A DNA stretch of 64,000 bases from Lachnospiraceae bacterium (GTDB lineage Bacteria; Bacillota; Clostridia; Lachnospirales; Lachnospiraceae), in assembly GCA_015057555.1 (NCBI GenBank), contig SVEC01000003.1:124001-188000 (forward strand), given 5' to 3'. The position numbers were made by a program, and so were the translations under genes. Shown here in pieces: positions 1 to 64,000 of the stretch (positions within the stretch are counted from its first letter, which is position 1; each line of letters starts with the position of its first letter). Under the pieces are notes generated by a model, which worked only from the letters and a program-made list of their open reading frames with translations, was not told where the DNA came from and ran no database searches.

Positions 1-1042
1 TGCCGGACTTTTCAGAAGTAAGCTTAGCTGAGTGAGCCTTTCTAATAGCATCTACATCTGCTAAGGTCTTTACATTGTTTCTGCTCCAATCCTCTAGGAT
101 ACCATTTACATAGTTAAGAGTTGCTCCTGTAGGCTTGGACAATGTAGCAACCTCACAGGCCTTACCTATAAGCTCTTCAGAGAAGCCATAGTCATTGGTC
201 CAAGTGTTGATGATTTCTATCTCAGCCGGAGTAATAGTTCTGTCGCTTCTTATTCCTAAGGCCTTAAATACAGTCTTTGCCACAGAATTTGTTTGGTAAA
301 CCTGATCCTTAGCCTGCTGCCTAGTTCTAATTCCGTCCTTGTACCAACCGATAGCCACAGATTCCATATATCTTATGTTTTTCTTGCCTCTGTCCACACA
401 GTATTCAATAAGGTACTCAAACAAGTCTAAGGAAAAATGAAGTGTGTCATATATGTACAAAATGCTTGAAATCTGATTCTGAGTAACCGGTCTGCCAAAC
501 AAGGTATTAATAAGGTATATGATATCCTCAAAGTCAGAGTCCTTCATAGCCTTCTCTACATCAGTGCTAGAGTAGTTTGGCTTGGCAGGAGGAGATATCT
601 CTGTGTTAGCAGGAGCGTAAGCTGTTGTAGCAATCTCCTTGGTGGCAGCAGCTACATTATCGTAGTTTACCTGTCTTGTATCAGAAGCAGCATCAAGTCT
701 TAATATGGATACAGCGTCAGTTTCCATCTTAAGGTCAAGTGATGGTGAGTGCAAAGGAAGTAACACAATCCCCTTTAAATGTCCTTTGCCATCATAGTTA
801 AGCTTAAGCACGTCTCTTGATATCCAATATTTAATTGCACGACAAATGTCGTTCTCTGTGAGATTAAAGTGATCCGCGATTCCCGCAACGGTTATGTTGG
901 AGTTAGTGTTAAGAAGTCTGACAAGGTAAAGATAAACCTTAACAAACTCACCGTTAGCCTCTGTCATATAGTAGTCTATGAAGAAGTTGGAAATGGAGGA
1001 ATAAGTCTCACAATTTTCTGTAGAAATCGTAATAGTTTTCAT
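1..1042 (-). CDS. DnaD-domain replication protein (3' end outside window)
   Basis: The minus strand reads open from an ATG at 1042 to the window edge, about 347 codons with no stop seen. The start is set by an AAGGGG site 10 bases upstream. Residues 1-80 look like a winged helix. Two later segments carry DnaD-like signatures: RYMESVAIGWYKDG near residue 225 and YVNGILEDW near residue 310, the tandem arrangement of DnaB/DnaD replication-initiation proteins. Members of this family help load the replicative helicase or restart forks. The DnaA boxes just upstream fit a role linked to initiation. Gene identity beyond the DnaD family is not certain. Confidence 0.8.
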   Translation of the reverse strand, partial: MKTITISTENCETYSSISNFFIDYYMTEANGEFVKVYLYLVRLLNTNSNITVAGIADHFNLTENDICRAIKYWISRDVLKLNYDGKGHLKGIVLLPLHSPSLDLKMETDAVSILRLDAASDTRQVNYDNVAAATKEIATTAYAPANTEISPPAKPNYSSTDVEKAMKDSDFEDIIYLINTLFGRPVTQNQISSILYIYDTLHFSLDLFEYLIEYCVDRGKKNIRYMESVAIGWYKDGIRTRQQAKDQVYQTNSVAKTVFKALGIRSDRTITPAEIEIINTWTNDYGFSEELIGKACEVATLSKPTGATLNYVNGILEDWSRNNVKTLADVDAIRKAHSAKLTSEKSG

Positions 1043-1140
1043 ACAAACTTAACCCCTTTTTATCTAATGCAAAATGAATTATAGCACAGCAATTTTTAAT
1101 TGCAACCGAACACTTTTTCTGTTTGGACTAGAGTAAAAAA

Positions 1141-1167
1141 TGTGGATAATGTGGATAATGTGGATAG
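1141..1167. promoter_or_regulatory. Tandem DnaA boxes, array A
   Basis: Three 9-mers follow head to tail without spacer: TGTGGATAA at 1141-1149, TGTGGATAA at 1150-1158 and TGTGGATAG at 1159-1167. The first two are exact reverse complements of the DnaA box TTATCCACA; the third has one change. The array lies about 100 bases upstream of the DnaD gene start. DnaA binding is inferred. Confidence 0.7.
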
Positions 1168-1249
1168 TCTGTTACCATAATATTTTGCAACCAAATTATG
1201 CCTTGAAAATAGGATGTTTAGTGTAAGATTATGTCAACTCATAAACATA

Positions 1250-1281
1250 GGGCAATTCAGACTAACTAGTCCGAATTGCCC
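1250..1281. repeat. Inverted repeat between murC and dnaD-like gene
   Basis: GGGCAATTC at 1250-1258 pairs with GAATTGCCC at 1273-1281, and the inner GACT/AGTC adds four pairs around one mismatch. It lies downstream of murC and may terminate murC, but neither side has a T-run, so it may instead be part of the DnaA-box region. Confidence 0.5.
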
Positions 1282-1299
1282 TGTGGATAATGTGGATAA
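1282..1299. promoter_or_regulatory. Tandem DnaA boxes, array B
   Basis: Two exact TGTGGATAA 9-mers lie head to tail at 1282-1290 and 1291-1299, directly next to the murC stop codon and in the same orientation as array A. Together the two arrays give four perfect boxes and one near-perfect box within 160 bases. Confidence 0.7.
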
Positions 1300-2682
1300 T
1301 TATTTTTTTAGGAGAGAATCTCCAATGATATCAACGTTTCCCGCTCCCATAGTTATCAACAAATCATTTTTTTTACAACTTTTTTCAACAAATTTTTCTA
1401 TTGACAAAAAGTCACCGATGTGTATAGCATTTCCGCCTATAGAATTTATCTTTTCACATAGGTCTTTGGAGGAAATTATTCCTGTATCCTTCTCTCTGGC
1501 AGCGTATATATCTGCAAGAATTACATTGTCAGCCACGGCTAAAACTTCAGCGAATTTGTCTAGGAGTGCGTAGGTTCTGGTGTAGGTGTGAGGCTGGAAA
1601 ATTAACCACAGCTTTTCATGTGGAGTGTTCTTGGTTGCCTCTAGGGTAGCTGCAATCTCTGTAGGGTGGTGAGCATAGTCATCGATAATTGTGACACCAT
1701 TTTTAGACACACCCTTAAACTCATAACGTCTCTTTGCACTAGTGCACTCAAGTAGGCCCGCCTTAATATGCTCCATATCAATCTCAAGGAAATCTGAAAC
1801 AGCCACTACAGATAGTGAGTTAATTACATTGTGAATACCTGTGGAGTGAAGATAGATAGTATCTACTTCCTTACCATCTACCACCAAGGTGTAGGAAGGG
1901 TGTCCCTCCTCATCAAAGGTAATATCCTTTGCCTGGTATTTGTTGCCCTCATTTAAACCGAAGGTTACTATATTACAATTGAGCTCTCCGGTAATGTAAG
2001 CTGTATGTTCCATATCTCCGTTAATAACTAAAAGTCCATCAGTTGGGAGAATCTGGGCAAAGGTTTTAAAGGACTCTGCAATCTCATCAATACCACTAAA
2101 GAAGTCTAGGTGGTCCTCGTCAACATTCAAGATAATGCTTATGTATGGATTAAAGGAGTGGAAGCTGTTGGTGTATTCGCAGGCCTCAGTTACGAAGTAC
2201 TCTGAGTGACCAACTCTGATATTTCCACCGATGGCGTCAAGGATTCCTCCTATGGTAATAGTAGGATCTGTATTTGCCTGAAGTAATACATGAGACATCA
2301 TAGCTGTAGTTGTGGTCTTGCCGTGGGTTCCACTTACTGCGATGCCGTACTTGTAGTTGTTCATAATCTGGCCTAGAAGCTGAGCTCTGGTAAGTATAGG
2401 AAGCTTCTTAGCTATAACTGCCTGAAACTCCTCGTTGTCCTCCTTGATAGCTGCGGTGTAAACAACCAGGTCGATGTCATCAGTGATATTAGAAGCCACC
2501 TGACCGATGTTAACCTTAACACCGAGAGCCTTGAGAGAGTCAGTAATTTCACTTTCCTTCATGTCTGAGCCGGAGATAGTAAAGCCCTCCCCTAAGAGAA
2601 TCTCTGCCAGCCCACTCATACTTATGCCACCGATACCCATAAAGTAGACGTGGCATGGCTTATTAAAATCTATATTGTACAT
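1300..2682 (-). CDS. murC: UDP-N-acetylmuramate--L-alanine ligase MurC
   Basis: This cytoplasmic Mur ligase adds L-alanine to UDP-MurNAc, the first peptide step of peptidoglycan synthesis. The 460 residues match the family length. A Rossmann-like GIGGISMSGLAEIL lies near residue 16, the ATP P-loop GTHGKTTTTAM near residue 118, LNVDEDHLDFF in the central domain, and DDYAHHPTEIAATL starts the C-terminal domain. The ATG at 2682 has an AGGATGGTGA ribosome site. The gene is divergent from nadB and precedes the DnaD gene on the same strand. Confidence 0.95.
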   Translation of the reverse strand: MYNIDFNKPCHVYFMGIGGISMSGLAEILLGEGFTISGSDMKESEITDSLKALGVKVNIGQVASNITDDIDLVVYTAAIKEDNEEFQAVIAKKLPILTRAQLLGQIMNNYKYGIAVSGTHGKTTTTAMMSHVLLQANTDPTITIGGILDAIGGNIRVGHSEYFVTEACEYTNSFHSFNPYISIILNVDEDHLDFFSGIDEIAESFKTFAQILPTDGLLVINGDMEHTAYITGELNCNIVTFGLNEGNKYQAKDITFDEEGHPSYTLVVDGKEVDTIYLHSTGIHNVINSLSVVAVSDFLEIDMEHIKAGLLECTSAKRRYEFKGVSKNGVTIIDDYAHHPTEIAATLEATKNTPHEKLWLIFQPHTYTRTYALLDKFAEVLAVADNVILADIYAAREKDTGIISSKDLCEKINSIGGNAIHIGDFLSIEKFVEKSCKKNDLLITMGAGNVDIIGDSLLKK

Positions 2683-2829
2683 ATAATAGTCACCATCCTA
2701 ATAACAAGATTTACTTATGTAAAGTAGTATAGCACAATTCATTGACATTACAACTATTTTATGCCAATATTAAGAAAGTATGATTTAGTAATATTTGTTA
2801 GAAAATGTGCAAATTACGGAGCGTGAAAA
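2683..2829. promoter_or_regulatory. Divergent promoter region murC / nadB
   Basis: On the plus strand TTGACA at 2742-2747 is followed after 17 bases by CAATAT, a weak -10, suitable for nadB. On the minus strand a TATACT -10 is formed near 2728 with TTGTAA 16 bases upstream, suitable for murC. I saw no clear riboswitch or NiaR-type operator. Confidence 0.35.
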
Positions 2830-4185
2830 TTGCTTATGACAAGTGGATTAATATCTGAAAATGAAAATAAGCTCATAGCTGATACCTATGATGTGATTAT
2901 AGTGGGAACAGGCGTTGCAGGACTGTTTACTGCACTTTCCATATCCCCAGAGCTTAAGATTCTTATGGTGTCAAAGGATAAGATTAAGAACAGTGATTCT
3001 TATTTAGCTCAGGGTGGAATCTGTACTCTCAAGGAGCCGGCAGACTTTGACAGCTTCCTAGAAGATACTCTAAGAGCTGGACGCTATGAGAATAAGGAGG
3101 ACTCAGTTAGAGTTATGATTGAGAATTCTCCTATGATAATGGATAGACTTATAGAGTACGGAGTGCTTTTTGATAAGGATAAGGATGGTGGATTTGAGTA
3201 CACTAGAGAGGGTGCTCACTCCACCTATAGAATACTTCACCACAAGGATGTAACAGGTAAGGAGATTACAAATAAGCTTCTAAATAATGTTAGAGAGAGA
3301 GAGAATATTACTCTTTGCGAATTTACCAAGATGCTGGACCTTATTATAGAGGATAATTCCTGTAAGGGTGTGGTGCTGGTTGATGGAGTAAATGATGTGA
3401 CTAAGGCAGTTTATGCTAGAGAGGTGGTACTCGCCACTGGTGGCATCGGAGGGCTATTTGCTCACTCCACAAACTTTAGACATATCACAGGAGATAGCTT
3501 TGCATTAGCCCTAAGACATGGTGTGGAGCTTGAGAATATTAATTACATACAGATTCATCCAACCTCCCTATACGAGGTAAATAAGAACAGAAAGTTCCTT
3601 ATCTCAGAATCAGTTAGAGGTGAAGGTGGAATTCTTCTTAATAAGGCGGGAGAACGCTTTGTAGATGAACTTCTTCCTCGAGATGTGGTAACTGAGGCAA
3701 TTCGTAAGCAGATGGAGATAGATGAGAGACCTTATGTTATGCTTTCCATAAAGCATATGCCTAAGGAGGAGATACTTAGACGTTTCCCTAACATTTACAG
3801 ACACTGTATGGAGGTGGGATATGACCTATCAGTAGAGGATATTCCTGTAACTCCTGCCCAGCATTATCTTATGGGCGGAATTATGGCAGATACCTATGGT
3901 AGAACCTCTGTAAATAATTTATTTGCAGTTGGTGAGACTGCATGCAATGGTGTTCACGGTGCTAATAGACTAGCTAGTAACTCGCTTCTTGAAAGCTTAG
4001 TTTTTGCTGAGCGAGCTGGCTGGATTATCACGGAGGAAATAGGTGATGTACCACTTTGTACCCCACCAGTTTCTATGGACAAATATGAGGACGTGGAAAA
4101 GTGGGATAATGAGAATAGAGAATTAATACTTAAGGAAATAAGAAGAAGGGATGAGAATTTCTATGATAAATGGTGTAACAACTAA
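2830..4185 (+). CDS. nadB: L-aspartate oxidase NadB
   Basis: NadB is a flavoenzyme that oxidises L-aspartate to iminoaspartate, the first step of de novo NAD synthesis. The N-terminal FAD site reads DVIIVGTGVAGLFTAL. SYLAQGGI, REGAHSTYRILHHKD and HPTSLY are fumarate reductase/NadB family signatures, and the C-terminal HGANRLASNSLLE motif is typical. A GGAG at 2818-2821 is 8 bases before TTG 2830 and 14 before ATG 2836, so TTG is preferred. The 3' end overlaps nadC by about 20 bases. No nadA lies in this cluster. Confidence 0.93.
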   Translation: MLMTSGLISENENKLIADTYDVIIVGTGVAGLFTALSISPELKILMVSKDKIKNSDSYLAQGGICTLKEPADFDSFLEDTLRAGRYENKEDSVRVMIENSPMIMDRLIEYGVLFDKDKDGGFEYTREGAHSTYRILHHKDVTGKEITNKLLNNVRERENITLCEFTKMLDLIIEDNSCKGVVLVDGVNDVTKAVYAREVVLATGGIGGLFAHSTNFRHITGDSFALALRHGVELENINYIQIHPTSLYEVNKNRKFLISESVRGEGGILLNKAGERFVDELLPRDVVTEAIRKQMEIDERPYVMLSIKHMPKEEILRRFPNIYRHCMEVGYDLSVEDIPVTPAQHYLMGGIMADTYGRTSVNNLFAVGETACNGVHGANRLASNSLLESLVFAERAGWIITEEIGDVPLCTPPVSMDKYEDVEKWDNENRELILKEIRRRDENFYDKWCNN

Positions 4186-5020
4186 GATTAACATTGACAG
4201 ATACATAATGAACGCACTTCAGGAGGATATTACCTCTGAGGACGTTACTACCAATGCTATTATGCCAGAGGCACGTCAAGGTAAGGCAGACCTTATCTGT
4301 AAGGAGGATGGTATAATCTGTGGACTTGAGGTATTTAAGAGAACCTTTGAGCTCTTAGACGATACTGCGGTTTTCGAAGCTTACGTTAAGGACGGAGATG
4401 AGGTTAAGAAGGGTCAGCTTATGGGTGTGATAAAGGGTGACATCAAGGCGCTTCTTTCAGGTGAGAGAACAGCACTTAACTATCTTCAGAGAATGAGTGG
4501 AATTGCCACATACACTAGGATGTACGCTAAGGAGCTAGAGGGCAAGAAGACCAAGCTTCTTGATACTCGTAAGACCACTCCTAATATGCGTCCTTTCGAG
4601 AAGTATGCAGTTAAGGTTGGTGGTGGCACAAACCACAGATACAATCTATCAGACGGTGTTCTTATAAAGGATAACCACATCGGTGCAGCAGGAAGCATTA
4701 CAAAGGCAGTAGCTCTTGCTAAGGAGTACGCACCATTTGTTAGAAAGATTGAGGTTGAGGTTGAAACTCTAGAGCAGCTTGACGAAGCACTTGCAGCAGG
4801 CGCAGACATCATCATGCTTGATAATATGGATAACGATACTATGAAGGAAGCAGTAAGAAGAGTGGCGGGAAAGGCCGAGACAGAGTGTTCTGGAAATGTT
4901 ACTGCTGAGCGACTTGCAGAGATAGCTGAGATAGGAGTGGATTACGTATCATCGGGTGCACTTACACACTCAGCTCCTATTATGGATATAAGTCTTAAGA
5001 ATTTGGTGCCTACAGAGTAG
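4163..5020 (+). CDS. nadC: Nicotinate-nucleotide pyrophosphorylase (carboxylating) NadC
   Basis: NadC converts quinolinate and PRPP to nicotinate mononucleotide. The protein has the family layout: an N-terminal ferredoxin-like domain with ALQEDITSEDVTT, then an alpha/beta barrel with DTRKTTPNMRPFEKYAV, VKVGGGTNHR, LIKDNHI and EVEVETLEQ, all substrate-site motifs. ATG 4163 is chosen over ATG 4151 because the AGAAGG ribosome site is almost in contact with the latter. Translation is probably coupled to nadB. Confidence 0.93.
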   Translation: MINGVTTKINIDRYIMNALQEDITSEDVTTNAIMPEARQGKADLICKEDGIICGLEVFKRTFELLDDTAVFEAYVKDGDEVKKGQLMGVIKGDIKALLSGERTALNYLQRMSGIATYTRMYAKELEGKKTKLLDTRKTTPNMRPFEKYAVKVGGGTNHRYNLSDGVLIKDNHIGAAGSITKAVALAKEYAPFVRKIEVEVETLEQLDEALAAGADIIMLDNMDNDTMKEAVRRVAGKAETECSGNVTAERLAEIAEIGVDYVSSGALTHSAPIMDISLKNLVPTE

Positions 5021-5027
5021 GAAATAT

Positions 5028-5336
5028 ATGAATAAAAAGAAACTAATACTCACAATTATAATGGACCTTTTGGTTATTGCGATTTTAACTGTTGCAATTT
5101 ATCTGCTTATGTTTAAAAACTTAAATGAGTGGCAGAGTAACATTGCTACATTTATAGTGGTCATAGCATTTCCAACCATCTTCTATAGCCTGTTTACTCA
5201 GTTTGCTACAAGCAAGTATGGTAAGCTGAAGGACAAGGATGATAAGCTATGGGAAGAGATGAGTGAGATAAATGAGACAAGTAAATTAAATGAAAAAGAG
5301 AAAGATACATCAAAGGAGATTAAATCCGCTACTTGA
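5028..5336 (+). CDS. Small two-helix membrane protein
   Basis: The 102-residue product has two membrane segments, roughly residues 5-28 and 39-60, and a charged C-terminal tail rich in Lys, Asp and Glu that would lie in the cytoplasm. It starts 7 bases after nadC and so is probably co-transcribed. No family is recognised. The last codons form the left arm of the transcription terminator. Confidence 0.6.
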   Translation: MNKKKLILTIIMDLLVIAILTVAIYLLMFKNLNEWQSNIATFIVVIAFPTIFYSLFTQFATSKYGKLKDKDDKLWEEMSEINETSKLNEKEKDTSKEIKSAT

Positions 5337-5356
5337 ATTAAGTAGCGGATTTTTTA
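5322..5356 (+). terminator. Rho-independent terminator of nadBC operon
   Basis: AAATCCGCTACTT at 5322-5334 pairs perfectly with AAGTAGCGGATTT at 5340-5352 around a 5-base loop, followed by more Ts. The left arm lies inside the coding region of the small membrane protein. Confidence 0.9.
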
Positions 5357-5450
5357 TTTGTGGGAAATATAATGTTTAAAATATCCAAATTCTATTCATA
5401 ATAAAATATATTAGCAAATTAAATAATACTTATAAAAGGTGGGATATATT

Positions 5451-5708
5451 ATGAAGGAATTTAGCTATATCATCAAGGACGAAATCGGTATCCATGCAAG
5501 ACCGGCAGGGCTTCTTGCCAAGGAGGCAAATAGGTTTTCTTCAAAGATTACTATAGAGGCAAATGGAAAGACTGCTGATGCCACAAGACTTATGGCGGTT
5601 ATGGGTCTGGGAATAAAGGCCGGAGCAGAAGTGGTTATCAAGGCTGAGGGAGATGATGAGGCGGAAGCAATCGCCAAGCTGCAGGAGTTTATGGAGGCAA
5701 ACCTATAA
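5451..5708 (+). CDS. ptsH: HPr-like phosphocarrier lacking the regulatory serine
   Basis: HPr passes phosphate from enzyme I to sugar PTS permeases. The 85-residue protein has the active His15 in GIHARPAG. The regulatory site, in B. subtilis an SIMGVMSLG segment with Ser46, here reads TRLMAVMGLG, so position 46 is Arg. HPr kinase could not phosphorylate it there, and CcpA co-repression through this protein is unlikely. ATG 5451 follows AAAGGTGGG at 5435-5443. ptsI starts 24 bases downstream. Confidence 0.88.
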   Translation: MKEFSYIIKDEIGIHARPAGLLAKEANRFSSKITIEANGKTADATRLMAVMGLGIKAGAEVVIKAEGDDEAEAIAKLQEFMEANL

Positions 5709-5732
5709 TGTGCAAGGAGTAAGGTGGTTACT

Positions 5733-7352
5733 ATGGAGCAGTATGTTGGAAAGACTATATATAACGGAATAGCTATAGGTAGGATTTGGTTTTACGAGAA
5801 AAATCAGCAGCAGGTAAAGAGGGTTAAAACAGATAATCCCAAGGCGGAAATAGCAAGATACGAGAAGGCAAAGGAAATTGCTATAGCCCAGTTAAATGAC
5901 CTTCACAACAAGGCGGTTACAGATGTGGGTGAGGCAAATGCTATGATATTTGAGGTTCATGCCATGATGCTTGAGGATGCGGATTACAATGATTCTGTCT
6001 ATAACATTATTCAGACCGAAAGTGTTAATGCGGAGTATGCAGTAGCTACCACTGGAGATAATTTTTCTGTGATGTTTGCCCAGATGGATGACGATTATTT
6101 TAAGGCAAGGTCTGCGGATGTTAAGGATATATCTGAGAGGGTTATAGCTGCACTTGCAGGGGAGGATACAAGGATTGGAGATGTGAACGAGTCTGTAATA
6201 GTTGTGGCGGAGGATTTAGCTCCTAGTGAGACAGTGCAGATGGATAAGAGCAAGCTCCTTGGATTTGTCACAAGGCTTGGTTCATCAAATTCCCACACAG
6301 CTATTTTGGCCAGAACCATGAATATTCCTGCGCTTATTGGAGTGGACATAGATAACTCATGGAATGGAAAAACTGCAATTATAGATGGTAGGAAGGGCTT
6401 ACTTTTTATAGAGCCAGATGAGGTTACATTGGCGGCCTATGAAGCTGAAAAGAAAAAGGATGATGATGCAAAAAAGCTTCTTAAGAAGCTTAAGGGACTT
6501 CCTGATGTAACAAAGGATGGTAAGGAGATTAAGCTTTATGCAAATATAGGAAGTGTGGCAGATGTGGCAAATGTTTTAGGCAATGATGCTGCAGGAATCG
6601 GACTTTTTAGAAGTGAGTTTTTATACTTAGAGAAGAACAGTTATCCTACAGAGGAGGAGCAGTTTGCAGTATATAAAACTGTAGCTCAGAATATGGCTGG
6701 GAAAAAGGTGGTTATAAGAACTATGGATATCGGTGCCGACAAGCAGGTGGATTATTTTAATTTGGATAAGGAAGAAAACCCTGCCATGGGCTACCGAGCT
6801 ATAAGAATATGTCTAGATAGAGTGGACATATTTAAAACTCAGCTCAGGGCTATATATAGAGCCTCAGCTTTTGGAAATATAGCTATAATGTTTCCGATGA
6901 TTATTTCAGTGACTGAGGTGATTAGAATCAAGGAAATATGTGAGGAGATAAAAACTGAGCTCAAATCAAACGGTATAGCTTATGGTGATGTGGAGCTGGG
7001 AGTAATGATAGAAACTCCTGCAGCAGTTATGATAGCTGAGGAATTAGCTAGTCAGGTGGATTTCTTTAGTATAGGAACCAATGATTTGACTCAGTATACC
7101 CTTGCCATAGACCGACAGAATTCTAAGCTGGATAGTTTCTATGATTCGCATCATCCTGCTGTGCTTAGGATGATTAAGCAGGTGGTGGACAGTGGGCATA
7201 GTGCAGGTATATGGGTAGGAATATGTGGAGAGCTAGGTGCAGATACAAGTCTTACTGAAAACTTTATTAAGATGGGAGTGGACGAGCTTTCGGTATCTCC
7301 AAGCTTTGTGCTACCTATAAGAAAAATTATAAGGAATGTAAAATATGCATGA
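5733..7352 (+). CDS. ptsI: Phosphoenolpyruvate-protein phosphotransferase (enzyme I)
   Basis: Enzyme I takes phosphate from PEP and gives it to HPr. The N-terminal domain carries the active His in LGSSNSHTAILART, near residue 190. The C-terminal PEP-binding barrel shows GIGLFRSEFLYL, RTMDIGADKQ, FGNIAIMFPMI, GVMIETPAA, FFSIGTNDLTQY and the catalytic Cys in GICGELGAD. ATG 5733 follows AAGGTGG at 5721-5727; a GTG at 5724 is possible. It forms an operon with ptsH. About 540 residues is slightly shorter than the usual 570. Confidence 0.93.
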   Translation: MEQYVGKTIYNGIAIGRIWFYEKNQQQVKRVKTDNPKAEIARYEKAKEIAIAQLNDLHNKAVTDVGEANAMIFEVHAMMLEDADYNDSVYNIIQTESVNAEYAVATTGDNFSVMFAQMDDDYFKARSADVKDISERVIAALAGEDTRIGDVNESVIVVAEDLAPSETVQMDKSKLLGFVTRLGSSNSHTAILARTMNIPALIGVDIDNSWNGKTAIIDGRKGLLFIEPDEVTLAAYEAEKKKDDDAKKLLKKLKGLPDVTKDGKEIKLYANIGSVADVANVLGNDAAGIGLFRSEFLYLEKNSYPTEEEQFAVYKTVAQNMAGKKVVIRTMDIGADKQVDYFNLDKEENPAMGYRAIRICLDRVDIFKTQLRAIYRASAFGNIAIMFPMIISVTEVIRIKEICEEIKTELKSNGIAYGDVELGVMIETPAAVMIAEELASQVDFFSIGTNDLTQYTLAIDRQNSKLDSFYDSHHPAVLRMIKQVVDSGHSAGIWVGICGELGADTSLTENFIKMGVDELSVSPSFVLPIRKIIRNVKYA

Positions 7353-7358
7353 TTTACG

Positions 7359-7494
7359 GCAACGAGCTATGCTTCCTCACTCATGCTTTGCATGAGTGAG
7401 TATCGCGGCAGTCGCCATATACACATAAAAAATAGCACATACTAACAAGTAAACTTGTGCATGTGCTATTTTTTATGTGTGCATAGCTCGTTGC
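7359..7494. terminator. Nested inverted-repeat element with bidirectional terminator
   Basis: Outer 14-base arms GCAACGAGCTATGC (7359-7372) and GCATAGCTCGTTGC (7481-7494) are perfect complements. Inside are a perfect 11-base hairpin at 7376-7400 and a perfect 20-base inverted repeat at 7421-7440/7461-7480 whose arms have A6/T6 runs, a two-way terminator. It lies between the convergent ptsI and lipoprotein genes. Confidence 0.85.
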
Positions 7495-7501
7495 TCATGC
7501 T

Positions 7502-8014
7502 TTATTTGGTTATAACAATACTGTCAGCCCAGTTAAATACATCCTCTGCCAATCTTTTATGATCCTTTGATTTAAATACAAACTGACATACCCAGAAGGA
7601 ATTGTCTCCTTCGAACATACAGTGGATATAACTGTATTTTGCACCATTTGCAGTTTGAGTAGTTACAAAGTAGTAATAATCATCTCGTTGGATTAGCTTA
7701 ATGTCCTTTGAACCGTTAAGCTCTAGGATTTCGTTGGCATAGTCTACTAGAGACAGGATTTCGTAGCCTGCCAGCTCCAATTCCTGTTCGGTCTCTTCCT
7801 TGGCAGAAAAGCCCACATCCTCGCTTTTTATGTAGAGCTCGAAATTATCGGATTTGTACTGCTCAAAGCTGTCATCTAATGTAATGGTAATCTTTGTTGT
7901 TGAAAAATTCTTTGGATTTGGCGAGCAACCTGTAAGAGTGCTCATCATAAGTAGGAGCATAAGACATATGCATACAGAATGCTTTATTAAATTTTTTGTA
8001 TTATCTTTGTGCAT
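7502..8014 (-). CDS. Putative lipoprotein of unknown function
   Basis: A lipoprotein signal is clear: hydrophobic stretch then STLTGCS, with the lipidated Cys near residue 29. The mature part of about 140 residues is mixed alpha/beta with a Trp near the C-terminus and no known catalytic motif. ATG 8014 is chosen because AGGAGG at 8021-8026 lies 6 bases upstream; that site overlaps the stop codon of the upstream coiled-coil gene, so the two are probably translationally coupled. The protein would sit on the outer face of the membrane. Confidence 0.7.
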   Translation of the reverse strand: MHKDNTKNLIKHSVCICLMLLLMMSTLTGCSPNPKNFSTTKITITLDDSFEQYKSDNFELYIKSEDVGFSAKEETEQELELAGYEILSLVDYANEILELNGSKDIKLIQRDDYYYFVTTQTANGAKYSYIHCMFEGDNSFWVCQFVFKSKDHKRLAEDVFNWADSIVITK

Positions 8015-8024
8015 AACATACCTC

Positions 8025-8837
8025 CTAACTATCACTTCTTTGGGCTTTACCCTCTTCTATAAATGCAGAAATATCAACCTTTGTAGACTGTAGTATAGAT
8101 TCAAGTCGTGCATTCTCGTTACTTTGGGCTTTACCCTCTTCTATAAATGCAGAAATATCAACCTTCGTAGACTGTAATATTGATTCTAGTCGTGCATCCT
8201 CAGCAGCCTTAGCTTTAGCGGCATCGATTTCCGCCTGCTTCTTTGCTTCATCCTCAGCGGCTTCGTTAGCAAGTCTTGCTATGATTTCATCGGCCCTAGC
8301 CTTAGCAGCATCCTGCTCTGCCTGTCTTTTTGCCTCATCTTCTGCGGCTTTAGCTTTGGCAGCTTCCTCGTCAGCTTTTGCTTTAGCCTTAGCGGCATCA
8401 ATTTCTGCCTGCTTCTTAGCCTCGTCAGCTGCAGCCTCTGATGCCAGTCTAGCCATAATCTCATTTGCTCTGGCAAGTGCATCAGGATCAACCTGAGAAA
8501 AATCTATCTCTGGTTCAGGTTCTGTTTCAGGGGTATTGACTGGCTTAACATCTTCGCTAGTTGGTGTAGTATTTGCTACCATGGTGTCAATATTTCCCTG
8601 CTTTGAACTAAGAATGCTGTTAGCCAAATCCTCTGCATCTACATTTGCAACCTGTGCTAGCCTTGCAGCCTGTTCTTCCTTTTCCTTAGCTTGATTCATA
8701 GCGTAATAAGGTTCCTTTTCTGCAGGCCAATAGCCTTGATGAAAGAGCTTGTAAGCTGGTCTGTAGACTACGCACCACCATTTATATACAGTTTGTTTTG
8801 CTTTATAAAAAAAACCGTAATTGTCCTGATAATTCAT
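8025..8837 (-). CDS. Ala/Lys/Glu-rich coiled-coil protein with duplicated C-terminus
   Basis: The 270-residue product starts with an aromatic basic segment (residues 1-45) with no signal peptide, then an acidic/proline linker, then a long Ala-Lys-Glu-Asp region (about 120-220) predicted to be helical coiled coil, reminiscent of TolA-type stalks. The C-terminus carries two copies of a 24-residue unit beginning ARLESILQSTKVDI. The function is unknown. It is co-transcribed with the lipoprotein gene, which suggests an envelope-associated pair. AGGAGG precedes the ATG at 8837. Confidence 0.65.
   Translation of the reverse strand: MNYQDNYGFFYKAKQTVYKWWCVVYRPAYKLFHQGYWPAEKEPYYAMNQAKEKEEQAARLAQVANVDAEDLANSILSSKQGNIDTMVANTTPTSEDVKPVNTPETEPEPEIDFSQVDPDALARANEIMARLASEAAADEAKKQAEIDAAKAKAKADEEAAKAKAAEDEAKRQAEQDAAKARADEIIARLANEAAEDEAKKQAEIDAAKAKAAEDARLESILQSTKVDISAFIEEGKAQSNENARLESILQSTKVDISAFIEEGKAQRSDS
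8040..8195 (-). repeat. 72-bp tandem duplication inside coiled-coil gene
   Basis: Units at 8040-8111 and 8124-8195 (84-base period) encode the same 24 residues and differ at only a few bases, pointing to recent duplication. Confidence 0.85.
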
Positions 8838-9154
8838 AATGATTCCTCCTATATGGGGGGTGATTGTCTAGTGTAACAAATTCTTACATATATGATAACA
8901 TTTTTAGTGAGAATTTTAAAGCTAAATAAAAAATAATTTACAAAAACAAATCTTATTTTTAGTAAAAACAATAAAATTTTGTTGTATCTTTACTTTCCCT
9001 GTGTTGATTTTATGATTGGATGTGATTATACTATAGTGGGTTGGAAGTGCTTAAAATTATTTGGTTGAATATTAATAAAAAAGGGGAATAATTAAGGACA
9101 GAGAGCTTGTGAATTATAGGCGGTTTGTTTGTAATAATAAAGGAGACTTATAGT
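8838..9154. other. Intergenic region between divergent genes
   Basis: This 317-base AT-rich stretch separates the coiled-coil gene from pyk. Apart from the pyk promoter, I see no gene or conserved RNA in it. Confidence 0.5.
9004..9032 (+). promoter_or_regulatory. Predicted sigma-A promoter of pyk
   Basis: TTGATT at 9004-9009 and TATACT at 9027-9032 are separated by exactly 17 bases, leaving a leader of about 115 bases before pyk. Confidence 0.55.
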
Positions 9155-10573
9155 ATGAGAAAGACAAAGATAGTGTGTACATTAGGACCAGCTACAAATG
9201 ATGAATATGTACTTAAACGACTCATGGAGGAGGGTATGGATGTTGCCAGACTAAACTTCTCTCATGGTACTCACGAAGAACAAAAGGCTAGAATGGATAT
9301 GGTTAAGAAGCTACGCAAGGAATGTGGAAAGCACATAGCCATACTTTTAGATACAAAGGGACCTGAAATTAGAACCAGAGATTTCGAAGGTGGAAAGGTA
9401 GAGATAGTTGCAGGTCAGACCTTTACCCTAACAACTAGAGATATATTAGGTGATAATACTATTACATCCATTACCTATAAGGACTTAGCCAAGGATGTGG
9501 AGATTGGAACCAAGATTCTTATAGATGATGGTCTTATAGAGCTTAGAGTTAAGGATATTATAGATGAAGATTTGGTTTGTGAGGTTATAAATGGTGGCTT
9601 TGTTTCAAATCACAAGGGTATAAATGTTCCTGGTGTACACCTTAATATGCCATATATGAGCCAGAAGGATATTGATGATATTCTATTTGGCATCAAGCAG
9701 GATGTAGATTTTATCGCAGCTTCATTTGTCAGAAGTGCTAAGGATGTTCTTGAGATAAGAAAGCTCTTAGATGAGAATGGTGGTAAGAACATAAATATTA
9801 TATCTAAGATTGAAAATGCAGAGGGCGTTAAGCATATTGATGACATTATTTATGTGTCAGATGGTATTATGGTTGCCCGTGGAGATATGGGTGTAGAGAT
9901 TCCAGGGGAAGAGGTTCCTGTAATCCAGAAGATGATTATCCGTAAGGTTTACAATGCTGGTAAGCAGGTTATTACAGCAACACAGATGCTTGATTCTATG
10001 ATGAAGAATCCTCGTCCCACCAGAGCAGAGACTACCGATGTTGCAAATGCAATCTATGATGGAACCTCTGCAATTATGCTTTCAGGTGAGACCGCCGCGG
10101 GACTTTACCCAATCGAATCAGTTCAAACTATGGTTAGAATTGCAGAAAGAACTGAGGAGGATATAAATTATAGAGGGCGTTTCTTCCAGATAGAAAGACG
10201 TGCTAACAATAATGTTACTGATGCGGTTTGTCACGCAACCTGTACTACAGCTATCGACCTTAATGCCAGTGCGGTTGTAACAGTAACAAAGTCAGGAACC
10301 TCAGCTAGAAATATTTCAAAGTACAGACCAGTATGTCCGATTATCGCAGGAACAACCAGTGATAAGGTTTGTAGACAGCTTAATATGTCCTGGGGTGTAA
10401 CACCTGTTCATCTTGAGGAGAAGAATGAGATATTTGAGCTTTTTGACCACGCAGTAGATGCGGCAAAGTGTAAGGGGCTTCTAAAAAGTGGAGAAACAGT
10501 TGTAGTAACAGCCGGAGTTCCTCTTGGAGTTTCAGGTAATACTAATATGATTAAGGTTCAGGTAGTAGAGTAA
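9155..10573 (+). CDS. pyk: Pyruvate kinase
   Basis: Pyruvate kinase makes ATP and pyruvate from PEP, the last step of glycolysis and the supplier of pyruvate for the formate-lyase. The sequence begins MRKTKIVCTLGPA and shows DVARLNFSHG, LLDTKGPEIRT, the catalytic ISKIENAEGV, the VARGDMGVEIP loop and TATQMLDSM. At 472 residues it is the short form without the extra PEP-utiliser domain of Bacillus enzymes. ATG 9155 follows AAAGGAG at 9139-9145; an earlier in-frame start has no such site. Confidence 0.96.
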   Translation: MRKTKIVCTLGPATNDEYVLKRLMEEGMDVARLNFSHGTHEEQKARMDMVKKLRKECGKHIAILLDTKGPEIRTRDFEGGKVEIVAGQTFTLTTRDILGDNTITSITYKDLAKDVEIGTKILIDDGLIELRVKDIIDEDLVCEVINGGFVSNHKGINVPGVHLNMPYMSQKDIDDILFGIKQDVDFIAASFVRSAKDVLEIRKLLDENGGKNINIISKIENAEGVKHIDDIIYVSDGIMVARGDMGVEIPGEEVPVIQKMIIRKVYNAGKQVITATQMLDSMMKNPRPTRAETTDVANAIYDGTSAIMLSGETAAGLYPIESVQTMVRIAERTEEDINYRGRFFQIERRANNNVTDAVCHATCTTAIDLNASAVVTVTKSGTSARNISKYRPVCPIIAGTTSDKVCRQLNMSWGVTPVHLEEKNEIFELFDHAVDAAKCKGLLKSGETVVVTAGVPLGVSGNTNMIKVQVVE

Positions 10574-10602
10574 TAGTTATATTTTATTTAGTGAGGTAAT
10601 CA

Positions 10603-11265
10603 ATGAAGATAACATATGATGAAATTAGAAAAAATAATACAATAAATACCTATATTAAGCAGGCAGATTTAAACCTTACAGCTTTGGGATTCACAGAGCA
10701 TAGCTTCCCGCATGTGTGTAAGGTGGCTGAGATGGCGGGTATGATACTTGAGAAGCTTGGTTATGATGAGCACACAATAGAACTGGCTAGGATTGCGGGG
10801 TATATGCATGATATTGGCAATGTAGTTAACAGAATTGACCATGCTCAAAGTGGTGCAGTAATGTCTTTTAGAATACTTGATAAGATGGGTGTAGAAGATG
10901 AGGATATTGCAACTATTGTGGCGGCTATAGGTAATCATGATGAGTCCACCGCATTTCCGGTTAACCCAGTGGCAGCTGCTTTAATTATAGCTGATAAGTC
11001 AGATGTTAGAGAGAGTCGTGTAAGGAATTCAGCGGATATCACCTCGGATATTCACGATCGAGTAAATTATGCAGTTAAGCAACAGCTGCTTGAGGTTAAG
11101 CCGGAGGAAAAGAAGATAATACTTACCCTTGAGATTAATAACGATATCAGCGAGGTTATGGAGTACTTCGAGATATTTATGGGTCGTATGAAGCTTTGTA
11201 AAAAGGCAGCAGATAAGCTGGGTATGAAGTTTAAGCTTATAATAAACAGCCAGGAGATGGCATAG
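10603..11265 (+). CDS. HD-domain phosphohydrolase
   Basis: The 220-residue protein has an HD metal-site pattern: His in HSFPHVCKVAEMAG, the HD pair in AGYMHDIGN near residue 69, a further His in NHDES and a distal Asp in ADKSDVRESR. Such enzymes hydrolyse nucleotides or phosphoesters; the substrate cannot be told. It lies between pyk and hydG in the same direction, with short gaps, so it is probably co-transcribed. The C-terminus, about residues 140-220, forms a small mixed domain. Confidence 0.8.
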   Translation: MKITYDEIRKNNTINTYIKQADLNLTALGFTEHSFPHVCKVAEMAGMILEKLGYDEHTIELARIAGYMHDIGNVVNRIDHAQSGAVMSFRILDKMGVEDEDIATIVAAIGNHDESTAFPVNPVAAALIIADKSDVRESRVRNSADITSDIHDRVNYAVKQQLLEVKPEEKKIILTLEINNDISEVMEYFEIFMGRMKLCKKAADKLGMKFKLIINSQEMA

Positions 11266-11279
11266 AAAAGAGGGATAAT

Positions 11280-12698
11280 ATGTATAATCCGAAATCGCTA
11301 AAAGCAGAGGAATTTATAGATCATCAAGAGATTTTAGATACTCTTGCTTATGCAGATGAAAATAAAGACAACTTAGAATTGATTGATCAGATACTTAAGA
11401 AAGCTAGGGAGAGAAAGGGCTTAAGCCATAGAGAGGCATCTGTGCTACTTGCCTGCGATAACAAGGAAAAGATTGAAGAGATGTATGAGCTGGCTAAGCA
11501 GATTAAGTATGATTTCTATGGAAATCGTATCGTAATGTTTGCGCCACTTTATCTTTCTAACTACTGTATAAATGGATGTGTGTACTGTCCGTACCATATA
11601 TCAAATAGGCACATTGCCCGTAAGAAGCTTACTCAGGAGGAGATTAGGCGAGAGGTAATTGCTCTTCAGGATATGGGACACAAGAGACTTGCTCTTGAGG
11701 CAGGAGAGGACCCTAAGAACAATCCTATTGAGTATATTTTAGAGAGTATTAAAACCATATATAGCATCAAGCATAAGAATGGAGCTATTCGTCGTGTAAA
11801 TGTAAATATTGCTGCAACAACTGTTGAAGAGTACAGAATGCTAAAGGATGCTGGAATTGGTACATATATATTGTTCCAGGAGACCTATCACAAGGAAAGC
11901 TATGAGAAGCTTCATCCATATGGACCTAAGAGTAACTACGCATACCATACTGAGGCTATGGACAGAGCCATGGAGGGTGGTATAGATGATGTGGGCTTGG
12001 GAGTGCTATTTGGTCTTGAGATGTATCGCTACGAATTCGCAGGACTTCTTATGCACGCAGAGCACCTTGAAGCTGTTCATAGTGTGGGACCACATACAAT
12101 CAGTGTTCCTAGAATTAAGAGAGCAGATGATATCGATCCGACTGCATTTGACAATGGTATCGATGATGAGACCTTTGCCAAGATATGTGCCCTTATTAGA
12201 ATTTGTGTGCCTTATACCGGAATGATTATCTCTACCCGTGAGAGTCAGAGTGTTAGAGAAAAGGTGTTAAGCTTGGGAGTATCCCAGATTAGTGGTGCTT
12301 CAAGAACCAGCGTAGGTGGTTACTGTGAGGAGGAGCCAGAGGAGGAAAATTCTGAGCAGTTTGATGTAAGTGATAAGAGAACCCTAGATGAGGTAGTTAA
12401 ATGGCTTATGGAGATGGGATATATTCCAAGCTTTTGTACAGCCTGCTATAGAGAGGGAAGAACCGGTGATAGATTCATGAGTCTGTGTAAATCAGGACAG
12501 ATTCAAAACTGCTGTCAGCCAAATGCACTGATGACTCTTAAGGAGTATCTTATGGACTACGCCTCAGAGGATACCAAGAAAATTGGTGAGGCACTTATTC
12601 AGGCAGAGCTAGAAAATATTCCTAAGGAAAAGGTTAAGGAGATTTGTAAGGAAAACCTTCTTAAGATAGAACAGGGAATTAGAGATTTTAGATTCTAA
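11280..12698 (+). CDS. hydG: [FeFe]-hydrogenase maturation radical SAM enzyme HydG
   Basis: HydG cleaves tyrosine with SAM to give the CO and CN ligands of the hydrogenase H-cluster. The radical SAM CX3CX2C motif is CINGCVYC near residue 95. The second, C-terminal cluster site has the HydG spacing CX2CX22C, starting at CTACYREGRTGDRF. The 472 residues match the family. hydF follows after two small membrane-protein genes; hydE is not in the window. A hydrogenase-containing fermentative anaerobe is implied. Confidence 0.95.
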   Translation: MYNPKSLKAEEFIDHQEILDTLAYADENKDNLELIDQILKKARERKGLSHREASVLLACDNKEKIEEMYELAKQIKYDFYGNRIVMFAPLYLSNYCINGCVYCPYHISNRHIARKKLTQEEIRREVIALQDMGHKRLALEAGEDPKNNPIEYILESIKTIYSIKHKNGAIRRVNVNIAATTVEEYRMLKDAGIGTYILFQETYHKESYEKLHPYGPKSNYAYHTEAMDRAMEGGIDDVGLGVLFGLEMYRYEFAGLLMHAEHLEAVHSVGPHTISVPRIKRADDIDPTAFDNGIDDETFAKICALIRICVPYTGMIISTRESQSVREKVLSLGVSQISGASRTSVGGYCEEEPEEENSEQFDVSDKRTLDEVVKWLMEMGYIPSFCTACYREGRTGDRFMSLCKSGQIQNCCQPNALMTLKEYLMDYASEDTKKIGEALIQAELENIPKEKVKEICKENLLKIEQGIRDFRF

Positions 12699-12722
12699 AT
12701 ATTGAAAAAAATGTAGAAAAAT

Positions 12723-12759
12723 GGTAAGTTGTTCTAGTCGTGACGACTTACTATTTTTT
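12723..12759 (+). terminator. Terminator after hydG
   Basis: GTAAGTTGTT near 12724 pairs with a GTGACGACTTAC arm (using G-T pairs), followed by a T7 run just before the next ribosome site. Confidence 0.6.
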
Positions 12760-12775
12760 TGGGAGGATTTTATTT

Positions 12776-13465
12776 ATGAAGGAAGAAAAGAAGGCTTCGG
12801 TGGCGGCTCTTGTATTTGGAGTAATTATTGTGGCAGGCATAATCGCTCTATATATGGGAACACATATTGATCTTATGTTCCATGAGCCAAAGGACTTGAT
12901 GGAGCTTATAGAAGAGGAAGGCTCACCTAAAAAGGGTGAGTATGTTTCAGTAGGGATCGATGCAGCGGTGGATTGCTATGCAGAAACAAAGCATAGAATC
13001 AATGGTATTATACCAGCAGGAACAGATATGCATTATGTGCTTTGGCTTGATGACGGTTCATTTATATCCATTAAGGTTAATGGTAAGAAGAATATAGAAA
13101 AGCTTGATAAGATAGTGAATGAAACTCAGAGATACGTCAATGGTAATTCAGATACATTGCCAGCAAAGTACGAGCTTTCAGGAGTAATATCAACTATGGA
13201 TTCGGAGATAGAGGATTATTACCGTCAGGATATACGTTATTGGGGAATTGATGAATCAGGATATCCAATATATTATGTTGAGATAGATGAGACACAGAGT
13301 AAGCTTAGTGCGTGGCTCATGATGGGATTCTTTGCACTGATTGAGGTTATATGTGTAATCGCCCTTATAAAGGCTATACAGGAAAAGAAGCAGGAGAAGC
13401 TTGCAGCAAAAGCAGCAGCTATGAATGCTCCTATAACTGACGAGAATAATAATTTATATAGATAA
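12776..13465 (+). CDS. Two-helix membrane protein of unknown function
   Basis: The 229-residue product has a membrane segment at about residues 8-30, an outside domain of about 150 residues rich in beta strands, and a second membrane segment near 180-203 followed by a basic-acidic cytoplasmic tail. It resembles the DUF6709-type proteins of Lachnospiraceae, but I cannot confirm this. ATG 12776 has GGGAGG 9 bases upstream. Its place between hydG and hydF may be incidental, since it has its own terminators on both sides. Confidence 0.6.
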   Translation: MKEEKKASVAALVFGVIIVAGIIALYMGTHIDLMFHEPKDLMELIEEEGSPKKGEYVSVGIDAAVDCYAETKHRINGIIPAGTDMHYVLWLDDGSFISIKVNGKKNIEKLDKIVNETQRYVNGNSDTLPAKYELSGVISTMDSEIEDYYRQDIRYWGIDESGYPIYYVEIDETQSKLSAWLMMGFFALIEVICVIALIKAIQEKKQEKLAAKAAAMNAPITDENNNLYR

Positions 13466-13478
13466 TTAAATATTTATG

Positions 13479-13515
13479 GCTTGAATTCTATCGTAGGATT
13501 CAAGCCTATAATTTT
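13479..13515 (+). terminator. Terminator hairpin
   Basis: GGCTTGAATTC near 13479 pairs with GGATTCAAGCC ending near 13506, followed by a short T-rich tail. Confidence 0.65.
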
Positions 13516-13613
13516 ATCTGTAAAATCGGAAAATATACTCTAAAGTTACATTGTCAAATGGGAAGATATGTGATAAATTAAATATAGAAATTTTACTTTT
13601 GGGAGGTATTTAT

Positions 13614-14060
13614 ATGGCACAGGATATAGAAAACAAGGTTGAGGAAACTGAAGAGGTTAAGGCTACAGAGGTAGCTGAGGAGGAAGAAATAGAAGCCCCA
13701 GTAGATGTGGATGGAGATGGAATCGATGAGGAAGAGCTAATTGAGGCTGGCTATAAGGTTCATAAGTTCTCATTATTTGATTCTCCTATAGAGATAGCTA
13801 CAGTAGTATTTATGGTAGCATACGTAATTTTTGCATTTTGTTCTTTTGCATTTGACAATCCAAATGGTACTGGATTAATGAACATATTAGAGTTCTTCTT
13901 TGATGTAGTTATTAAGCTTATTCCAGCAGCTGTTTTACTTGTTGCTTGCGAAATTCATGAGAAGGTTGAGCTTCTTGAGTACAATTTAAGTCTTAACTCT
14001 GAGTATATGGCTAGATACCAGATGGATCTTATGGATAAGCTAGAGAAGAAGGATAAATAA
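13614..14060 (+). CDS. Acidic small membrane protein with Ca-loop-like motif
   Basis: The 148-residue product has a very acidic N-terminus (residues 5-45) containing DVDGDGIDEEEL, which resembles EF-hand or dockerin calcium loops but lacks the canonical Glu at position 12. Two membrane segments follow at about 63-83 and 95-115, then a short heptad-like tail. ATG 13614 follows GGGAGG at 13601-13606. No family is recognised. It directly precedes the structured RNA. Confidence 0.6.
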   Translation: MAQDIENKVEETEEVKATEVAEEEEIEAPVDVDGDGIDEEELIEAGYKVHKFSLFDSPIEIATVVFMVAYVIFAFCSFAFDNPNGTGLMNILEFFFDVVIKLIPAAVLLVACEIHEKVELLEYNLSLNSEYMARYQMDLMDKLEKKDK

Positions 14061-14066
14061 TATAGC

Positions 14067-14194
14067 AAAAAGGACGAGATAGTTTACTTTCCTGGTCGGC
14101 CTGCCTAGGGTCGGTCCACGCTGACACGTAAGATGGTCAGCTTAGTCCCGACCACTGTCGCGGCCGGGATGAAGTATATTGTCTCGTCCTTTTT
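14067..14194 (+). ncRNA. GC-rich structured RNA upstream of hydF (cis-regulatory candidate)
   Basis: AAAAAGGACGAGA (14067-14079) pairs perfectly with TCTCGTCCTTTTT (14182-14194), closing a domain with further nested helices: ACTTT/GAAGT, TCGGCC (14096-14101)/GGCCGG, GGTCGG (14109-14114)/CCGACC (14148-14153), and GCTGAC (14120-14125)/GTCAGC (14136-14141). The central part is far richer in GC than nearby intergenic DNA. It ends about 35 bases before the hydF start, and the closing helix ends in Ts like a terminator. This suggests a riboswitch-type leader. The class is not assigned; the NiCo (czcD) class is one candidate to test. Confidence 0.65.
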
Positions 14195-14229
14195 GTATTT
14201 TCAAATCTAACCTTGAAGGAGGTATGCTT

Positions 14230-15432
14230 ATGAGTTTAAATTCTACACCATCAGCTAACAGAATACATATAGGCTTTTTCGGCAGAAGAAATGCAGGTAA
14301 GTCCAGTGTGGTAAACGCTGTGACAGGTCAGGAGCTTTCGGTGGTATCAGATGTAATGGGAACCACAACCGACCCTGTTTCAAAGGCTATGGAGCTGCTT
14401 CCTATGGGACCGGTTTTGATTATCGACACACCGGGTTATGATGATGAAGGTGCTTTGGGAGAGCTTCGTGTTAAGAAAACTAAGGAGATACTTCATAAAA
14501 CTGATGTGGCAGTTTTGGTAGTGGATGGAACCGTAGGGCTTACCCCAGTAGATGAGGAACTTATAAAAATATTTAAGCAAAAGGATATAAGCTACATTAC
14601 GGTATATAACAAATGTGACCTAATGAGTGTTAGTGAGATGATTAGATTATCACAGGATGATAGTGCTATTTTAGTCAGTGCCACTGACAAGAAAAACATA
14701 GATCAGCTTAAGGAAAAGATTGCCCTTATAGCAGACAAGGGACCGGAAAAACACCTGATTAGAGATTTGGTAGATAAGGGTGATGTGGTGATTTTGGTTA
14801 CTCCAATTGATGAAGCTGCACCTAAGGGAAGACTTATACTTCCACAACAGCAGACTATTAGAGACTTGTTGGAAGCGGACGCAGTAACAGTAGTGGTTAA
14901 GGAGACTGAGGTTAGTGATACCCTAAAGCTACTTAATAAGAGACCTAGGATGATTATAACTGACTCACAGGCTTTTAAGGTGGTGGCTCAGCAGATACCG
15001 GCAGATATACCTCTTACTTCATTTTCTATCCTTATGGCTAGATACAAGGGCTTTTTGGATAATGCAGTGAAGAGTGCTGTGGCCATAGATAATCTTAAGG
15101 ACGGTGACAGGATACTTATAAGTGAGGGATGCACTCATCATAGACAGTGTGGTGATATAGGAACAGTTAAGCTTCCTGCTTGGCTGGAAGCCTACACTGG
15201 CAAAAAGCTTCAGTTTGAATTCACCTCAGGCGGTACATTTCCAGAGGAGCTGTCAGATTACAAGGTGGTTATCCACTGTGGTGGATGTACCTTGAATGAA
15301 AGAGAGCTAAAGTATCGTATGAAGACTGCCCTAGAGCAGGGGGTGCCATTTACCAACTATGGTACGGTGATAGCTCAGACCCAGGGAATATTTGTGAGGT
15401 CTCTAGAGGTGTTTGCGGGCAAGTATGTGTAA
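14230..15432 (+). CDS. hydF: [FeFe]-hydrogenase maturation GTPase HydF
   Basis: HydF is the scaffold that receives the di-iron subcluster and delivers it to the hydrogenase. The N-terminal GTPase domain shows GRRNAGKSS (P-loop), DTPGYD and NKCD. The C-terminal cluster site shows CTHHRQCG and HCGGC, the family's CxH...HCxxC pattern. ATG 14230 has AAGGAGG 7 bases upstream; the nearer ATG at 14224 is too close. The gene is probably controlled by the structured RNA upstream. Confidence 0.95.
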   Translation: MSLNSTPSANRIHIGFFGRRNAGKSSVVNAVTGQELSVVSDVMGTTTDPVSKAMELLPMGPVLIIDTPGYDDEGALGELRVKKTKEILHKTDVAVLVVDGTVGLTPVDEELIKIFKQKDISYITVYNKCDLMSVSEMIRLSQDDSAILVSATDKKNIDQLKEKIALIADKGPEKHLIRDLVDKGDVVILVTPIDEAAPKGRLILPQQQTIRDLLEADAVTVVVKETEVSDTLKLLNKRPRMIITDSQAFKVVAQQIPADIPLTSFSILMARYKGFLDNAVKSAVAIDNLKDGDRILISEGCTHHRQCGDIGTVKLPAWLEAYTGKKLQFEFTSGGTFPEELSDYKVVIHCGGCTLNERELKYRMKTALEQGVPFTNYGTVIAQTQGIFVRSLEVFAGKYV

Positions 15433-15451
15433 TATTGTAATGAATTTTAGG

Positions 15452-15487
15452 TATAGCCAAGGGAAGTAAGTTCTCTTGGTTATATTT
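15452..15487 (+). terminator. Terminator of hydF
   Basis: TATAGCCAAGGGA at 15452 pairs with TCTCTTGGTTATA (one G-T pair) and is followed by T5. Confidence 0.8.
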
Positions 15488-15641
15488 TTGGAAAATATTA
15501 CAATTTAAATGAAAATTTACTTTATTTTAGAACTGGATTAATATATAATCATTATGATTATGTTTTGAAAAATACTAGAATGATTTACTATAAATTAAAG
15601 GGTAATTAGGATAAATAACATTTATGGGAGGGAACAATAAC

Positions 15642-18128
15642 ATGAAACTCAAAAAAACTATGAAGAAGGGCATAAGCTTGGTGATGACACTGGCACTTAT
15701 GTTTACACTGTTGCTTAATGTGGGAGTGCTTGAACCAAAGGCGGCAGGCTTTACTATGAAAATAGCAGGTATAACAGTAAATGCTACTGACGAATCGGGA
15801 GTGGTTTACTACAAAAACGGGGATGCAGGTTCGTTTACTGGAACTGCGGATAGTTACAATGCCAAGCTAGAGTGGGGTGCCAGTGGTGTTACACTTACAT
15901 TGGATGGACTGAATATGGGGTATGGTGGAAGTAATCATATTGATTGTGATAATGCAATTGATATGACTATTGTATTGATTGGTGAAAACAAAATGTACCA
16001 AGGTCAAACCTATATGGGAATGTTAGCTGCATTTAATTGTATTGATATGCCTAGTGCGAACCTTACGATTACAGGAAAAGGCAGTTTAAATCTTGTATGT
16101 GATAACCAGACATTTGTATCATATTATGATGAAGGAGGGGTTATTGGGGTAAATAGTCTCTATATCACAGATGAGGCTAAGGTAAATATTAATGTTCCTA
16201 AGATAACCAGTGGTAGTGATAATTATGGTGTCCGTTCAGTGTTGGGTGTAAACCTTGATAGCAAGGCTTCTCTTGATATTAACTTGGGTAGCACACAAAG
16301 TTCAGGTTTGGAGTATATAGGTATCAAGTCTAATACTACTTCCAGCCAGGTAAAGATTGCAGGAGAGAGTAAACTAAGTATTACTATGGGTGCTTCAACT
16401 AGTGGAAAGATTGGAATAGAATGTTATGATTTTGATGCCACTACTAGTGGAAATGTTTCAATTGATTTGGGTCCAAATAATGGTGGTACTTATGGAATAA
16501 AAACAAATGATTTCGATGTAACTGACAGTTCAATTAATATAACAGTAGGGGGTACTGGTGCAAATACAAGCTATGGTGTACTCTGCGAGCAAAGCATTTC
16601 TTTAGCTGGAAATGCAAGTCTAAAGACTACTATGAAGGGAGGCAACTGGCCTAACGGAATAAAGTCTAACGGAGACTTGACTATGACGGGAGCAGCATCA
16701 CTTGATGTAAATATAGAATCAATAAATAATTATGCTATAGGTGTGGAGTTGTATGATATAGCAATGTCTGGAAATACAGTCATTAATGTTGAAACCGATG
16801 ACCCTGGACAGTCCTCCTATGGAATATTTAAAACCGATAGTGATATTACAATGTCAGATAATGCAAAGATAATAGTGGCTTTAGGTGATGGAACTGTTGA
16901 ATCAAAGGGTATTGTTGTAAAATCATTAACTATGTCAGGAAATTCTTCGGTTGATGTTACATCAGGTAATGGACCCGATGGCTCTTATGGAATAAGTACA
17001 ACAGAGCTTTCCCAGATATCTTCTAATGCAGTTGTAACGTCAACAGCAGGAGAGAGTACAACTGAATCAGTAGCTATAAGAAATATGGTAGCATGGGAGA
17101 TAAATGGTGGACAGTTAGAGGCTATTTCACCTGCAAAGGCTTTTAATGTAGCTCCTACACTGGCAACAGATAAGATTTTTGAAGTTAAGGCAGGTGCTGA
17201 TGCTTCAAGTGCTACTGTTCAGACAACTACTCAGAAGGAAGAAGCTACAACATATACTGATAACTCATACGTTTTAATTAGAGGCTTACAGCCTGTTGAT
17301 GAGGTGGAGGTAACAGATATTGATGATATCAAACATGGTGAAACTCCGGATGCTGCTGCTTCTTCAACTACAACAGGAGTATCAAGTGATATTCCTTTAA
17401 CCTGGGCACCTACAGGTAGTGCTGTTGGTGGTACAGAGTACACAGCAACTATGGTTATTACACCAGAGGAGGGATACGCATTTACAGCTGATACTAAGGT
17501 TTATGTAGACGGTACAGCTGCTACAGCAACTCTACAGGATGATGGAACCCTTAAGGCTACTGTTAAGAAGACTGCAGAGAAACTAAATCTTGTTTCTGTA
17601 GAAGGACCAAATGGTGAGTTGGTAGTTGACAATGGAACAGCTTTGGAGAATATGAGACTTCCTGGTACAGTTGGTATTAAGACAGAAGATGGTAATTTGG
17701 ATCAGGTAGATGTACGTTGGAATTTATCTAATGTAAACTACAACTCAAGTTCTAAGGAGGAACAGGTGCTTACAATTACAGGTACTGCTATCTTGCCAAG
17801 CTATGTTGACCCAGTTAATGTGTCACTTGATGTAAATATCACGGTAAGAGTTAAGGCGGCTTCTACTACAGAGGCAACCACAGAAGCAACCACAGAAGCA
17901 CCAACCACAACTGGTACTGAGGCAACCACACAGGCACCAGGCTCAGGCTCTATGACTGATACTGAGGCACCTACAACAGCAACAACAGCAGCTACTACAG
18001 AGGCACCTGATAACTCAGATGCAAATGTTAAGACAGGAGATAATGCACCACTTGCTATGCTGTTTGTGCTTATGCTTCTTGCTGGAATTGGAATGGTGGT
18101 AGTTAGTAAGAAGAAGGAAACAATCTAA
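15642..18128 (+). CDS. Secreted cell-surface protein with sortase-type tail
   Basis: The 828-residue protein has a signal peptide (basic start, hydrophobic core, cleavage near EPKAAG). Residues about 35-500 hold repeated short beta-strand units with alternating patterns such as ITMSDNAKI and LSLAGNASL, like a beta-solenoid or carbohydrate-binding repeat. Then come two Ig-like segments (about 560-740) and a Thr-rich spacer. The C-terminus reads VKTGDN, a hydrophobic segment and KKK, a wall-anchor signal with a Lachnospiraceae-style sortase motif. GGGAGGG lies 9 bases before ATG 15642. The ligand is unknown. Confidence 0.8.
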   Translation: MKLKKTMKKGISLVMTLALMFTLLLNVGVLEPKAAGFTMKIAGITVNATDESGVVYYKNGDAGSFTGTADSYNAKLEWGASGVTLTLDGLNMGYGGSNHIDCDNAIDMTIVLIGENKMYQGQTYMGMLAAFNCIDMPSANLTITGKGSLNLVCDNQTFVSYYDEGGVIGVNSLYITDEAKVNINVPKITSGSDNYGVRSVLGVNLDSKASLDINLGSTQSSGLEYIGIKSNTTSSQVKIAGESKLSITMGASTSGKIGIECYDFDATTSGNVSIDLGPNNGGTYGIKTNDFDVTDSSINITVGGTGANTSYGVLCEQSISLAGNASLKTTMKGGNWPNGIKSNGDLTMTGAASLDVNIESINNYAIGVELYDIAMSGNTVINVETDDPGQSSYGIFKTDSDITMSDNAKIIVALGDGTVESKGIVVKSLTMSGNSSVDVTSGNGPDGSYGISTTELSQISSNAVVTSTAGESTTESVAIRNMVAWEINGGQLEAISPAKAFNVAPTLATDKIFEVKAGADASSATVQTTTQKEEATTYTDNSYVLIRGLQPVDEVEVTDIDDIKHGETPDAAASSTTTGVSSDIPLTWAPTGSAVGGTEYTATMVITPEEGYAFTADTKVYVDGTAATATLQDDGTLKATVKKTAEKLNLVSVEGPNGELVVDNGTALENMRLPGTVGIKTEDGNLDQVDVRWNLSNVNYNSSSKEEQVLTITGTAILPSYVDPVNVSLDVNITVRVKAASTTEATTEATTEAPTTTGTEATTQAPGSGSMTDTEAPTTATTAATTEAPDNSDANVKTGDNAPLAMLFVLMLLAGIGMVVVSKKKETI

Positions 18129-18202
18129 GTTATATAGTCAAATGTATATAACTAGATTATATTGACTTTCTAGTTTGACTTTTATATATAGAGTGATTTA
18201 TA

Positions 18203-18243
18203 ATAAAATCCGGTGAGAGTAATTTCGCTGGATTTTATTTTTT
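18203..18243 (+). terminator. Terminator of surface-protein gene
   Basis: AAAATCCGGTGA near 18206 pairs with TCGCTGGATTTT, followed by a T-rich run near 18236-18242. Confidence 0.75.
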
Positions 18244-18276
18244 GACTATAAGATGATTAAGTAATAAGAGGACAAT

Positions 18277-18978
18277 ATGAAGGTATTAGTAATTATTCCA
18301 GCCTACAATGAGGCACTTAATATTGTAAATACTGTGGAAACCTTAACCAGTACCTGCCCTTGGGTGGACTACGTAGTTATCAATGATTGCTCTAGGGATA
18401 ATACAGCTGAGATTTGTAAGGAACATGGCTTTAATTATATTTCATTGCCTATTAATTTGGGAATCGGTGGTGGAATGCAAACTGGATATCGTTATGCGGT
18501 GTCTAAGGGCTATGATGTAGCTATACAGTTTGATGGTGACGGCCAGCACAATGCAGAGTATATTAAGGACTTGGTGGAGCCTATTGAAAAGGGAGAAGCT
18601 GACCTGGTAATCGGTTCAAGATTTATCAACAAGGAGGGCTTCCAGACCTCATTTATGAGAAGGCTAGGTATCAATGTATTAGGAGCAACCCTAAGAATTT
18701 GTGGCAAGGTTAAGATAACAGATGCAACCAGTGGTTTTAGAGCAGCATCAAAGGATGTTATAGAATTTTTCTCACATCACTATGCTCAGGATTATCCTGA
18801 ACCAGAATCTATAATTGCTGCCAGAGTAAGTGGCTTTAAGGTTAAGGAGGTTCCTGTTGTAATGAATGAGAGAACGGCTGGAGTATCCTCTATAAGTAGC
18901 TTTAAATCAATTTATTATATGATAAAGGTTACCCTGGCTATAGTGATTTATCGTTTGGTAGGAAAGAAGTGGAGATAG
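18277..18978 (+). CDS. Family 2 glycosyltransferase, DPM1-like
   Basis: The 233-residue cytoplasmic enzyme has a GT-A fold with VIIPAYNEALNI at the start, VINDCSRDNT and the metal-binding QFDGDGQHN. It resembles polyprenol-phosphate mannosyl or glucosyltransferases without a C-terminal membrane domain. The next gene encodes a DUF2304 membrane protein, which commonly neighbours such enzymes. The product is probably a lipid-linked sugar for surface glycans; the sugar is unknown. Confidence 0.88.
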   Translation: MKVLVIIPAYNEALNIVNTVETLTSTCPWVDYVVINDCSRDNTAEICKEHGFNYISLPINLGIGGGMQTGYRYAVSKGYDVAIQFDGDGQHNAEYIKDLVEPIEKGEADLVIGSRFINKEGFQTSFMRRLGINVLGATLRICGKVKITDATSGFRAASKDVIEFFSHHYAQDYPEPESIIAARVSGFKVKEVPVVMNERTAGVSSISSFKSIYYMIKVTLAIVIYRLVGKKWR

Positions 18979-18982
18979 AGCT

Positions 18983-19357
18983 ATGATTACAAATTTATTT
19001 AGAGTAATTCTTTTGGTAGGAATATTACTTTATATATTATTAATTATATATCTTATGAAAAAAGGTAGAATGAGCCTTAAGTATTCACTTGTATGGTTTT
19101 TGACAGGCCTGGTTTTACTAATTTGTGCAGCATTTCCACAGCTGATAGGCTTTGCTACAGGTCTGCTAGGCATATATTCAGAGGTAAATGGTGTATTCTT
19201 TGTGGGGGTATGCTTTATTCTCCTAATAATACTTTCGTTGACCTCTATAGTCTCAGGACTTAGTGAAAGATTAAGAACTCTGGTGCAAACTCAAGGTATG
19301 CTGGAAAAACGTGTGCGCGAGCTTGAGGAAAAACTATCAGCCATGGAGAATAAGTAA
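18983..19357 (+). CDS. DUF2304 membrane protein
   Basis: The 124 residues hold three membrane helices (about 4-24, 34-53, 68-90) and a C-terminal cytoplasmic coiled coil. The SLKYSLVWFLTGLVLL segment fits DUF2304. The start lies 5 bases after the glycosyltransferase gene. DUF2304 proteins are thought to assist or anchor DPM1-like enzymes; the exact role is not known. Confidence 0.8.
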   Translation: MITNLFRVILLVGILLYILLIIYLMKKGRMSLKYSLVWFLTGLVLLICAAFPQLIGFATGLLGIYSEVNGVFFVGVCFILLIILSLTSIVSGLSERLRTLVQTQGMLEKRVRELEEKLSAMENK

Positions 19358-19371
19358 GCTAGAGGTTAAAT

Positions 19372-20172
19372 ATGAGATATACAAGTAAGGACCACACCTT
19401 TGTGGTATGTGCTTATAAGGAAAGTTTATATTTGGAAAAATGTATCAAATCTCTTACTATGCAGAAGGAAAAGAGTAGGATTGTAATGACCACCTCAACG
19501 CCAAATTCCCACATAGAAAATTTGGCGAAAAAGTATGGTATAGATTTGTATGTAAATGATAATCAGCCAGGCATAGCCACAGATTGGAATTATGCAATAT
19601 CTAAGGCAGATACAGAGCTTGTTACAATTGCTCATCAGGATGATGTGTATGACCAAGACTATTTGGTGGAGATACTTAGTGCATTGAATAAGGTAAAAAA
19701 TCCTATACTGGCTCACACTGCTTACTATGAGATTAGAAATGGTAAGAAAGTGTATTCCAATAAGCTTCTTAGGATAAAAAAGCTTATGTTATTGCCTTTG
19801 ATTCCAAGCTTTACCTGGAATAGTAAATTTTTGAGAAGAAGGTCCCTTTCTTTAGGCTGCGCTATATGCTGTCCATCAGTAACCTATGTAAAGGGTAGAT
19901 TGCCGGAAGAACCCTTTGAGGTGGGTTGTAAGGCGGACCTTGACTGGCAGGCATGGGAGAGATACTCTAGGCTGAAGGGAGCTTTTTGCTATATTAAGAA
20001 GCCGGTTATGGGACATAGAGTCCACGAGGAGTCTGAAACCTCAAATGTAATCGGAGAGGGTCAGGGTAGAACCTCAGAGGATTATGAAATGTATCGAAAA
20101 TTCTGGCCAAAGTGGATTGCAGATATATTAATTAAATTCTATGCCAAGGGTCAGGATAGTAATTCGTTGTAA
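19372..20172 (+). CDS. Family 2 glycosyltransferase
   Basis: The 266-residue protein begins with a GT-A pattern (FVVCAYKESLYLEKCIKSL), has DWNYAISKADTELVTIAHQDD with the metal-binding Asp pair near residue 86, and KADLDWQAWERYSR later. It has no membrane segments. It sits in one operon with the DPM1-like enzyme and the DUF2304 protein, so it probably acts in the same surface-glycan pathway. Confidence 0.85.
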   Translation: MRYTSKDHTFVVCAYKESLYLEKCIKSLTMQKEKSRIVMTTSTPNSHIENLAKKYGIDLYVNDNQPGIATDWNYAISKADTELVTIAHQDDVYDQDYLVEILSALNKVKNPILAHTAYYEIRNGKKVYSNKLLRIKKLMLLPLIPSFTWNSKFLRRRSLSLGCAICCPSVTYVKGRLPEEPFEVGCKADLDWQAWERYSRLKGAFCYIKKPVMGHRVHEESETSNVIGEGQGRTSEDYEMYRKFWPKWIADILIKFYAKGQDSNSL

Positions 20173-20200
20173 TAGGTAGCTAAATTTACCTGTAAAAAAA

Positions 20201-20256
20201 ACTTGATATATTCCCACAAATGATATAGAATATACCCAGTTGATAAAAATTATCAA
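20201..20256 (+). promoter_or_regulatory. Promoter and palindrome upstream of ferredoxin
   Basis: TTGATA and TAGAAT spaced by 17 bases form a plausible promoter near 20205-20229. Downstream of it TTGATAAAAATTATCAA at 20240-20256 is a perfect palindrome and a possible operator. Confidence 0.45.
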
Positions 20257-20280
20257 AAACACTTTAAGGAGGACATTGTT

Positions 20281-20451
20281 ATGGCATTCGTTATTACTGA
20301 TAACTGTGTAAGCTGTGGAGCATGTGCAGGAGCTTGTCCAGTAGGAGCTATCTCAGAGGGCGCTGGTAAGTTTGAGATTGATGCAGATACTTGTATCTCA
20401 TGTGGAGCATGTGCAGGCACTTGCCCAACAGGAGCAATCGAGGAGGAGTAA
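20281..20451 (+). CDS. 2[4Fe-4S] ferredoxin
   Basis: The 56-residue clostridial-type ferredoxin has two CX2CX2CX3CP motifs: CVSCGACAGACPVGAI and CISCGACAGTCPTGAI. It carries low-potential electrons, for example between pyruvate oxidation and the [FeFe] hydrogenase whose maturases lie upstream. AAGGAGG lies 10 bases before the ATG. It is a single-gene unit with its own promoter and terminator. Confidence 0.96.
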   Translation: MAFVITDNCVSCGACAGACPVGAISEGAGKFEIDADTCISCGACAGTCPTGAIEEE

Positions 20452-21042
20452 TCTCCGGATAGATAGGAGCCGTACTGAGTACGGCTTTTTTCTTTGAAAA
20501 AAAGGCAGGCCTATGGCCTGCCCGGTTATAATGTATGTTCTAGCATCGTGATTAAAATTTTAAGTTTAAAAGTTTTTGATTTTTCGCAATCACGCAGCGA
20601 AGTACGCATCACCTAACCTTTCTAGTTGCATATCATATACATAAGGATAGATTTGTGATATATCTTTATATTTCAGAAATATGGTATGCACATTTTGGCG
20701 GATTAAGATAACAAGAAATGAAATAAAATAATCGTAATTATATCAGCGGTTCTATGGATTATGGGGTATAAATGGGAGTACCATAACTATAGATAAATGA
20801 TGTTTAGATTATAGAAAAAATATGTGCAATATGATTTCTTGCCAGCTTGATTCGCTACTGATAATATATATGATTTGCTAAAAAAAATCAATAAGCTAAT
20901 TAATTTGCAAATGGATAAATTAGTATTAGATACCAGTAAAAAACATGAGGCGGGCCATAAAAATAGAAAGAATTATCTTTACTTGTAGGGAATTTGTGAT
21001 AAACTAATATAATAACTTTCGCAAAAAAAGGGAGTGACTAGA
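20452..21042. other. Long intergenic region
   Basis: Besides the ferredoxin terminator, it contains a palindrome GGCAGGCCTATGGCCTGCC at about 20504-20522. The other 500 bases are AT-rich; I see no gene or convincing RNA. Confidence 0.5.
20469..20491 (+). terminator. Terminator of ferredoxin gene
   Basis: GCCGTAC (20469-20475) and GTACGGC (20479-20485) pair around a 3-base loop and are followed by T6. Confidence 0.9.
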
Positions 21043-21840
21043 ATGAAGATAGAAAGAATAAGCGAAAATCAAATAAGGTGTACTCTTAATAAAGCGGATT
21101 TGGCAGAAAAGGAGATAATGCTTACAGAGCTTGCTTATGGTACTGATAAGGCAAAGGAGCTTTTTAAGGAGCTTATGGAGCAGGCTGCCATTGAATTAGG
21201 ATTTGAGGTGGATAACATTCCACTTATGATAGAAGCTATACCGGTTAACCCTGATTGTTTGATTTTAATCATAACAAAGGTTGAGGATCCAGATGAATTA
21301 GATACCAGATTCTCCAGATTCACCAAGCATCTAGAGGCGGCTAGAGCCTATGCGGAGTCAGAAGAGGATTCGGAGGATGATGAAGAGGATGAGGAGCTAG
21401 AGGTTATATCACAGAGCTCATCAACTGCAGCAGAGGGTATATTTGAGGCCTTAAGCAATTTGACTGAGGGCTTAAGCGCCTTATCAGCAAAAAGGTCAGG
21501 AAAGGTTATTGGCAAACCGAAGGAAGTGGCTCCGGAGGAAACCAAGAAGTCCTTTAGATTGTATGGCTTTAAGAATTTGGACAATGTAATATTGTCTGCT
21601 AATTCGGTGAAGGGGCTATACGACAGTACCAACACCCTTTACAAGAATCCTAAGGATAACAGATTTTATCTTTATCTCACCAGGGACAATAACACAGATA
21701 CTGAATTTATTCGTACCTGTAACATAATAAGTGAGTACGGTAATAAGCTTAGTGCAAATTACGCAGGTCCTAGCTACCTGAATGAGCACTACAAGATTAT
21801 TATTAAAGCCAATGCATTGCAGACACTTTCAGAGCTGTAA
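21043..21840 (+). CDS. mecA: Adaptor protein MecA
   Basis: MecA brings substrates to the ClpC unfoldase. The N-terminal targeting domain begins MKIERISENQIRCTLNKADL, followed by a very acidic linker (residues about 105-130, runs of Glu and Asp) and a C-terminal ClpC-binding alpha/beta domain (about 175-265) with YGFKNLDNVI and GPSYLNEHYKII. GGGAG lies 8 bases upstream of ATG 21043. It is a single-gene unit. Confidence 0.88.
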   Translation: MKIERISENQIRCTLNKADLAEKEIMLTELAYGTDKAKELFKELMEQAAIELGFEVDNIPLMIEAIPVNPDCLILIITKVEDPDELDTRFSRFTKHLEAARAYAESEEDSEDDEEDEELEVISQSSSTAAEGIFEALSNLTEGLSALSAKRSGKVIGKPKEVAPEETKKSFRLYGFKNLDNVILSANSVKGLYDSTNTLYKNPKDNRFYLYLTRDNNTDTEFIRTCNIISEYGNKLSANYAGPSYLNEHYKIIIKANALQTLSEL

Positions 21841-21846
21841 AATAAA

Positions 21847-21879
21847 AATGGGTAAGCTTCATCGCTTACCCATTTTTTG
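21847..21879. terminator. Two-way terminator between mecA and Bax-like gene
   Basis: AAATGGGTAAGC pairs with GCTTACCCATTTTTT around a short loop, with A- and T-runs on both flanks, between convergent genes. Confidence 0.85.
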
Positions 21880-21888
21880 TTTTAAAAT

Positions 21889-22659
21889 CTAGTCATTTGA
21901 TCTTGCAAGAATTCTTAAGATTCTAACGAAGAGATTAACAATATCTATATACAACTCTGTAGCTGAATCTATAGCATTGTCCACAGTTTTTGTCTGAGTA
22001 TTTGCTGTAGCCCAGTCATATCCCACATATCCACAGAATATAAGAACCACAACGTAATCAATAATTCCAAGCTGAATTCCTACAAAGAAGAGGATGAGTT
22101 CAACTACTATAGTTATAAGAAGTGATACGCAAAGAGTTCTTCCAATGCTTAAGAAGAAGGTTGGGAACATTGCTCCTAGTCCCATCATAACAAGAGTAAC
22201 CACTGCAGTTATAAGGAAGGCAGTAATAATGGTTGACTCGTAGCCTGCTGAAAGATATGAGTTGATAATAATTGTAAGGCAAAGACCCATAGGAATTACT
22301 ATCAGGTTATATCCGATAAAGCTAATAACAGGATTGTCTGACTTACGAACCATAAAGCCACCTGTGAGAGCCATTACAAAATATGCTATAAGGAATGCGA
22401 TAGGATTCATTGACATAGCAAAATCCTCTAAGCATGAAACCATAATCATATTTACAATGAAACCATATAATAATACACCACCAATAATCATATTATAGGT
22501 CTGTGGTGCAATCTCATCTCGCTGAACGTAGGTGTTCTGCTGGTAGTAAGTCGCCTGATTGTTATAGCCATTGTTATAGCCATTGTTATAGCCATTGTTG
22601 TAGTCGTTATAATTATTGTAGCTATTATAACCGTTGTTGTCGTATCCGTTGTTGTACAT
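21889..22659 (-). CDS. Bax inhibitor-1/YccA-family membrane protein
   Basis: The 256-residue protein starts with about 45 residues of Asn, Tyr and Gly in NNGY repeats, then has seven hydrophobic helices from about residue 58 to 225. The end, ATELYIDIVNLFVRILRIL, is typical of the family, as is the conserved Asp in GYDWATANT. Family members are linked to membrane-stress and calcium or pH homeostasis. The start at 22659 is supported by AAGGGGG. The low-complexity N-terminus is unusual. Confidence 0.82.
   Translation of the reverse strand: MYNNGYDNNGYNSYNNYNDYNNGYNNGYNNGYNNQATYYQQNTYVQRDEIAPQTYNMIIGGVLLYGFIVNMIMVSCLEDFAMSMNPIAFLIAYFVMALTGGFMVRKSDNPVISFIGYNLIVIPMGLCLTIIINSYLSAGYESTIITAFLITAVVTLVMMGLGAMFPTFFLSIGRTLCVSLLITIVVELILFFVGIQLGIIDYVVVLIFCGYVGYDWATANTQTKTVDNAIDSATELYIDIVNLFVRILRILARSND
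22558..22600 (-). repeat. 12-bp tandem repeat encoding NNGY units
   Basis: The unit ATTGTTATAGCC occurs at least three times in tandem (plus-strand reading) and gives the Asn-Gly-Tyr repeats of the Bax-like protein. Confidence 0.8.
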
Positions 22660-22680
22660 AATTTTATCCCCCTTTTAAAA

Positions 22681-22899
22681 TTAGTTGTTTGCTTCCTTCT
22701 TGGCCAGGTAGTCGTTAATAGAAGTGATTACCTCGTTAACATCCATACCATGAACCATACATGCCTCCTCAAGAGATTCCATAGCTGCTGATGGGCAACC
22801 AACACAGTGCATGCCTGATGCCATAAGAATTGCTGCGTTGCCTGGGTCAACCTCTATAATCTGATGAATTAACATGTCCTTAGTTACCTGCTTTGCCAT
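22681..22899 (-). CDS. DUF1858 (hybrid-cluster-associated disulfide) protein
   Basis: The 72-residue protein matches the DUF1858 pattern: a helix MLIHQIIEVDPG, then GMHCVGCPSAAMESLEEAC with the CX2C pair. It is a small cytoplasmic, redox-type domain; the partner is unknown. It is transcribed upstream of and in the same direction as the Bax-like gene, 21 bases away, so the two may be co-transcribed. Confidence 0.85.
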   Translation of the reverse strand: MAKQVTKDMLIHQIIEVDPGNAAILMASGMHCVGCPSAAMESLEEACMVHGMDVNEVITSINDYLAKKEANN

Positions 22900-23110
22900 A
22901 ATGCTTAAGCCTCCTTTTATTATATGATATATTTTGCTTATTAATTTTAAAAAAATTCAAATCAAGAAGTATTATAGCATAGTAGTAATCAGAATGTCTA
23001 TTTTATTTTAGACTAAAAATAAATATAAGTTTATTTTTAGTAAAAAAGATACTATAATAAGTTTATTGAATAATTACAGTACGAAAACGATAAGGAGAAG
23101 GATATATTAT

Positions 23111-25492
23111 ATGAACAATATTTACGACAGATGTCCCAATTGTATGAATCCCTATGATGGTAGTGGACAGCTATGTCCTTATTGTGGGCAGGATGTAATG
23201 GGTTATGTGGCACCTAAGACCTGTCTGCCTCCATTTACCATACTTCAGAATAAGTATATGATTGGAAGGGTGTTAGGACAAGGTGGCTTTGGTATTACCT
23301 ACATAGGCTATGATATGAACCTGGCTACATATGTGGCCATTAAGGAATTTTATCCAGAGGTTATAGCAACTAGAGGCTTGGCTGGAAATGCTCTTATGGT
23401 AACAGCACAGTCAGGAAAGGATGAAATATATAATAAAACACTAGATAAATTCGTGGTAGAGGCTAGAAATCTATCCAAGTTTTATGGGCTTCCTGGAATA
23501 GTGTCAGTTAGAAACTTTTTCTATGAAAATGGCACAGCCTACATAGTTATGGATTTTGTGGCAGGTGATAATCTAAAAAAGTATTTGGCGGATAATGGTG
23601 GACGAGTTGACGAGGCGACGGTTCTTGGGCTTATGAAGCCAGTGCTTGAGTCCTTGTATGAGATTCATAAGAAGGGGCTTATTCATAGAGATATCAGTCC
23701 AGATAATATTATGTTTGATGATGACGGAACCATTAAGCTTATTGATTTTGGTGCTGTTAGAGGAAGCTCTGCTGAGACAGAGATGACCTACACAGTTATG
23801 CTGAAGCATGGATATGCACCTCAGGAGCAGTACTATGCAAAAGGAAATCAGGGACCATGGACAGATATCTACAGTCTTTGTGCTACAATGTATAAGATGC
23901 TTACGGGGGCGGTACCTCCAAACTGTATAGAGAGAATAAGTGAGGATACATACATTCCTCCTAGCCAGTGTGGAATTACAGTATCTCCAAGAGTGGACCA
24001 GGCACTTACAAAGGGGCTTTCTGTAAATATAGCTGACAGATACCAAAATATTGGTGAGCTTATAAAGGACTTGTATGGAAAGGACTACACCTTTATGGGG
24101 GATGGACAGATAGGAGTTAAGGACACCGCCCAACCAGTTGCCAGCAATGAAGCACAGGGCTCTAAAGTGAATAACAAAAAGCTTATTGGTATTGTGGCTG
24201 GAGCAGTGGCAGCGCTACTTGTAATTGTGCTATGCGTTAAGGTCTTTGTTCTAAGTAGCAAAAAGGATAAAATAACAACTACGGAGTCGACTACAGAGAT
24301 AGCTACCCCAACGGATATTTCCACTACAGAGGCTTTAGATACCGAACCGGAATATGTTTTTGGTGGAGACTGGAAGGATTTTTCCTTTATGATAGATGAT
24401 GTTTGCTATGAATTACCTATGACCTATGAAGAGTGGACCTCTCATGGCTGGACTTTTGATATGGAGAGAACTCTGCAACCAGGAGATATAATAGGTGTGA
24501 GATGTCATAAAGGTAATGTTGAATGTGCAGTAACTCTTGCTAATTACGGCTTGAAAACAATTGGTGTAGAGGGTTGTTATGTTATAGGCTTTGCCTATAA
24601 TGAAAATTATTTCCATAATGAGAAAAATGAAAGCCAGGTTATACTGCCTAAGGATGTGAAGATATCTATGAAGAGTCACGCAAACTCAATTAGAATAAAG
24701 GATGTCTATGAAATTTACGGGGAACCATCAGTTAAGGCTGAAAATGGGTTCGAAACAATATGCCAATATACAAGTGATGATGGTGGATATTTAATATTTA
24801 GAGCAGATGAAAATGGGTCTTTATATGGTGTTGAATATGCAAGCTTGGTGACTCCTAAGGGGACTGTGTTAAATTCCTATGCTAGTACAGAAACTTTACA
24901 ATACATTGAAGAAAACGAATATCCACAAGCTACAGCAGATAGATTTGATGATGTTTTTTGTATAGATGGAGTGAATTACAAATTGTGGGGGCCGGTATCA
25001 CAATATTTAGATAATGGTTGGACAATTGAATGTTCTAGTGAAACATTGGAACCGAATTATGGTGATTCAGCTACTCTTAGAAAAGGGGAGGCTACCATTA
25101 AGGTATATTTAATTAATGCCACTATATTTAATTTGGATATTAATCAAACAAAGGTATCAAAGATAGAATTTGATATAAATAAATGTCAAGGGATAGATAT
25201 TATTCTTCCGGGAGGAGTAGTATTTGGTGACAAGGCATCGTATATAGAAGACCTATACTCCGACATAAGTGGATACAAAGAATTGAATGCAGCTGGCATA
25301 TTAACTCAATATTTGTATGAATATGGAGTTGCAGATGGAAGTATATCAATATCTGTTGATTCTATGGAGTCAGAAACTGAGGAAAATGTATATTATATTA
25401 CAGGGTATGCGTACGAACGAACTTATTCGCCAGGTCGAGCAGATCTTGATAATGTAGACTATATACAAGGAATTACAGTGGATAAGTATTAA
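23111..25492 (+). CDS. Transmembrane Ser/Thr protein kinase with zinc ribbon
   Basis: The 793-residue protein has a four-Cys ribbon at residues 8-27 (CPNCMNPYDG, CPYCG). A kinase domain follows, about 45-320, with GQGGFG, VAIKEFYP, HRDISPDN and DFGAVRG, so it should be active. A Thr-rich linker follows a membrane segment near 357-378. The outside region holds two related units beginning DFSFMIDDVCYELP and DVFCIDGVNYKL, likely sensor repeats. ATG 23111 is placed after AAGGAGAAG. It lies about 10 kb upstream of the FHA proteins of the T7SS and may phosphorylate them (inference). Confidence 0.88.
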   Translation: MNNIYDRCPNCMNPYDGSGQLCPYCGQDVMGYVAPKTCLPPFTILQNKYMIGRVLGQGGFGITYIGYDMNLATYVAIKEFYPEVIATRGLAGNALMVTAQSGKDEIYNKTLDKFVVEARNLSKFYGLPGIVSVRNFFYENGTAYIVMDFVAGDNLKKYLADNGGRVDEATVLGLMKPVLESLYEIHKKGLIHRDISPDNIMFDDDGTIKLIDFGAVRGSSAETEMTYTVMLKHGYAPQEQYYAKGNQGPWTDIYSLCATMYKMLTGAVPPNCIERISEDTYIPPSQCGITVSPRVDQALTKGLSVNIADRYQNIGELIKDLYGKDYTFMGDGQIGVKDTAQPVASNEAQGSKVNNKKLIGIVAGAVAALLVIVLCVKVFVLSSKKDKITTTESTTEIATPTDISTTEALDTEPEYVFGGDWKDFSFMIDDVCYELPMTYEEWTSHGWTFDMERTLQPGDIIGVRCHKGNVECAVTLANYGLKTIGVEGCYVIGFAYNENYFHNEKNESQVILPKDVKISMKSHANSIRIKDVYEIYGEPSVKAENGFETICQYTSDDGGYLIFRADENGSLYGVEYASLVTPKGTVLNSYASTETLQYIEENEYPQATADRFDDVFCIDGVNYKLWGPVSQYLDNGWTIECSSETLEPNYGDSATLRKGEATIKVYLINATIFNLDINQTKVSKIEFDINKCQGIDIILPGGVVFGDKASYIEDLYSDISGYKELNAAGILTQYLYEYGVADGSISISVDSMESETEENVYYITGYAYERTYSPGRADLDNVDYIQGITVDKY

Positions 25493-25522
25493 CATTAAGA
25501 GCTAGCATATTTAGCTGAAAGC

Positions 25523-25608
25523 TGTATACTGTATACAATCTGTGTATCAAAAAAAGTACAATTATTTGCTTTCAATTCGTTGACGTGTATACAATTTAAA
25601 ATTATAAT
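25523..25608 (+). promoter_or_regulatory. pflB promoter with repeated TGTATAC operator-like motif
   Basis: TTGACG (25580-25585), 17 bases, TATAAT (25603-25608) form a strong promoter. TGTATACAAT lies in its spacer at 25586-25595 and again at 25530-25539, with a further TGTATAC at 25523-25529 and a partial copy GATACAATTT near 25628. The repeat suggests a regulator that senses redox or carbon state; none is identified. Confidence 0.65.
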
Positions 25609-25735
25609 AAAATCAGCATCAGGGATAGGATACAATTTAGTACATATTTCTGATAAAAAGTAACAAATGTTTTTGTAACAAAATATTCCCTATGGCTAGA
25701 GAAAGCCGGGGCAAGATAAAGGAGGAATTTTAAAC

Positions 25736-27778
25736 ATGGAATCAGCAGCATGGAATGGTTTCGTAGGCGGCAAGTGGCAGGAAGAAGTTAACTTAAGAGA
25801 CTTCATCCAGAAGAACTACACAGTGTATGAGGGAGATGACGCTTTCTTAGCTGAGCCTACACAGAACACTAAGGATTTATGGCAGATGGTACTTGACCTT
25901 TCTAAGAAGGAGAGAGAAGCAGGCGGTGTTCTTGATATGGATACTAAGGTTGTTTCAACACTTACTTCACACGGTGCAGGTTACCTTGATAAGAGCAAGG
26001 AGACAATCGTTGGTGTTCAGACAGACGCTCCATTCAAGAGAGGTATGAACGTTTACGGTGGTATCCGTATGGCTATGAAGGCTTGTGAGGATAATGGATA
26101 TAAGGTAGATCCTGAGGTTGTTGAGTTCTTTACTACTCATAGAAAGACTCATAACGCAGGTGTATTTGATGTATATGATGAGGAGATTAGAAAGTGTCGT
26201 TCTAACCACATCATCACTGGTCTTCCAGATGCTTACGGTCGTGGACGTATCATCGGTGACTACAGAAGAGTAGCACTTTACGGAATCGATTACTTAGTAG
26301 CAGACAAGAAGAAGCAGAAGGATTCATACGGTAAGGTATATACTGATGATGTTATCAGAGCTAGAGAAGAGCTTTCAGAGCAGATCAGAGCTCTTGGCGA
26401 GTTAAAGCAGATGGCAGCAGCTTACGGAATTGATATTTCTAAGCCAGCTACAAACGTACAGGAAGCTATGCAGGCAGTATACTTCGGTTACCTTGGAGCA
26501 GTTAAGGAGCAGAATGGTGCGGCTATGTCACTTGGACGTACTTCAACTTTCCTTGATTGTTATGCTGAGAGAGACTTAGCTAACGGTACATTTACTGAGG
26601 AGCAGATTCAGGAGTTCGTTGATCACTTCATTATGAAGCTTCGTATTGTAAAGTTTGCTCGTACACCAGAGTACAACCAGTTATTCTCAGGAGATCCAGT
26701 TTGGGTAACTGAGTCACTTGCAGGTGTTGGTATCGATGGTAGACCACTTGTAACTAAGATGACATTCAGATATCTTCACACTCTTGATAACTTAGGTGCA
26801 GCTCCAGAGCCAAACTTAACAGTTCTCTGGTCAACAAAGCTTCCTATCAACTTCAAGCAGTACTGTGCTAAGATGTCAATCAAGTCATCATCAATCCAGT
26901 ACGAGAACGATGATATGATGAGAGTAACTCATGGTGATGATTACGCAATCGCTTGTTGTGTATCTTCTATGAGAGTTGGTAAGGAAATGCAGTTCTTCGG
27001 AGCTAGAGCAAACCTTGCTAAGTGTCTCCTTTACGCTATCAACGGTGGTGTTGATGAGTGTACAGGTGTACAGGTAGGTCCTAAGTACAGACCAATTACT
27101 TCTGAGTACCTTGATTATGATGAGGTTATGGAGAAGTATGATGATATGATGGAGTGGTTAGCTGAGGTTTATGTATCAGCACTTAACATCATTCACTATA
27201 TGCATGATAAGTATGCTTACGAGAGAATCCAGATGGCTCTTCATGACAGAGATGTTAGAAGATACTTCGCAACTGGTATCGCTGGTCTTTCAGTTGTTGC
27301 TGACTCACTTTCAGCTATCAAGTATGCAAAGGTTAAGCCAATCAGAAATGAGCAGGGTATCGTAGTAAGCTATGAGACAGAGGGCGATTTCCCTAAGTAT
27401 GGTAACAATGATGATAGAGTAGATAGCATTGCTGTAGATCTTGTATCAAGATTCATGAACAAGATTAGAAAGCACCACGTATATAGAAACGGATTCCCTA
27501 CTATGTCAGTTCTTACAATTACTTCAAACGTAACTTACGGTAAGAACACTGGTGATACTCCATGTGGTAGAAAGCATGGCCAGCCACTTGCACCTGGTGC
27601 AAACCCACTTCATGGTAGAGATAAGAGCGGTGCTCTTGCATCACTTTCATCAGTAGCTAAGCTTCCATTCATGGATTCACAGGATGGTATTTCAAATACA
27701 TTCTCTATCATTCCTGGAGCACTTGGTAAGGAAGATCAGGTATTCGCTGGTGACATCGAAATCGACCTTAATAAATAA
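25736..27778 (+). CDS. pflB: Pyruvate formate-lyase, body lacking glycyl radical domain
   Basis: PFL converts pyruvate and CoA to acetyl-CoA and formate. The 680 residues cover the barrel: the active-site Cys pair is in IACCVSS near residue 405, with [36 protein letters not shown] and [16 protein letters not shown] near the end. The protein stops there; the usual C-terminal 80 residues with RVSGYA are absent and are encoded by a separate gene at 28045. Two stop codons in tandem (TAATAA) make a simple frameshift unlikely. Strong promoter and AAGGAGG. Confidence 0.95.
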
Positions 27779-27792
27779 TAAGGACTGATTAT

Positions 27793-28005
27793 ATGGATAA
27801 TGGATTAAGCAATATTGACGATATAGTAGCTATGCTTGACGATATGATGTCAAAGGGACACGGACACGTTAATGTGTCCGTTGACCCAGACGCAGTTGGC
27901 AAGAAGGTTGATACACTTGGCTGTACAGATTGTGCAAAGGGTGATTTGGCATGTGCTATACCAACTCTTCACGAGGGCATAGACGAGTATATGAATCAAG
28001 ATTAA
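27793..28005 (+). CDS. 70-residue Cys-containing partial mimic of the PFL radical domain
   Basis: Residues 7-30 (IDDIVAMLDD, HVNVSV) align with the start of the neighbouring glycyl radical protein ([16 protein letters not shown]). After that the radical loop is absent; instead GCTDCAKGDLACAI gives a CX2CX6C pattern at residues 44-54. AAGGA lies before the ATG, and the gene is 14 bases from pflB. It could bind metal, protect the radical site or assist activation; no function is known to me. Confidence 0.75.
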   Translation: MDNGLSNIDDIVAMLDDMMSKGHGHVNVSVDPDAVGKKVDTLGCTDCAKGDLACAIPTLHEGIDEYMNQD

Positions 28006-28044
28006 AACATTAACAATATATTAAAATTATAGGAGGATATAACA

Positions 28045-28293
28045 ATGGCTAGTACACAGCAGATCGATAACTTAGTAAGTATGTTAGATGGTTACGTAGA
28101 AAAAGGCGGACACCACCTTAACGTTAACGTATACAACAGAGATACTCTTCTTGATGCTCAGAAGCATCCAGAGAACTACCCACAGTTAACAATCAGAGTT
28201 TCAGGCTACGCAGTAAACTTCATCAAGTTAACTGAGGAGCAGCAGAACGACGTAATCTCAAGAACATTCCATGAGTCAATTGATAAGATGTAA
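28045..28293 (+). CDS. grcA: Stand-alone glycyl radical domain of pyruvate formate-lyase
   Basis: The 82-residue protein equals the C-terminal end of [39 protein letters not shown] and VSGYAVNF, in which Gly54 would carry the radical, then [16 protein letters not shown]. It resembles the autonomous cofactor GrcA/YfiD, but here the main enzyme has no domain of its own, so the two must work together. AGGAGG at 28031-28036 is strong. It should be the substrate of the activase at 54880. Confidence 0.92.
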
Positions 28294-28307
28294 TATCTGA
28301 GTCATGC

Positions 28308-28366
28308 AAAAAAGCGACTAACCGCCACCCTAGCTTGCTAGGAGGTGGCGGATTAGTCGCTTTTTT
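28308..28366. terminator. Two-way terminator after the pfl genes
   Basis: AAAAAAGCGACTAA (28308-28321) pairs with TTAGTCGCTTTTTT (28353-28366), extended by CCGCCACC/GGTGGCGG, giving a stem of over 20 pairs. Confidence 0.9.
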
Positions 28367-28382
28367 ATATGCGAAGCCAACA

Positions 28383-28563
28383 ACACTGAGCAAGCTTTGC
28401 TTGCGATGTGTTGTTGACTTCGTCATGACTCAGATATTACATAATTATGCTTGCGATGTGGGCATTCGCATGTCTCATTTATTACATCAAAAGCGAGACG
28501 CCACACTGAGCAAGCTTTGCTTGCGATGTGTTGTTGACTTCGGCATGACTCAGATATTACATA
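28383..28563. repeat. 61-bp direct repeats, 120-bp period
   Basis: 28383-28443 and 28503-28563 are identical except for one base (T/G at 28423/28543). Each ends with CATGACTCAGATATTAC, whose inverse lies at 28290-28306 over the stop codon of the radical-domain gene. A short shared GCTTGCGATGTG also occurs near 28449. Confidence 0.9.
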
Positions 28564-28612
28564 GCGACGCTTGCGTACTCAACCAGCTGTTTTTATTTTT
28601 CTGACTATTTGA

Positions 28613-28671
28613 AGTCATAACGCACGGCTAATCGACGAGCGAAGCGAGTCGGTTAGCCGTGCGTTATGACT
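28613..28671. repeat. Near-perfect 59-bp palindrome
   Basis: AGTCATAACGCACGGCTAA (28613-28631) is mirrored exactly by the arm ending at 28671; inner CGAC/GTCG closes a loop with the GAGCGAAGCGAG motif. No T-run follows, so it is more a repeat element than a terminator. Confidence 0.85.
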
Positions 28672-29004
28672 GCTCTTGGTCCCTTGCGTTTATCTACACT
28701 TAACGAAAAATAGGGTACACTTGGGCAAAATATATTGATGCTAGAAAAGATATTTTATAATCTAATTGGTGCAAAGCACTACCTACTAGGACAATATACT
28801 GAGCGATAAATAATTATGACAATAGTCAATAGGCCCCGAATTCTGGGTTTATGTAAACAAAACATATCACTTATGTAATAAAGTATATCACTTATGCAAA
28901 ATATATTGCGTTTGTATATCTAAATTGTTAGATTTAAAATATATGAAGAACAAAAAGTAAGTTATTTTCTGTATTTTTATATTTACTTTGTTAGGAGGAA
29001 AAGA
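28672..29004. other. Intergenic region upstream of the T7SS locus
   Basis: The rest of this stretch is AT-rich. Its one feature is the pair of ATATCACTTATG direct repeats listed separately. No gene is seen. Confidence 0.5.
28864..28896. promoter_or_regulatory. Direct repeat ATATCACTTATG, 21-bp period
   Basis: Copies at 28864-28875 and 28885-28896 are two helical turns apart, about 110 bases upstream of the first T7SS cargo gene. A dimeric regulator site is possible. Confidence 0.35.
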
Positions 29005-29355
29005 ATGTTTGAGTTAGATTCAGATAAAGAAATTGAAAAAAAGAAGTATCCTGAGGCACCATTTAAAATAATGCAGTATGAAGTACTAGCCTCCTCTTTA
29101 GAAGCAATTAAAACTACAATATTAGATAAGATTTCAGAGGCTGGTACATACTTGGATAATAATGTAAGTGAATTAGAGTCCAGTAATCTTGCTGGTGACT
29201 ATTATAACACCTATGTAAGTAAGAAAAATGATTGGGTTGTGCAGTGCAGAGATATGATATCTAAATTTGATTTGTTTGTGGTTGATTTACAAAAATGTAT
29301 TAATGAAGCAAATCGATTAAAACAAATGTGGACACAAAGAAATAGTGAATGCTAA
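29005..29355 (+). CDS. Small helical T7SS-associated protein
   Basis: The 116-residue product is almost all helical, with two long amphipathic segments (about 24-55 and 65-110) and no signal peptide, the shape of WXG100-like partners. A strong ribosome site (AGGAGG) precedes the ATG. It heads a run of closely spaced genes that ends in a metallopeptidase effector and candidate immunity genes. No named family is assigned. Confidence 0.6.
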   Translation: MFELDSDKEIEKKKYPEAPFKIMQYEVLASSLEAIKTTILDKISEAGTYLDNNVSELESSNLAGDYYNTYVSKKNDWVVQCRDMISKFDLFVVDLQKCINEANRLKQMWTQRNSEC

Positions 29356-29369
29356 GGGGGATGAAGTAA

Positions 29370-29672
29370 GTGGCAGATAATTATAAAGTAGAAGAAGAAA
29401 TTATCCTTGTTATAGAAGATTGTAATAAAGCAATTGAAGGAATGTCTGATTTAAGTGAGATAAATGATGTTATTTCTGGATTGTTAAAATCTGATTTATG
29501 GAAGGGAAAATCAAAAGAAAAATGTGAATGTATTCAGACAGCAATTGTTACATATATGATGAGTATTGAAACTTTAATGAATGATTTAAAATGTGCTTTG
29601 TCTGTTCTACTGGCAAATGCATATGATTTTGAAAGCAATTCTGAAAAAGTAAAGTTAATTAACACCATATAA
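29370..29672 (+). CDS. WXG100-like protein
   Basis: The 100-residue helical hairpin has the turn motif W-K-G in SDLWKGKSKEKC near residue 42, as in ESAT-6-type proteins. The GTG start at 29370 has AAGGGGG 9 bases upstream. It is probably secreted with, or escorts, the cargo encoded 1 kb downstream. Confidence 0.7.
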   Translation: MADNYKVEEEIILVIEDCNKAIEGMSDLSEINDVISGLLKSDLWKGKSKEKCECIQTAIVTYMMSIETLMNDLKCALSVLLANAYDFESNSEKVKLINTI

Positions 29673-29687
29673 AAGGAGAAATATTGC

Positions 29688-30299
29688 ATGACTGATAAGG
29701 AAATATATGTTATTAATAGAGCGTTAGATGGAAAAGATATATATATGTTACCTTCATTACAAGAACTTAGGTTGTCAGAATTGCTTATTGAAGGAGTTAA
29801 AGAAAGGTTGATAATAAAAGGGATTTTGACCAATTTCGATGAATTAACAATCCAAGGTGTATCAAAAATAAAAATGTTGAAAACATATAAAGAGGCTGAA
29901 AAGTATGTTACAATTAACAATATTACAATAGGATTAGCACAGAACAAGCAAGGTGTAATGTTGATGTATAATCCATTGTATAAAAAATATAAACTGGAGT
30001 ATGTAAATATTGACAATATTGTTGATGATATTGTTGATACATATAAGTTCTTTCTGGAAGGTGCCAGTGAATATGAGGAAGCAGAGAAAGAGATATCCTC
30101 AATTGAAATGGAAAAAGAATTTGATTTAGGGAATAGTTTATATCTAAAAATCGAAGATAATAAAGGTCAAAAAACTATAGAATGCAAGTTATTTTGTCAT
30201 AACAATTGCATATATGTGTACGATTATACAACAAATGTATTAAAAAAATGTATGACTAAAAGTATAATTAAAATGATAAAGGAGAAAGTTTGCTTATGA
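29688..30299 (+). CDS. T7SS cargo-operon protein, possibly EspG/DUF5081-like chaperone
   Basis: The 203-residue soluble protein has no signal peptide. It begins with a helix-rich half (LPSLQELRLSELLIEGV) followed by a beta-rich half with YKLEYVNIDNIV. This general make-up and its place among WXG-like genes recall EspG/DUF5081-type secretion chaperones. This is a weak resemblance; I cannot name the family firmly. Confidence 0.45.
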   Translation: MTDKEIYVINRALDGKDIYMLPSLQELRLSELLIEGVKERLIIKGILTNFDELTIQGVSKIKMLKTYKEAEKYVTINNITIGLAQNKQGVMLMYNPLYKKYKLEYVNIDNIVDDIVDTYKFFLEGASEYEEAEKEISSIEMEKEFDLGNSLYLKIEDNKGQKTIECKLFCHNNCIYVYDYTTNVLKKCMTKSIIKMIKEKVCL

Positions 30300-30610
30300 T
30301 GGAGACTCTGGAATATGACGATATTCATATGGATGAAATAGTAAAACGATATAAAGAAGCTGTGACCCAAATAGATGATATCATAGCGCATATGAATAAT
30401 ATGTTAAGTTCTATATTGACATTATATCAGGGACAAGCGGAAAATGAAATTGTACCAGAGACGTTTTCGAAAATTATTGAGCACCTTGAGCTACTTAAAT
30501 TGTGTTATTTTAATACAGGGTTATTTGTAACAGATACAAAGTATACATTGGCATATTTGGATAGTGTTCAAACGGCAGTGCTCAATTATTTTTCTCCGAA
30601 GGAGGATTAA
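30290..30610 (+). CDS. Small helical T7SS-associated protein
   Basis: The helical product of about 105 residues lacks W-x-G but has two long amphipathic helices. AAAGGAG at 30278-30283 is 6 bases before TTG 30290 and 12 before ATG 30296, so TTG is preferred, with slight overlap to the previous gene. It sits directly before the metallopeptidase gene and is a likely targeting partner (compare LXG-associated helical proteins). Confidence 0.6.
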   Translation: MLMMETLEYDDIHMDEIVKRYKEAVTQIDDIIAHMNNMLSSILTLYQGQAENEIVPETFSKIIEHLELLKLCYFNTGLFVTDTKYTLAYLDSVQTAVLNYFSPKED

Positions 30611-30611
30611 T

Positions 30612-31604
30612 ATGTCTGAAATAATTAAATCTAATAATATAGAATGGTTGGAGATTTCACAAAAAATTTATACTGGAAATTATCCTATAGTGATAACGAA
30701 ATTGGAAGAAGCATTAGAGGCTTGTGTTGCTGCTAGTTTTCTGGTGATATTGGATAAAACGGTCAGTAACTTAACTCTCCCAGTAACAGCTGATGATATT
30801 GAAGAGTTGAACGAAAAAAGAAGAAAATTAGTATCTTTTGTTAATGGAATTCATTACGAAATATCTCAGTTGGTAGATAATCCGTTTGCTCTTATGATGG
30901 GGAATATAGCTGAAGCGTCATACGATTTGGACCCCTCAGATATAGAGGTAAAAGTTGGTGGCTTTGGTCCATTTGATATCAAGGCGTCATTAACGGGTTT
31001 GGTGTATTCGAGTATAGAAGATGAGAAACTTAAAACTGACTTTGAAGCGAAAGTAGATGCCTTGGATGATGATGTAGTACCATATAAATTAGACCAAGCT
31101 ATTTTAGAGGCAGAATATTGGAAAAATCAATATGAAAAGTCAATAGAGTGTGGAGAAATTGCCAATGCAATTTTTACGCCAAAAGTTCGTGAACAATGGG
31201 CAGACATAACTCCAGAAGAAAGATTGGCATATATAACTCAATATAAGGATGAAATAAGTGTTGTATTGGGCGAGGGCACTCATATCACACCAGATGATAT
31301 AGGTTTTTGTAATGGCTTTGGAGTCTCATATAACGTAAGTGGAATAGGAATTAATGAGGCTTTCATATATGAACCGACAGGTAATTATAGTCTTGATAAA
31401 TTGATAGACACTACAACTCATGAGATGCGACATCAGTATCAGGATGCAGCAGTAGAAAATCCTGATAAGTATGGTGTGCCAGATGGCGTGTATGAGGAAT
31501 GGACACAAAAGTATATTGATTCGGGTAAATATACAAAATATTATCAACAACCGATAGAGGCAGATGCAAAAGCTTATGCCGCATTGTCCCGATTAAATTA
31601 TTAG
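30612..31604 (+). CDS. Putative T7SS effector with HExxH metallopeptidase domain
   Basis: The 330-residue protein has a helical N-terminus (about 1-90) lacking a signal peptide, a middle region, and a C-terminal domain with DTTTHEMRHQYQ, in which HEMRH near residue 270 is a zincin HExxH, and a downstream Glu in QPIEADAKAYAAL near residue 317 as third ligand. ATG 30612 has GGAGG 6 bases upstream. The gene order (WXG-like proteins before, membrane-anchored proteins after) is that of an effector-immunity unit. Its target is unknown. Confidence 0.72.
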   Translation: MSEIIKSNNIEWLEISQKIYTGNYPIVITKLEEALEACVAASFLVILDKTVSNLTLPVTADDIEELNEKRRKLVSFVNGIHYEISQLVDNPFALMMGNIAEASYDLDPSDIEVKVGGFGPFDIKASLTGLVYSSIEDEKLKTDFEAKVDALDDDVVPYKLDQAILEAEYWKNQYEKSIECGEIANAIFTPKVREQWADITPEERLAYITQYKDEISVVLGEGTHITPDDIGFCNGFGVSYNVSGIGINEAFIYEPTGNYSLDKLIDTTTHEMRHQYQDAAVENPDKYGVPDGVYEEWTQKYIDSGKYTKYYQQPIEADAKAYAALSRLNY

Positions 31605-31615
31605 GAGTGTTAGGT

Positions 31616-32152
31616 ATGAAAAAAGAGGTCTTGATGATTGTGCTGGTAGTTTTTGTCCTTTTGGTATGTGGATTAAGTAATTTTAAAAAGAGGGATGCAG
31701 GAACTATGAAGAACATGTATATTGATGAAGCAAATATAAAAGAAGTAAATGATAACAGCTATATGGGAATAGAGCTAAATCAGGATAGTGGTTTATCAGA
31801 GGAAGAATCAAAAAGATATAGTATGGATTATCCATATACTATGTATTCAGAAGAGGGAGGTGCAGAATATTATTGCTTTAGATATCCAAATAATAATTTT
31901 CCTCTTACGGTAACATATATTAGTATTAAAGATCCGAAATACAATGTATTTGGGATTAAAGTAGGAGATGATATAGTTTCTAGTGAACAGATTTTATTTG
32001 TTAATGGGTATAGGAAACAAGAATTTCCTGATGAAAATAGTAAGTGTTATTCCAAAGGTGATGTGATAATATTTCTTGATTACAATGAAACAACTATAAA
32101 AAGAATTGAAGTTTCTCTAGATATAGAAACAGAAGAAGACGTTAAGTATTAG
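31616..32152 (+). CDS. Membrane-anchored candidate immunity protein
   Basis: The 178-residue protein has an N-terminal hydrophobic helix (3-20) with a Cys (VCGLS) that could be a weak lipobox, then an exported domain ending in a strand-rich unit (ISIKDPKYNVFGIKVGDDIV, KGDVIIFLDYNETTIKRIEV). The next gene is a paralogue. ATG 31616 has AGGAG 8 bases upstream. Position after a metallopeptidase effector suggests immunity. Confidence 0.6.
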   Translation: MKKEVLMIVLVVFVLLVCGLSNFKKRDAGTMKNMYIDEANIKEVNDNSYMGIELNQDSGLSEEESKRYSMDYPYTMYSEEGGAEYYCFRYPNNNFPLTVTYISIKDPKYNVFGIKVGDDIVSSEQILFVNGYRKQEFPDENSKCYSKGDVIIFLDYNETTIKRIEVSLDIETEEDVKY

Positions 32153-32161
32153 AATACCTTC

Positions 32162-32196
32162 AAAAGGACACATACCAAAAGTGTCCTTTTGGTATG
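32162..32196 (+). terminator. Hairpin region with two competing stems
   Basis: AAAAGGACAC (32162-32171) can pair with GTGTCCTTTT (32181-32190). CATACCAAAAG (32171-32181) can instead pair with CTTTTGGTATG (32186-32196). The two stems exclude each other. Confidence 0.7.
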
Positions 32197-32320
32197 TACC
32201 AAATAATGGTATATTAGAGCAAATATAATAAGAATATGACAAAGGTTATTATATCCAAATGTTCTAGTGCTCCCCTAACAGTAATATGATATTAACTCAA
32301 CCATACCACTAGGAGGAATT

Positions 32321-32893
32321 ATGAAAAAAATATTAATAGTAACATTATTGATCTTTGCCCTATCTGGCTGTACCTTAAATAACACATCCACAGAAGGAGG
32401 GATAACTACAATGAGCGAAGTATCAACTGAAGAAACCACCGCTACAGAGGATGAAAATTACATCGACGAAGCAAACATAAAAGAAGTAAATGATAACAGT
32501 TATATGGGGATAGAACTACATCAAGATAGTGGACTATCTGAAGAAAAATCAAAAAATTATGGAATGGATTGCCCATATGTTATGTATCCAGAAGAGGGTG
32601 ATACAAAATATTATTGCTTTAGATATCCAAACAATGAATTTCCACTTACGGTAACTCAAATTAGCATTAAAGATTCAAAGTACAATGTATTTGGGATTAG
32701 CATAGGAGATGATATAACTTCCGCTGAAGGTAAATTGCGAGATAAAGGGTACGAAAAAGAGGACAATCCACCTGAAGGCACATATGTGTATTTCAAGGGA
32801 GATGTGCTGGTATTTCTCCACTGCAAAGAAAACACTATAGAAAGAATTGTAGTTTCTCTAAAAATCGAGAAAGAAGAAGGCGTAATGTACTAG
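32321..32893 (+). CDS. Lipoprotein candidate immunity protein (paralogue)
   Basis: The 190-residue protein has a clear lipoprotein signal with FALSGCT and the Cys at residue 17, a Thr/Glu-rich spacer, and then about 130 residues closely similar to the preceding protein (shared NSYMGIEL, QDSGLSEE, YYCFRYPNN, KYNVFGI). It probably arose by tandem duplication. It would sit on the outer face of the membrane, able to meet an incoming effector. It has its own AGGAGG and terminator. Confidence 0.62.
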   Translation: MKKILIVTLLIFALSGCTLNNTSTEGGITTMSEVSTEETTATEDENYIDEANIKEVNDNSYMGIELHQDSGLSEEKSKNYGMDCPYVMYPEEGDTKYYCFRYPNNEFPLTVTQISIKDSKYNVFGISIGDDITSAEGKLRDKGYEKEDNPPEGTYVYFKGDVLVFLHCKENTIERIVVSLKIEKEEGVMY

Positions 32894-32903
32894 AACACAC
32901 CCC

Positions 32904-32934
32904 AAAGGACACTTTCCAAAAAGTGTCCTTTTTC
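32904..32934 (+). terminator. Terminator after lipoprotein gene
   Basis: AAAGGACACTTT (32904-32915) pairs with AAAGTGTCCTTT (32920-32931), followed by more Ts. It closely resembles the hairpin after the paralogue, so the duplication covered it. Confidence 0.88.
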
Positions 32935-33032
32935 TATGTACAAAAAAAGAAAAAAATGGTATCATAGAATAGATGTAATGTCGGAAAATATAAATTTAAA
33001 TATATATAATTCTATTTGGGAGGAACTTTTTG

Positions 33033-34733
33033 ATGAAAAAGCTATTAGGAACGTTGATTTTACTGGGAGCATTAACTTTTGGATTTAATATACAGGTACA
33101 GGCTGCGGAGCCTGCTAAAACAACAGAGGCAGTGGAAACAGCTACAGGAGATGCGACAGAAGAAGCTACTACACCAGCTACTCAGGTATATGACGAAAAA
33201 CTGGCAGTGGTGCCATATCAGCTGGTATATGTAAATGATACAGGCTATGAAGAGGTTCTTAAGGCAGGCTATGGGTTTTTCGTAGGAGACAAAACCCAGA
33301 GCGTATATATGATTACCTGTTATAACACAGTAATATTAACTGACCCAGAAAAGCAGGCTATAGCAAAAAGATTTGCCATAGAAGCAAAAGAAATTAACAC
33401 CAAGATTAAGATATATCTCAAGGGTGATATAACTGTAGAGGCAACTCTTGAAACAGGTAGTGCAGAGATGGATTTTGCCATAGTAAAGCCAGCTACAGAT
33501 TTAAGTGGATGCACAACCCTTAGACTTTGCGAGGATGCAAACATCAATGCAAATGGAACGCCTGTATATTCATTTAAGCTTCCTATCCTTGCCACATACA
33601 GTGATGCAACAACAGGAGACATCCAGAGAATAGATGGAGAGATTCAGGATTGGGCAGACATTAATGAGGTGCATTATTACAAGTACAATATGTCTGACGT
33701 TCCGGTACCAGGTATGCCTGTTATCAACGAAAGAGGAGAGGTAATAGCTGTAAATACTAACATTTCAACTACTAACAATGGCTATTACGCATCTATTCAG
33801 ATAAATGAAATAATTGAGGTGATGAATGTATTAGGTTTTGTGTATAATCCACCTATTGTAATCGATGTGGAGACTGCAGACCTTATAATTGAGGAGTACG
33901 AGACCTTAGAGGCAAGTAAGTACATAAAGGAAACCTGGGTATTAGCAGAGGAGGCATATCAGAAGCTTATCGAGGTTAGAAAAAAGGTAGAGGATGGAGA
34001 CTTAGATTACTATACTCAGGGAGAGTTAGATGAAGCAGTAGGAGAATTAAGAATGGCTATTGATGGTCTGCAGGTTCCAAAGACTGACGCCAAGAAGGTA
34101 ACTATTATAGCTATAATCATCGGCTCAGTACTGTTTGTTGTAATATTAACTCTTGTTATAGTATTGCTTGTAAACAAGAGCAAGTACAAGAAGAAGCTTC
34201 AGGAGGAAAAGGACAATAAGCAGACAGCTATGGAAATCCTTAAGATGAGCGGTCGAATTACTCCTGGTTCTATTCAGAATAATATGAACGGTCTACCAAC
34301 AAATAGAAGCTTAGACGGAGTAGGCTATGGTGAAGGAGAAGGTGGATTCTCTTCAGAGACAACTGTTTTATCTCAGGCAGGATATGCTATGGATGATGCG
34401 GCTATGATGTCAGGACATCTGTATCAGGAGCAGTTTATAAGCTATCCAACATTAACTAGAAATAAGACAGGTGAATCAGTAACCATTAACAAGAACAGCT
34501 TTATCATTGGAAAGTCACCGGATATGGTTGATTATTGTATAAGATACAACAGCAACATAAGTAGAAAACACGTATGTATCATTAGAATGGAGGATGGCTA
34601 CTATATCCAGGATTTAGATACTACAAATGGTACTTATGTAAATGATATTAGAGTAAGTGGTAACAGAAGCGTTAAGCTTGAGGACGGCTGTATAATTAAG
34701 ATGGCTGAGGAAGAATTTGTATTTTCATATTAA
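33033..34733 (+). CDS. Membrane protein: inactive trypsin-like domain fused to FHA
   Basis: The 566-residue protein has a signal peptide (1-25), a Thr-rich spacer, an exported trypsin-like domain (about 60-270), a helical stalk, a membrane helix near 355-377 and a cytoplasmic FHA domain (about 470-566) with IIGKSP, SRKHV and TTNGTYVND. In the protease domain the His position reads ITCYNTV, the Asp is kept in MDFAIV and the Ser segment reads VPGMPVINERGEVIAVN, so it is probably a non-catalytic binding domain. It leads the T7SS core genes. GGGAGG lies 9 bases before ATG 33033. Confidence 0.78.
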   Translation: MKKLLGTLILLGALTFGFNIQVQAAEPAKTTEAVETATGDATEEATTPATQVYDEKLAVVPYQLVYVNDTGYEEVLKAGYGFFVGDKTQSVYMITCYNTVILTDPEKQAIAKRFAIEAKEINTKIKIYLKGDITVEATLETGSAEMDFAIVKPATDLSGCTTLRLCEDANINANGTPVYSFKLPILATYSDATTGDIQRIDGEIQDWADINEVHYYKYNMSDVPVPGMPVINERGEVIAVNTNISTTNNGYYASIQINEIIEVMNVLGFVYNPPIVIDVETADLIIEEYETLEASKYIKETWVLAEEAYQKLIEVRKKVEDGDLDYYTQGELDEAVGELRMAIDGLQVPKTDAKKVTIIAIIIGSVLFVVILTLVIVLLVNKSKYKKKLQEEKDNKQTAMEILKMSGRITPGSIQNNMNGLPTNRSLDGVGYGEGEGGFSSETTVLSQAGYAMDDAAMMSGHLYQEQFISYPTLTRNKTGESVTINKNSFIIGKSPDMVDYCIRYNSNISRKHVCIIRMEDGYYIQDLDTTNGTYVNDIRVSGNRSVKLEDGCIIKMAEEEFVFSY

Positions 34734-34745
34734 TTAGGAGAGATT

Positions 34746-35654
34746 ATGGTAGTAAATACATATAATGACCATGTTGCATACATTTTTGAGGAAAATGAAA
34801 ACATTTCGCCCTTGGGAAATCGAGTAATGAGCAAGATGAACAAGGATTACATTATGAAATACAGTACAGTAATTTATAATGGTAGACCTAAGCTTTTGTA
34901 TGGAGCAGAGGATTTAAAGGTACTTAACAATATTATAGCTACACTGCCGGAGGCAGAGATTATAGGTTTGCTTAAACAGTTTTTAGATGTAGTGTGTACT
35001 GTAAATGATAATGACTTTATAAATTTGTATGCTATAGATGTAAATTTTAATAGATTGTATTACAATGCTAAGCTACAGCTTCTAAAGTGCATTATAATTC
35101 CTGTAAATGAAAACTATGATTTTCATGAGAATGTAACCTGGCAGGAAAAATATAGGAATACACTGGTAATGTTTTGTTCTCAGATATTCCGTTCCCAGCC
35201 TGAGCGATACTCAGAGCTGTATTATATGATTATGGATATGTCCAAGTCTGATGGAGAGATAGCTTATCAGCTTCTTAATTATGATTTTGGATTGAAACGA
35301 GCAGGAGAAACCACTACACAGATATTTGAAGAAGCTATGGTGGATGATGGAAGAATAATGTTCTTAGAGCATTACAGTGAATTAGGAAACCTTTTGTTTA
35401 GAATATCTCAGAAGGAATATATAATTGGAAAATCTGTGAACAATGCTCACGGAGTTATCAATATATCTACATCTGTTAGTAGAAAGCATTGTGTTATAAG
35501 AAAAGAGGATGGTGGATTTACCATTGAAGATTTAGGAAGCTCTAATGGAACCAGCGTAAATGGTTTTGGATTGGAGCCAGGGGTTAGATATATGCTTAAT
35601 GAAGGTGATGTTGTGCAGCTTGCAGATGTAGTGTTTGGCGTAAGAGTGGAGTAG
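34746..35654 (+). CDS. DUF6382-like/FHA protein of the T7SS core
   Basis: The 302-residue cytoplasmic protein has an N-terminal domain of about 180 residues with LLKQFLDVVCTVNDNDF and LLKCIIIPVNENYD, a pattern like DUF6382 and distantly like the EssB/YukC pseudokinase domain (inference). The C-terminal FHA domain (about 220-302) shows IIGKSVNNAHG, SRKHCVI and GSSNGTSVNG. FHA domains bind phospho-Thr, so the Ser/Thr kinase upstream is a possible partner. Confidence 0.72.
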   Translation: MVVNTYNDHVAYIFEENENISPLGNRVMSKMNKDYIMKYSTVIYNGRPKLLYGAEDLKVLNNIIATLPEAEIIGLLKQFLDVVCTVNDNDFINLYAIDVNFNRLYYNAKLQLLKCIIIPVNENYDFHENVTWQEKYRNTLVMFCSQIFRSQPERYSELYYMIMDMSKSDGEIAYQLLNYDFGLKRAGETTTQIFEEAMVDDGRIMFLEHYSELGNLLFRISQKEYIIGKSVNNAHGVINISTSVSRKHCVIRKEDGGFTIEDLGSSNGTSVNGFGLEPGVRYMLNEGDVVQLADVVFGVRVE

Positions 35655-35667
35655 AGTGGGATAAGGT

Positions 35668-36702
35668 ATGAGCAAAAAGAAGATAGTATTTGTGTGCTTC
35701 GATGAAGATTACATAACAGCATTAGAATATAAGATGGCGGAGATAGTCGGTCATAATGCAGAGATAGAATTTATAACTGACTGCAAATTTTATACGCAAT
35801 ATATGTCTGTTCCAAAAAGAATAGATATTCTTGTTGTGCCTGAAAATATGGGACAGATGATTACCAATAAGAGCAACATTGGTAAGATATATTATCTTAC
35901 TGAAGAAAATGTTGAGAATAATAAAGAGTCAGAGGATCTAGTATACAAGTATGGTAGTGTTAGATATCTGGTTGAGAAAATAGACGAGAAGATATTTGAG
36001 AATACAGGCAAGGACGGTAAAAAGGGAACAAAGGTTGTCAGTGTGTTCTCTGTTGGTGGAGGCTGCGGAAAAACTACAGCTGCATTGTCTGTGGCTCATA
36101 ATCTGCACAAGAAGGGTAACAGAGTACTATATGTAAGTACCCAGCCTATGCAGGATTATCAATTTGTAATTCCAAACTGTGAGAAACTGTCTAGTGAATT
36201 CTCATATCAGTGCACCATCAATATTAAGAATGCATTGAAGCTTCTCCTTAGAGAGATAAAGACTGAGGGCTTTGATTATATACCAGCCTTCAATAAGATA
36301 CCAAGTACATACCAGGTGACCTTTGAAACCTATGTGGATATGATAGAATTTATTAATCAGAAGAATATGTATGATTACATTATAGTTGAGTTGTCAAATA
36401 GTATTTCTACTAAGAAAAACTCGTTTATGCATAACTGCTATAGAACACTTATCGTTACCACTCAGGAGGAAACTGCAGTAAAGAAGCTGGAGAATTTCCT
36501 GGAAAGTATGGCAGGATTTACAGACAAGGTTACTATATTGTGCAATAGAGTAAAGACAACTAGAACCAACTATTTAGAGGTTAGTCCTTTGGTTTCAACC
36601 TATGAAATTAGTGAATATGTAAGTGAGGGAGAGACAGGGATTAGCTTCCAGACTATTAAGGATTATCAGTGCTTTAATAGAACTACAGTGTGTTTGGAAT
36701 AA
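35668..36702 (+). CDS. CpaE/MinD-like P-loop ATPase
   Basis: The 344-residue protein has a degenerate receiver-like domain (about 1-115), then a ParA/MinD-type ATPase with a deviant Walker A, VGGGCGKTTAAL, near residue 128, and YDYIIVELSNS in the Walker B place. CpaE-like proteins position secretion or pilus machines; here it may place the T7SS or couple it to a signal. It lies between the FHA and YukD genes and is followed by a terminator. Confidence 0.78.
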   Translation: MSKKKIVFVCFDEDYITALEYKMAEIVGHNAEIEFITDCKFYTQYMSVPKRIDILVVPENMGQMITNKSNIGKIYYLTEENVENNKESEDLVYKYGSVRYLVEKIDEKIFENTGKDGKKGTKVVSVFSVGGGCGKTTAALSVAHNLHKKGNRVLYVSTQPMQDYQFVIPNCEKLSSEFSYQCTINIKNALKLLLREIKTEGFDYIPAFNKIPSTYQVTFETYVDMIEFINQKNMYDYIIVELSNSISTKKNSFMHNCYRTLIVTTQEETAVKKLENFLESMAGFTDKVTILCNRVKTTRTNYLEVSPLVSTYEISEYVSEGETGISFQTIKDYQCFNRTTVCLE

Positions 36703-36708
36703 AAATAC

Positions 36709-36755
36709 CTGCTATTACTGTGCCCTTTGGTTGGGGTGGGGTAATAGCAGTTTTT
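36709..36755 (+). terminator. Terminator within the T7SS core, G-rich loop
   Basis: CTGCTATTAC (36709-36718) pairs perfectly with GTAATAGCAG (36741-36750), followed by T5. The 22-base loop is rich in G. It separates the FHA/ATPase genes from yukD-essC. Confidence 0.88.
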
Positions 36756-36794
36756 ATAGGGGTATAACAACATTTACAGGAAAGGGGTTATAGT

Positions 36795-37046
36795 ATGAAA
36801 GATACAGTGATTATGGTATTTGAGTATACTAAGAAAAATACCAGCTTCGATATAGAGGTTCCATTGTCAATAACGGCAAATGAACTTATATATGGACTAA
36901 ATAGAGGACTGGGACTAGGCATAGACATAAATAAGGTTTCAGAATGTTACCTGTGTACAGAGGAACCACGAGCATTGCTTAGAGGCGATATTACATTGGA
37001 CAAATTTGGACTTAGAGATGGTACCAAGATTAGTTATCAGAGATAG
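36795..37046 (+). CDS. esaB: YukD/EsaB-like ubiquitin-fold protein
   Basis: The 83-residue protein has the beta-grasp pattern of YukD: VIMVFEYTKKNTSFDIEVP, a helix with ITANELIYGLNRGLGL, and a final LRDGTKISYQ. YukD/EsaB proteins are T7SS parts in Firmicutes. The next gene is essC, 17 bases away, which supports the call. Confidence 0.82.
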   Translation: MKDTVIMVFEYTKKNTSFDIEVPLSITANELIYGLNRGLGLGIDINKVSECYLCTEEPRALLRGDITLDKFGLRDGTKISYQR

Positions 37047-37063
37047 GTCATGTGGAGGGGTAT

Positions 37064-40000
37064 ATGAAATTTAAACTTGTATTATATGGAAATAATATGT
37101 ATAAGGAAATCGTTCTAGATGACACCTTTACAGGAGGACTTACTATAGGTACCGAGAAGAGCTGTCAGGTGGGATTTAGACGAGAGAGATTCTTATCAGA
37201 CTTTGTAGTTAGAATAGATAGACAGGAAGATGGAAACTTTGTTATAAGCTGTAGCGAAAGCATCTACCTTAAGAAGGAAGCGGGTGTAAAGGAGTATATT
37301 AGATACCTAAGCATAGGTGATAATATAGCTCTTTGTTATGAGTATACAGATACAGAATTCTTCTATATTGACTTCTTTGTTCAGTTTGAGAGTGTGGGAA
37401 CTGACTTTGATATGAAGTTGGATTGTAGAGGCTGTACTGAACTAACAATAGGTGGTAATACCAGTGATACAATAAGAGTAGACTCAGTGAATCTTTTAAA
37501 TGACAGTGTAACTGTCAGAAAGGTTTTTGAAGGCTATGAGGTGGATTCCAGCAATACCAGATATGGCGTTGAGATAAATGGATTCATATCCAGAGAGGCG
37601 GTAAGCTTTATAGCAAATGGCGAATTCTTCTCAGTGGGAGGATATAACTTCTGTATAAAGGATGATTTTATATACACCACCAAGAAGGCTACTATAATTA
37701 CTAACCTAAAGCAGGAGATAATAGCGCACCAGAAGAATCATTTTGAATATCCGGAATTCAAGAAAAATGTTCGCCAGAGATATAAGATGCCAGATGGAGA
37801 GATAGAGATACTTGACCCTAAGGCTAAGGAGGAGAAGGAAGAACAAAGCTTTATGATGACCCTTATGCCTATGCTGGTAAATATGCTTCTCATGGTAGGA
37901 CTTAGAGGAATTATGGGTGGCGGAGGAATGTTCGTCATTTATTTTGCTGCCACAATGTCTATGACAACTATCATGACCATTGTATCTCATTTTGCCGATA
38001 AGAAGAAGCAGAGAGAAAAGGAAGAAAAGCGCGAAGAAAAATATTTGGAATACCTTTCTAAGAGAGAGGATGAAATAATAAAGAGTAGGGAGAAGGAACG
38101 TGTAATTGCTAATCAGATGAGCCCTACTTTGGATGAGTATGTCAAATTTGTCTCTGATTTTGATAACAGACTTTTCGAAAAGGAAAAGGAACATGACGAT
38201 TACCTGGCTGTTAGAATGGGTGACGGAATAGTTGAGTCCACCTGTCCTGTAACCTACAAGCAGGAGGATTATGTGGAGACTGAGGATACCTTGAAGGAAT
38301 ATCCAAAGGCACTTCACGACAAGTACCAGTATATTAGCGACATGCCAATTATGCTTGACCTTAATGCCACAAATGCTGTGGGCTTTATAGGAAGTAGAAC
38401 CAAGCTTTATCAGATGGCTAAGAATCTCATAGTTGAATTTGCAGCATCACATTATTATAAGGATGTTAAACTCTTCCTGGTAATGGATGAGTGTGATGTG
38501 GAAATGTTTGAGTGGGCTAGATGGATGCAAATCTTCTACAATGACAACACAAACACTAGAAACTTTATGTATGATGAGGATAGTGCAAAGTATGCATTGG
38601 AATTCCTGTACTCAGAGCTTTCTAGAAGAGAGAGTGCTGGAAAGGCTGTAAAGGAGCTTCAGGACTATGTTGTATTGGTATATAGGTCTGAACTTGTAAA
38701 TAACCATCCTGTATCAAAGTACATTTCTAAGGCAAAGGAATTGGGCTTTAGATTTGTATTCTTTGAGGAGTATGAGGAGCTTGTAAATAGCGCCTGTGAA
38801 AAGAGAATATTCCTGAATACAGAGTCAAATAAGGGCTATGTTCAGGATGTTGAGGACGGTGTGAATATCCAAGAGTTTAAGTATGGTCACATTTCTAAGA
38901 AGCAGGCTGAGGAGGCTGCAAAGAAGCTGTCCTGCGTATACGTAGATGAGATTAATCTGGAGAATAGCTTAACAAAGAACATTACATTGTTTGAGCTGCT
39001 TAATATTATGACTCCATATGATTTGGACCTTAAGAGCAGATGGGCAAATTCGAAGATATATAAGAGTATGGCTGCTCCACTGGGTGTAAAGAGTGGAGAC
39101 GAGGTTGTGTGTCTTGATTTGCATGAAAAATATCATGGTCCACACGGTTTGGTAGCAGGTACTACAGGTTCAGGTAAATCTGAGATTATGCAGTCATATA
39201 TTCTTTCTATGGCAACTCTTTTCCACCCACATGAGGTTGGATTTATAATCATCGACTTTAAGGGTGGTGGTATGGTTAACCAGTTTAGAAACCTTCCACA
39301 TCTTAACGGTGCCATAACAAATATTGACGGTAATGAAATCGAGCGTTCACTCCTTTCTATCAAGGCTGAGCTTATAAAGAGACAGGAGAAGTTCGCGGAG
39401 CATAACGTAAACCATATAGACGACTACATTAAGCTCTATAAGGATGGACAGGCTAAGCTGCCACTTCCACACCTTATACTTATAGTAGACGAGTTTGCGG
39501 AGCTTAAGAGTGAACAGCCGGAATTCATGAAGGAGCTTATAAGTGCTGCCCGTATCGGACGAAGCTTAGGAGTGCATCTTATCCTTGCAACACAGAAGCC
39601 ATCTGGTGTAGTAAGTGATCAGATTTGGAGTAACTCTAAGTTCAAGCTCTGTCTTAAGGTACAGAATAAGAACGACAGTAATGAGGTTCTTAAATCCCCA
39701 CTTGCGGCAGAGATTAGAGAGCCAGGTCGTGCATACCTTCAGGTAGGTAATAACGAGATATTCCAGCTCTTCCAGTCAGCCTACAGTGGAGCATCTGCTA
39801 AGAATGACGACATTGGAGCACAGAAGAAATTTATGATTACAAAGGTTGAGCTCTCAGGTAAGAAGTCAATTATCTATGAGCAAAAGCCGGATGATAGCAA
39901 GGGTGGAGAAACTCAGCTAGAGGCTATCGTAAATTATGTAAAGGAATACTGTGACAACGCTAAAATTCCAAAGGTTCCAGACATCTGTCTTCCATCTCTT

Positions 40001-41593
40001 AGCACAGAGATACCATTTACATTAGAGGGAGATACCTACAATGGAACAGATATTGTTATTCCTGTAGGTATAGTGGATGACCCATCAAGACAGAGACAGT
40101 ACGTTGAAACTATTAATATAAGCCAGAACAATATATACATATTAGGTTCATCACAGTCAGGTAAGACAAACCTTATCCAGACTATGATAAGAGGACTTGC
40201 TACAAAGTACTCACCTAAGGAGGTTAATATATTTATCTTAGACTTTGCCTCTATGATTCTTAAGAACTTTAACGACTTAAATCATGTGGGCGGAGTAGTA
40301 ACCTCAAGTGAGGATGAAAAGCTTAAGACCTTCCTTAGAATGCTGAATCAGGAGATTCAAAAGCGTAAGAACATCCTGGCAAAGCAGGGACTTAGCTCCT
40401 ATAGCTCCTATAGAGAATCAGGTCAGACTGACCTTCCACAGATACTTGTAATCTTGGATAACTGGGTATCCTTCCGAAGCTATTTCCCAGATTACGAGGA
40501 GATGATAATAAGTATCACCAGAGAGTGCGTATCACTAGGTATATCCTTCGTGGTAACAGCTCAGCAGACTGCAGGAGCAGGCTTTAAGCTTATGTCAAAC
40601 TTCTCTAAGAGAATCGCCCTTTACTGTAATGATTCTGGAAGCTATTCATTCCTATTCGAGTCATGCCGAAAGAAGCTTGCAGACATACCTGGTAGAGGTA
40701 TCGTGGAGAAGGAAAAGGTATACTACGAATGTCAGCACTATCTGGCATTTGCAGCTGAAAAGGAATTCGAGAAGATTAAGCTTATGAAGGAATTCATAGC
40801 AGAGATAGCTGCAAAATACCCAGACGAAGGTGTTCGTGGAATCCCTGAGATACCAGAACGTGTGTCAGAGCAATTCATCAGAAAGCAGTATGGCAAGGAC
40901 TGCGTGAAGCCTTACGAGGTTCTTATGGGATTAGATTTCGATACGATATCCTTAAGAAAGTTCAATATGCTTAAGACTCCATTGTTTGGATTCCTAGGCA
41001 GGAAGGAAAGCAACAAGAACGATTATGTGAAATATATGCTTAATACCCTTATGTCTAACCAGGAGCAGGCACCTGTCAGCTTATTTATGATAGACGATAT
41101 AGAAGGCTCACTGGGTATGTTCAAGGACAAGGCAGCTATGTATTCAAATACTCAAGAGGATATGATGAGTGCATTTGCTCAGATACATACCACATTGACA
41201 GACAGATATGCTAGATATCAGAAGAGACAGATAAATATGGCTGAAGAACCATTATTACTTTTGGTTATCAACTCCGCTGACTTGCTGAAGGCAGCCAGTG
41301 CAGATAAGACCAAAGCAGAGATGTACAAGGATATTATAGGCAAATATAAGGACTTAAAGGTAAGTATCCTATGTACTGATCTGGAGAATGCAGCTATTAT
41401 CTTCACAGCAGGTGAGCTGCTTAAGACTCTCAAGGATTCAAAGCTTGTTATGGCCTTTGAGGATATCAAGACACTTAAGTTTATAGAAATATCTGCTATG
41501 GTGGCTAGAGAATACAAGAAGCCGATAGAGTATAGTGATGCTTATGTATTTAACGGAGATAAGATAGAAAAGATACGTAGTATACAGGGGTAA
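37064..41593 (+). CDS. essC: EssC-type FtsK/SpoIIIE ATPase of the T7SS
   Basis: The motor of the secretion system, 1509 residues. The N-terminus (about 1-190) has tandem FHA-like domains, followed by a membrane region near 265-315 (MMTLMPMLVNMLLMVGLRG). ATPase domain 1 has Walker A AGTTGSGKSE near 700 and Walker B LILIVDEFAEL. Domain 2 has LGSSQSGKTN near 1025 and LVILDNWVSF, with Asn in place of the catalytic Glu. Domain 3 (about 1305 on) has a degenerate GRKESNKND, as in other EssC proteins. ATG 37064 follows GGAGG at 37054-37058. Confidence 0.93.
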   Translation: MKFKLVLYGNNMYKEIVLDDTFTGGLTIGTEKSCQVGFRRERFLSDFVVRIDRQEDGNFVISCSESIYLKKEAGVKEYIRYLSIGDNIALCYEYTDTEFFYIDFFVQFESVGTDFDMKLDCRGCTELTIGGNTSDTIRVDSVNLLNDSVTVRKVFEGYEVDSSNTRYGVEINGFISREAVSFIANGEFFSVGGYNFCIKDDFIYTTKKATIITNLKQEIIAHQKNHFEYPEFKKNVRQRYKMPDGEIEILDPKAKEEKEEQSFMMTLMPMLVNMLLMVGLRGIMGGGGMFVIYFAATMSMTTIMTIVSHFADKKKQREKEEKREEKYLEYLSKREDEIIKSREKERVIANQMSPTLDEYVKFVSDFDNRLFEKEKEHDDYLAVRMGDGIVESTCPVTYKQEDYVETEDTLKEYPKALHDKYQYISDMPIMLDLNATNAVGFIGSRTKLYQMAKNLIVEFAASHYYKDVKLFLVMDECDVEMFEWARWMQIFYNDNTNTRNFMYDEDSAKYALEFLYSELSRRESAGKAVKELQDYVVLVYRSELVNNHPVSKYISKAKELGFRFVFFEEYEELVNSACEKRIFLNTESNKGYVQDVEDGVNIQEFKYGHISKKQAEEAAKKLSCVYVDEINLENSLTKNITLFELLNIMTPYDLDLKSRWANSKIYKSMAAPLGVKSGDEVVCLDLHEKYHGPHGLVAGTTGSGKSEIMQSYILSMATLFHPHEVGFIIIDFKGGGMVNQFRNLPHLNGAITNIDGNEIERSLLSIKAELIKRQEKFAEHNVNHIDDYIKLYKDGQAKLPLPHLILIVDEFAELKSEQPEFMKELISAARIGRSLGVHLILATQKPSGVVSDQIWSNSKFKLCLKVQNKNDSNEVLKSPLAAEIREPGRAYLQVGNNEIFQLFQSAYSGASAKNDDIGAQKKFMITKVELSGKKSIIYEQKPDDSKGGETQLEAIVNYVKEYCDNAKIPKVPDICLPSLSTEIPFTLEGDTYNGTDIVIPVGIVDDPSRQRQYVETINISQNNIYILGSSQSGKTNLIQTMIRGLATKYSPKEVNIFILDFASMILKNFNDLNHVGGVVTSSEDEKLKTFLRMLNQEIQKRKNILAKQGLSSYSSYRESGQTDLPQILVILDNWVSFRSYFPDYEEMIISITRECVSLGISFVVTAQQTAGAGFKLMSNFSKRIALYCNDSGSYSFLFESCRKKLADIPGRGIVEKEKVYYECQHYLAFAAEKEFEKIKLMKEFIAEIAAKYPDEGVRGIPEIPERVSEQFIRKQYGKDCVKPYEVLMGLDFDTISLRKFNMLKTPLFGFLGRKESNKNDYVKYMLNTLMSNQEQAPVSLFMIDDIEGSLGMFKDKAAMYSNTQEDMMSAFAQIHTTLTDRYARYQKRQINMAEEPLLLLVINSADLLKAASADKTKAEMYKDIIGKYKDLKVSILCTDLENAAIIFTAGELLKTLKDSKLVMAFEDIKTLKFIEISAMVAREYKKPIEYSDAYVFNGDKIEKIRSIQG

Positions 41594-41750
41594 AAATAAA
41601 AAATTAAAAAATTACAAAAATTCCCATAAAAAATAAAATCTAGTTCGTATATTGTGTATGAGCCTATAGTACCGTAGGCTGATTAAATTAAAACTAGTTC
41701 AAAAATATTGAATTAGAGAAAAATTTTTATTATTAAAGGAGGATGTTAGG
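41594..41750. other. Leader region of the first WXG pair
   Basis: Contains the hairpin AGCCTA/TAGGCT near 41661-41682 without a T-run, and CTAGTTC repeated at about 41641 and 41694. AT-rich otherwise. Probably promoter DNA for the highly expressed WXG-like pair. Confidence 0.4.
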
Positions 41751-42343
41751 ATGGCATTAGAAGTAAAATACGAAGAGATACGTGCCAACGTCATTGCAAA
41801 GCTTGAGGAGTTGTCAGAAGAGATGATTACTAATCTTGGAACACTTGATGGTATCGTGGGAGATATTCCTGGATGCGCAGAAGGTGATGTAATCACAGCT
41901 TACATTAATGAGTATGAGACTATCGTAGCAGATGTTTACTCTAAGGTTAATAGTGGACTCTCACAGTACTGTGGTCAGTTAGAGTCAGTATGTGCTGAAT
42001 TCGAAAGAGTTGATACAGAGATGCAGTCTCAGATAGGAGGAAATTAAAATGGCATTAAAGATTAGTTATACCGAGCTTACAGCATTAACAGGTCAGATGG
42101 AGAAGGCTGCTGAGAATATTATGACAGTATATGATAGTATGTTAACAGCAGTAAATTCATTAGTTGAGAATGGATATATGGAGGCTGAGTCAGCTAATTC
42201 ATATGTTGATAACTTTACTTCACTCATTGGACCATCAATAACTGAGTTAAACTCACTTGTAGTTTCATTCTACACTCAGTTAAACACTATTTGTGATAAC
42301 TTCGCAGATGTTGATGCTCAGATTGCAGCAAAGATTAGAGCTT
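41735..42343 (+). repeat. Duplicated WXG-pair segment, copy 1
   Basis: This 609-base segment recurs almost unchanged at 47306-47914, exactly 5571 bases downstream. The two copies differ at few bases, and the second protein of the pair is identical. Confidence 0.95.
41751..42047 (+). CDS. W-less WXG100-like T7SS protein A1
   Basis: The 98-residue helical hairpin has the turn at IPGCAEGD and a C-terminal helix with CAEFERVDTEM, typical of ESAT-6-type proteins although the W-x-G Trp is missing. It is followed after one base by the second member of the pair, so the two probably form a heterodimer exported by EssC. Strong AGGAGG. A copy with four conservative changes lies at 47322. Confidence 0.78.
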   Translation: MALEVKYEEIRANVIAKLEELSEEMITNLGTLDGIVGDIPGCAEGDVITAYINEYETIVADVYSKVNSGLSQYCGQLESVCAEFERVDTEMQSQIGGN

Positions 42344-42345
42344 AA
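42049..42345 (+). CDS. W-less WXG100-like T7SS protein B1
   Basis: The 98-residue helical hairpin has its turn at ENGYMEAESANSYVDN and ends with CDNFADVDAQIAAKIRA. It starts one base after its partner gene. The copy at 47620 encodes an identical protein, which suggests gene conversion or a recent duplication under strong constraint. Confidence 0.78.
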   Translation: MALKISYTELTALTGQMEKAAENIMTVYDSMLTAVNSLVENGYMEAESANSYVDNFTSLIGPSITELNSLVVSFYTQLNTICDNFADVDAQIAAKIRA

Positions 42346-42365
42346 TTAGTAAGAATATAATATGG

Positions 42366-42404
42366 AATAACCCTCTCGGATTGGAGAGATTCGAGAGGGT
42401 TATT
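42366..42404 (+). terminator. Terminator of WXG pair 1
   Basis: AATAACCCTCTCG (42366-42378) pairs with CGAGAGGGTTATT (42392-42404). A shorter related hairpin follows copy 2. Confidence 0.8.
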
Positions 42405-42502
42405 AAATAAGATAAGATTGATAAGATTTTGAAAATGAGGACGAAAATAATCACACAGAGGTGTGTGGATAAAATAAATAATACAAATTGAGGAGGAACA
42501 AG

Positions 42503-42925
42503 ATGGATAAATGGCAGATACAGCAGAGGATAAATTCTTTGAGGTGGAGCAGAGAGACTTATGAAGATGAGATTTCAAAGCTAGAAGCAAAGAAAAATAG
42601 GACAAAATTGGAATATACAAAAAAACATAGACAAGCAATGCAAGTGTCTAAATTTTATGCAAGTAAAAGAACAAATATCACATCTATAAAGGATAGTATA
42701 AATGGTAAGGCAACAGCTTTGGCTATTGCCAAATGTGAAGAGACATATTGTGTAGGTAATGAAGATACGATTACACAATATATTCAATCTGCCAGAGCTT
42801 GCCTAAAAAGTAATATGGATAGAATTGATGAAGAAATCGTAGAAATAAAAGGGCAGATATCTTCGATTAATTGGGAGATAACAAGACTAAATAAATTATT
42901 AAGCGAAACAGAAAGTGAGGAATAG
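42503..42925 (+). CDS. Coiled-coil protein of cargo module 1 (DUF5082/YwqH-like)
   Basis: The 140-residue product is coiled coil at both ends (residues 3-55 and 95-138) with a middle KATALAIAKCEETYCVGNE. Homologues lie at 47996 and 51610. Position at the head of an LXG-type effector operon recalls B. subtilis ywqH in ywqHIJ. ATG 42503 follows GAGGAGG. Confidence 0.65.
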   Translation: MDKWQIQQRINSLRWSRETYEDEISKLEAKKNRTKLEYTKKHRQAMQVSKFYASKRTNITSIKDSINGKATALAIAKCEETYCVGNEDTITQYIQSARACLKSNMDRIDEEIVEIKGQISSINWEITRLNKLLSETESEE

Positions 42926-42929
42926 TTTT

Positions 42930-43208
42930 ATGGAAGAATTAATTATAGACGAAGCAGAAATATTAGCTTATCAGCAGATGATAAACCAGATCAATGTGGC
43001 TATTGAGCAAAGATTAAGTGCAATTATTACACAAGTTAGTAGTGCCTGTGGTGCTTTTTCGGAAGGATATTTTCATGATAATCTTGATGCATATGTTGAA
43101 AAGCTTAAGGTAATGCAAGGACAGCTGGCATACTTCACTTTTGAAATGCAAGGAGATGCAAGTGAGTTTATGACCAAAATAGATGAAATAGACACTTTGT
43201 CAGTGTAA
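42930..43208 (+). CDS. Small helical protein, cargo module 1
   Basis: The 92-residue helical protein has the central FSEGYFHDNLDAYVEKL and MQGQLAYFTFEMQ segments, shared with the module 2 protein at 48423. It is a likely LXG-associated targeting partner. The earlier in-frame start at 42915 would overlap the previous gene and lacks a site; ATG 42930 is preferred. Confidence 0.62.
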   Translation: MEELIIDEAEILAYQQMINQINVAIEQRLSAIITQVSSACGAFSEGYFHDNLDAYVEKLKVMQGQLAYFTFEMQGDASEFMTKIDEIDTLSV

Positions 43209-43227
43209 TTATACAGGGAGGAATATT

Positions 43228-43524
43228 ATGGCGAATGGAGTTAAAATAGAGGATTATCCTGCGATTGATCGTGCTATAGGAATGTTAAGAAATATTTCTG
43301 AAGATGCAGGTGAACAAAGCGTTTCTAGCTTGATAGCTGAATTGGGTTCTGTGTTTGTTAATACAAATAGCGAAACAGCGAATAAGCTTTTAACAGTTCA
43401 GGAAGTGTACACTAGTATAAATGATATGTACACAAATATGGCTAGTAATGCAATGACTTTGTTGCAGAAAGCCAAGATTTTGTATCAAGAAACTGATAGT
43501 CAGAGCGCTGGTGATATGAACTAG
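43228..43524 (+). CDS. Small helical protein, cargo module 1 (DUF5344/YwqI-like)
   Basis: The 98-residue helical hairpin has its turn around FVNTNSETANKLL and no Trp. The homologue at 48736 shares FSSTNSKAAEEL. By order it corresponds to ywqI, the partner of an LXG toxin. GGGAGG precedes the ATG. Confidence 0.62.
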   Translation: MANGVKIEDYPAIDRAIGMLRNISEDAGEQSVSSLIAELGSVFVNTNSETANKLLTVQEVYTSINDMYTNMASNAMTLLQKAKILYQETDSQSAGDMN

Positions 43525-43558
43525 ACATTAATTTTGATAATATGTAAGGAGAATATCT

Positions 43559-45175
43559 ATGATAAGAGACTTTTCAAATACTACAAGACAAAGAATATTA
43601 AGTTTTTTGAGTGATAATTCATTATTATTCGCAGAAGACATAAATTATGCGTCTTTATTTGGTTGTGCTGAAGCCACTGAAGATGATTATGCGCCTTTTG
43701 CTGCGGATATAGAAACATATATTACTTGTGCAAATAATGGGACAGTGTCTGCTATTACTTATATGGATGGTATAAAGGAAGAGGTAAACAAGGTTTTTGA
43801 TGAAGCTCAGCAATGTGATAAAGATTATATTGCAACGATAGAAGATGATATGACATTAACATTAGAAAACTACATGAGTGACTTAAAAACCTTGGTTGAT
43901 GCTATAGCAGTAGGAGGAGTGGGAGACACACAAAGAGAAATGTTGGAAAACTTGGGTAAGTATGATGCATATAATATTTTTGATGATTCAAGTGATTTTA
44001 AAGATTCTTTAAGTAGTGTAGATAACCTATTGTATGAAGAATTTATCTCTCAATTTGTAACGTCATCTGGAATGAATGATGAGGCTATATCTTCTTTCTT
44101 TGCTGAGAATAATGATGATTTGCACTTGTGGGAGTTGCAGGCATTTGAAAGCCTATTGCTTTCGTGTGTTGTTATTGATCCTGAAACAGGAGAATTGGAT
44201 GAAGAGGCATTTTTGATGGAACTGGAAAAATTTATAGAGGCGTGTTATTATTATGAACCATATACAGGAGCTGGTCATGAAGATTATTATGTATATCATT
44301 TGCATGATGAATATGCGCAAATTTTTGCATATTATGATGCACATGTTGGAAATATGTTGGATGCGTATCCAGGTGCTTTAAATTCTGACTCTCCAAATTG
44401 GCAAATATATTCTGCTTTATCTGATATGGATGCTTTGTTGGAAGGAGTATATCTTTATGGTCAAGAAATTCAAATTAGTTCATTTCAAGAAGATGAGGTT
44501 AATGGAGGATGGATGGATGAACCAGTTTCTACTGATGTATTTGATATAAGCTTAACTAGTGATAATTCATGGATGTATATAAATTATCCAGGGTCTGACC
44601 ATGGACAAATAAATGTTTCTCACTTTGGACCGTTAGATCAATCAGTAATAGCTGCACAATATTATAATCAAGAAGCTTTATTGGCTGATCCAGATGACGC
44701 ATATATTAACGCACTTCAAGAAGGTGTAGGCGATTATATAGTATCACAGCTTACTGGACCGTTAGAAGACTTGATACCTGAACCAGTGCAAGAGGCTTTG
44801 GATGTTGCTGAAATATTTACTGATGCGGAAGAAGCTAGGGAAGAACAAGAAGCAACTAATCAAGAAATACATGAAAATATGAATTCAAATGCACATCTGT
44901 TGCTGATAGGGACTGCTAATGGGGAGAATGCCGAGGGAGGTATACCAGCTCATGGAAATGTAATATCGTATGATGGTGAAGATACCCTTACAAACCATCA
45001 GTTTGACGAAGATGCGTTAGCAACTCATGTTAATGAGTATAATACCGATAATGGCACATCGATTGATCCAAATACCATAATTGCAGCTGTTACAGATCCT
45101 TCATGTGTTGATTTTTCAGATCCTATAATTGAACAATTCCTAGGCATTGCACAAACACAAAACCAAGATAATTAG
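43559..45175 (+). CDS. LXG-like T7SS effector, module 1
   Basis: The 538-residue protein has no signal peptide. The first 130 residues are helical (targeting region); a middle domain (about 170-260) shares WELQAFESLLLSC and a following acidic-aromatic stretch with the module 2 effector. The last 100 residues (from about 440) differ and should hold the toxic activity; no known catalytic motif is seen. Two membrane-anchored paralogues follow. Codon use favours CAA and AAA more than the core genes. Confidence 0.6.
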   Translation: MIRDFSNTTRQRILSFLSDNSLLFAEDINYASLFGCAEATEDDYAPFAADIETYITCANNGTVSAITYMDGIKEEVNKVFDEAQQCDKDYIATIEDDMTLTLENYMSDLKTLVDAIAVGGVGDTQREMLENLGKYDAYNIFDDSSDFKDSLSSVDNLLYEEFISQFVTSSGMNDEAISSFFAENNDDLHLWELQAFESLLLSCVVIDPETGELDEEAFLMELEKFIEACYYYEPYTGAGHEDYYVYHLHDEYAQIFAYYDAHVGNMLDAYPGALNSDSPNWQIYSALSDMDALLEGVYLYGQEIQISSFQEDEVNGGWMDEPVSTDVFDISLTSDNSWMYINYPGSDHGQINVSHFGPLDQSVIAAQYYNQEALLADPDDAYINALQEGVGDYIVSQLTGPLEDLIPEPVQEALDVAEIFTDAEEAREEQEATNQEIHENMNSNAHLLLIGTANGENAEGGIPAHGNVISYDGEDTLTNHQFDEDALATHVNEYNTDNGTSIDPNTIIAAVTDPSCVDFSDPIIEQFLGIAQTQNQDN

Positions 45176-45189
45176 GAAGGAATATAAGA

Positions 45190-46164
45190 GTGAATAAAAA
45201 GAAAATCATTTATATTATTATACTATGTGTACTGTTGGCAGTATTTACAATTTCAAGAATCTTTGCCTACAGAGAAAAGGTAACAGAAGAGACAAAAACT
45301 TTAAATTATAGATTTCAGACTTGCTTATTTTTGCAAGTTGTACATAGTGACGTTAGCTACAACAAGGTGGAACAAAAATATGTTCCGTCAGAGCAGGGAC
45401 AGCCACTTCTTCGCATTATGATTAGTTATTATAATTGTTATAATGAGGATAAAGTGGATTATGATATGCTTATTAGGGAATATCATAATTTCTGTGATGG
45501 AAAAAAAACATACGAGAATCTGGAAAGATATGCAGATTTTATTTATGACAAGTGTTATATTCCACTAGAAGAGATGTCTCCTGATAATTTGGATTGTAAA
45601 TATTCAGCTGGGCATTGTGGAACATTATTGAGAAATGCATATGGTATCGATAGCAAATTTAGTGAAGAATATAGTAACTTAACTCAGGAACAGGTTGATG
45701 CTATATGTGTCCCTTTATATCAGCAGAAAGAAAATTTGTTTAATAGAGTGATTTGTTCACAGCTACTGAGTGCTAGCAGCCTGCCATATTATATGTATCA
45801 AAGTGGATTTGACGATTCACAATTAGAAACTAATGAAGATGGAGAAACTGTTATATGGTCAGATGATTCATCTGTATGTTGCTATCTGTCTAAAGGAGAA
45901 CTTGGTTATTTACCTGGAGAAGAACAATGGTATGTAAGCAAAATCGAATTTGTTAAACCATCTAATTATGGAATAATGGGTCTTAGAGTCGGAATGGCAA
46001 AGAAAAAAGCATTGACTAAATGTTCTTCAACTATGATAGGGGAATATTTACTGGAAAGAGAAGATTTTGAGGATAAAGTAGTCATGCGTAGAGGGCAGAT
46101 TGTGCTTACTGTTGAGTTTGAAAATGATGTATGTAGCAAATTTGTTCTAGAGGTAGAGGGATAG
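45190..46164 (+). CDS. Membrane-anchored candidate immunity protein, module 1a
   Basis: The 324-residue protein begins with a membrane helix (5-26) and is otherwise outside. The first half contains YDMLIREYHNFCDGKKTYEN; the second half is strand-rich with WYVSKIEFVKPSNYGIMGLR. The next gene is a paralogue, and a shorter relative lies at 50843. GTG start after AAGGAATATAAGA. Immunity is inferred from position. Confidence 0.58.
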   Translation: MNKKKIIYIIILCVLLAVFTISRIFAYREKVTEETKTLNYRFQTCLFLQVVHSDVSYNKVEQKYVPSEQGQPLLRIMISYYNCYNEDKVDYDMLIREYHNFCDGKKTYENLERYADFIYDKCYIPLEEMSPDNLDCKYSAGHCGTLLRNAYGIDSKFSEEYSNLTQEQVDAICVPLYQQKENLFNRVICSQLLSASSLPYYMYQSGFDDSQLETNEDGETVIWSDDSSVCCYLSKGELGYLPGEEQWYVSKIEFVKPSNYGIMGLRVGMAKKKALTKCSSTMIGEYLLEREDFEDKVVMRRGQIVLTVEFENDVCSKFVLEVEG

Positions 46165-46166
46165 GT

Positions 46167-47135
46167 ATGTTCAACAAAAACAAACTAAAATATTTAGCCC
46201 TATTTCTTGTAATAATTGTAATAGGTGTAATAATTTTTGCAGTAAAATTCCCACAATATAAGGAGAATAAGATTTCAGAGATGAAAAAACTAAATACAGA
46301 CTTTACATTCTTCTTGTATATAGAGGGAGATACTGAGATTACATATAAGAAGGTTGAACCGAAGCTTGTTCCAGAATCGTCAACAGCCCTTAAAATCTTG
46401 ATTTGTTATTATAATAATTATAATGACAAAAAAGTGGATTATGATATGCTCATCTCGGAATATCATGATTTTTGTGAAGGTAAAAACTCATATGACAATC
46501 TATTAAGATACAAAGACTTTATGTTAGAACGATTTTTTGTTAGTTCAGTTGAATTGAGAATAGATAATTTTGATTATTTTTTGGTGACTCGAGTCTGTCA
46601 AGATCAGTTGTTAAAGGAATATGATATTGCCGATGCAGGAACAGATGAGTATAATTCGCTAACTCAAGAACAAGTGGATGCAGTTTGTAACAAAATGTTT
46701 CAAAACAAATCCCTTATGTATAGTCTGTTGATAAAAACTCATATTGAAAAATACAGTCAGCTAGACTATCCGTTGCTATACTCGGGGTTTGATGAAAATG
46801 ATGCTCAAGTAAATGAAGAAGGTGAGTTATATGTTTCTTCAGAGAATGGAGCTGTAAATTATTATTTACAAAAAGGTAAAGTGAGCTTTCTTGATGAAGA
46901 AGAAGGCTGGTATGTAAATAAGATAGAAATTGTGGAAATATCTGGGTATAATATCTATTCTGCAAGGATTGGTAGTAAGAAACAAGTGATTGCCAATTAT
47001 AAAGCTTATAAGCAAATTTTTTCAGGTTTTGAAGATAATGGAGATACCATTGTTTTCCAAGAAGAACTAATTAAGTTTTCTTTACAATTTGAAGATGATA
47101 TATGTTGTAAGGTGACATTAGAAATTATGGAATGA
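46167..47135 (+). CDS. Membrane-anchored candidate immunity protein, module 1b
   Basis: A tandem paralogue of the preceding protein: 322 residues, membrane helix at 8-28, YDMLISEYHDFCEGKNSYDN in the first half and WYVNKIEIVEISGYNI in the second. The two genes are 2 bases apart. Duplicated immunity genes often protect against several toxin variants; here this is inference. Confidence 0.58.
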   Translation: MFNKNKLKYLALFLVIIVIGVIIFAVKFPQYKENKISEMKKLNTDFTFFLYIEGDTEITYKKVEPKLVPESSTALKILICYYNNYNDKKVDYDMLISEYHDFCEGKNSYDNLLRYKDFMLERFFVSSVELRIDNFDYFLVTRVCQDQLLKEYDIADAGTDEYNSLTQEQVDAVCNKMFQNKSLMYSLLIKTHIEKYSQLDYPLLYSGFDENDAQVNEEGELYVSSENGAVNYYLQKGKVSFLDEEEGWYVNKIEIVEISGYNIYSARIGSKKQVIANYKAYKQIFSGFEDNGDTIVFQEELIKFSLQFEDDICCKVTLEIME

Positions 47136-47305
47136 TACAACTGAATGATTTATTATAATCTTGTGCAATTCTACCAATTAAAATTGTTAATGATGTAGAA
47201 TGTGCTACAATCGACACAAAAATCTATTGATATTTTTACAGTATGTGGTAAAATTAATCTTAATTCCGAAAAAATAATTTGGGGTTAGAATTATATAATA
47301 ATATT

Positions 47306-47914
47306 TAAGGAGGATGTTAAAATGGCATTAGAGGTAAAATACGAAGAGATACGTGCCAACGTCATTGCAAAGCTTGAGGAGTTGTCAGATGAGATGATTA
47401 CTAATCTTGGAACACTTGATGGTATCGTGGGAGAGATTCCTGGATGCGCAGAGGGTGATGTAATCACAGCTTACATTAATGAGTATGAGACTATCGTAGC
47501 AGATGTTTACTCAAAGGTTAATAGTGGAATCTCACAGTACTGTGGTCAGTTAGAGTCAGTATGTGCTGAATTCGAGAAAGTTGATACAGAGATGCAGTCT
47601 CAGATAGGAGGAAATTAAAATGGCATTAAAGATTAGTTATACCGAGCTTACAGCATTAACAGGTCAGATGGAGAAGGCTGCTGAGAATATTATGACAGTA
47701 TATGATAGTATGTTAACAGCAGTAAATTCATTAGTTGAGAATGGATATATGGAGGCTGAGTCAGCTAATTCATATGTTGATAACTTTACTTCACTCATTG
47801 GACCATCAATAACTGAGTTAAACTCACTTGTAGTTTCATTCTACACTCAGTTAAACACAATTTGCGATAACTTCGCAGATGTTGATGCTCAGATTGCAGC
47901 AAAGATTAGAGCAT
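47306..47914 (+). repeat. Duplicated WXG-pair segment, copy 2
   Basis: Second copy of the segment at 41735-42343, same orientation, offset 5571 bases. Confidence 0.95.
47322..47618 (+). CDS. W-less WXG100-like T7SS protein A2
   Basis: 98 residues; differs from the copy at 41751 only by E to D (residue 23), D to E (38), L to I and R to K. It heads cargo module 2 and probably pairs with the next protein. AGGAGG precedes the ATG. Confidence 0.78.
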   Translation: MALEVKYEEIRANVIAKLEELSDEMITNLGTLDGIVGEIPGCAEGDVITAYINEYETIVADVYSKVNSGISQYCGQLESVCAEFEKVDTEMQSQIGGN

Positions 47915-47916
47915 AA
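47620..47916 (+). CDS. W-less WXG100-like T7SS protein B2
   Basis: 98 residues, identical in protein sequence to the product at 42049, with a few silent base changes (for example near 47860). It starts one base after its partner. Confidence 0.78.
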   Translation: MALKISYTELTALTGQMEKAAENIMTVYDSMLTAVNSLVENGYMEAESANSYVDNFTSLIGPSITELNSLVVSFYTQLNTICDNFADVDAQIAAKIRA

Positions 47917-47937
47917 TTTAGAGAGTATTATACATAG

Positions 47938-47975
47938 GCCCTCTCGAACACAATGTTTGGGAGGGCTTGATTTTT
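47938..47975 (+). terminator. Terminator of WXG pair 2
   Basis: GCCCTC and GAGGGC arms, with AACA/TGTT inside, form a hairpin followed by TTGATTTTT. Confidence 0.65.
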
Positions 47976-47995
47976 AAGTTTGGTGGGAGAACGTT

Positions 47996-48457
47996 ATGGG
48001 AAAATATGAACTAAGATTAAAAATTAATAATGCTAGAAATAGAATAGAAGATTTAAATTATGAAATTAAAAAATTGCATGATAGAAAAGATAGATTTCGT
48101 TCAGATTTAAGTAAGATGAGCGATAGAAAGACGATATTAGTAGATTTTTATGACAATAAGCTTAGTAAGGCTGTAGCGTTACAAGGTGTTAGAGGAAGGG
48201 CAAATAGCACCCTTAGGGATAAACATGTTGATGTATTTAGTGTAGGAAACAAAACATCTGTGGAAAATAATTATGCTGGCATAGTAGGTTATATTCAAAA
48301 GAATATAAACACTGCAGATGAGAAAATAGAAGAGTGTAGAGCAGAGATAAATCGATTAGAAGGCGATATTTCTTATTGGGAGCAGGAGATTAGAAATATC
48401 GAGAGGGAGGAGGAAGAGGAAAATGCAAGGAAACAACAGCTTGATAATTTGCGATAG
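47996..48457 (+). CDS. Coiled-coil protein of cargo module 2 (DUF5082/YwqH-like)
   Basis: The 153-residue homologue of the protein at 42503 has coiled coils at residues 4-45 and 105-150 and the central DVFSVGNKTSVENN in the place of TYCVGNEDT. It overlaps the next gene by 35 bases, which suggests coupled translation. Confidence 0.65.
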   Translation: MGKYELRLKINNARNRIEDLNYEIKKLHDRKDRFRSDLSKMSDRKTILVDFYDNKLSKAVALQGVRGRANSTLRDKHVDVFSVGNKTSVENNYAGIVGYIQKNINTADEKIEECRAEINRLEGDISYWEQEIRNIEREEEEENARKQQLDNLR

Positions 48458-48722
48458 TGAATTTGAGACATATAAGACTAAGATGAGTGAATTATCTGCA
48501 CTTTTGGAAAGTAAGATAGCTACATATATGTATATATTACAAACGTTATGTAACAATGGCATTAAGAGTGGAAATGTTCATGATAATTTATTGACATTTG
48601 TGGGAGCTTTGCAAAATATTCAAGGTCAACTTCCGTTGCTCTCAGCTGAGATGGCATTGAATGTGGACGCATTTATTAGTGAAGTGGATGAGAAAGATAG
48701 AAATATGTACTATAGTTGTTAG
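48423..48722 (+). CDS. Small helical protein, cargo module 2
   Basis: The 99-residue homologue of the product at 42930 shares the HDNLLTFVGALQNIQGQL segment. It is probably a helical targeting partner of the effector at 49042. A GGAGGAAGAGGAAA site lies before the ATG within the previous gene. Confidence 0.62.
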   Translation: MQGNNSLIICDSEFETYKTKMSELSALLESKIATYMYILQTLCNNGIKSGNVHDNLLTFVGALQNIQGQLPLLSAEMALNVDAFISEVDEKDRNMYYSC

Positions 48723-48735
48723 TTAGGGGGATAAT

Positions 48736-49041
48736 ATGAGTAGAAATTCTACAACACATGTTGATTATGGTGTGCTAGATGCGGAGAAACAAAATTTAAG
48801 AACCATGAGAACAGATACAAATACTTTGATATCAGGCAAATATAATGAAGTTAAAGCGGTTTTTTCTAGTACAAATAGTAAAGCTGCTGAGGAGTTGTAT
48901 GAGGTGGCAGATAAATTGTATTCCATTAATGCAATTCTAAACAACATGATAAATCAGACTATATATACGTTGGATTACGCCAAAGCTATATTTCAAAATG
49001 CTGATACTGAAATGACTACTGATATAGAGGGGGAAGGATAG
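48736..49041 (+). CDS. Small helical protein, cargo module 2 (DUF5344/YwqI-like)
   Basis: The 101-residue helical hairpin has its turn at FSSTNSKAAEELYEV and matches the module 1 protein at 43228. Its stop codon directly abuts the effector start, so translation is probably coupled. Confidence 0.62.
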   Translation: MSRNSTTHVDYGVLDAEKQNLRTMRTDTNTLISGKYNEVKAVFSSTNSKAAEELYEVADKLYSINAILNNMINQTIYTLDYAKAIFQNADTEMTTDIEGEG

Positions 49042-50865
49042 ATGGAAAGAGATTTCACAGAATCTTTGCAGCAGGCAATGCTAGGTATGGTTGATACCTA
49101 TGAAACGTGGTTATGTCTGCAAGATACAGAAGAAGAGTTTGAAGCGTATCAGGAATATTGGGATAATTGGAATGATATGGTGTATGCCATGAATCATTTA
49201 GAGGCTCACAGACAGTATATGATTGAACAAATGGGATACGATGCTGACGCAATAAATGAAATATTTACAGACGTTAGAGAGTATGACAATACCTATCCGG
49301 AAACGATTGCTGCTAATGCAAGCACTTTTTTCGATGCGTATATTGAAACATTAAATGGATTACTTGAAGCGATTACTGTAAAAGATGGTAATAGTCCATA
49401 TACCACCACAGAGATGTATGCTATGTCAGCTAGAGAACAATATGGCAGATGGGGAAGCATGTCTAGTGGATATGGAGGTTTACTTAATAATTGTGGCCTC
49501 TTTTCTCAACAAATTCAAAATGCAGGAGGAGGAATTGTACAAGAGTGTTACGAATCTATTCGAGATGTAGATGGTGCAGGCTTTCAAGCATTGATGGATA
49601 AATCCATTGAAGACATAAAACCATGGGAGGTGGCGGCACTTTCTTTGGTGTTTGAAGATTGTGTTGGAGAAGATGGACAGATTGATTATGAAAAGCTTGA
49701 AGATTTGATAAACCGTTGTTATCAAGTTAATGAAACACGAACAGGCCATTTTAATAACTATTTGGATATTATGGAATATACTGTAGAGGTCGATATGAGT
49801 TTATCTCCGGTTATGGGACTTCTAGATGATTATATGACTGCTCAAGCAAATTATGATGCAAATCTCTATGAGAATACTAATACTAGATTGACTTATAATA
49901 TGTCTCTTCGAGATGTTCAGAATGCTTGCTATTTGTCGGATGTAGTATATTCTCTAAATGAGTATTATTCAAGTAATACATATGTTGAAGAACTAAATGA
50001 ATTCCAACAATTGGATCCATATCCAAGGGTTAGCTTATCAGTTAATGATAGTGGAAATATACTTACTGTGAGTTTTGATCGTATGGATGATGTTGTAACA
50101 ATTTATCGCTTTACAGATGATTATATGCAGGAAGTATATAGTGCAAATTCTGATGTGGCGGCTAGTGGTTTGCTTGATCCAAATCAGCAGTTGATTGTTA
50201 ATTCTGCTAATTTTATCAAAGATAAAGTTTCTGGTCTTGTGATGGATGAGATAGTAGATCACATTCCTGTGGTGGGAACACTGAATTCGTTATATGAGTT
50301 AGGTTCTGATTTGTATGGAATTTATGATTCATATAATGAAACAGTAGAAAATAACGCTGAAATTTATAGAGTTATGAACAATCAAGAATTACTCAGTGTA
50401 ATGTATGCTACGGATTGTTCTGCAAGTATTGTTCAGTGTGGCGATAGGTGTGATGTTAGAAATGTTGCATTTGACACTAGTGACGTTATTTGCCAGACAG
50501 CGCTTTACAATCAATCGATTCAAGGAAATTATGGTGATGAAAACACAAATTTAGGTCAACCTATAGAAAGTTATCAGGTTGTCGAAGAAGAATTTTATCA
50601 ATATATGAGTGGTCAAAAGCCTTTAAGTGAGTGTACATCGTTACAAGCTTTGATCGATTTTGATAGAGGTAATGCAGTATATGAAGCTGGTGAATATTCA
50701 GCTTATTTAGCTGATGTAGAAGAGGCGTTGGAAGCTGATTTAGGTGTGGATAATATTCATCCTAATGATGCGTATTCTGAGCAACTTTTAGCGGTGGTAG
50801 ACGAGGCTGCAGTTAACTGGTTGGAGGATGAAAAAGGAAAATATGAAGAGCAAAATAATAACTAA
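49042..50865 (+). CDS. LXG-like T7SS effector, module 2
   Basis: The 607-residue protein has no signal peptide and a helical first 130 residues. The middle domain has KPWEVAALSLVFEDC and YEKLEDLINRCYQ, homologous to the module 1 effector. After about residue 400 comes a segment VDHIPVVGTLNSLYELGSDL, typical of pre-toxin linkers, and a C-terminal domain with Cys residues (MYATDCSASIVQCGDRC). No known toxin family is recognised. GGGGGAAGGA lies before the ATG. Confidence 0.6.
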   Translation: MERDFTESLQQAMLGMVDTYETWLCLQDTEEEFEAYQEYWDNWNDMVYAMNHLEAHRQYMIEQMGYDADAINEIFTDVREYDNTYPETIAANASTFFDAYIETLNGLLEAITVKDGNSPYTTTEMYAMSAREQYGRWGSMSSGYGGLLNNCGLFSQQIQNAGGGIVQECYESIRDVDGAGFQALMDKSIEDIKPWEVAALSLVFEDCVGEDGQIDYEKLEDLINRCYQVNETRTGHFNNYLDIMEYTVEVDMSLSPVMGLLDDYMTAQANYDANLYENTNTRLTYNMSLRDVQNACYLSDVVYSLNEYYSSNTYVEELNEFQQLDPYPRVSLSVNDSGNILTVSFDRMDDVVTIYRFTDDYMQEVYSANSDVAASGLLDPNQQLIVNSANFIKDKVSGLVMDEIVDHIPVVGTLNSLYELGSDLYGIYDSYNETVENNAEIYRVMNNQELLSVMYATDCSASIVQCGDRCDVRNVAFDTSDVICQTALYNQSIQGNYGDENTNLGQPIESYQVVEEEFYQYMSGQKPLSECTSLQALIDFDRGNAVYEAGEYSAYLADVEEALEADLGVDNIHPNDAYSEQLLAVVDEAAVNWLEDEKGKYEEQNNN

Positions 50866-51415
50866 AATATTATGTTTTGCACTCATTATAGTCTTGTGTG
50901 CAATAGCTTTTGTTTTATTTGGGAATGCTTTGAAACAAAACCAACAAAAATCTAAGGAACAGCAAGCTACCAAGGAGAAAAGACTTAATCTTTATAGCTC
51001 TAGCCTCTGTATCGAAGGCGAATTTGTTATCGAAGGCGATCAGGTTACCATCAACAACAAAAGTTTCGATGAAAAAGAGTTGATTAAATGGGTTGCTTTG
51101 TATAACGCCTTTTACAAGGATACTCCTATCACCATAGAAGAACTTATGGCGGAATTTGATGCATTCTGCCATGGAATGAAAGAATCCGAATTACTAGAAA
51201 ACTATAGAGACAGAATGACGGATATAGTGGTAAGAGCAGAGAATGTTGAGCTTTTTGTCAATGGATATGACTATGATAGGGTTATAGTAGACCATCTTAA
51301 GGAGAAGTTTGACACTAGATTATCCGACGCAACTAAGGAGCAAATGGAAGAAGCATGTCCACATGCAGCAGAGGAATTTTATAATGAGGTTCTTAGGCTA
51401 GAAACTTTGGAATAA
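50843..51415 (+). CDS. Membrane-anchored candidate immunity protein, module 2
   Basis: The 190-residue protein has a membrane helix (8-28) and then the EELMAEFDAFCHGMKESELL segment that matches the module 1 immunity candidates at 45190 and 46167, but it lacks their strand-rich second half. ATG 50843 with AAGGA upstream is preferred to ATG 50828, which lies one base from its GGAGG. It overlaps the end of the effector gene. Confidence 0.58.
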   Translation: MKSKIITKILCFALIIVLCAIAFVLFGNALKQNQQKSKEQQATKEKRLNLYSSSLCIEGEFVIEGDQVTINNKSFDEKELIKWVALYNAFYKDTPITIEELMAEFDAFCHGMKESELLENYRDRMTDIVVRAENVELFVNGYDYDRVIVDHLKEKFDTRLSDATKEQMEEACPHAAEEFYNEVLRLETLE

Positions 51416-51431
51416 TAATATTAAAATATGA

Positions 51432-51462
51432 AAGGGACTCTTGTAAGGAGTTCCTTTTTTCG
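51432..51462 (+). terminator. Terminator of module 2
   Basis: AAGGGACTC (51432-51440) pairs with GAGTTCCTT (51449-51457) with one G-T pair, followed by T5. Confidence 0.85.
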
Positions 51463-51609
51463 TGTATCAGATGAACGAAAATATACTTAATGTCTGAATT
51501 ATGAAATTTACGTGATGGAGAAACAGAGATATTATAATAAATATATTTCAGTGGTAAAAGTATTGAGTTACTTAAAATGCTTTGCTTGGGGATAATTTGG
51601 AGAAATGAT

Positions 51610-52023
51610 ATGGAAAGATGGGAAATACAACAGAGAATAAACACCTTAGAGTCGCGTAGGGCAGAGCTGGAGGAGAAAATCTCTAAGCTTGAGGGAAGAA
51701 AGGAAAGATTAGAGCTAGAACAGGCTGCAAAGCTTAGAGATATAGAAAATGTGTCAGACCTATATTCCGAAAGACGAACAACTTCTGAACTACTTTATGA
51801 AGGGCTCGAGGGCGTTGCAGCAACTAAGGCAGCAGGTAAGCTTGGAGAAATCTATAGTATAGGCAATCAGGAAGCTTTGGTGTCCAAGATGGAAGATATC
51901 ATATATTATTTGAAAAAATGTTGTGAAAAGGCTGATGCAGATATAGAAGACGCAAGGTTAGAGATATCAAATATTGACTGCCAACTGTATGATGATAGGA
52001 AAGCTTTGGAGGAAATGGAGTGA
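51610..52023 (+). CDS. Orphan coiled-coil protein (DUF5082/YwqH-like)
   Basis: The 137-residue homologue of the proteins at 42503 and 47996 starts MERWEIQQRINTLESR and has IYSIGNQEALVSKMED in the middle. Unlike the others, it has no effector directly downstream and ends in its own terminator, so it may be a remnant of a lost module or act with module 3. GGAG lies 7 bases upstream. Confidence 0.62.
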   Translation: MERWEIQQRINTLESRRAELEEKISKLEGRKERLELEQAAKLRDIENVSDLYSERRTTSELLYEGLEGVAATKAAGKLGEIYSIGNQEALVSKMEDIIYYLKKCCEKADADIEDARLEISNIDCQLYDDRKALEEME

Positions 52024-52047
52024 GTAATTTAGTGACAGAGTAGCGAG

Positions 52048-52079
52048 AGTGTGGTTTGTAAGCGAAACCACACTTTTTT
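52048..52079 (+). terminator. Terminator after orphan coiled-coil gene
   Basis: AGTGTGGTTT (52048-52057) pairs perfectly with AAACCACACT (52065-52074) around GTAAGCG, followed by T5. Confidence 0.92.
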
Positions 52080-52219
52080 ATTGTGCAAATTACACTAAGA
52101 AAGTTATGAAAAATGTAGAAAAGTGTATGAAGTGTTGAGGAAATATGGGGAATTTGGTATTATTAGGGAAATATGATGGGTTAGAAACGAAAAAATATAA
52201 AATTGGGAGGTATGTGAAT

Positions 52220-52642
52220 ATGGGAACAAGAGCGGAGTTGGATTCATTAGCTAGAGAGTTAGCATATATGAAGAGTAAATATAGTGCTTGTCAGAAAAGA
52301 TGTGATGATTTGGAGATAGCTAGTCAGAACATGAAAAGTTTACAAGTTGATTATTGGAATTATAATTTGGAAGTACAAAGTAAAATAAATTCTTATAATC
52401 AAGATGCAAATAAATGGGTAGGCATATTGTTTGATGAAATAGAGAAAACAAAAGATGATTTCACAAATTGCTATGAGAAATTTGATGCAATAAATTCAAG
52501 CTTACAAAAAACTTACGAGGATGAAGTATATTACAAAGATGAAATATTAGCAAAAGATATTAGTGAATTAGAGAGAAAAGTACGTAATTTTAAATTAGAT
52601 GACGAGGATGATAAGGAAGGAGGGATTTTTCCATGGCTGTAA
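52220..52642 (+). CDS. Coiled-coil protein of cargo module 3
   Basis: The 140-residue product is largely coiled coil (5-60, 70-130) with a charged C-terminus ending in IFPWL. ATG 52220 with GGGAGG at 52205-52210 is preferred to ATG 52145. It overlaps the LXG gene by 10 bases and is probably its helical partner (an LXG-associated protein, DUF3958-like in role). The family is not proven. Confidence 0.58.
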   Translation: MGTRAELDSLARELAYMKSKYSACQKRCDDLEIASQNMKSLQVDYWNYNLEVQSKINSYNQDANKWVGILFDEIEKTKDDFTNCYEKFDAINSSLQKTYEDEVYYKDEILAKDISELERKVRNFKLDDEDDKEGGIFPWL

Positions 52643-54036
52643 GATTTTCGGAAAAAGAAATATATAAGTTAGAAACAGATATTGAATATGAGTGTAAGTT
52701 GTATTTGCAGAATTTAGATTATATTACAGAGGACATCAATTCTTTTGTGAGCTCGACATCTATGACTGGTGCCACAGCAGAAAGTATAAAGTCTTACTTT
52801 GGTGAAACGCATACTGCTCTTATTAATATGATAAAGAGCTATATAGAGGAGTATAGAGCAAAAAAAACCACCTATTTAGAAAATCTGTCCCAAGTAGATC
52901 CTAAGGTGAATGCTGTTATTGATACTGATGTTTTATCACAGTGCGTTACAGATTTTGCCAGTCTCAAAACAGGATTCGATTCCTTAATTGCAACATTTGG
53001 GGAGATACATAGACAAATATGTCATATAGTACCAGTTTATACAGATTATACAAGTAGCGGAGGGTGGAGTGCTAATGATTTGTTAAAAAGTCGATTTGAT
53101 TTTGCGGCAAATACAATTAGCTTAGTACAGCAGGACATAGAAGCTTATGATACGGAAGAAGTGACTGTGAAAATAGGACCGTTACAAGCATACCGCGATT
53201 CTATTGAGACATTGATTGCTGAATTAAAGGATAAGGATGACAGTTACGTAACAAGTTACCAGTCAGGCGACTTGGCTAATGTTGAAAGCTTTTACGATGC
53301 GGCTATGGGATATGGTGTATCTCAAGCATATTTGGATAATGTAGAAGATACTGTGGGAGATAAACTGGAAGGTGATCGTATAGCGTTTAAAGAAGGTAAA
53401 ATTGATTTGGTTATGAATGCCTTACATAATACATATAAAGCTGTCTCTTCAGCTTTTAGTGCTGTTGGAAATATATCTGTAGGTGTAGCTACCTTTGTTT
53501 TTGATCCTGTTGGAGGTTCTATAAAAGTTGTAAATGGAATTAATGATGCATTTGATTCATTAGACGGCTTTTATCAGTCGGGGAGTTATTGGGTAGCATA
53601 TGCTAAGGATGATATTTACCATGTACCTATTTCTATAAAAGGAGAGTTGGGTGATCATTTAACTGATTGTTTTTTTGGTGAGTATGCAGAAAACTTTGAA
53701 AACTCAGGAACCGTTCTTAGTACTACTTTATCAATAATTGATACCTATAACAGTACTGGAAGTGGGAAATGGACATTTATTTATGTACTGTCAGATTTAA
53801 CAGGAGAGTATGTTATAGTGCCAGCTGCTACCGAGATGACAGTAAATGGGATAGAGTATGTTACGGGAGAAGATATAAGCGGTTCTGTGTATGAGGATAT
53901 AGTATCTGATCTAATTGGCGATGCTTATAGTGCACCATTGGATAATATAAATGATAAAATGTCCGATGAAGCTGGCAGAGCAGAGGTTTTAGAAGCATGT
54001 GATGAAACCCTTAATCTTGATGCATATCGATATTGA
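52633..54036 (+). CDS. LXG-domain T7SS effector, module 3
   Basis: The 467-residue protein has an LXG-type N-terminus (about 1-200) with SMTGATAESIKSYFGETHTA and VDPKVNAVIDTDVLSQ. A hydrophobic Gly/Val-rich segment (about 265-310, NISVGVATFVFDPVGGS) could enter membranes, as in some pore-forming LXG toxins. The C-terminus has no known catalytic motif. The genes that follow encode a helical protein and a DUF4176 protein rather than a membrane-anchored immunity protein. Confidence 0.68.
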   Translation: MAVRFSEKEIYKLETDIEYECKLYLQNLDYITEDINSFVSSTSMTGATAESIKSYFGETHTALINMIKSYIEEYRAKKTTYLENLSQVDPKVNAVIDTDVLSQCVTDFASLKTGFDSLIATFGEIHRQICHIVPVYTDYTSSGGWSANDLLKSRFDFAANTISLVQQDIEAYDTEEVTVKIGPLQAYRDSIETLIAELKDKDDSYVTSYQSGDLANVESFYDAAMGYGVSQAYLDNVEDTVGDKLEGDRIAFKEGKIDLVMNALHNTYKAVSSAFSAVGNISVGVATFVFDPVGGSIKVVNGINDAFDSLDGFYQSGSYWVAYAKDDIYHVPISIKGELGDHLTDCFFGEYAENFENSGTVLSTTLSIIDTYNSTGSGKWTFIYVLSDLTGEYVIVPAATEMTVNGIEYVTGEDISGSVYEDIVSDLIGDAYSAPLDNINDKMSDEAGRAEVLEACDETLNLDAYRY

Positions 54037-54124
54037 TATTCTTTCTGGAACTAGAAGAGAGTATGTAATAGCCAAGAAGTAAATAAGAATTCTGGTTCGA
54101 ATACTAAAAGAAAGGAGAATAAAA

Positions 54125-54406
54125 ATGGATATAAATATAGATTCAAAACAACTAGATGGTGAGATGAAAGAATTAGAAAGTAGTGTTGATCAAATCTACT
54201 TCCACAATAGAGTGGAAATGCCATCGCAAGATATTATTAAGGGATGTGCGTTAGAAGCATATATGCAGGAATATTCAAAAATTGTTGAAGTTATGGCATT
54301 GTATCAGTCGCTTTTGTTAGATGATATAGCTTTTGTTAAAAGTAAAGCTGCTGAGGTTGAAAAAGCAGATAGTGATTATGCAACACAAGTAAAATCTAAT
54401 TCATGA
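54125..54406 (+). CDS. Small helical T7SS partner (DUF3130/TIGR04197-like)
   Basis: The 93-residue helical hairpin begins MDINIDSKQLDGEM, has a CALEAYMQEY turn region and ends with an AAEVEKADSDYATQV helix. This pattern is like the Lap1/DUF3130 proteins that pair with LXG domains. AAAGGAG lies before the ATG. Confidence 0.65.
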   Translation: MDINIDSKQLDGEMKELESSVDQIYFHNRVEMPSQDIIKGCALEAYMQEYSKIVEVMALYQSLLLDDIAFVKSKAAEVEKADSDYATQVKSNS

Positions 54407-54419
54407 TGAGGTGTGACAG

Positions 54420-54761
54420 ATGAGAATATTACCTATAGGAACTATAGTAAAACTGAAAAATGAGAAACATAAGGTTATGATAGTGTCTAGGATGATTAGT
54501 CTAACGCTTGGAGAGGAAAAATACTATTTTGACTATGCTGGATGCGTATATCCGCGAGGTATAGTTGGACAACATGTAGCAAATTTTAATGAGGAAGATA
54601 TAGAAGAAGTGCTTTTTGAGGGTTTTGTAGATGAGGATGAAGAAAAGGAATTGGAAATCATTAACCAATGGATTCAGACCACGGATTGTAAGCGAGCGGA
54701 TCTTAATTTGATTAGGCAAATTGTCGAATTAAAACAAAAAGAAAAGAAGGAAGAAAAATAG
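54420..54761 (+). CDS. DUF4176-family protein
   Basis: The 113-residue soluble protein starts LPIGTIVKLKNEKHKVMIVS and has YYFDYAGCVYPRGIVG and FNEEDIEEVLFEGFVDEDE, the pattern of DUF4176, a family often found in T7SS cargo loci of Firmicutes. Its function is unknown. It is the last gene of the locus. Confidence 0.82.
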   Translation: MRILPIGTIVKLKNEKHKVMIVSRMISLTLGEEKYYFDYAGCVYPRGIVGQHVANFNEEDIEEVLFEGFVDEDEEKELEIINQWIQTTDCKRADLNLIRQIVELKQKEKKEEK

Positions 54762-54768
54762 AAATTCC

Positions 54769-54797
54769 TGCCGGGACATCCGTCCCGGCATTTTCAA
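54769..54797 (+). terminator. Terminator closing the T7SS locus
   Basis: TGCCGGGAC and GTCCCGGCA pair around a short loop and are followed by TTTTC. Confidence 0.9.
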
Positions 54798-54879
54798 TTT
54801 TTCCCTATACAACATTTCCACCATTTATGCTATACTACCTATGTCAATAAAATTTATTTTTGATATGAGGAGAACAACC

Positions 54880-55662
54880 ATGGACGGAATAATTCATTCA
54901 ATAGAAACCTTCGGTACCGTAGACGGACCGGGGATTAGATATGTAGTATTTGTAAAGGGATGTCCTATGAGATGTCTTTACTGTCACAACCCGGACACCT
55001 GGCTTATGAAGGGTGGAGAGACTAAGTCAGTGACAGAAATCCTTGATGACTATGAGAGGTACAAGCCATTTCTTAAGGGTGGTGGACTTACTGTGACAGG
55101 TGGTGAGCCACTTCTACAGATTGACTTTCTTATAGAGCTTTTTGAAGAGGCTAAGAAGAGAGATATCCATACCTGTCTTGATACCTCAGGTATTCAATTT
55201 AGAAGAAATAAGCCTGAGATACTTGCCAAGTACGAGAGACTTATGAAGGCTACTGACCTTATAATGCTTGACATTAAGCACATTGACCCTGAGCAGCACA
55301 AGGCCTTAACAGGTCAGCCACAGGATAATATCCTCGATTTCCTTCAGTTTATGGAGGAGCAGGAGAAGACAGTTTGGATTCGCCACGTGCTAGTTCCAGG
55401 TATAACCTTAAATGAGGAATACCTTAAGCGATTAGGAACCTACCTGGCTAAGTTTAGACAGGTAAAAGCTCTTGATGTTCTTCCTTACCACAATATGGGA
55501 GTGGAGAAGTACGAGAAGCTGGGTAAGGAATATCCTCTTGCAGGAGTACCTGAAGCTACTAAGGAGCAGGCTATCTGGGCCAAGGATATTATACTTGAAG
55601 CCATGAAGGTGGAGAGACACAGACTTATAGAGACAGGGGAGTTTGTGGTTAAAGAGAATTAG
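54880..55662 (+). CDS. pflA: Pyruvate formate-lyase activating enzyme
   Basis: This radical SAM enzyme makes the glycyl radical on PFL, here presumably on Gly54 of the separate radical protein at 28045. The 260 residues start MDGIIHSIETFGTVDGPGIR; the CX3CX2C site is CPMRCLYCHNPDTW, and GGGLTVTGGEPLLQ follows. ATG 54880 has TGAGGAGA 6 bases upstream. The gene usually sits next to pflB; here 26.6 kb separates them. Confidence 0.95.
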   Translation: MDGIIHSIETFGTVDGPGIRYVVFVKGCPMRCLYCHNPDTWLMKGGETKSVTEILDDYERYKPFLKGGGLTVTGGEPLLQIDFLIELFEEAKKRDIHTCLDTSGIQFRRNKPEILAKYERLMKATDLIMLDIKHIDPEQHKALTGQPQDNILDFLQFMEEQEKTVWIRHVLVPGITLNEEYLKRLGTYLAKFRQVKALDVLPYHNMGVEKYEKLGKEYPLAGVPEATKEQAIWAKDIILEAMKVERHRLIETGEFVVKEN

Positions 55663-55720
55663 TACTAGAATTCATTCATAAACTACAAGCCTAAAGCATA
55701 CCATTACTAAAAAAGCTGGT

Positions 55721-56476
55721 ATGTGTATGAAAAATATAAATCATGATAAAAAGAGAGAATTGCATCCACTATATAAGTGTGCAGTTCTCTTTTTGTGTGT
55801 ATTGGGAGCTGCGATTATATTTGTGGATTGGCCACAGAAACCGAAGTCTACCTACGAAGTAGAAGATCAAGAGGAAATATCAAAGCAGAATAATAAAACT
55901 ACAGAAGCTTCAGTGCTGGTGGTGATTGACCCGGGACATGGTGGCAATGACCCTGGAAAGGTTAGCAGGGATGGAATACTTGAAAAGGATGTTAATCTTC
56001 AAATCTCTCTTTGCGTAAAGCAGGAGCTTGAAGCCAGAGGGGTAGAGGCTCTTCTGCTTAGAACCACAGATGATAACCTGGCTACTGCAGGTGCAACTAA
56101 CAAGAAAAACTCCGATATGAAAAATAGAGTTGCAAAAATCAATGATTGTAATCCGGATTTTCTAATCAGCATACACCAAAATAGCTTTACAGACCCAAAG
56201 GTGAGAGGACCTCAGGTGTTCTACCATGGCTCCTCTGAAGCTAGCGAAACCTTTGCTCTTAGGCTACAGGAAAAGCTTAATGCCATCAATCCTCAGTTCG
56301 CCAGAGAAGCCAAAGAGGGAAATGATTATTACCTACTTAACAAATCTGTCTGCCCGGGAGTTATTCTAGAGTGTGGCTTCCTTAGCTGCCCAGAGGAGAC
56401 TGCTCTGCTTACCAGTCAGCAGTACCAACAAAAAATAGCATCAGCTATTGCTGATGCTATCTTAGATGTTCATTAA
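55721..56476 (+). CDS. N-acetylmuramoyl-L-alanine amidase (Amidase_3)
   Basis: The 251-residue protein has a membrane helix (about 18-36) and an outside zinc amidase domain: IDPGHGGNDPG with the first His, the Glu in EKDVNLQIS, the second His in LISIHQNSF, and the catalytic Glu in VILECGFLS. It cuts the stem peptide from glycan in peptidoglycan. The ribosome site is weak, so the start is uncertain (55721 or 55727). Confidence 0.88.
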   Translation: MCMKNINHDKKRELHPLYKCAVLFLCVLGAAIIFVDWPQKPKSTYEVEDQEEISKQNNKTTEASVLVVIDPGHGGNDPGKVSRDGILEKDVNLQISLCVKQELEARGVEALLLRTTDDNLATAGATNKKNSDMKNRVAKINDCNPDFLISIHQNSFTDPKVRGPQVFYHGSSEASETFALRLQEKLNAINPQFAREAKEGNDYYLLNKSVCPGVILECGFLSCPEETALLTSQQYQQKIASAIADAILDVH

Positions 56477-56658
56477 AGCTTGATATCAATGTTTGCTCCT
56501 ACAAATGGATTAACTGATTGCTCCATCATCTGGGTAATCATATCTCCGTTGGTCTCTACAGTATCCAGAGCCTTCTTAAGCATTGATATGTCTATAGCGT
56601 TCATATTGCCAGTGCCGGTTAATGAAATATTAGTGCTGCTAAGTGATGTAATATTCAT
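56473..56658 (-). CDS. YjfB-family putative motility peptide
   Basis: The 61-residue peptide starts MNITSLSSTNISLTGTG and contains MLKKALDTVETNGDMITQMM, the pattern of the YjfB family, which is expressed with flagellar genes in Bacillus. ATG 56658 follows AAAGGATGTGAG. Its stop codon overlaps that of the convergent amidase gene. Confidence 0.75.
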   Translation of the reverse strand: MNITSLSSTNISLTGTGNMNAIDISMLKKALDTVETNGDMITQMMEQSVNPFVGANIDIKL

Positions 56659-57067
56659 AAGCTCACATCCTTTTCCTATAATATAGTACTCATCCAACCT
56701 AATTATATATCAAAATGTTACATAATTCAATTACTATTTGAACAATATCAGTATTTTTGCTATTTTATCGTAGGAAAATTCCGTTTACATAATATTTCCT
56801 TGTTGATTTACATAAATTTAGTGGTACAATATATGTAACCATTAAGTAAATAGGTTATGTAAACAGTACCCACTTGCCGATATATAGTATATATGGAGTT
56901 TTTTTGACTTGATTTTAGATTTGTAACAAATTGTAACAATTATGTAATATTTTCTATTGACAAAGGGGATGAGTGTTGCTATAATGACATTTGTAACAAG
57001 TTGTAACAAATTTGTAACATATTAAAAAAGCATTTAGGTAAGGATAATTAATTGGAGGTAAAAGAGT
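56659..57067. other. Intergenic region upstream of NlpC/P60 gene
   Basis: Beside the promoter and TGTAAC arrays listed next, the left part (56700-56900) is AT-rich with no recognised feature except the start of the minus-strand yjfB leader. Confidence 0.5.
56922..57018 (+). promoter_or_regulatory. Consensus promoter flanked by WalR-like TGTAAC boxes
   Basis: TTGACA (56957-56962), 17 bases, TATAAT (56980-56985) is a perfect promoter. Upstream TGTAAC/TGTAAC/TGTAAT start at 56922, 56932 and 56943; downstream TGTAAC starts at 56992, 57002 and 57013. Each triple has 10- then 11-base spacing; the 11-base pair fits the WalR consensus TGTAA-N-N5-TGTAA-N. The driven gene is a peptidoglycan hydrolase, the typical WalR target. 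Confidence 0.75.
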
Positions 57068-58450
57068 ATGAAGAAACCATGTAAAAAGTGGTTAGCTTTA
57101 ACTGCCTTGGCAGGTATGTCACTTTGTTTATCAGGTGTACATATGGCTGGAGCAAGTGAAGTAGTGTACGACGATTCAAACGTAAGCATCACATCTGCAG
57201 TTGACAGATATATTGCTACTAATGATAATCCAGTTGCAAATATAGTAGAAGGCTATGAGGAGGATAAGGACCAGACACTTCAGTTGGGAGATGCTTCAAA
57301 CACTGTGAATTCTGGCAAGCCTACGGCAACTATTGAAGAGGTGAAGGCACCAGAGAGCGCTACTGGAACAGTTAAGGTTAATAATATTACAGGTGAGGTT
57401 ACCGTAGTTGATCCTAATGCAGCTACAACTGAGGAAGCTGTTCAGACTACAGAGGCTACACCTGCTACAGAAAGTACAACAACCCAGGCACAGGCTACAT
57501 ATGACAATACATCAACAGATGGTTTTGTGTATGCACTAGCTGAGCCGGATATGACAGGCAGAGCAGTTGTTACTGCCAGCGGGTCTGTAAATATTAGAGA
57601 GTCAGGCACTGTGGATTCACCAAGGGTTGGTAATATTAATGCAGGTGGAATTTTAACAGTTAAGGAAAAAGGTTCTGAGTGGTCACTTGTAACATCAAAT
57701 GGTGTAACTGGCTACATTAAGAATGAGTTTTTAGCCTTTGACGCAGACGCGGCTACATATGCAGCAAGCAACCTTAAGAAGGTTGTTAAGATTAATACAG
57801 CTTCTCTTAGAGTAAGAGCAGCGGCTAATGAAAACAGTGAGACACTTACTCTTGTAACAGAGGGTAATGCCTATGGTATAGAAGAGATTGGTGCAGGTTG
57901 GACTAAGATTCATGTAGATGATTCTGTATCAGGCTATGTTAGAAATGACTACATTATTCTTGATTACACTGGTCCGGTGGCACATGTTGTAACAGATGCA
58001 CCTGCTAATTCAGGCAATACCGGAAGCACTGGTACTACTGAAAACACTACTACTGAGTCAACTGGTATAACAACTCCACCATCTACTAACATAGGACAAG
58101 ATATCGTTAACTACGCATTGCAGTTTGTAGGTAATCCGTATGTTTATGGTGGAACCTCTCTTACAAATGGAGCTGACTGTTCAGGCTTTGTAATGAGAAT
58201 ATATGCAGACTTTGGTTATTCAATTCCTAGAACAGCTGATGTTCAGGGTACTGTAGGTACAGAGGTTTCTCTCAGTGCACTTGCTCCTGGAGACTTAGTA
58301 TTCTATGACAATGGTACAGGCTCTATTAAGCATGTTGCTCTTTACATTGGCAATGGACAGGTTGTTCATGCAAGTAGTAGTACAACAGGAATTATTATAA
58401 GTAATGTTAATTACAAGCCACCATGCAAGGCGGTTAGAATTATTAATTAG
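57068..58450 (+). CDS. Secreted SH3-domain NlpC/P60 peptidoglycan hydrolase
   Basis: The 460-residue protein has a signal peptide (1-29), a Thr/Glu-rich region, two bacterial SH3 domains (about 163-222 and 234-300) with VNIRESGTVDSP and LRVRAAANENSE, a Thr-rich linker and a C-terminal NlpC/P60 domain (about 340-460). Its catalytic Cys is in NGADCSGFVM and the His in IKHVALYIGNG. It cuts the cell-wall peptide. Its promoter carries WalR-like boxes. Confidence 0.92.
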   Translation: MKKPCKKWLALTALAGMSLCLSGVHMAGASEVVYDDSNVSITSAVDRYIATNDNPVANIVEGYEEDKDQTLQLGDASNTVNSGKPTATIEEVKAPESATGTVKVNNITGEVTVVDPNAATTEEAVQTTEATPATESTTTQAQATYDNTSTDGFVYALAEPDMTGRAVVTASGSVNIRESGTVDSPRVGNINAGGILTVKEKGSEWSLVTSNGVTGYIKNEFLAFDADAATYAASNLKKVVKINTASLRVRAAANENSETLTLVTEGNAYGIEEIGAGWTKIHVDDSVSGYVRNDYIILDYTGPVAHVVTDAPANSGNTGSTGTTENTTTESTGITTPPSTNIGQDIVNYALQFVGNPYVYGGTSLTNGADCSGFVMRIYADFGYSIPRTADVQGTVGTEVSLSALAPGDLVFYDNGTGSIKHVALYIGNGQVVHASSSTTGIIISNVNYKPPCKAVRIIN

Positions 58451-58487
58451 ACTATATCGCACTTCTCCTACAAACGTGTGTGATTTT

Positions 58488-58519
58488 GGAGCTATCAGCT
58501 TAGGCTGGTGGCTCCTTTG
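58488..58519 (+). terminator. Terminator of NlpC/P60 gene
   Basis: GGAGCTATCAGC pairs with GCTGGTGGCTCC (two G-T pairs) around TTAG, followed by a short T-rich tail. Confidence 0.75.
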
Positions 58520-58613
58520 TTGTTATTAGTGGTTTTGACGAATAAATATCAAAATCAAGAAAGATATTGTGTAAAATGTTAAAAAATACCTTTAAAATAT
58601 ACCTATTTTATGA

Positions 58614-58650
58614 TATAATCTCTGTAATATATCTTTCTCGAGATATATTA
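58614..58650 (+). promoter_or_regulatory. hpf -10 element and 5' palindrome
   Basis: TATAAT at 58614-58619 is a likely -10. TAATATATCT (58625-58634) and AGATATATTA (58641-58650) form a perfect palindrome at the expected transcript start, either an operator or a 5' stabilising hairpin. Confidence 0.5.
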
Positions 58651-58676
58651 GTTTGACCAAAAAGGAGTGGGGCATT

Positions 58677-59204
58677 ATGAATTACATCATTAGCGGAAAA
58701 AACATTGAGGTTACTGAGGGATTAAAGTCAGCTATTTACGATAAGTTAGGTAGACTTGAGAAGTTTTTTGCAGAGGATACAGATGTACAGGTTACTTTCT
58801 CTGTAGAGAAGGAGAGACAGAAAATCGAGGTTACTATTCCTATGAAGGGACATATCATCAGAGCTGAGCAGGCAAGTGAGGATATGTATGTATCTATAGA
58901 TTTAGTAGTTGAGGTTATAGAGCGTCAGGTTACTCGTTATAAGAAGAAGATAGTAGATAAGGAGCAGAATGCATCCTTCTTCCAGAATGATTTCTTCAAC
59001 GTAGACGAGGATGATGATGAAGAGGTTAAGATTATTAGAAGTAAGAGATTCGCAGTTAAGCCTATGTATCCAGAGGATGCATGTGTGCAGATGGAGCTTT
59101 TAGGACACAACTTCTTCGTATTTAGAAATGCTGAGACGGATGAGGTTAACGTAGTTTATAAGCGTAAGGGTAATACATACGGACTTATCGAGCCAGAGTT
59201 TTAG
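58677..59204 (+). CDS. hpf: Long-form ribosome hibernation promoting factor
   Basis: HPF pairs 70S ribosomes into inactive 100S dimers in slow growth. The N-terminal domain (1-100) starts MNYIISGKNIEVTEGLKSAI; the C-terminal dimerisation domain (about 120-176) has RSKRFAVKPMYPEDACVQME and GHNFFVFRNAETDEVNVVY. ATG 58677 has AAAGGAG 9 bases upstream. Confidence 0.93.
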   Translation: MNYIISGKNIEVTEGLKSAIYDKLGRLEKFFAEDTDVQVTFSVEKERQKIEVTIPMKGHIIRAEQASEDMYVSIDLVVEVIERQVTRYKKKIVDKEQNASFFQNDFFNVDEDDDEEVKIIRSKRFAVKPMYPEDACVQMELLGHNFFVFRNAETDEVNVVYKRKGNTYGLIEPEF

Positions 59205-59237
59205 AGTTAGTCTGGCACCAAAGTAGAATTTAATTGG

Positions 59238-59289
59238 ACCGTCAGGTTCAGATACAGAATTATCTGTATTTGGCCTGGCGGTCTTTCTT
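59238..59289 (+). terminator. Terminator of hpf
   Basis: GACCGTCAGG pairs with CCTGGCGGTC, with an inner CAGATA/TATCTG hairpin, followed by TTTCTTG. Confidence 0.8.
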
Positions 59290-59466
59290 GTTTTAAAGAA
59301 AAAACTTGCCTTGACTTTTGAATAATGTTATATTAAGGGGTATGATACCACAGCTGTGTCATTTTGAGAGAGAAAAAACTATAGAAGATTATGAAAAAAA
59401 CAAAAGATATTTTATAATACATTTTAAGTATTTCTTAAAGTAAGAAATACAGGTTTGGAGGTAGAA

Positions 59467-62034
59467 ATGGGATTATTTGAAAAGGTGTTTGGAACACACA
59501 GCGAGAAGGAACTAAAGAAAATCACACCACTTGTGGATAAGATTGAGGCTTTAGATTCTAAGATGCAGGCCTTAAGTGATGAGGAGCTTAAAGCAAAAAC
59601 TTCAGAGTTTAAGGAAAGACTTGCCAAAGGGGAGACCTTAGATGATATTTTGGTAGATGCATTTGCAGTAGTTAGGGAGGCTTCTGCCAGAGTACTTAAT
59701 ATGAAGCATTACAGAGTTCAGCTTATGGGTGGTATCCTGCTTCATCAGGGTAGAATTCCAGAGATGCGAACAGGTGAAGGTAAGACCTTAGTGTCTACAT
59801 TGCCTGCTTATTTGAATGCCTTAGAGGGGAAGGGTGTTCATATAGTTACAGTAAATGATTACCTTGCAAAGCGTGATGCTGAGTGGATGGGTCAGATTCA
59901 TGAATTCCTTGGCCTTAAGGTAGGTGTTATTCTTAACAGCTATAATAAGGACCAGCGTCGCGAGGCTTATAATTGTGATATTACCTATGTTACTAACAAT
60001 GAGCTTGGTTTCGATTACCTTAGAGATAATATGGTTATATATAAGGAACAGTTAGTTCAGAGAGAGCTTAACTACGCCATCGTGGATGAGGTTGACTCTG
60101 TACTTATTGATGAGGCTAGAACTCCACTTATTATTTCAGGACAGAGTGGAAAGTCTACAGACCTTTACAAGATGTGTGACTACCTTGCTAGACGTATGAA
60201 GCGTGGTACAGCATCTCTTGATGTTCGTAAGATTGATGCTCTTCTTGGAAATGTTCAGGAGGAGGATGGAGACTACCTGGTAGACGAGAAGGATAAGCAG
60301 GTAGTACTTACTGCACAGGGTGTTAAGGAGGTTGAGCAGTTCTTCCACATTGAAAACTTCTCTGATGCAGAAAATCTTGATATTCAGCACAATATGCAGC
60401 AGGCTCTTAAGGCCCATGCACTTATGTTTAAGGACAAGGACTACGTTGTAGACGGAGACCAGGTTCTTATAGTAGATGAGTTTACCGGACGTATTATGCC
60501 AGGTAGAAGATTCTCAGATGGTCTTCACCAGGCTATAGAGGCAAAGGAAAATGTTAAGGTTAAGAGAGAAAGTAGAACTCTTGCCACTATTACCTTCCAG
60601 AACTTCTTTAACAAGTACAATAAGAAGGCTGGTATGACTGGTACAGCTCTTACTGAGGAGAATGAGTTTAGAGAGATTTACGGCATGGACGTTGTTGAGG
60701 TTCCTACTAATCTCCCAGTAGCAAGAATAGATCATCAGGATTCTGTATTTAAGACAAAGAGAGAGAAGCTGAATGCTATAGTTGCATCTGTAGCTGAAGC
60801 TCATGAGAAGGGACAGCCAGTTCTTGTTGGTACAATTACCATCGATGCATCAGAAGAGCTTAGTAAGATGCTTTCTAAGAAGGGAATTCAGCACAAGGTA
60901 CTTAATGCTAAGTTCCATGAGATGGAGGCAGAAATCGTTGCAAATGCAGGTCAGAAGGGTGCCGTTACCATAGCCACAAATATGGCTGGTCGTGGTACTG
61001 ATATTAAGCTTGGAGAAGGCGTTGCAGACCTTGGTGGTCTTAAGATTATAGGTACAGAGAGACATGAGTCTCGTCGTATTGATAATCAGCTTAGAGGACG
61101 TTCCGGTAGACAGGGAGACCCAGGTGAGTCAAAGTTCTACCTTTCACTGGATGATGACCTTATGAGACTTTTCGGTTCAGAGAAGGTTAAGGCAATATAT
61201 GATACTCTTAGAATTCCAGAAGGTCAGGAGATTGTACACGGTACAATTACCAAGTTCATAGAGAAGGCCCAGAAGAAGATAGAGGGTAACAACTTTGCCA
61301 TAAGAAGAAATCTTCTGGAGTACGACCAGGTAAATAATGACCAGAGAGAGGTTATCTACGCAGAGCGTAGAAGAGTTCTTGATGGTGAGAATATGAGAGA
61401 GCCTATATTTAAGATGGTTCAGGAAACTGTAGAGGCCTATGTTGACAGAACCTGTTCAGCAGACCTTACTCCGGAAGAGTGGGAGCTTGAGGAGCTTAAC
61501 AGAACGCTTATACCAATCATTCCATTTGAGAAGATTGAGCTTACTGAGAAGGAGATGAACTCAGGTAACGTTAAGGCCTTCAAGCAGAGACTTAAGGAGG
61601 AGGCTGCCAAGATTTACGAGGCTAAGGAGGCAGAGTTCCCAGAGTCAGAGCATATGAGAGAGGTAGAGAGAGTGCTCCTATTAAAGGTTATTGATAAGAA
61701 GTGGATGTCTCATATCGATGATATGACACAGCTTCGTCAGGGTATTTCTCTTCAGGCATATGGTAGCAAGGATCCTGTAGTTGAGTATAAGTTTACAGGC
61801 TTTGATATGTTCAATGATATGAAGAACGCTATCCGTGAGGATACTGTTAAGTTAATTCTTCATGCTAGAATCGAGCAGAAGGTTGAGCGTGAGGAGGTTG
61901 CTAAGGTAACTGGAACTAACAGAGATGATTCTGTTAAGCAGGGACCTGTTAAGAGAGATTCCGCAAAGATTGGACGTAACGACCCATGTCCTTGTGGCTC
62001 AGGCAAGAAGTATAAGGTTTGCTGTGGCAGATAG
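59467..62034 (+). CDS. secA: Preprotein translocase ATPase SecA
   Basis: SecA drives Sec-dependent export. The 855 residues show MRTGEGKTL (Walker A), [20 protein letters not shown] (DEAD-like box), [24 protein letters not shown] and [10 protein letters not shown], and end with the zinc site [20 protein letters not shown] 59467 follows GGAGG at 59457-59461. prfB follows, as in Bacillus secA-prfB. One SecA is seen here; it handles the signal-peptide proteins, not T7SS cargo. Confidence 0.97.
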
Positions 62035-62067
62035 TCCCAGCAATACCTTTGTAAAGAAGGTGATTAA

Positions 62068-63187
62068 GTGTTAGAGTTAGATCAGTACAAGTTTATACTT
62101 GGAGAATATAAAACTCCACTTAGTGAAGTGAGGGATTCACTTTGACATAGCAGGTAAGACTATGCGGATTGAGCTTCTGGAGGGTAAGCTGGAGCAGCCA
62201 AGCTTCTGGGACAATGTGTCAGAAAGTCAAAATGTTATGAAGGAGCTGAAAAATCTTAAGGATACTATAGAGGAATTTGAAGAGCTTAAGGGACAGTACG
62301 AAGATATTGAAACTATGATTTCTCTTGTGGAAGAGGAAAATGATGAAAGCTTTGTGGGTGAAATTGGAGAGCTGTTAGATTCCTTTAAAACTAACTTTGA
62401 TGCATTTAAGATAAAAACTCTTTTGTCTGGAGAGTTTGACGGTAACAATGCAGTTCTTACCCTTCATGCCGGAACAGGTGGCACTGAAGCATGTGATTGG
62501 GTTAGTATGCTTTATCGCATGTATCAGCGTTGGGCTGACAAGAAGGGCTTTAGCTTAGAGGTTTTAGATTATCTGGATGGTGAAGAGGCTGGAATTAAGT
62601 CAGTAACATTTCAGGTGAATGGCATCAATGCTTACGGCTTCTTAAAATCCGAGAAGGGTGTTCACAGATTGGTTAGAATTTCCCCGTTTAATGCGGCGGG
62701 AAAGAGACAGACCTCCTTTGCAGCTCTTGATGTAATGCCTGAGATTAATGAAGAAATAGAGATAGAGATTAATGATGAGGACCTTCGTATAGACAAGTAC
62801 CGCTCAAGTGGTGCTGGAGGTCAGCATGTAAATAAGACTGAATCTGCAATTAGAATAACACATATTCCTACTGGAGTTGTGGTTCAGTGTCAAAATGAAA
62901 GGTCACAGCATAGCAATAAGGATAAGGCTATGAAAATGCTTAAGGCTAAGCTGTATCTTATAAAACAGCAGGAAAATCTGGAGAAAATATCAGATATTCG
63001 TGGTGAGGTAACTGATAATGGCTGGGGTAGCCAGATTCGTTCCTACGTTCTTCAACCATACACCATGGTTAAGGACCATAGAACTAGTCAAGAGGTTGGT
63101 AATGCCCAGGCGGTTTTGGATGGTGACATAGATCCATTTGTGAATGCCTACTTAAAATGGATTAACACCGCAGGAAAAGAGGAGTGA
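62068..63187 (+). CDS. prfB: Peptide chain release factor 2, programmed +1 frameshift
   Basis: RF2 ends translation at UGA and UAA. The first part reads from GTG 62068 for 25 codons to an in-frame TGA at 62143-62145 in the sequence CTTTGAC; a +1 shift there continues as DIAGKTMRIELLEGKLEQPS to the stop at 63187, giving the normal N-terminus. An AGGG lies 5 bases before the shift site. Later motifs are SPF (RISPFNAAGKRQ), which reads the codon, and GGQ (SGAGGQHVNK). Reading only from a later ATG would lose the N-terminus. Confidence 0.93.
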
Positions 63188-63191
63188 TAAT

Positions 63192-63674
63192 ATGGCAGAG
63201 ATAAAGTATATGGTTTTTGGATTAGAGGATCAATTGTACAGCCTTAAGCTCTCAAATATTAACGGTATAGAGTACATTTACAATATAGTACCTGTACCTG
63301 CTGGAGCCAAGTTTATGAAGGGTATCATACACCTTCGTAACCAAATTGTGCCTGTATTTAATCTGAAGGAAAAGTTTGGAATAGAGGAAACAAACACCAG
63401 CACAGAGAAGCAGCTTCTCATAACAGAGACCCACGGTATGAAGCTTGCCATAGAGGTTGACTCAGTTAAAGGTATTATCCCAGTACCAGAGGAAGATATC
63501 AAAAAGGTTCCAGAAGTGGTAAAGGGCGGAGATACAGGCTATTTGGAGAATGTAATTAAGGTTACGCTTCCAGAGACTATGAAAACAGAGATAGTAATTA
63601 CTATTTCCATAGATAACCTTATGCCAGATGCTGACTTTGATAATATTTCCAGCTCCATAGAGGGTATGGAATAA
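63192..63674 (+). CDS. cheW: CheW-like chemotaxis coupling protein
   Basis: CheW links chemoreceptors to the CheA kinase. The 160-residue protein has the family pattern: YMVFGLEDQLYSLKLSNING, IVPVPAGAKFMKGIIHLRNQ, VPVFNLKEKFG and VEVDSVKGIIPVPEEDI. It starts 4 bases after prfB. Other chemotaxis genes are not in the window; YjfB nearby also hints at motility. Confidence 0.9.
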   Translation: MAEIKYMVFGLEDQLYSLKLSNINGIEYIYNIVPVPAGAKFMKGIIHLRNQIVPVFNLKEKFGIEETNTSTEKQLLITETHGMKLAIEVDSVKGIIPVPEEDIKKVPEVVKGGDTGYLENVIKVTLPETMKTEIVITISIDNLMPDADFDNISSSIEGME

Positions 63675-63712
63675 ATTGACTAGAAAATAAATTGCAAGAG
63701 GAGATTTTGAGG

Positions 63713-64000
63713 ATGATAAATATTGCAGTTCTTGGATACGGTACAGTTGGTTCAGGTGTTGTAGAGGTAATCAACACTAACCATGCTAGCATTAATAAGA
63801 GAGCAGGTCAGGACATCAATATTAAGTATGTTCTTGACCTAAGAGAGTTTCCTGGAGATCCAGTTCAGGAGATATTGGTACATGATTATAATGTGATTTT
63901 AAATGACCCTGAGGTTAAAATAGTAGTTGAGGTTATGGGCGGAATTAATCCTGCTTATAGCTTTGTTAAGAGTGCACTTGAGGCTGGTAAGAGCGTTTGT
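63713..64000 (+). CDS. hom: Homoserine dehydrogenase (3' end outside window)
   Basis: The 96 codons seen give MINIAVLGYGTVGSGVVEV, the NAD(P)-binding start of homoserine dehydrogenase, and IVVEVMGGINPAYSFVKSAL, the family's VVELMGG-type motif. The enzyme makes homoserine for threonine and methionine synthesis. AGAGGAG lies 9 bases before ATG 63713. Confidence 0.9.
   Translation, partial: MINIAVLGYGTVGSGVVEVINTNHASINKRAGQDINIKYVLDLREFPGDPVQEILVHDYNVILNDPEVKIVVEVMGGINPAYSFVKSALEAGKSVC

Follow-up and report, generated by a model that had tools for sequence, protein, structure and literature searches.

Garrett, Higginson and Palmer (2024; PMC11217815) defined the type VII secretion system (T7SS) classes T7SSc to T7SSj, and T7SSf, as set out in the main text of that paper, already contains the components J, V, B and C. 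We examined a locus of this kind in a window of DNA from a gut member of the Lachnospiraceae, that is, the whole stretch of 64,000 nucleotides analyzed here. Its gene set and gene order are directly observed: five open genes, T, J, V, B and C, span positions 33030–41593, all on the forward strand, with gaps of 12, 13, 92 and 5 nt between them (Table 1). A preliminary description had proposed a divergent T7SS core at this site, and the core is real, as the genes are open, co-directional and tightly spaced and each has a Pfam match. Overall, we read the locus as a functional T7SSf-like system, belonging to the DUF6382-FHA/TadZ class and extended by the membrane component T; with the phosphorylation-gated mechanism proposed below included, this reading stands at about an even chance, and gating by phosphorylation is plausible. 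The system is a variant of a recently described T7SS class and not an undescribed one. The earlier label of an "underdescribed system" therefore holds in part: the J-V-B-C core matches T7SSf as published in the main text of PMC11217815, and what is new is the predicted kinase fold of the N-terminal domain of J, the T protein, with an FHA domain and a linker that appear to resemble the GarA/OdhI phospho-switch, and the company of kinase and PP2C phosphatase genes at some T-bearing loci.

Table 1. Genes of the T7SS core and of the flanking cargo cassettes, in window positions.
Feature	Coordinates	Strand	Basis
Cargo cassette upstream of the core: small proteins, DUF5081 protein (29688–30299), candidate substrate of 346 aa containing HEMRH, two short lipoprotein-like genes related to each other	29005–32893	+	Putative function
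T: trypsin-like (pseudo)protease domain (80–241) behind a signal peptide, one TM helix at about residue 360, ETTVL linker, C-terminal FHA (492–558)	33030–34733	+	Pfam, hydropathy, 29-row alignment
J: predicted kinase-fold domain, residues 1–183 (DUF6382-like, perhaps EssB-type pseudokinase), FHA at about 204–302, no TM found	34746–35654	+	Pfam, alignment, structure prediction
V: TadZ/CpaE/MinD-like ATPase; N-terminal stretch of ~115 aa followed by the P-loop (GGGCGKT, residue 130)	35668–36702	+	Pfam, alignment
B: YukD/EsaB ubiquitin-like protein	36795–37046	+	PF08817
C: EssC ATPase; SRxH absent from the N-terminal ~240 aa, two TM segments, Walker A at 703 and 1032	37052–41593	+	TIGR03928, hydropathy, tree
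Two WXG100-like proteins of 98 aa each (candidate TsxA and its partner)	41751–42345	+	Weak below-cut-off WXG100 matches
Cargo cassette 1: a 145-aa protein weakly resembling YwqH, two small proteins, a candidate substrate of 538 aa, two candidate immunity proteins of ~320 aa that resemble each other	42488–47135	+	Putative function, from layout
Cargo cassette 2: the second WXG-like pair, small proteins, a candidate substrate of 607 aa and a protein of 195 aa	47322–51415	+	Putative
Cargo cassette 3: two small proteins, a 467-aa LXG protein (52633–54036), 93-aa protein, DUF4176 protein 54420–54761	51577–54761	+	

Gene C encodes EssC, with matches to TIGR03928 (NCBIfam; 1153.5 bits, cut-off 778.4) and to Pfam FtsK_SpoIIIE (6.2e-59), and it stays below the cut-offs of the T7SSa EccC profiles TIGR03924 (410.9 versus 509 bits) and TIGR03925 (293 versus 346.6 bits). 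Similarly, B is identified as YukD by PF08817 (30.2 bits, cut-off 27; 8.1e-7). V matched AAA_31 (2e-10), and a V profile built in this analysis also matched the V proteins of the T7SSf-like loci L110, L111 and L123. MinD/ParA proteins carry a deviant Walker A motif, KGGxGKT, with a signature lysine; this lysine is not in the P-loop of V, and a simple hydropathy scan detected no hydrophobic segment in the protein. In a tree of the 111 EssC sequences, less six duplicates, the nine from T7SSb (9 of 12 reference regions yielded an EssC of at least 900 aa) formed a separate clade. The window EssC fell in an 82-tip clade (support 1.0) together with L110, L111 and L123, which serve by gene content as T7SSf proxies in place of the published TsfC sequences.

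The lack of EsaA, EssA and EssB had been claimed for this system, with their discovery elsewhere in the genome named as a possible refutation. We searched the window's own genome and 60 relatives (37 of these 61 have a completeness of 90% or more and a contamination of 5% or less) for EssA (PF10661), EssB (PF10140, comprising the pseudokinase, TM and outer domain) and EsaA (TIGR03929, N-terminal part). No genome among the 61 exceeded the cut-off for any of the three, the own genome gave no match at all, and the B. subtilis control was over the cut-off in every search. Matches below threshold were found in three genomes for EssA, one for EssB and two for EsaA. Since EssC passed its cut-off in 18 of the same genomes, the observed absence is not an assembly gap, and the claim of a T7SS that dispenses with these proteins was borne out. 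As a side observation, one EsaA-like match below threshold (G008:C10:44489) reached 8.9e-19, at 68.3 versus 122 bits.

J matched the FHA family (3.5e-16), and a hydropathy scan found no hydrophobic segment in the window copy. The window J did not match PF19909 (DUF6382) even at E 0.1; among the 47 aligned J N-terminal domains (from 55 J proteins), 42 matched it at E 0.01. The linker motif described below for T is present in few of the J proteins. A fold search with the whole of J returned FHA-type structures only among the matches listed, and the N-terminal domain was therefore folded alone, yielding a kinase fold predicted with high confidence. Foldseek ranked TraF first and YukC/EssB second by E-value among 1741 matches for this model; in VIA, 48 rows that are kinases or kinase pseudodomains by title ranked above 6z0f_B. 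Thus, kinases lead by VIA Z and EssB by Foldseek E-value. Profile comparison gave P 6.1e-4 for EssB and 1.1e-3 for kinases, and true kinases fit the domain about as well as TraF and YukC/EssB do. The earlier suggestion that the DUF6382 protein may be an EssB relative gains from the kinase-fold model, the second Foldseek rank and the profile P of 6e-4, with kinases fitting similarly; the comparison of folds that it had proposed came out divided, as the predicted kinase fold is shared with EssB but kinases fit about as well.

T matched both Trypsin_2 (5.1e-7) and FHA (1.3e-14), and a simple hydropathy scan indicated two hydrophobic segments, one being the signal peptide and the other lying around residue 360. 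Its likely start is the ATG at 33033. The preliminary description had seen here an FHA-tailed membrane protein; the TM segment and the FHA domain were indeed found, but the trypsin-like domain had been overlooked. We aligned 29 T rows, comprising 26 of the 28 T proteins of our scan (the two omitted were a near-identical and a shortened copy), the window T, and the T proteins of L054 and L055. The triad positions read N/D/P in the window, and a complete His-Asp-Ser triad occurs in one row (L055, H/D/S): the His position is kept in 5 rows, 20 rows including the window have D at the Asp position, and Cys occupies the Ser position in 8. Judged by these residues, T is a decayed trypsin-like protein. 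Its FHA domain is intact, and the observed conservation extends to the FHA motif and the linker motif, such as ETTVL, which is present in 24 of the 29 rows.

The island also encodes an LXG protein, directly observed in cassette 3 (PF04740, 49.7 versus 26.5 bits) together with a DUF4176 protein (89.5 versus 25 bits). LXG proteins are typical T7SS substrates. The WXG100-like pair behind EssC is duplicated at 47322–47916 with 98.2% nucleotide identity, and its member at 42049–42345 scored weakly against TIGR03930 (26.4 bits, cut-off 44.85) and PF06013 (18.9 bits, cut-off 27.3). None of the annotated forward-strand ORFs of 29005–54761 gave a kinase, PP2C or Ig-like Pfam match; PP2C_2 has five matches in the own genome, none on contig C11. 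An upstream kinase (23066–25492) had been counted as part of the system. It lies in a pfl neighborhood outside the island, and in two relatives (G004 and G012) it adjoins pflB at a site free of T7SS genes, where the pflB–pflA spacing (from the glycyl-radical ORF) is only ~1.3–2.1 kb and holds no T, J, V or C match; this synteny rules the kinase out as a T7SS part.

Surveying 81 loci, we found T in 27, and both a kinase and a PP2C phosphatase in 8 of these 27. Within this set T is limited to one EssC clade except in L091; in L054 and L055 it stands beside another EssC type. Culturable bacteria with T include Butyrivibrio hungatei (L085 and L130). As proposed, the system occurs in Lachnospiraceae, and in other Clostridia too, and the suggested theme of FHA domains and phosphorylation is upheld by the conserved FHA and linker motifs and by the loci with kinase and phosphatase. 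Separately, G014:C50, G034 and G001 encode a ~540-aa protein with one TM segment, X, upstream of J, and G036 has a partial copy; the two copies scanned had no Pfam match.

These data bear on several other explanations. The system could be a canonical T7SSb whose EssA, EssB and EsaA genes are hidden in an unassembled part of a genome that is 87% complete. The 61-genome searches, with 37 genomes of high quality and EssC in 18, rule this out as a candidate, and the T7SSb EssC sequences fall in a clade of their own, leaving it an exceedingly small probability. An ordinary T7SSf-type system, in which J, V, B and C suffice, T serves as an accessory, either a sensor or a binder of the cell wall, and no special role falls to phosphorylation, is a possibility of a different order, if still rather unlikely. 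T is absent from 54 of the 81 loci, the commonest arrangement (15/81) is J-V-B without T, kinase or PP2C, and T7SSf as published lacks T in the main text of PMC11217815. However, 14 of the 27 loci that retain T do so without J and V, and conservation of the T motifs likewise argues against this reading.

At the level of single proteins, J may be a pseudokinase that arose independently from a Ser/Thr kinase and is unrelated to EssB, with the kinase fold alone in common. The near-equal profile scores and the 48 VIA rows point that way, but the two best Foldseek matches are both secretion-system pseudokinases and the genetic context of J is a T7SS, and we consider independent origin doubtful. It is in any case compatible with the gating part of our main reading. 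T, in turn, might be a functional protease of the membrane that corresponds to mycosin but is trypsin-like and works with altered catalytic residues. This would be consistent with the frequent Asp, with Cys at the Ser position and with the H/D/S of L055, but the N/D/P of the window T, the scarcity of His and the single full triad make it improbable.

Under our preferred reading, the T7SSf-like system extended by T, J would use its pseudokinase domain to dock on the EssC FHA region, in which the phospho-binding motif is missing, in the way that YukC docks on YukB in B. subtilis, and YukD would complete the core. T would span the membrane and replace the membrane and outer part given in T7SSb by EssB and EsaA; its dead protease domain would sit outside the cell, resembling a mycosin cap. 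The ETTVL linker of T would be phosphorylated in trans by a Ser/Thr kinase, and the FHA domain of J or T's own would then bind it; phosphorylation would thus gate assembly or activity, and a PP2C phosphatase would reset the switch. V may place the machine in the cell, as the preliminary description had suggested for its CpaE-like ATPase, and the helical (WXG/LXG-like) cargo encoded on both sides would be exported, probably against competing bacteria. We tentatively propose, as a speculative extension, that in this lineage EssB was split, its pseudokinase becoming the soluble FHA adaptor J and its membrane and outer part giving way to the unrelated, dead trypsin-like T with FHA domain and phospho-acceptor linker, the two halves rejoining via phosphothreonine and so placing assembly under kinase control.

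These findings suggest a way for a T7SS to do without EssB, in which a similar docking fold may persist inside DUF6382, a domain not called kinase-like in the one paper found under that name. They also suggest that pseudokinase, EssC FHA region and YukD form a common core with exchangeable membrane parts, and provide a candidate phospho-switch by which rumen and gut bacteria might control the assembly of a T7SS.

Compared with known systems, the locus is closest in content to T7SSf of Clostridia, which in the main text of PMC11217815 has TsxB (YukD), TsxC with an N-terminal FHA, TsxJ (DUF6382 and FHA) and the TadZ-like ATPase TsxV. It differs from that description in that TsfJ has two TM segments, like the two hydrophobic segments that our hydropathy scan found in J of L110 and L111, and the window J none; in that the PPM phosphatase TsfF is absent; and in the additional T, which the main text does not mention. 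The strings "Lachnospir" and "Butyrivibrio" are likewise absent from the article text. T7SSe and T7SSj, as described there, share the DUF6382-FHA protein J (soluble in T7SSe), YukD and an FHA-bearing ATPase, and differ by the kinase TseD, the phosphatase TseF and the Ig-like TseI, none of which was seen in the window island. With T7SSb (B. subtilis Yuk, S. aureus Ess) the locus shares EssC over the TIGR03928 cut-off, YukD, LXG cargo and a J domain whose predicted fold resembles the YukC/EssB pseudokinase, with only the kinase fold in common; EssA, EssB (PF10140) and EsaA were not found, and the window EssC belongs to another clade. In the subtilisin-like mycosin MycP of T7SSa, one TM helix follows a secreted protease-fold domain. 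T similarly has a secreted protease-fold domain and one TM helix beside a T7SS, but is trypsin-like, has lost the triad and carries a cytoplasmic FHA domain. Finally, as in GarA/OdhI, an ETTx motif adjoins the FHA domain in T; here, however, the protein is a membrane component of a secretion locus and ETTx a putative phosphosite.

Five T7SS genes run in one direction within the window, separated by 12, 13, 92 and 5 nt: T (trypsin-like and FHA), J (predicted kinase-fold, DUF6382-like, and FHA), V (a TadZ/CpaE/MinD-like ATPase), B (YukD) and C (EssC, scoring 1153.5 bits against an NCBIfam cut-off of 778.4). In T, a signal-peptide-like start precedes a trypsin-like domain, a membrane segment lies near residue 360, and an FHA domain forms the C-terminus; the preliminary description had noticed the FHA tail and overlooked the trypsin-like domain.

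Features of the window and of related places
Feature	Coordinates	Remarks
Kinase	23066-25492	followed by pflB
Split pyruvate formate-lyase	25736-28293	680-aa body, 70-aa ORF, separate 82-aa glycyl-radical ORF
T7SS region	28294-54840	
346-aa candidate substrate	30564-31604	HEMRH at residue 286
Two related short proteins	31607-32152, 32321-32893	directly after the 346-aa candidate
T-J-V-B-C	33030-41593	
T		Trypsin_2 + FHA (Pfam)
J		FHA (Pfam)
V		AAA_31 (Pfam)
B		YukD (Pfam)
C		FtsK_SpoIIIE (Pfam)
WXG-like gene pair	41751-42345; copy 47322-47916	98.2% nucleotide identity, sharp edges
LXG protein	52633-54036	last cassette; PF04740, 49.7 vs 26.5 bits
DUF4176 protein		last cassette, with the LXG protein
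DUF5081 protein		upstream of the T7SS core genes
PP2C match adjoining an FHA match	G000:C14:57664-58582	same genome as the window
Protein X	L033:6915-8528, L036:15291-16952	~540 aa, one TM segment, no Pfam match
Very large Ig-like proteins	L064:1502-5932, L107:1700-7696, L070:4593-8894	near J or T

The proposal that this T7SS lacks EsaA, EssA and EssB held in whole-genome profile searches of 61 genomes (its own, 87% complete, and 60 relatives). Each of the three was over its cut-off in 0/61 genomes, with sub-threshold matches for EssA in three, EssB in one and EsaA in two; the B. subtilis control passed for all three. EssC was over its cut-off in 18/61, and thus none of these 18 genomes holds the canonical trio. 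In a tree of 105 EssC proteins (111 hits, six duplicates dropped), whose sampling is skewed to the window's clade because the scan used that clade's own alignment, the nine EssC from EssB-containing regions formed a single clade (support 1.0). The window's EssC stood apart, in an 82-tip clade with T7SSf-like loci (support 1.0, branch 0.76) and, within a 9-tip clade (support 1.0), with L058-L062, L086, L098 and L031; L061 and L098 showed no T in the stretch examined.

The neighbourhood also recurs. From 338 confirmed places, our EssC-alignment profile search of genome contigs retained the best 80, many named Lachnospiraceae, Butyrivibrio or Pseudobutyrivibrio and others Clostridium, Eubacterium or Ruminococcaceae. 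The window's order T-J-V-B-C was found in eight loci (L058 and the near-identical L059, L060, which is the contig of the orthologous locus G014:C22, L062, L064, L086, L088 and L099). With the window added (n = 81), T occurred in 27 loci, 13 of which had J with V, 11 a PP2C gene, 10 a kinase (the window's own included) and eight both enzymes in the stretch examined; absences are upper bounds because many stretches stop at contig ends. Among the best 80 of 338, T-bearing loci fell in one 37-tip clade (support 1.0), L091 excepted and L066 taken as inside since its EssC duplicates that of L037, and ten loci of this clade had no T in the stretch examined. T is not restricted to this EssC type, since T relatives at G020:C15 (L054) and G008:C14 (L055), both outside the scan, adjoin another. 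Five of the 61 genomes, the window's among them, carry near full-length J (at least 289/302 residues), at six places in total; any J match, mostly the FHA part alone, was found in 43. All 14 scan genomes with T and no local J were searched: the best match was 8.3e-15, with none in three, compared with 1e-33 to 1e-53 in five J-bearing genomes. In L033 and L036, protein X occupies T's place upstream of J-V-B-C and is a putative further exchangeable membrane part.

The preliminary description had also counted the upstream kinase as part of the system, a reading we rejected. G012 (L228) and G004 (L229) share the order kinase, pflB, 70-aa ORF, glycyl-radical ORF, gap and pflA, and nothing at that site matches T, J, V, C or a WXG-like protein; the kinase is therefore a member of the pfl neighbourhood. 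The window's T7SS island fills the space from the glycyl-radical ORF to pflA, and as this gap measures ~26.5 kb here versus 1.3 kb (G004) and 2.1 kb (G012) with small ORFs, it may be an insertion hotspot. All three pfl parts were present in 12/23 same-genus pflA loci (short flank only; others cut by contig ends). Five order-level relatives (L202-L206) place the glycyl-radical part directly after the body, and the 70-aa ORF was not found in them.

Phospho-control could still reach the T7SS in trans, from the window's kinase or from PP2C proteins of other contigs. The genome has five PP2C matches, all off the T7SS contig C11; the PP2C-FHA place on C14 is a possible source of such control. Elsewhere, L071 reads PP2C, kinase, 162-aa membrane protein, T, B, C. 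The FHA phospho-binding motif SRxH is kept in 28/29 T and 47/55 J proteins and is rare in the first 240 residues of EssC (5/96; not found in the window's), which suggests that J and T may read phosphothreonine whereas partner binding by EssC is probably phosphate-independent, as in B. subtilis. T itself is, judging from its residues, a decayed protease: its triad positions read N, D and P in the window, and across 29 rows His was kept in 5, Asp in 20 and Ser in 1, the full triad appearing in L055 only. Its linker from membrane segment to FHA, otherwise poorly conserved in the alignment, carries [EDG]TTx[LF] in 24/29, against a mean of 0.24 and a maximum of 3 in 1000 rounds of shuffling, a contrast that overstates significance because related sequences are not independent. 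An excerpt of PMC8546545 places the GarA/OdhI phosphorylation site in a motif of this kind next to FHA; T shares the ETT-type motif, phospho-like by sequence.

As to cargo, we infer that the candidates, including further ones of 346, 538 and 607 aa, are secreted and target other bacteria. The WXG-like copies suggest a recent cassette duplication or gene conversion, and at G014:C22 another LXG protein adjoins EssC. The HEMRH region of the 346-aa protein is perhaps a zinc metallopeptidase-like domain, and the two short proteins that follow may be immunity genes.

How far is the system "underdescribed", as had been suggested? Nothing relevant stood among the papers listed for T7SS with trypsin-like/FHA proteins, Butyrivibrio/Lachnospiraceae or pseudoproteases, and a DUF6382 search gave no paper beyond Garrett et al. 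2024 (PMC11217815), whose main text describes T7SSc-j and lacks the words "trypsin", "Lachnospir" and "Butyrivibrio". The very large Ig-like proteins of relatives, none of which was seen in the window, resemble the published TsdI/TseI. By gene content, L110 and L111 match published T7SSf, each having a J of two TM segments followed by PP2C, V, B and C; L123 has the same order but no TM found in J. Of the T7SSf set A, B, C, F, J and V (PMC11217815), the window shares B, C, J and V, a core thus already described, and differs in having only weak candidates for A, no F at the locus and a J without membrane segments. What goes beyond the published T7SSf set is T.
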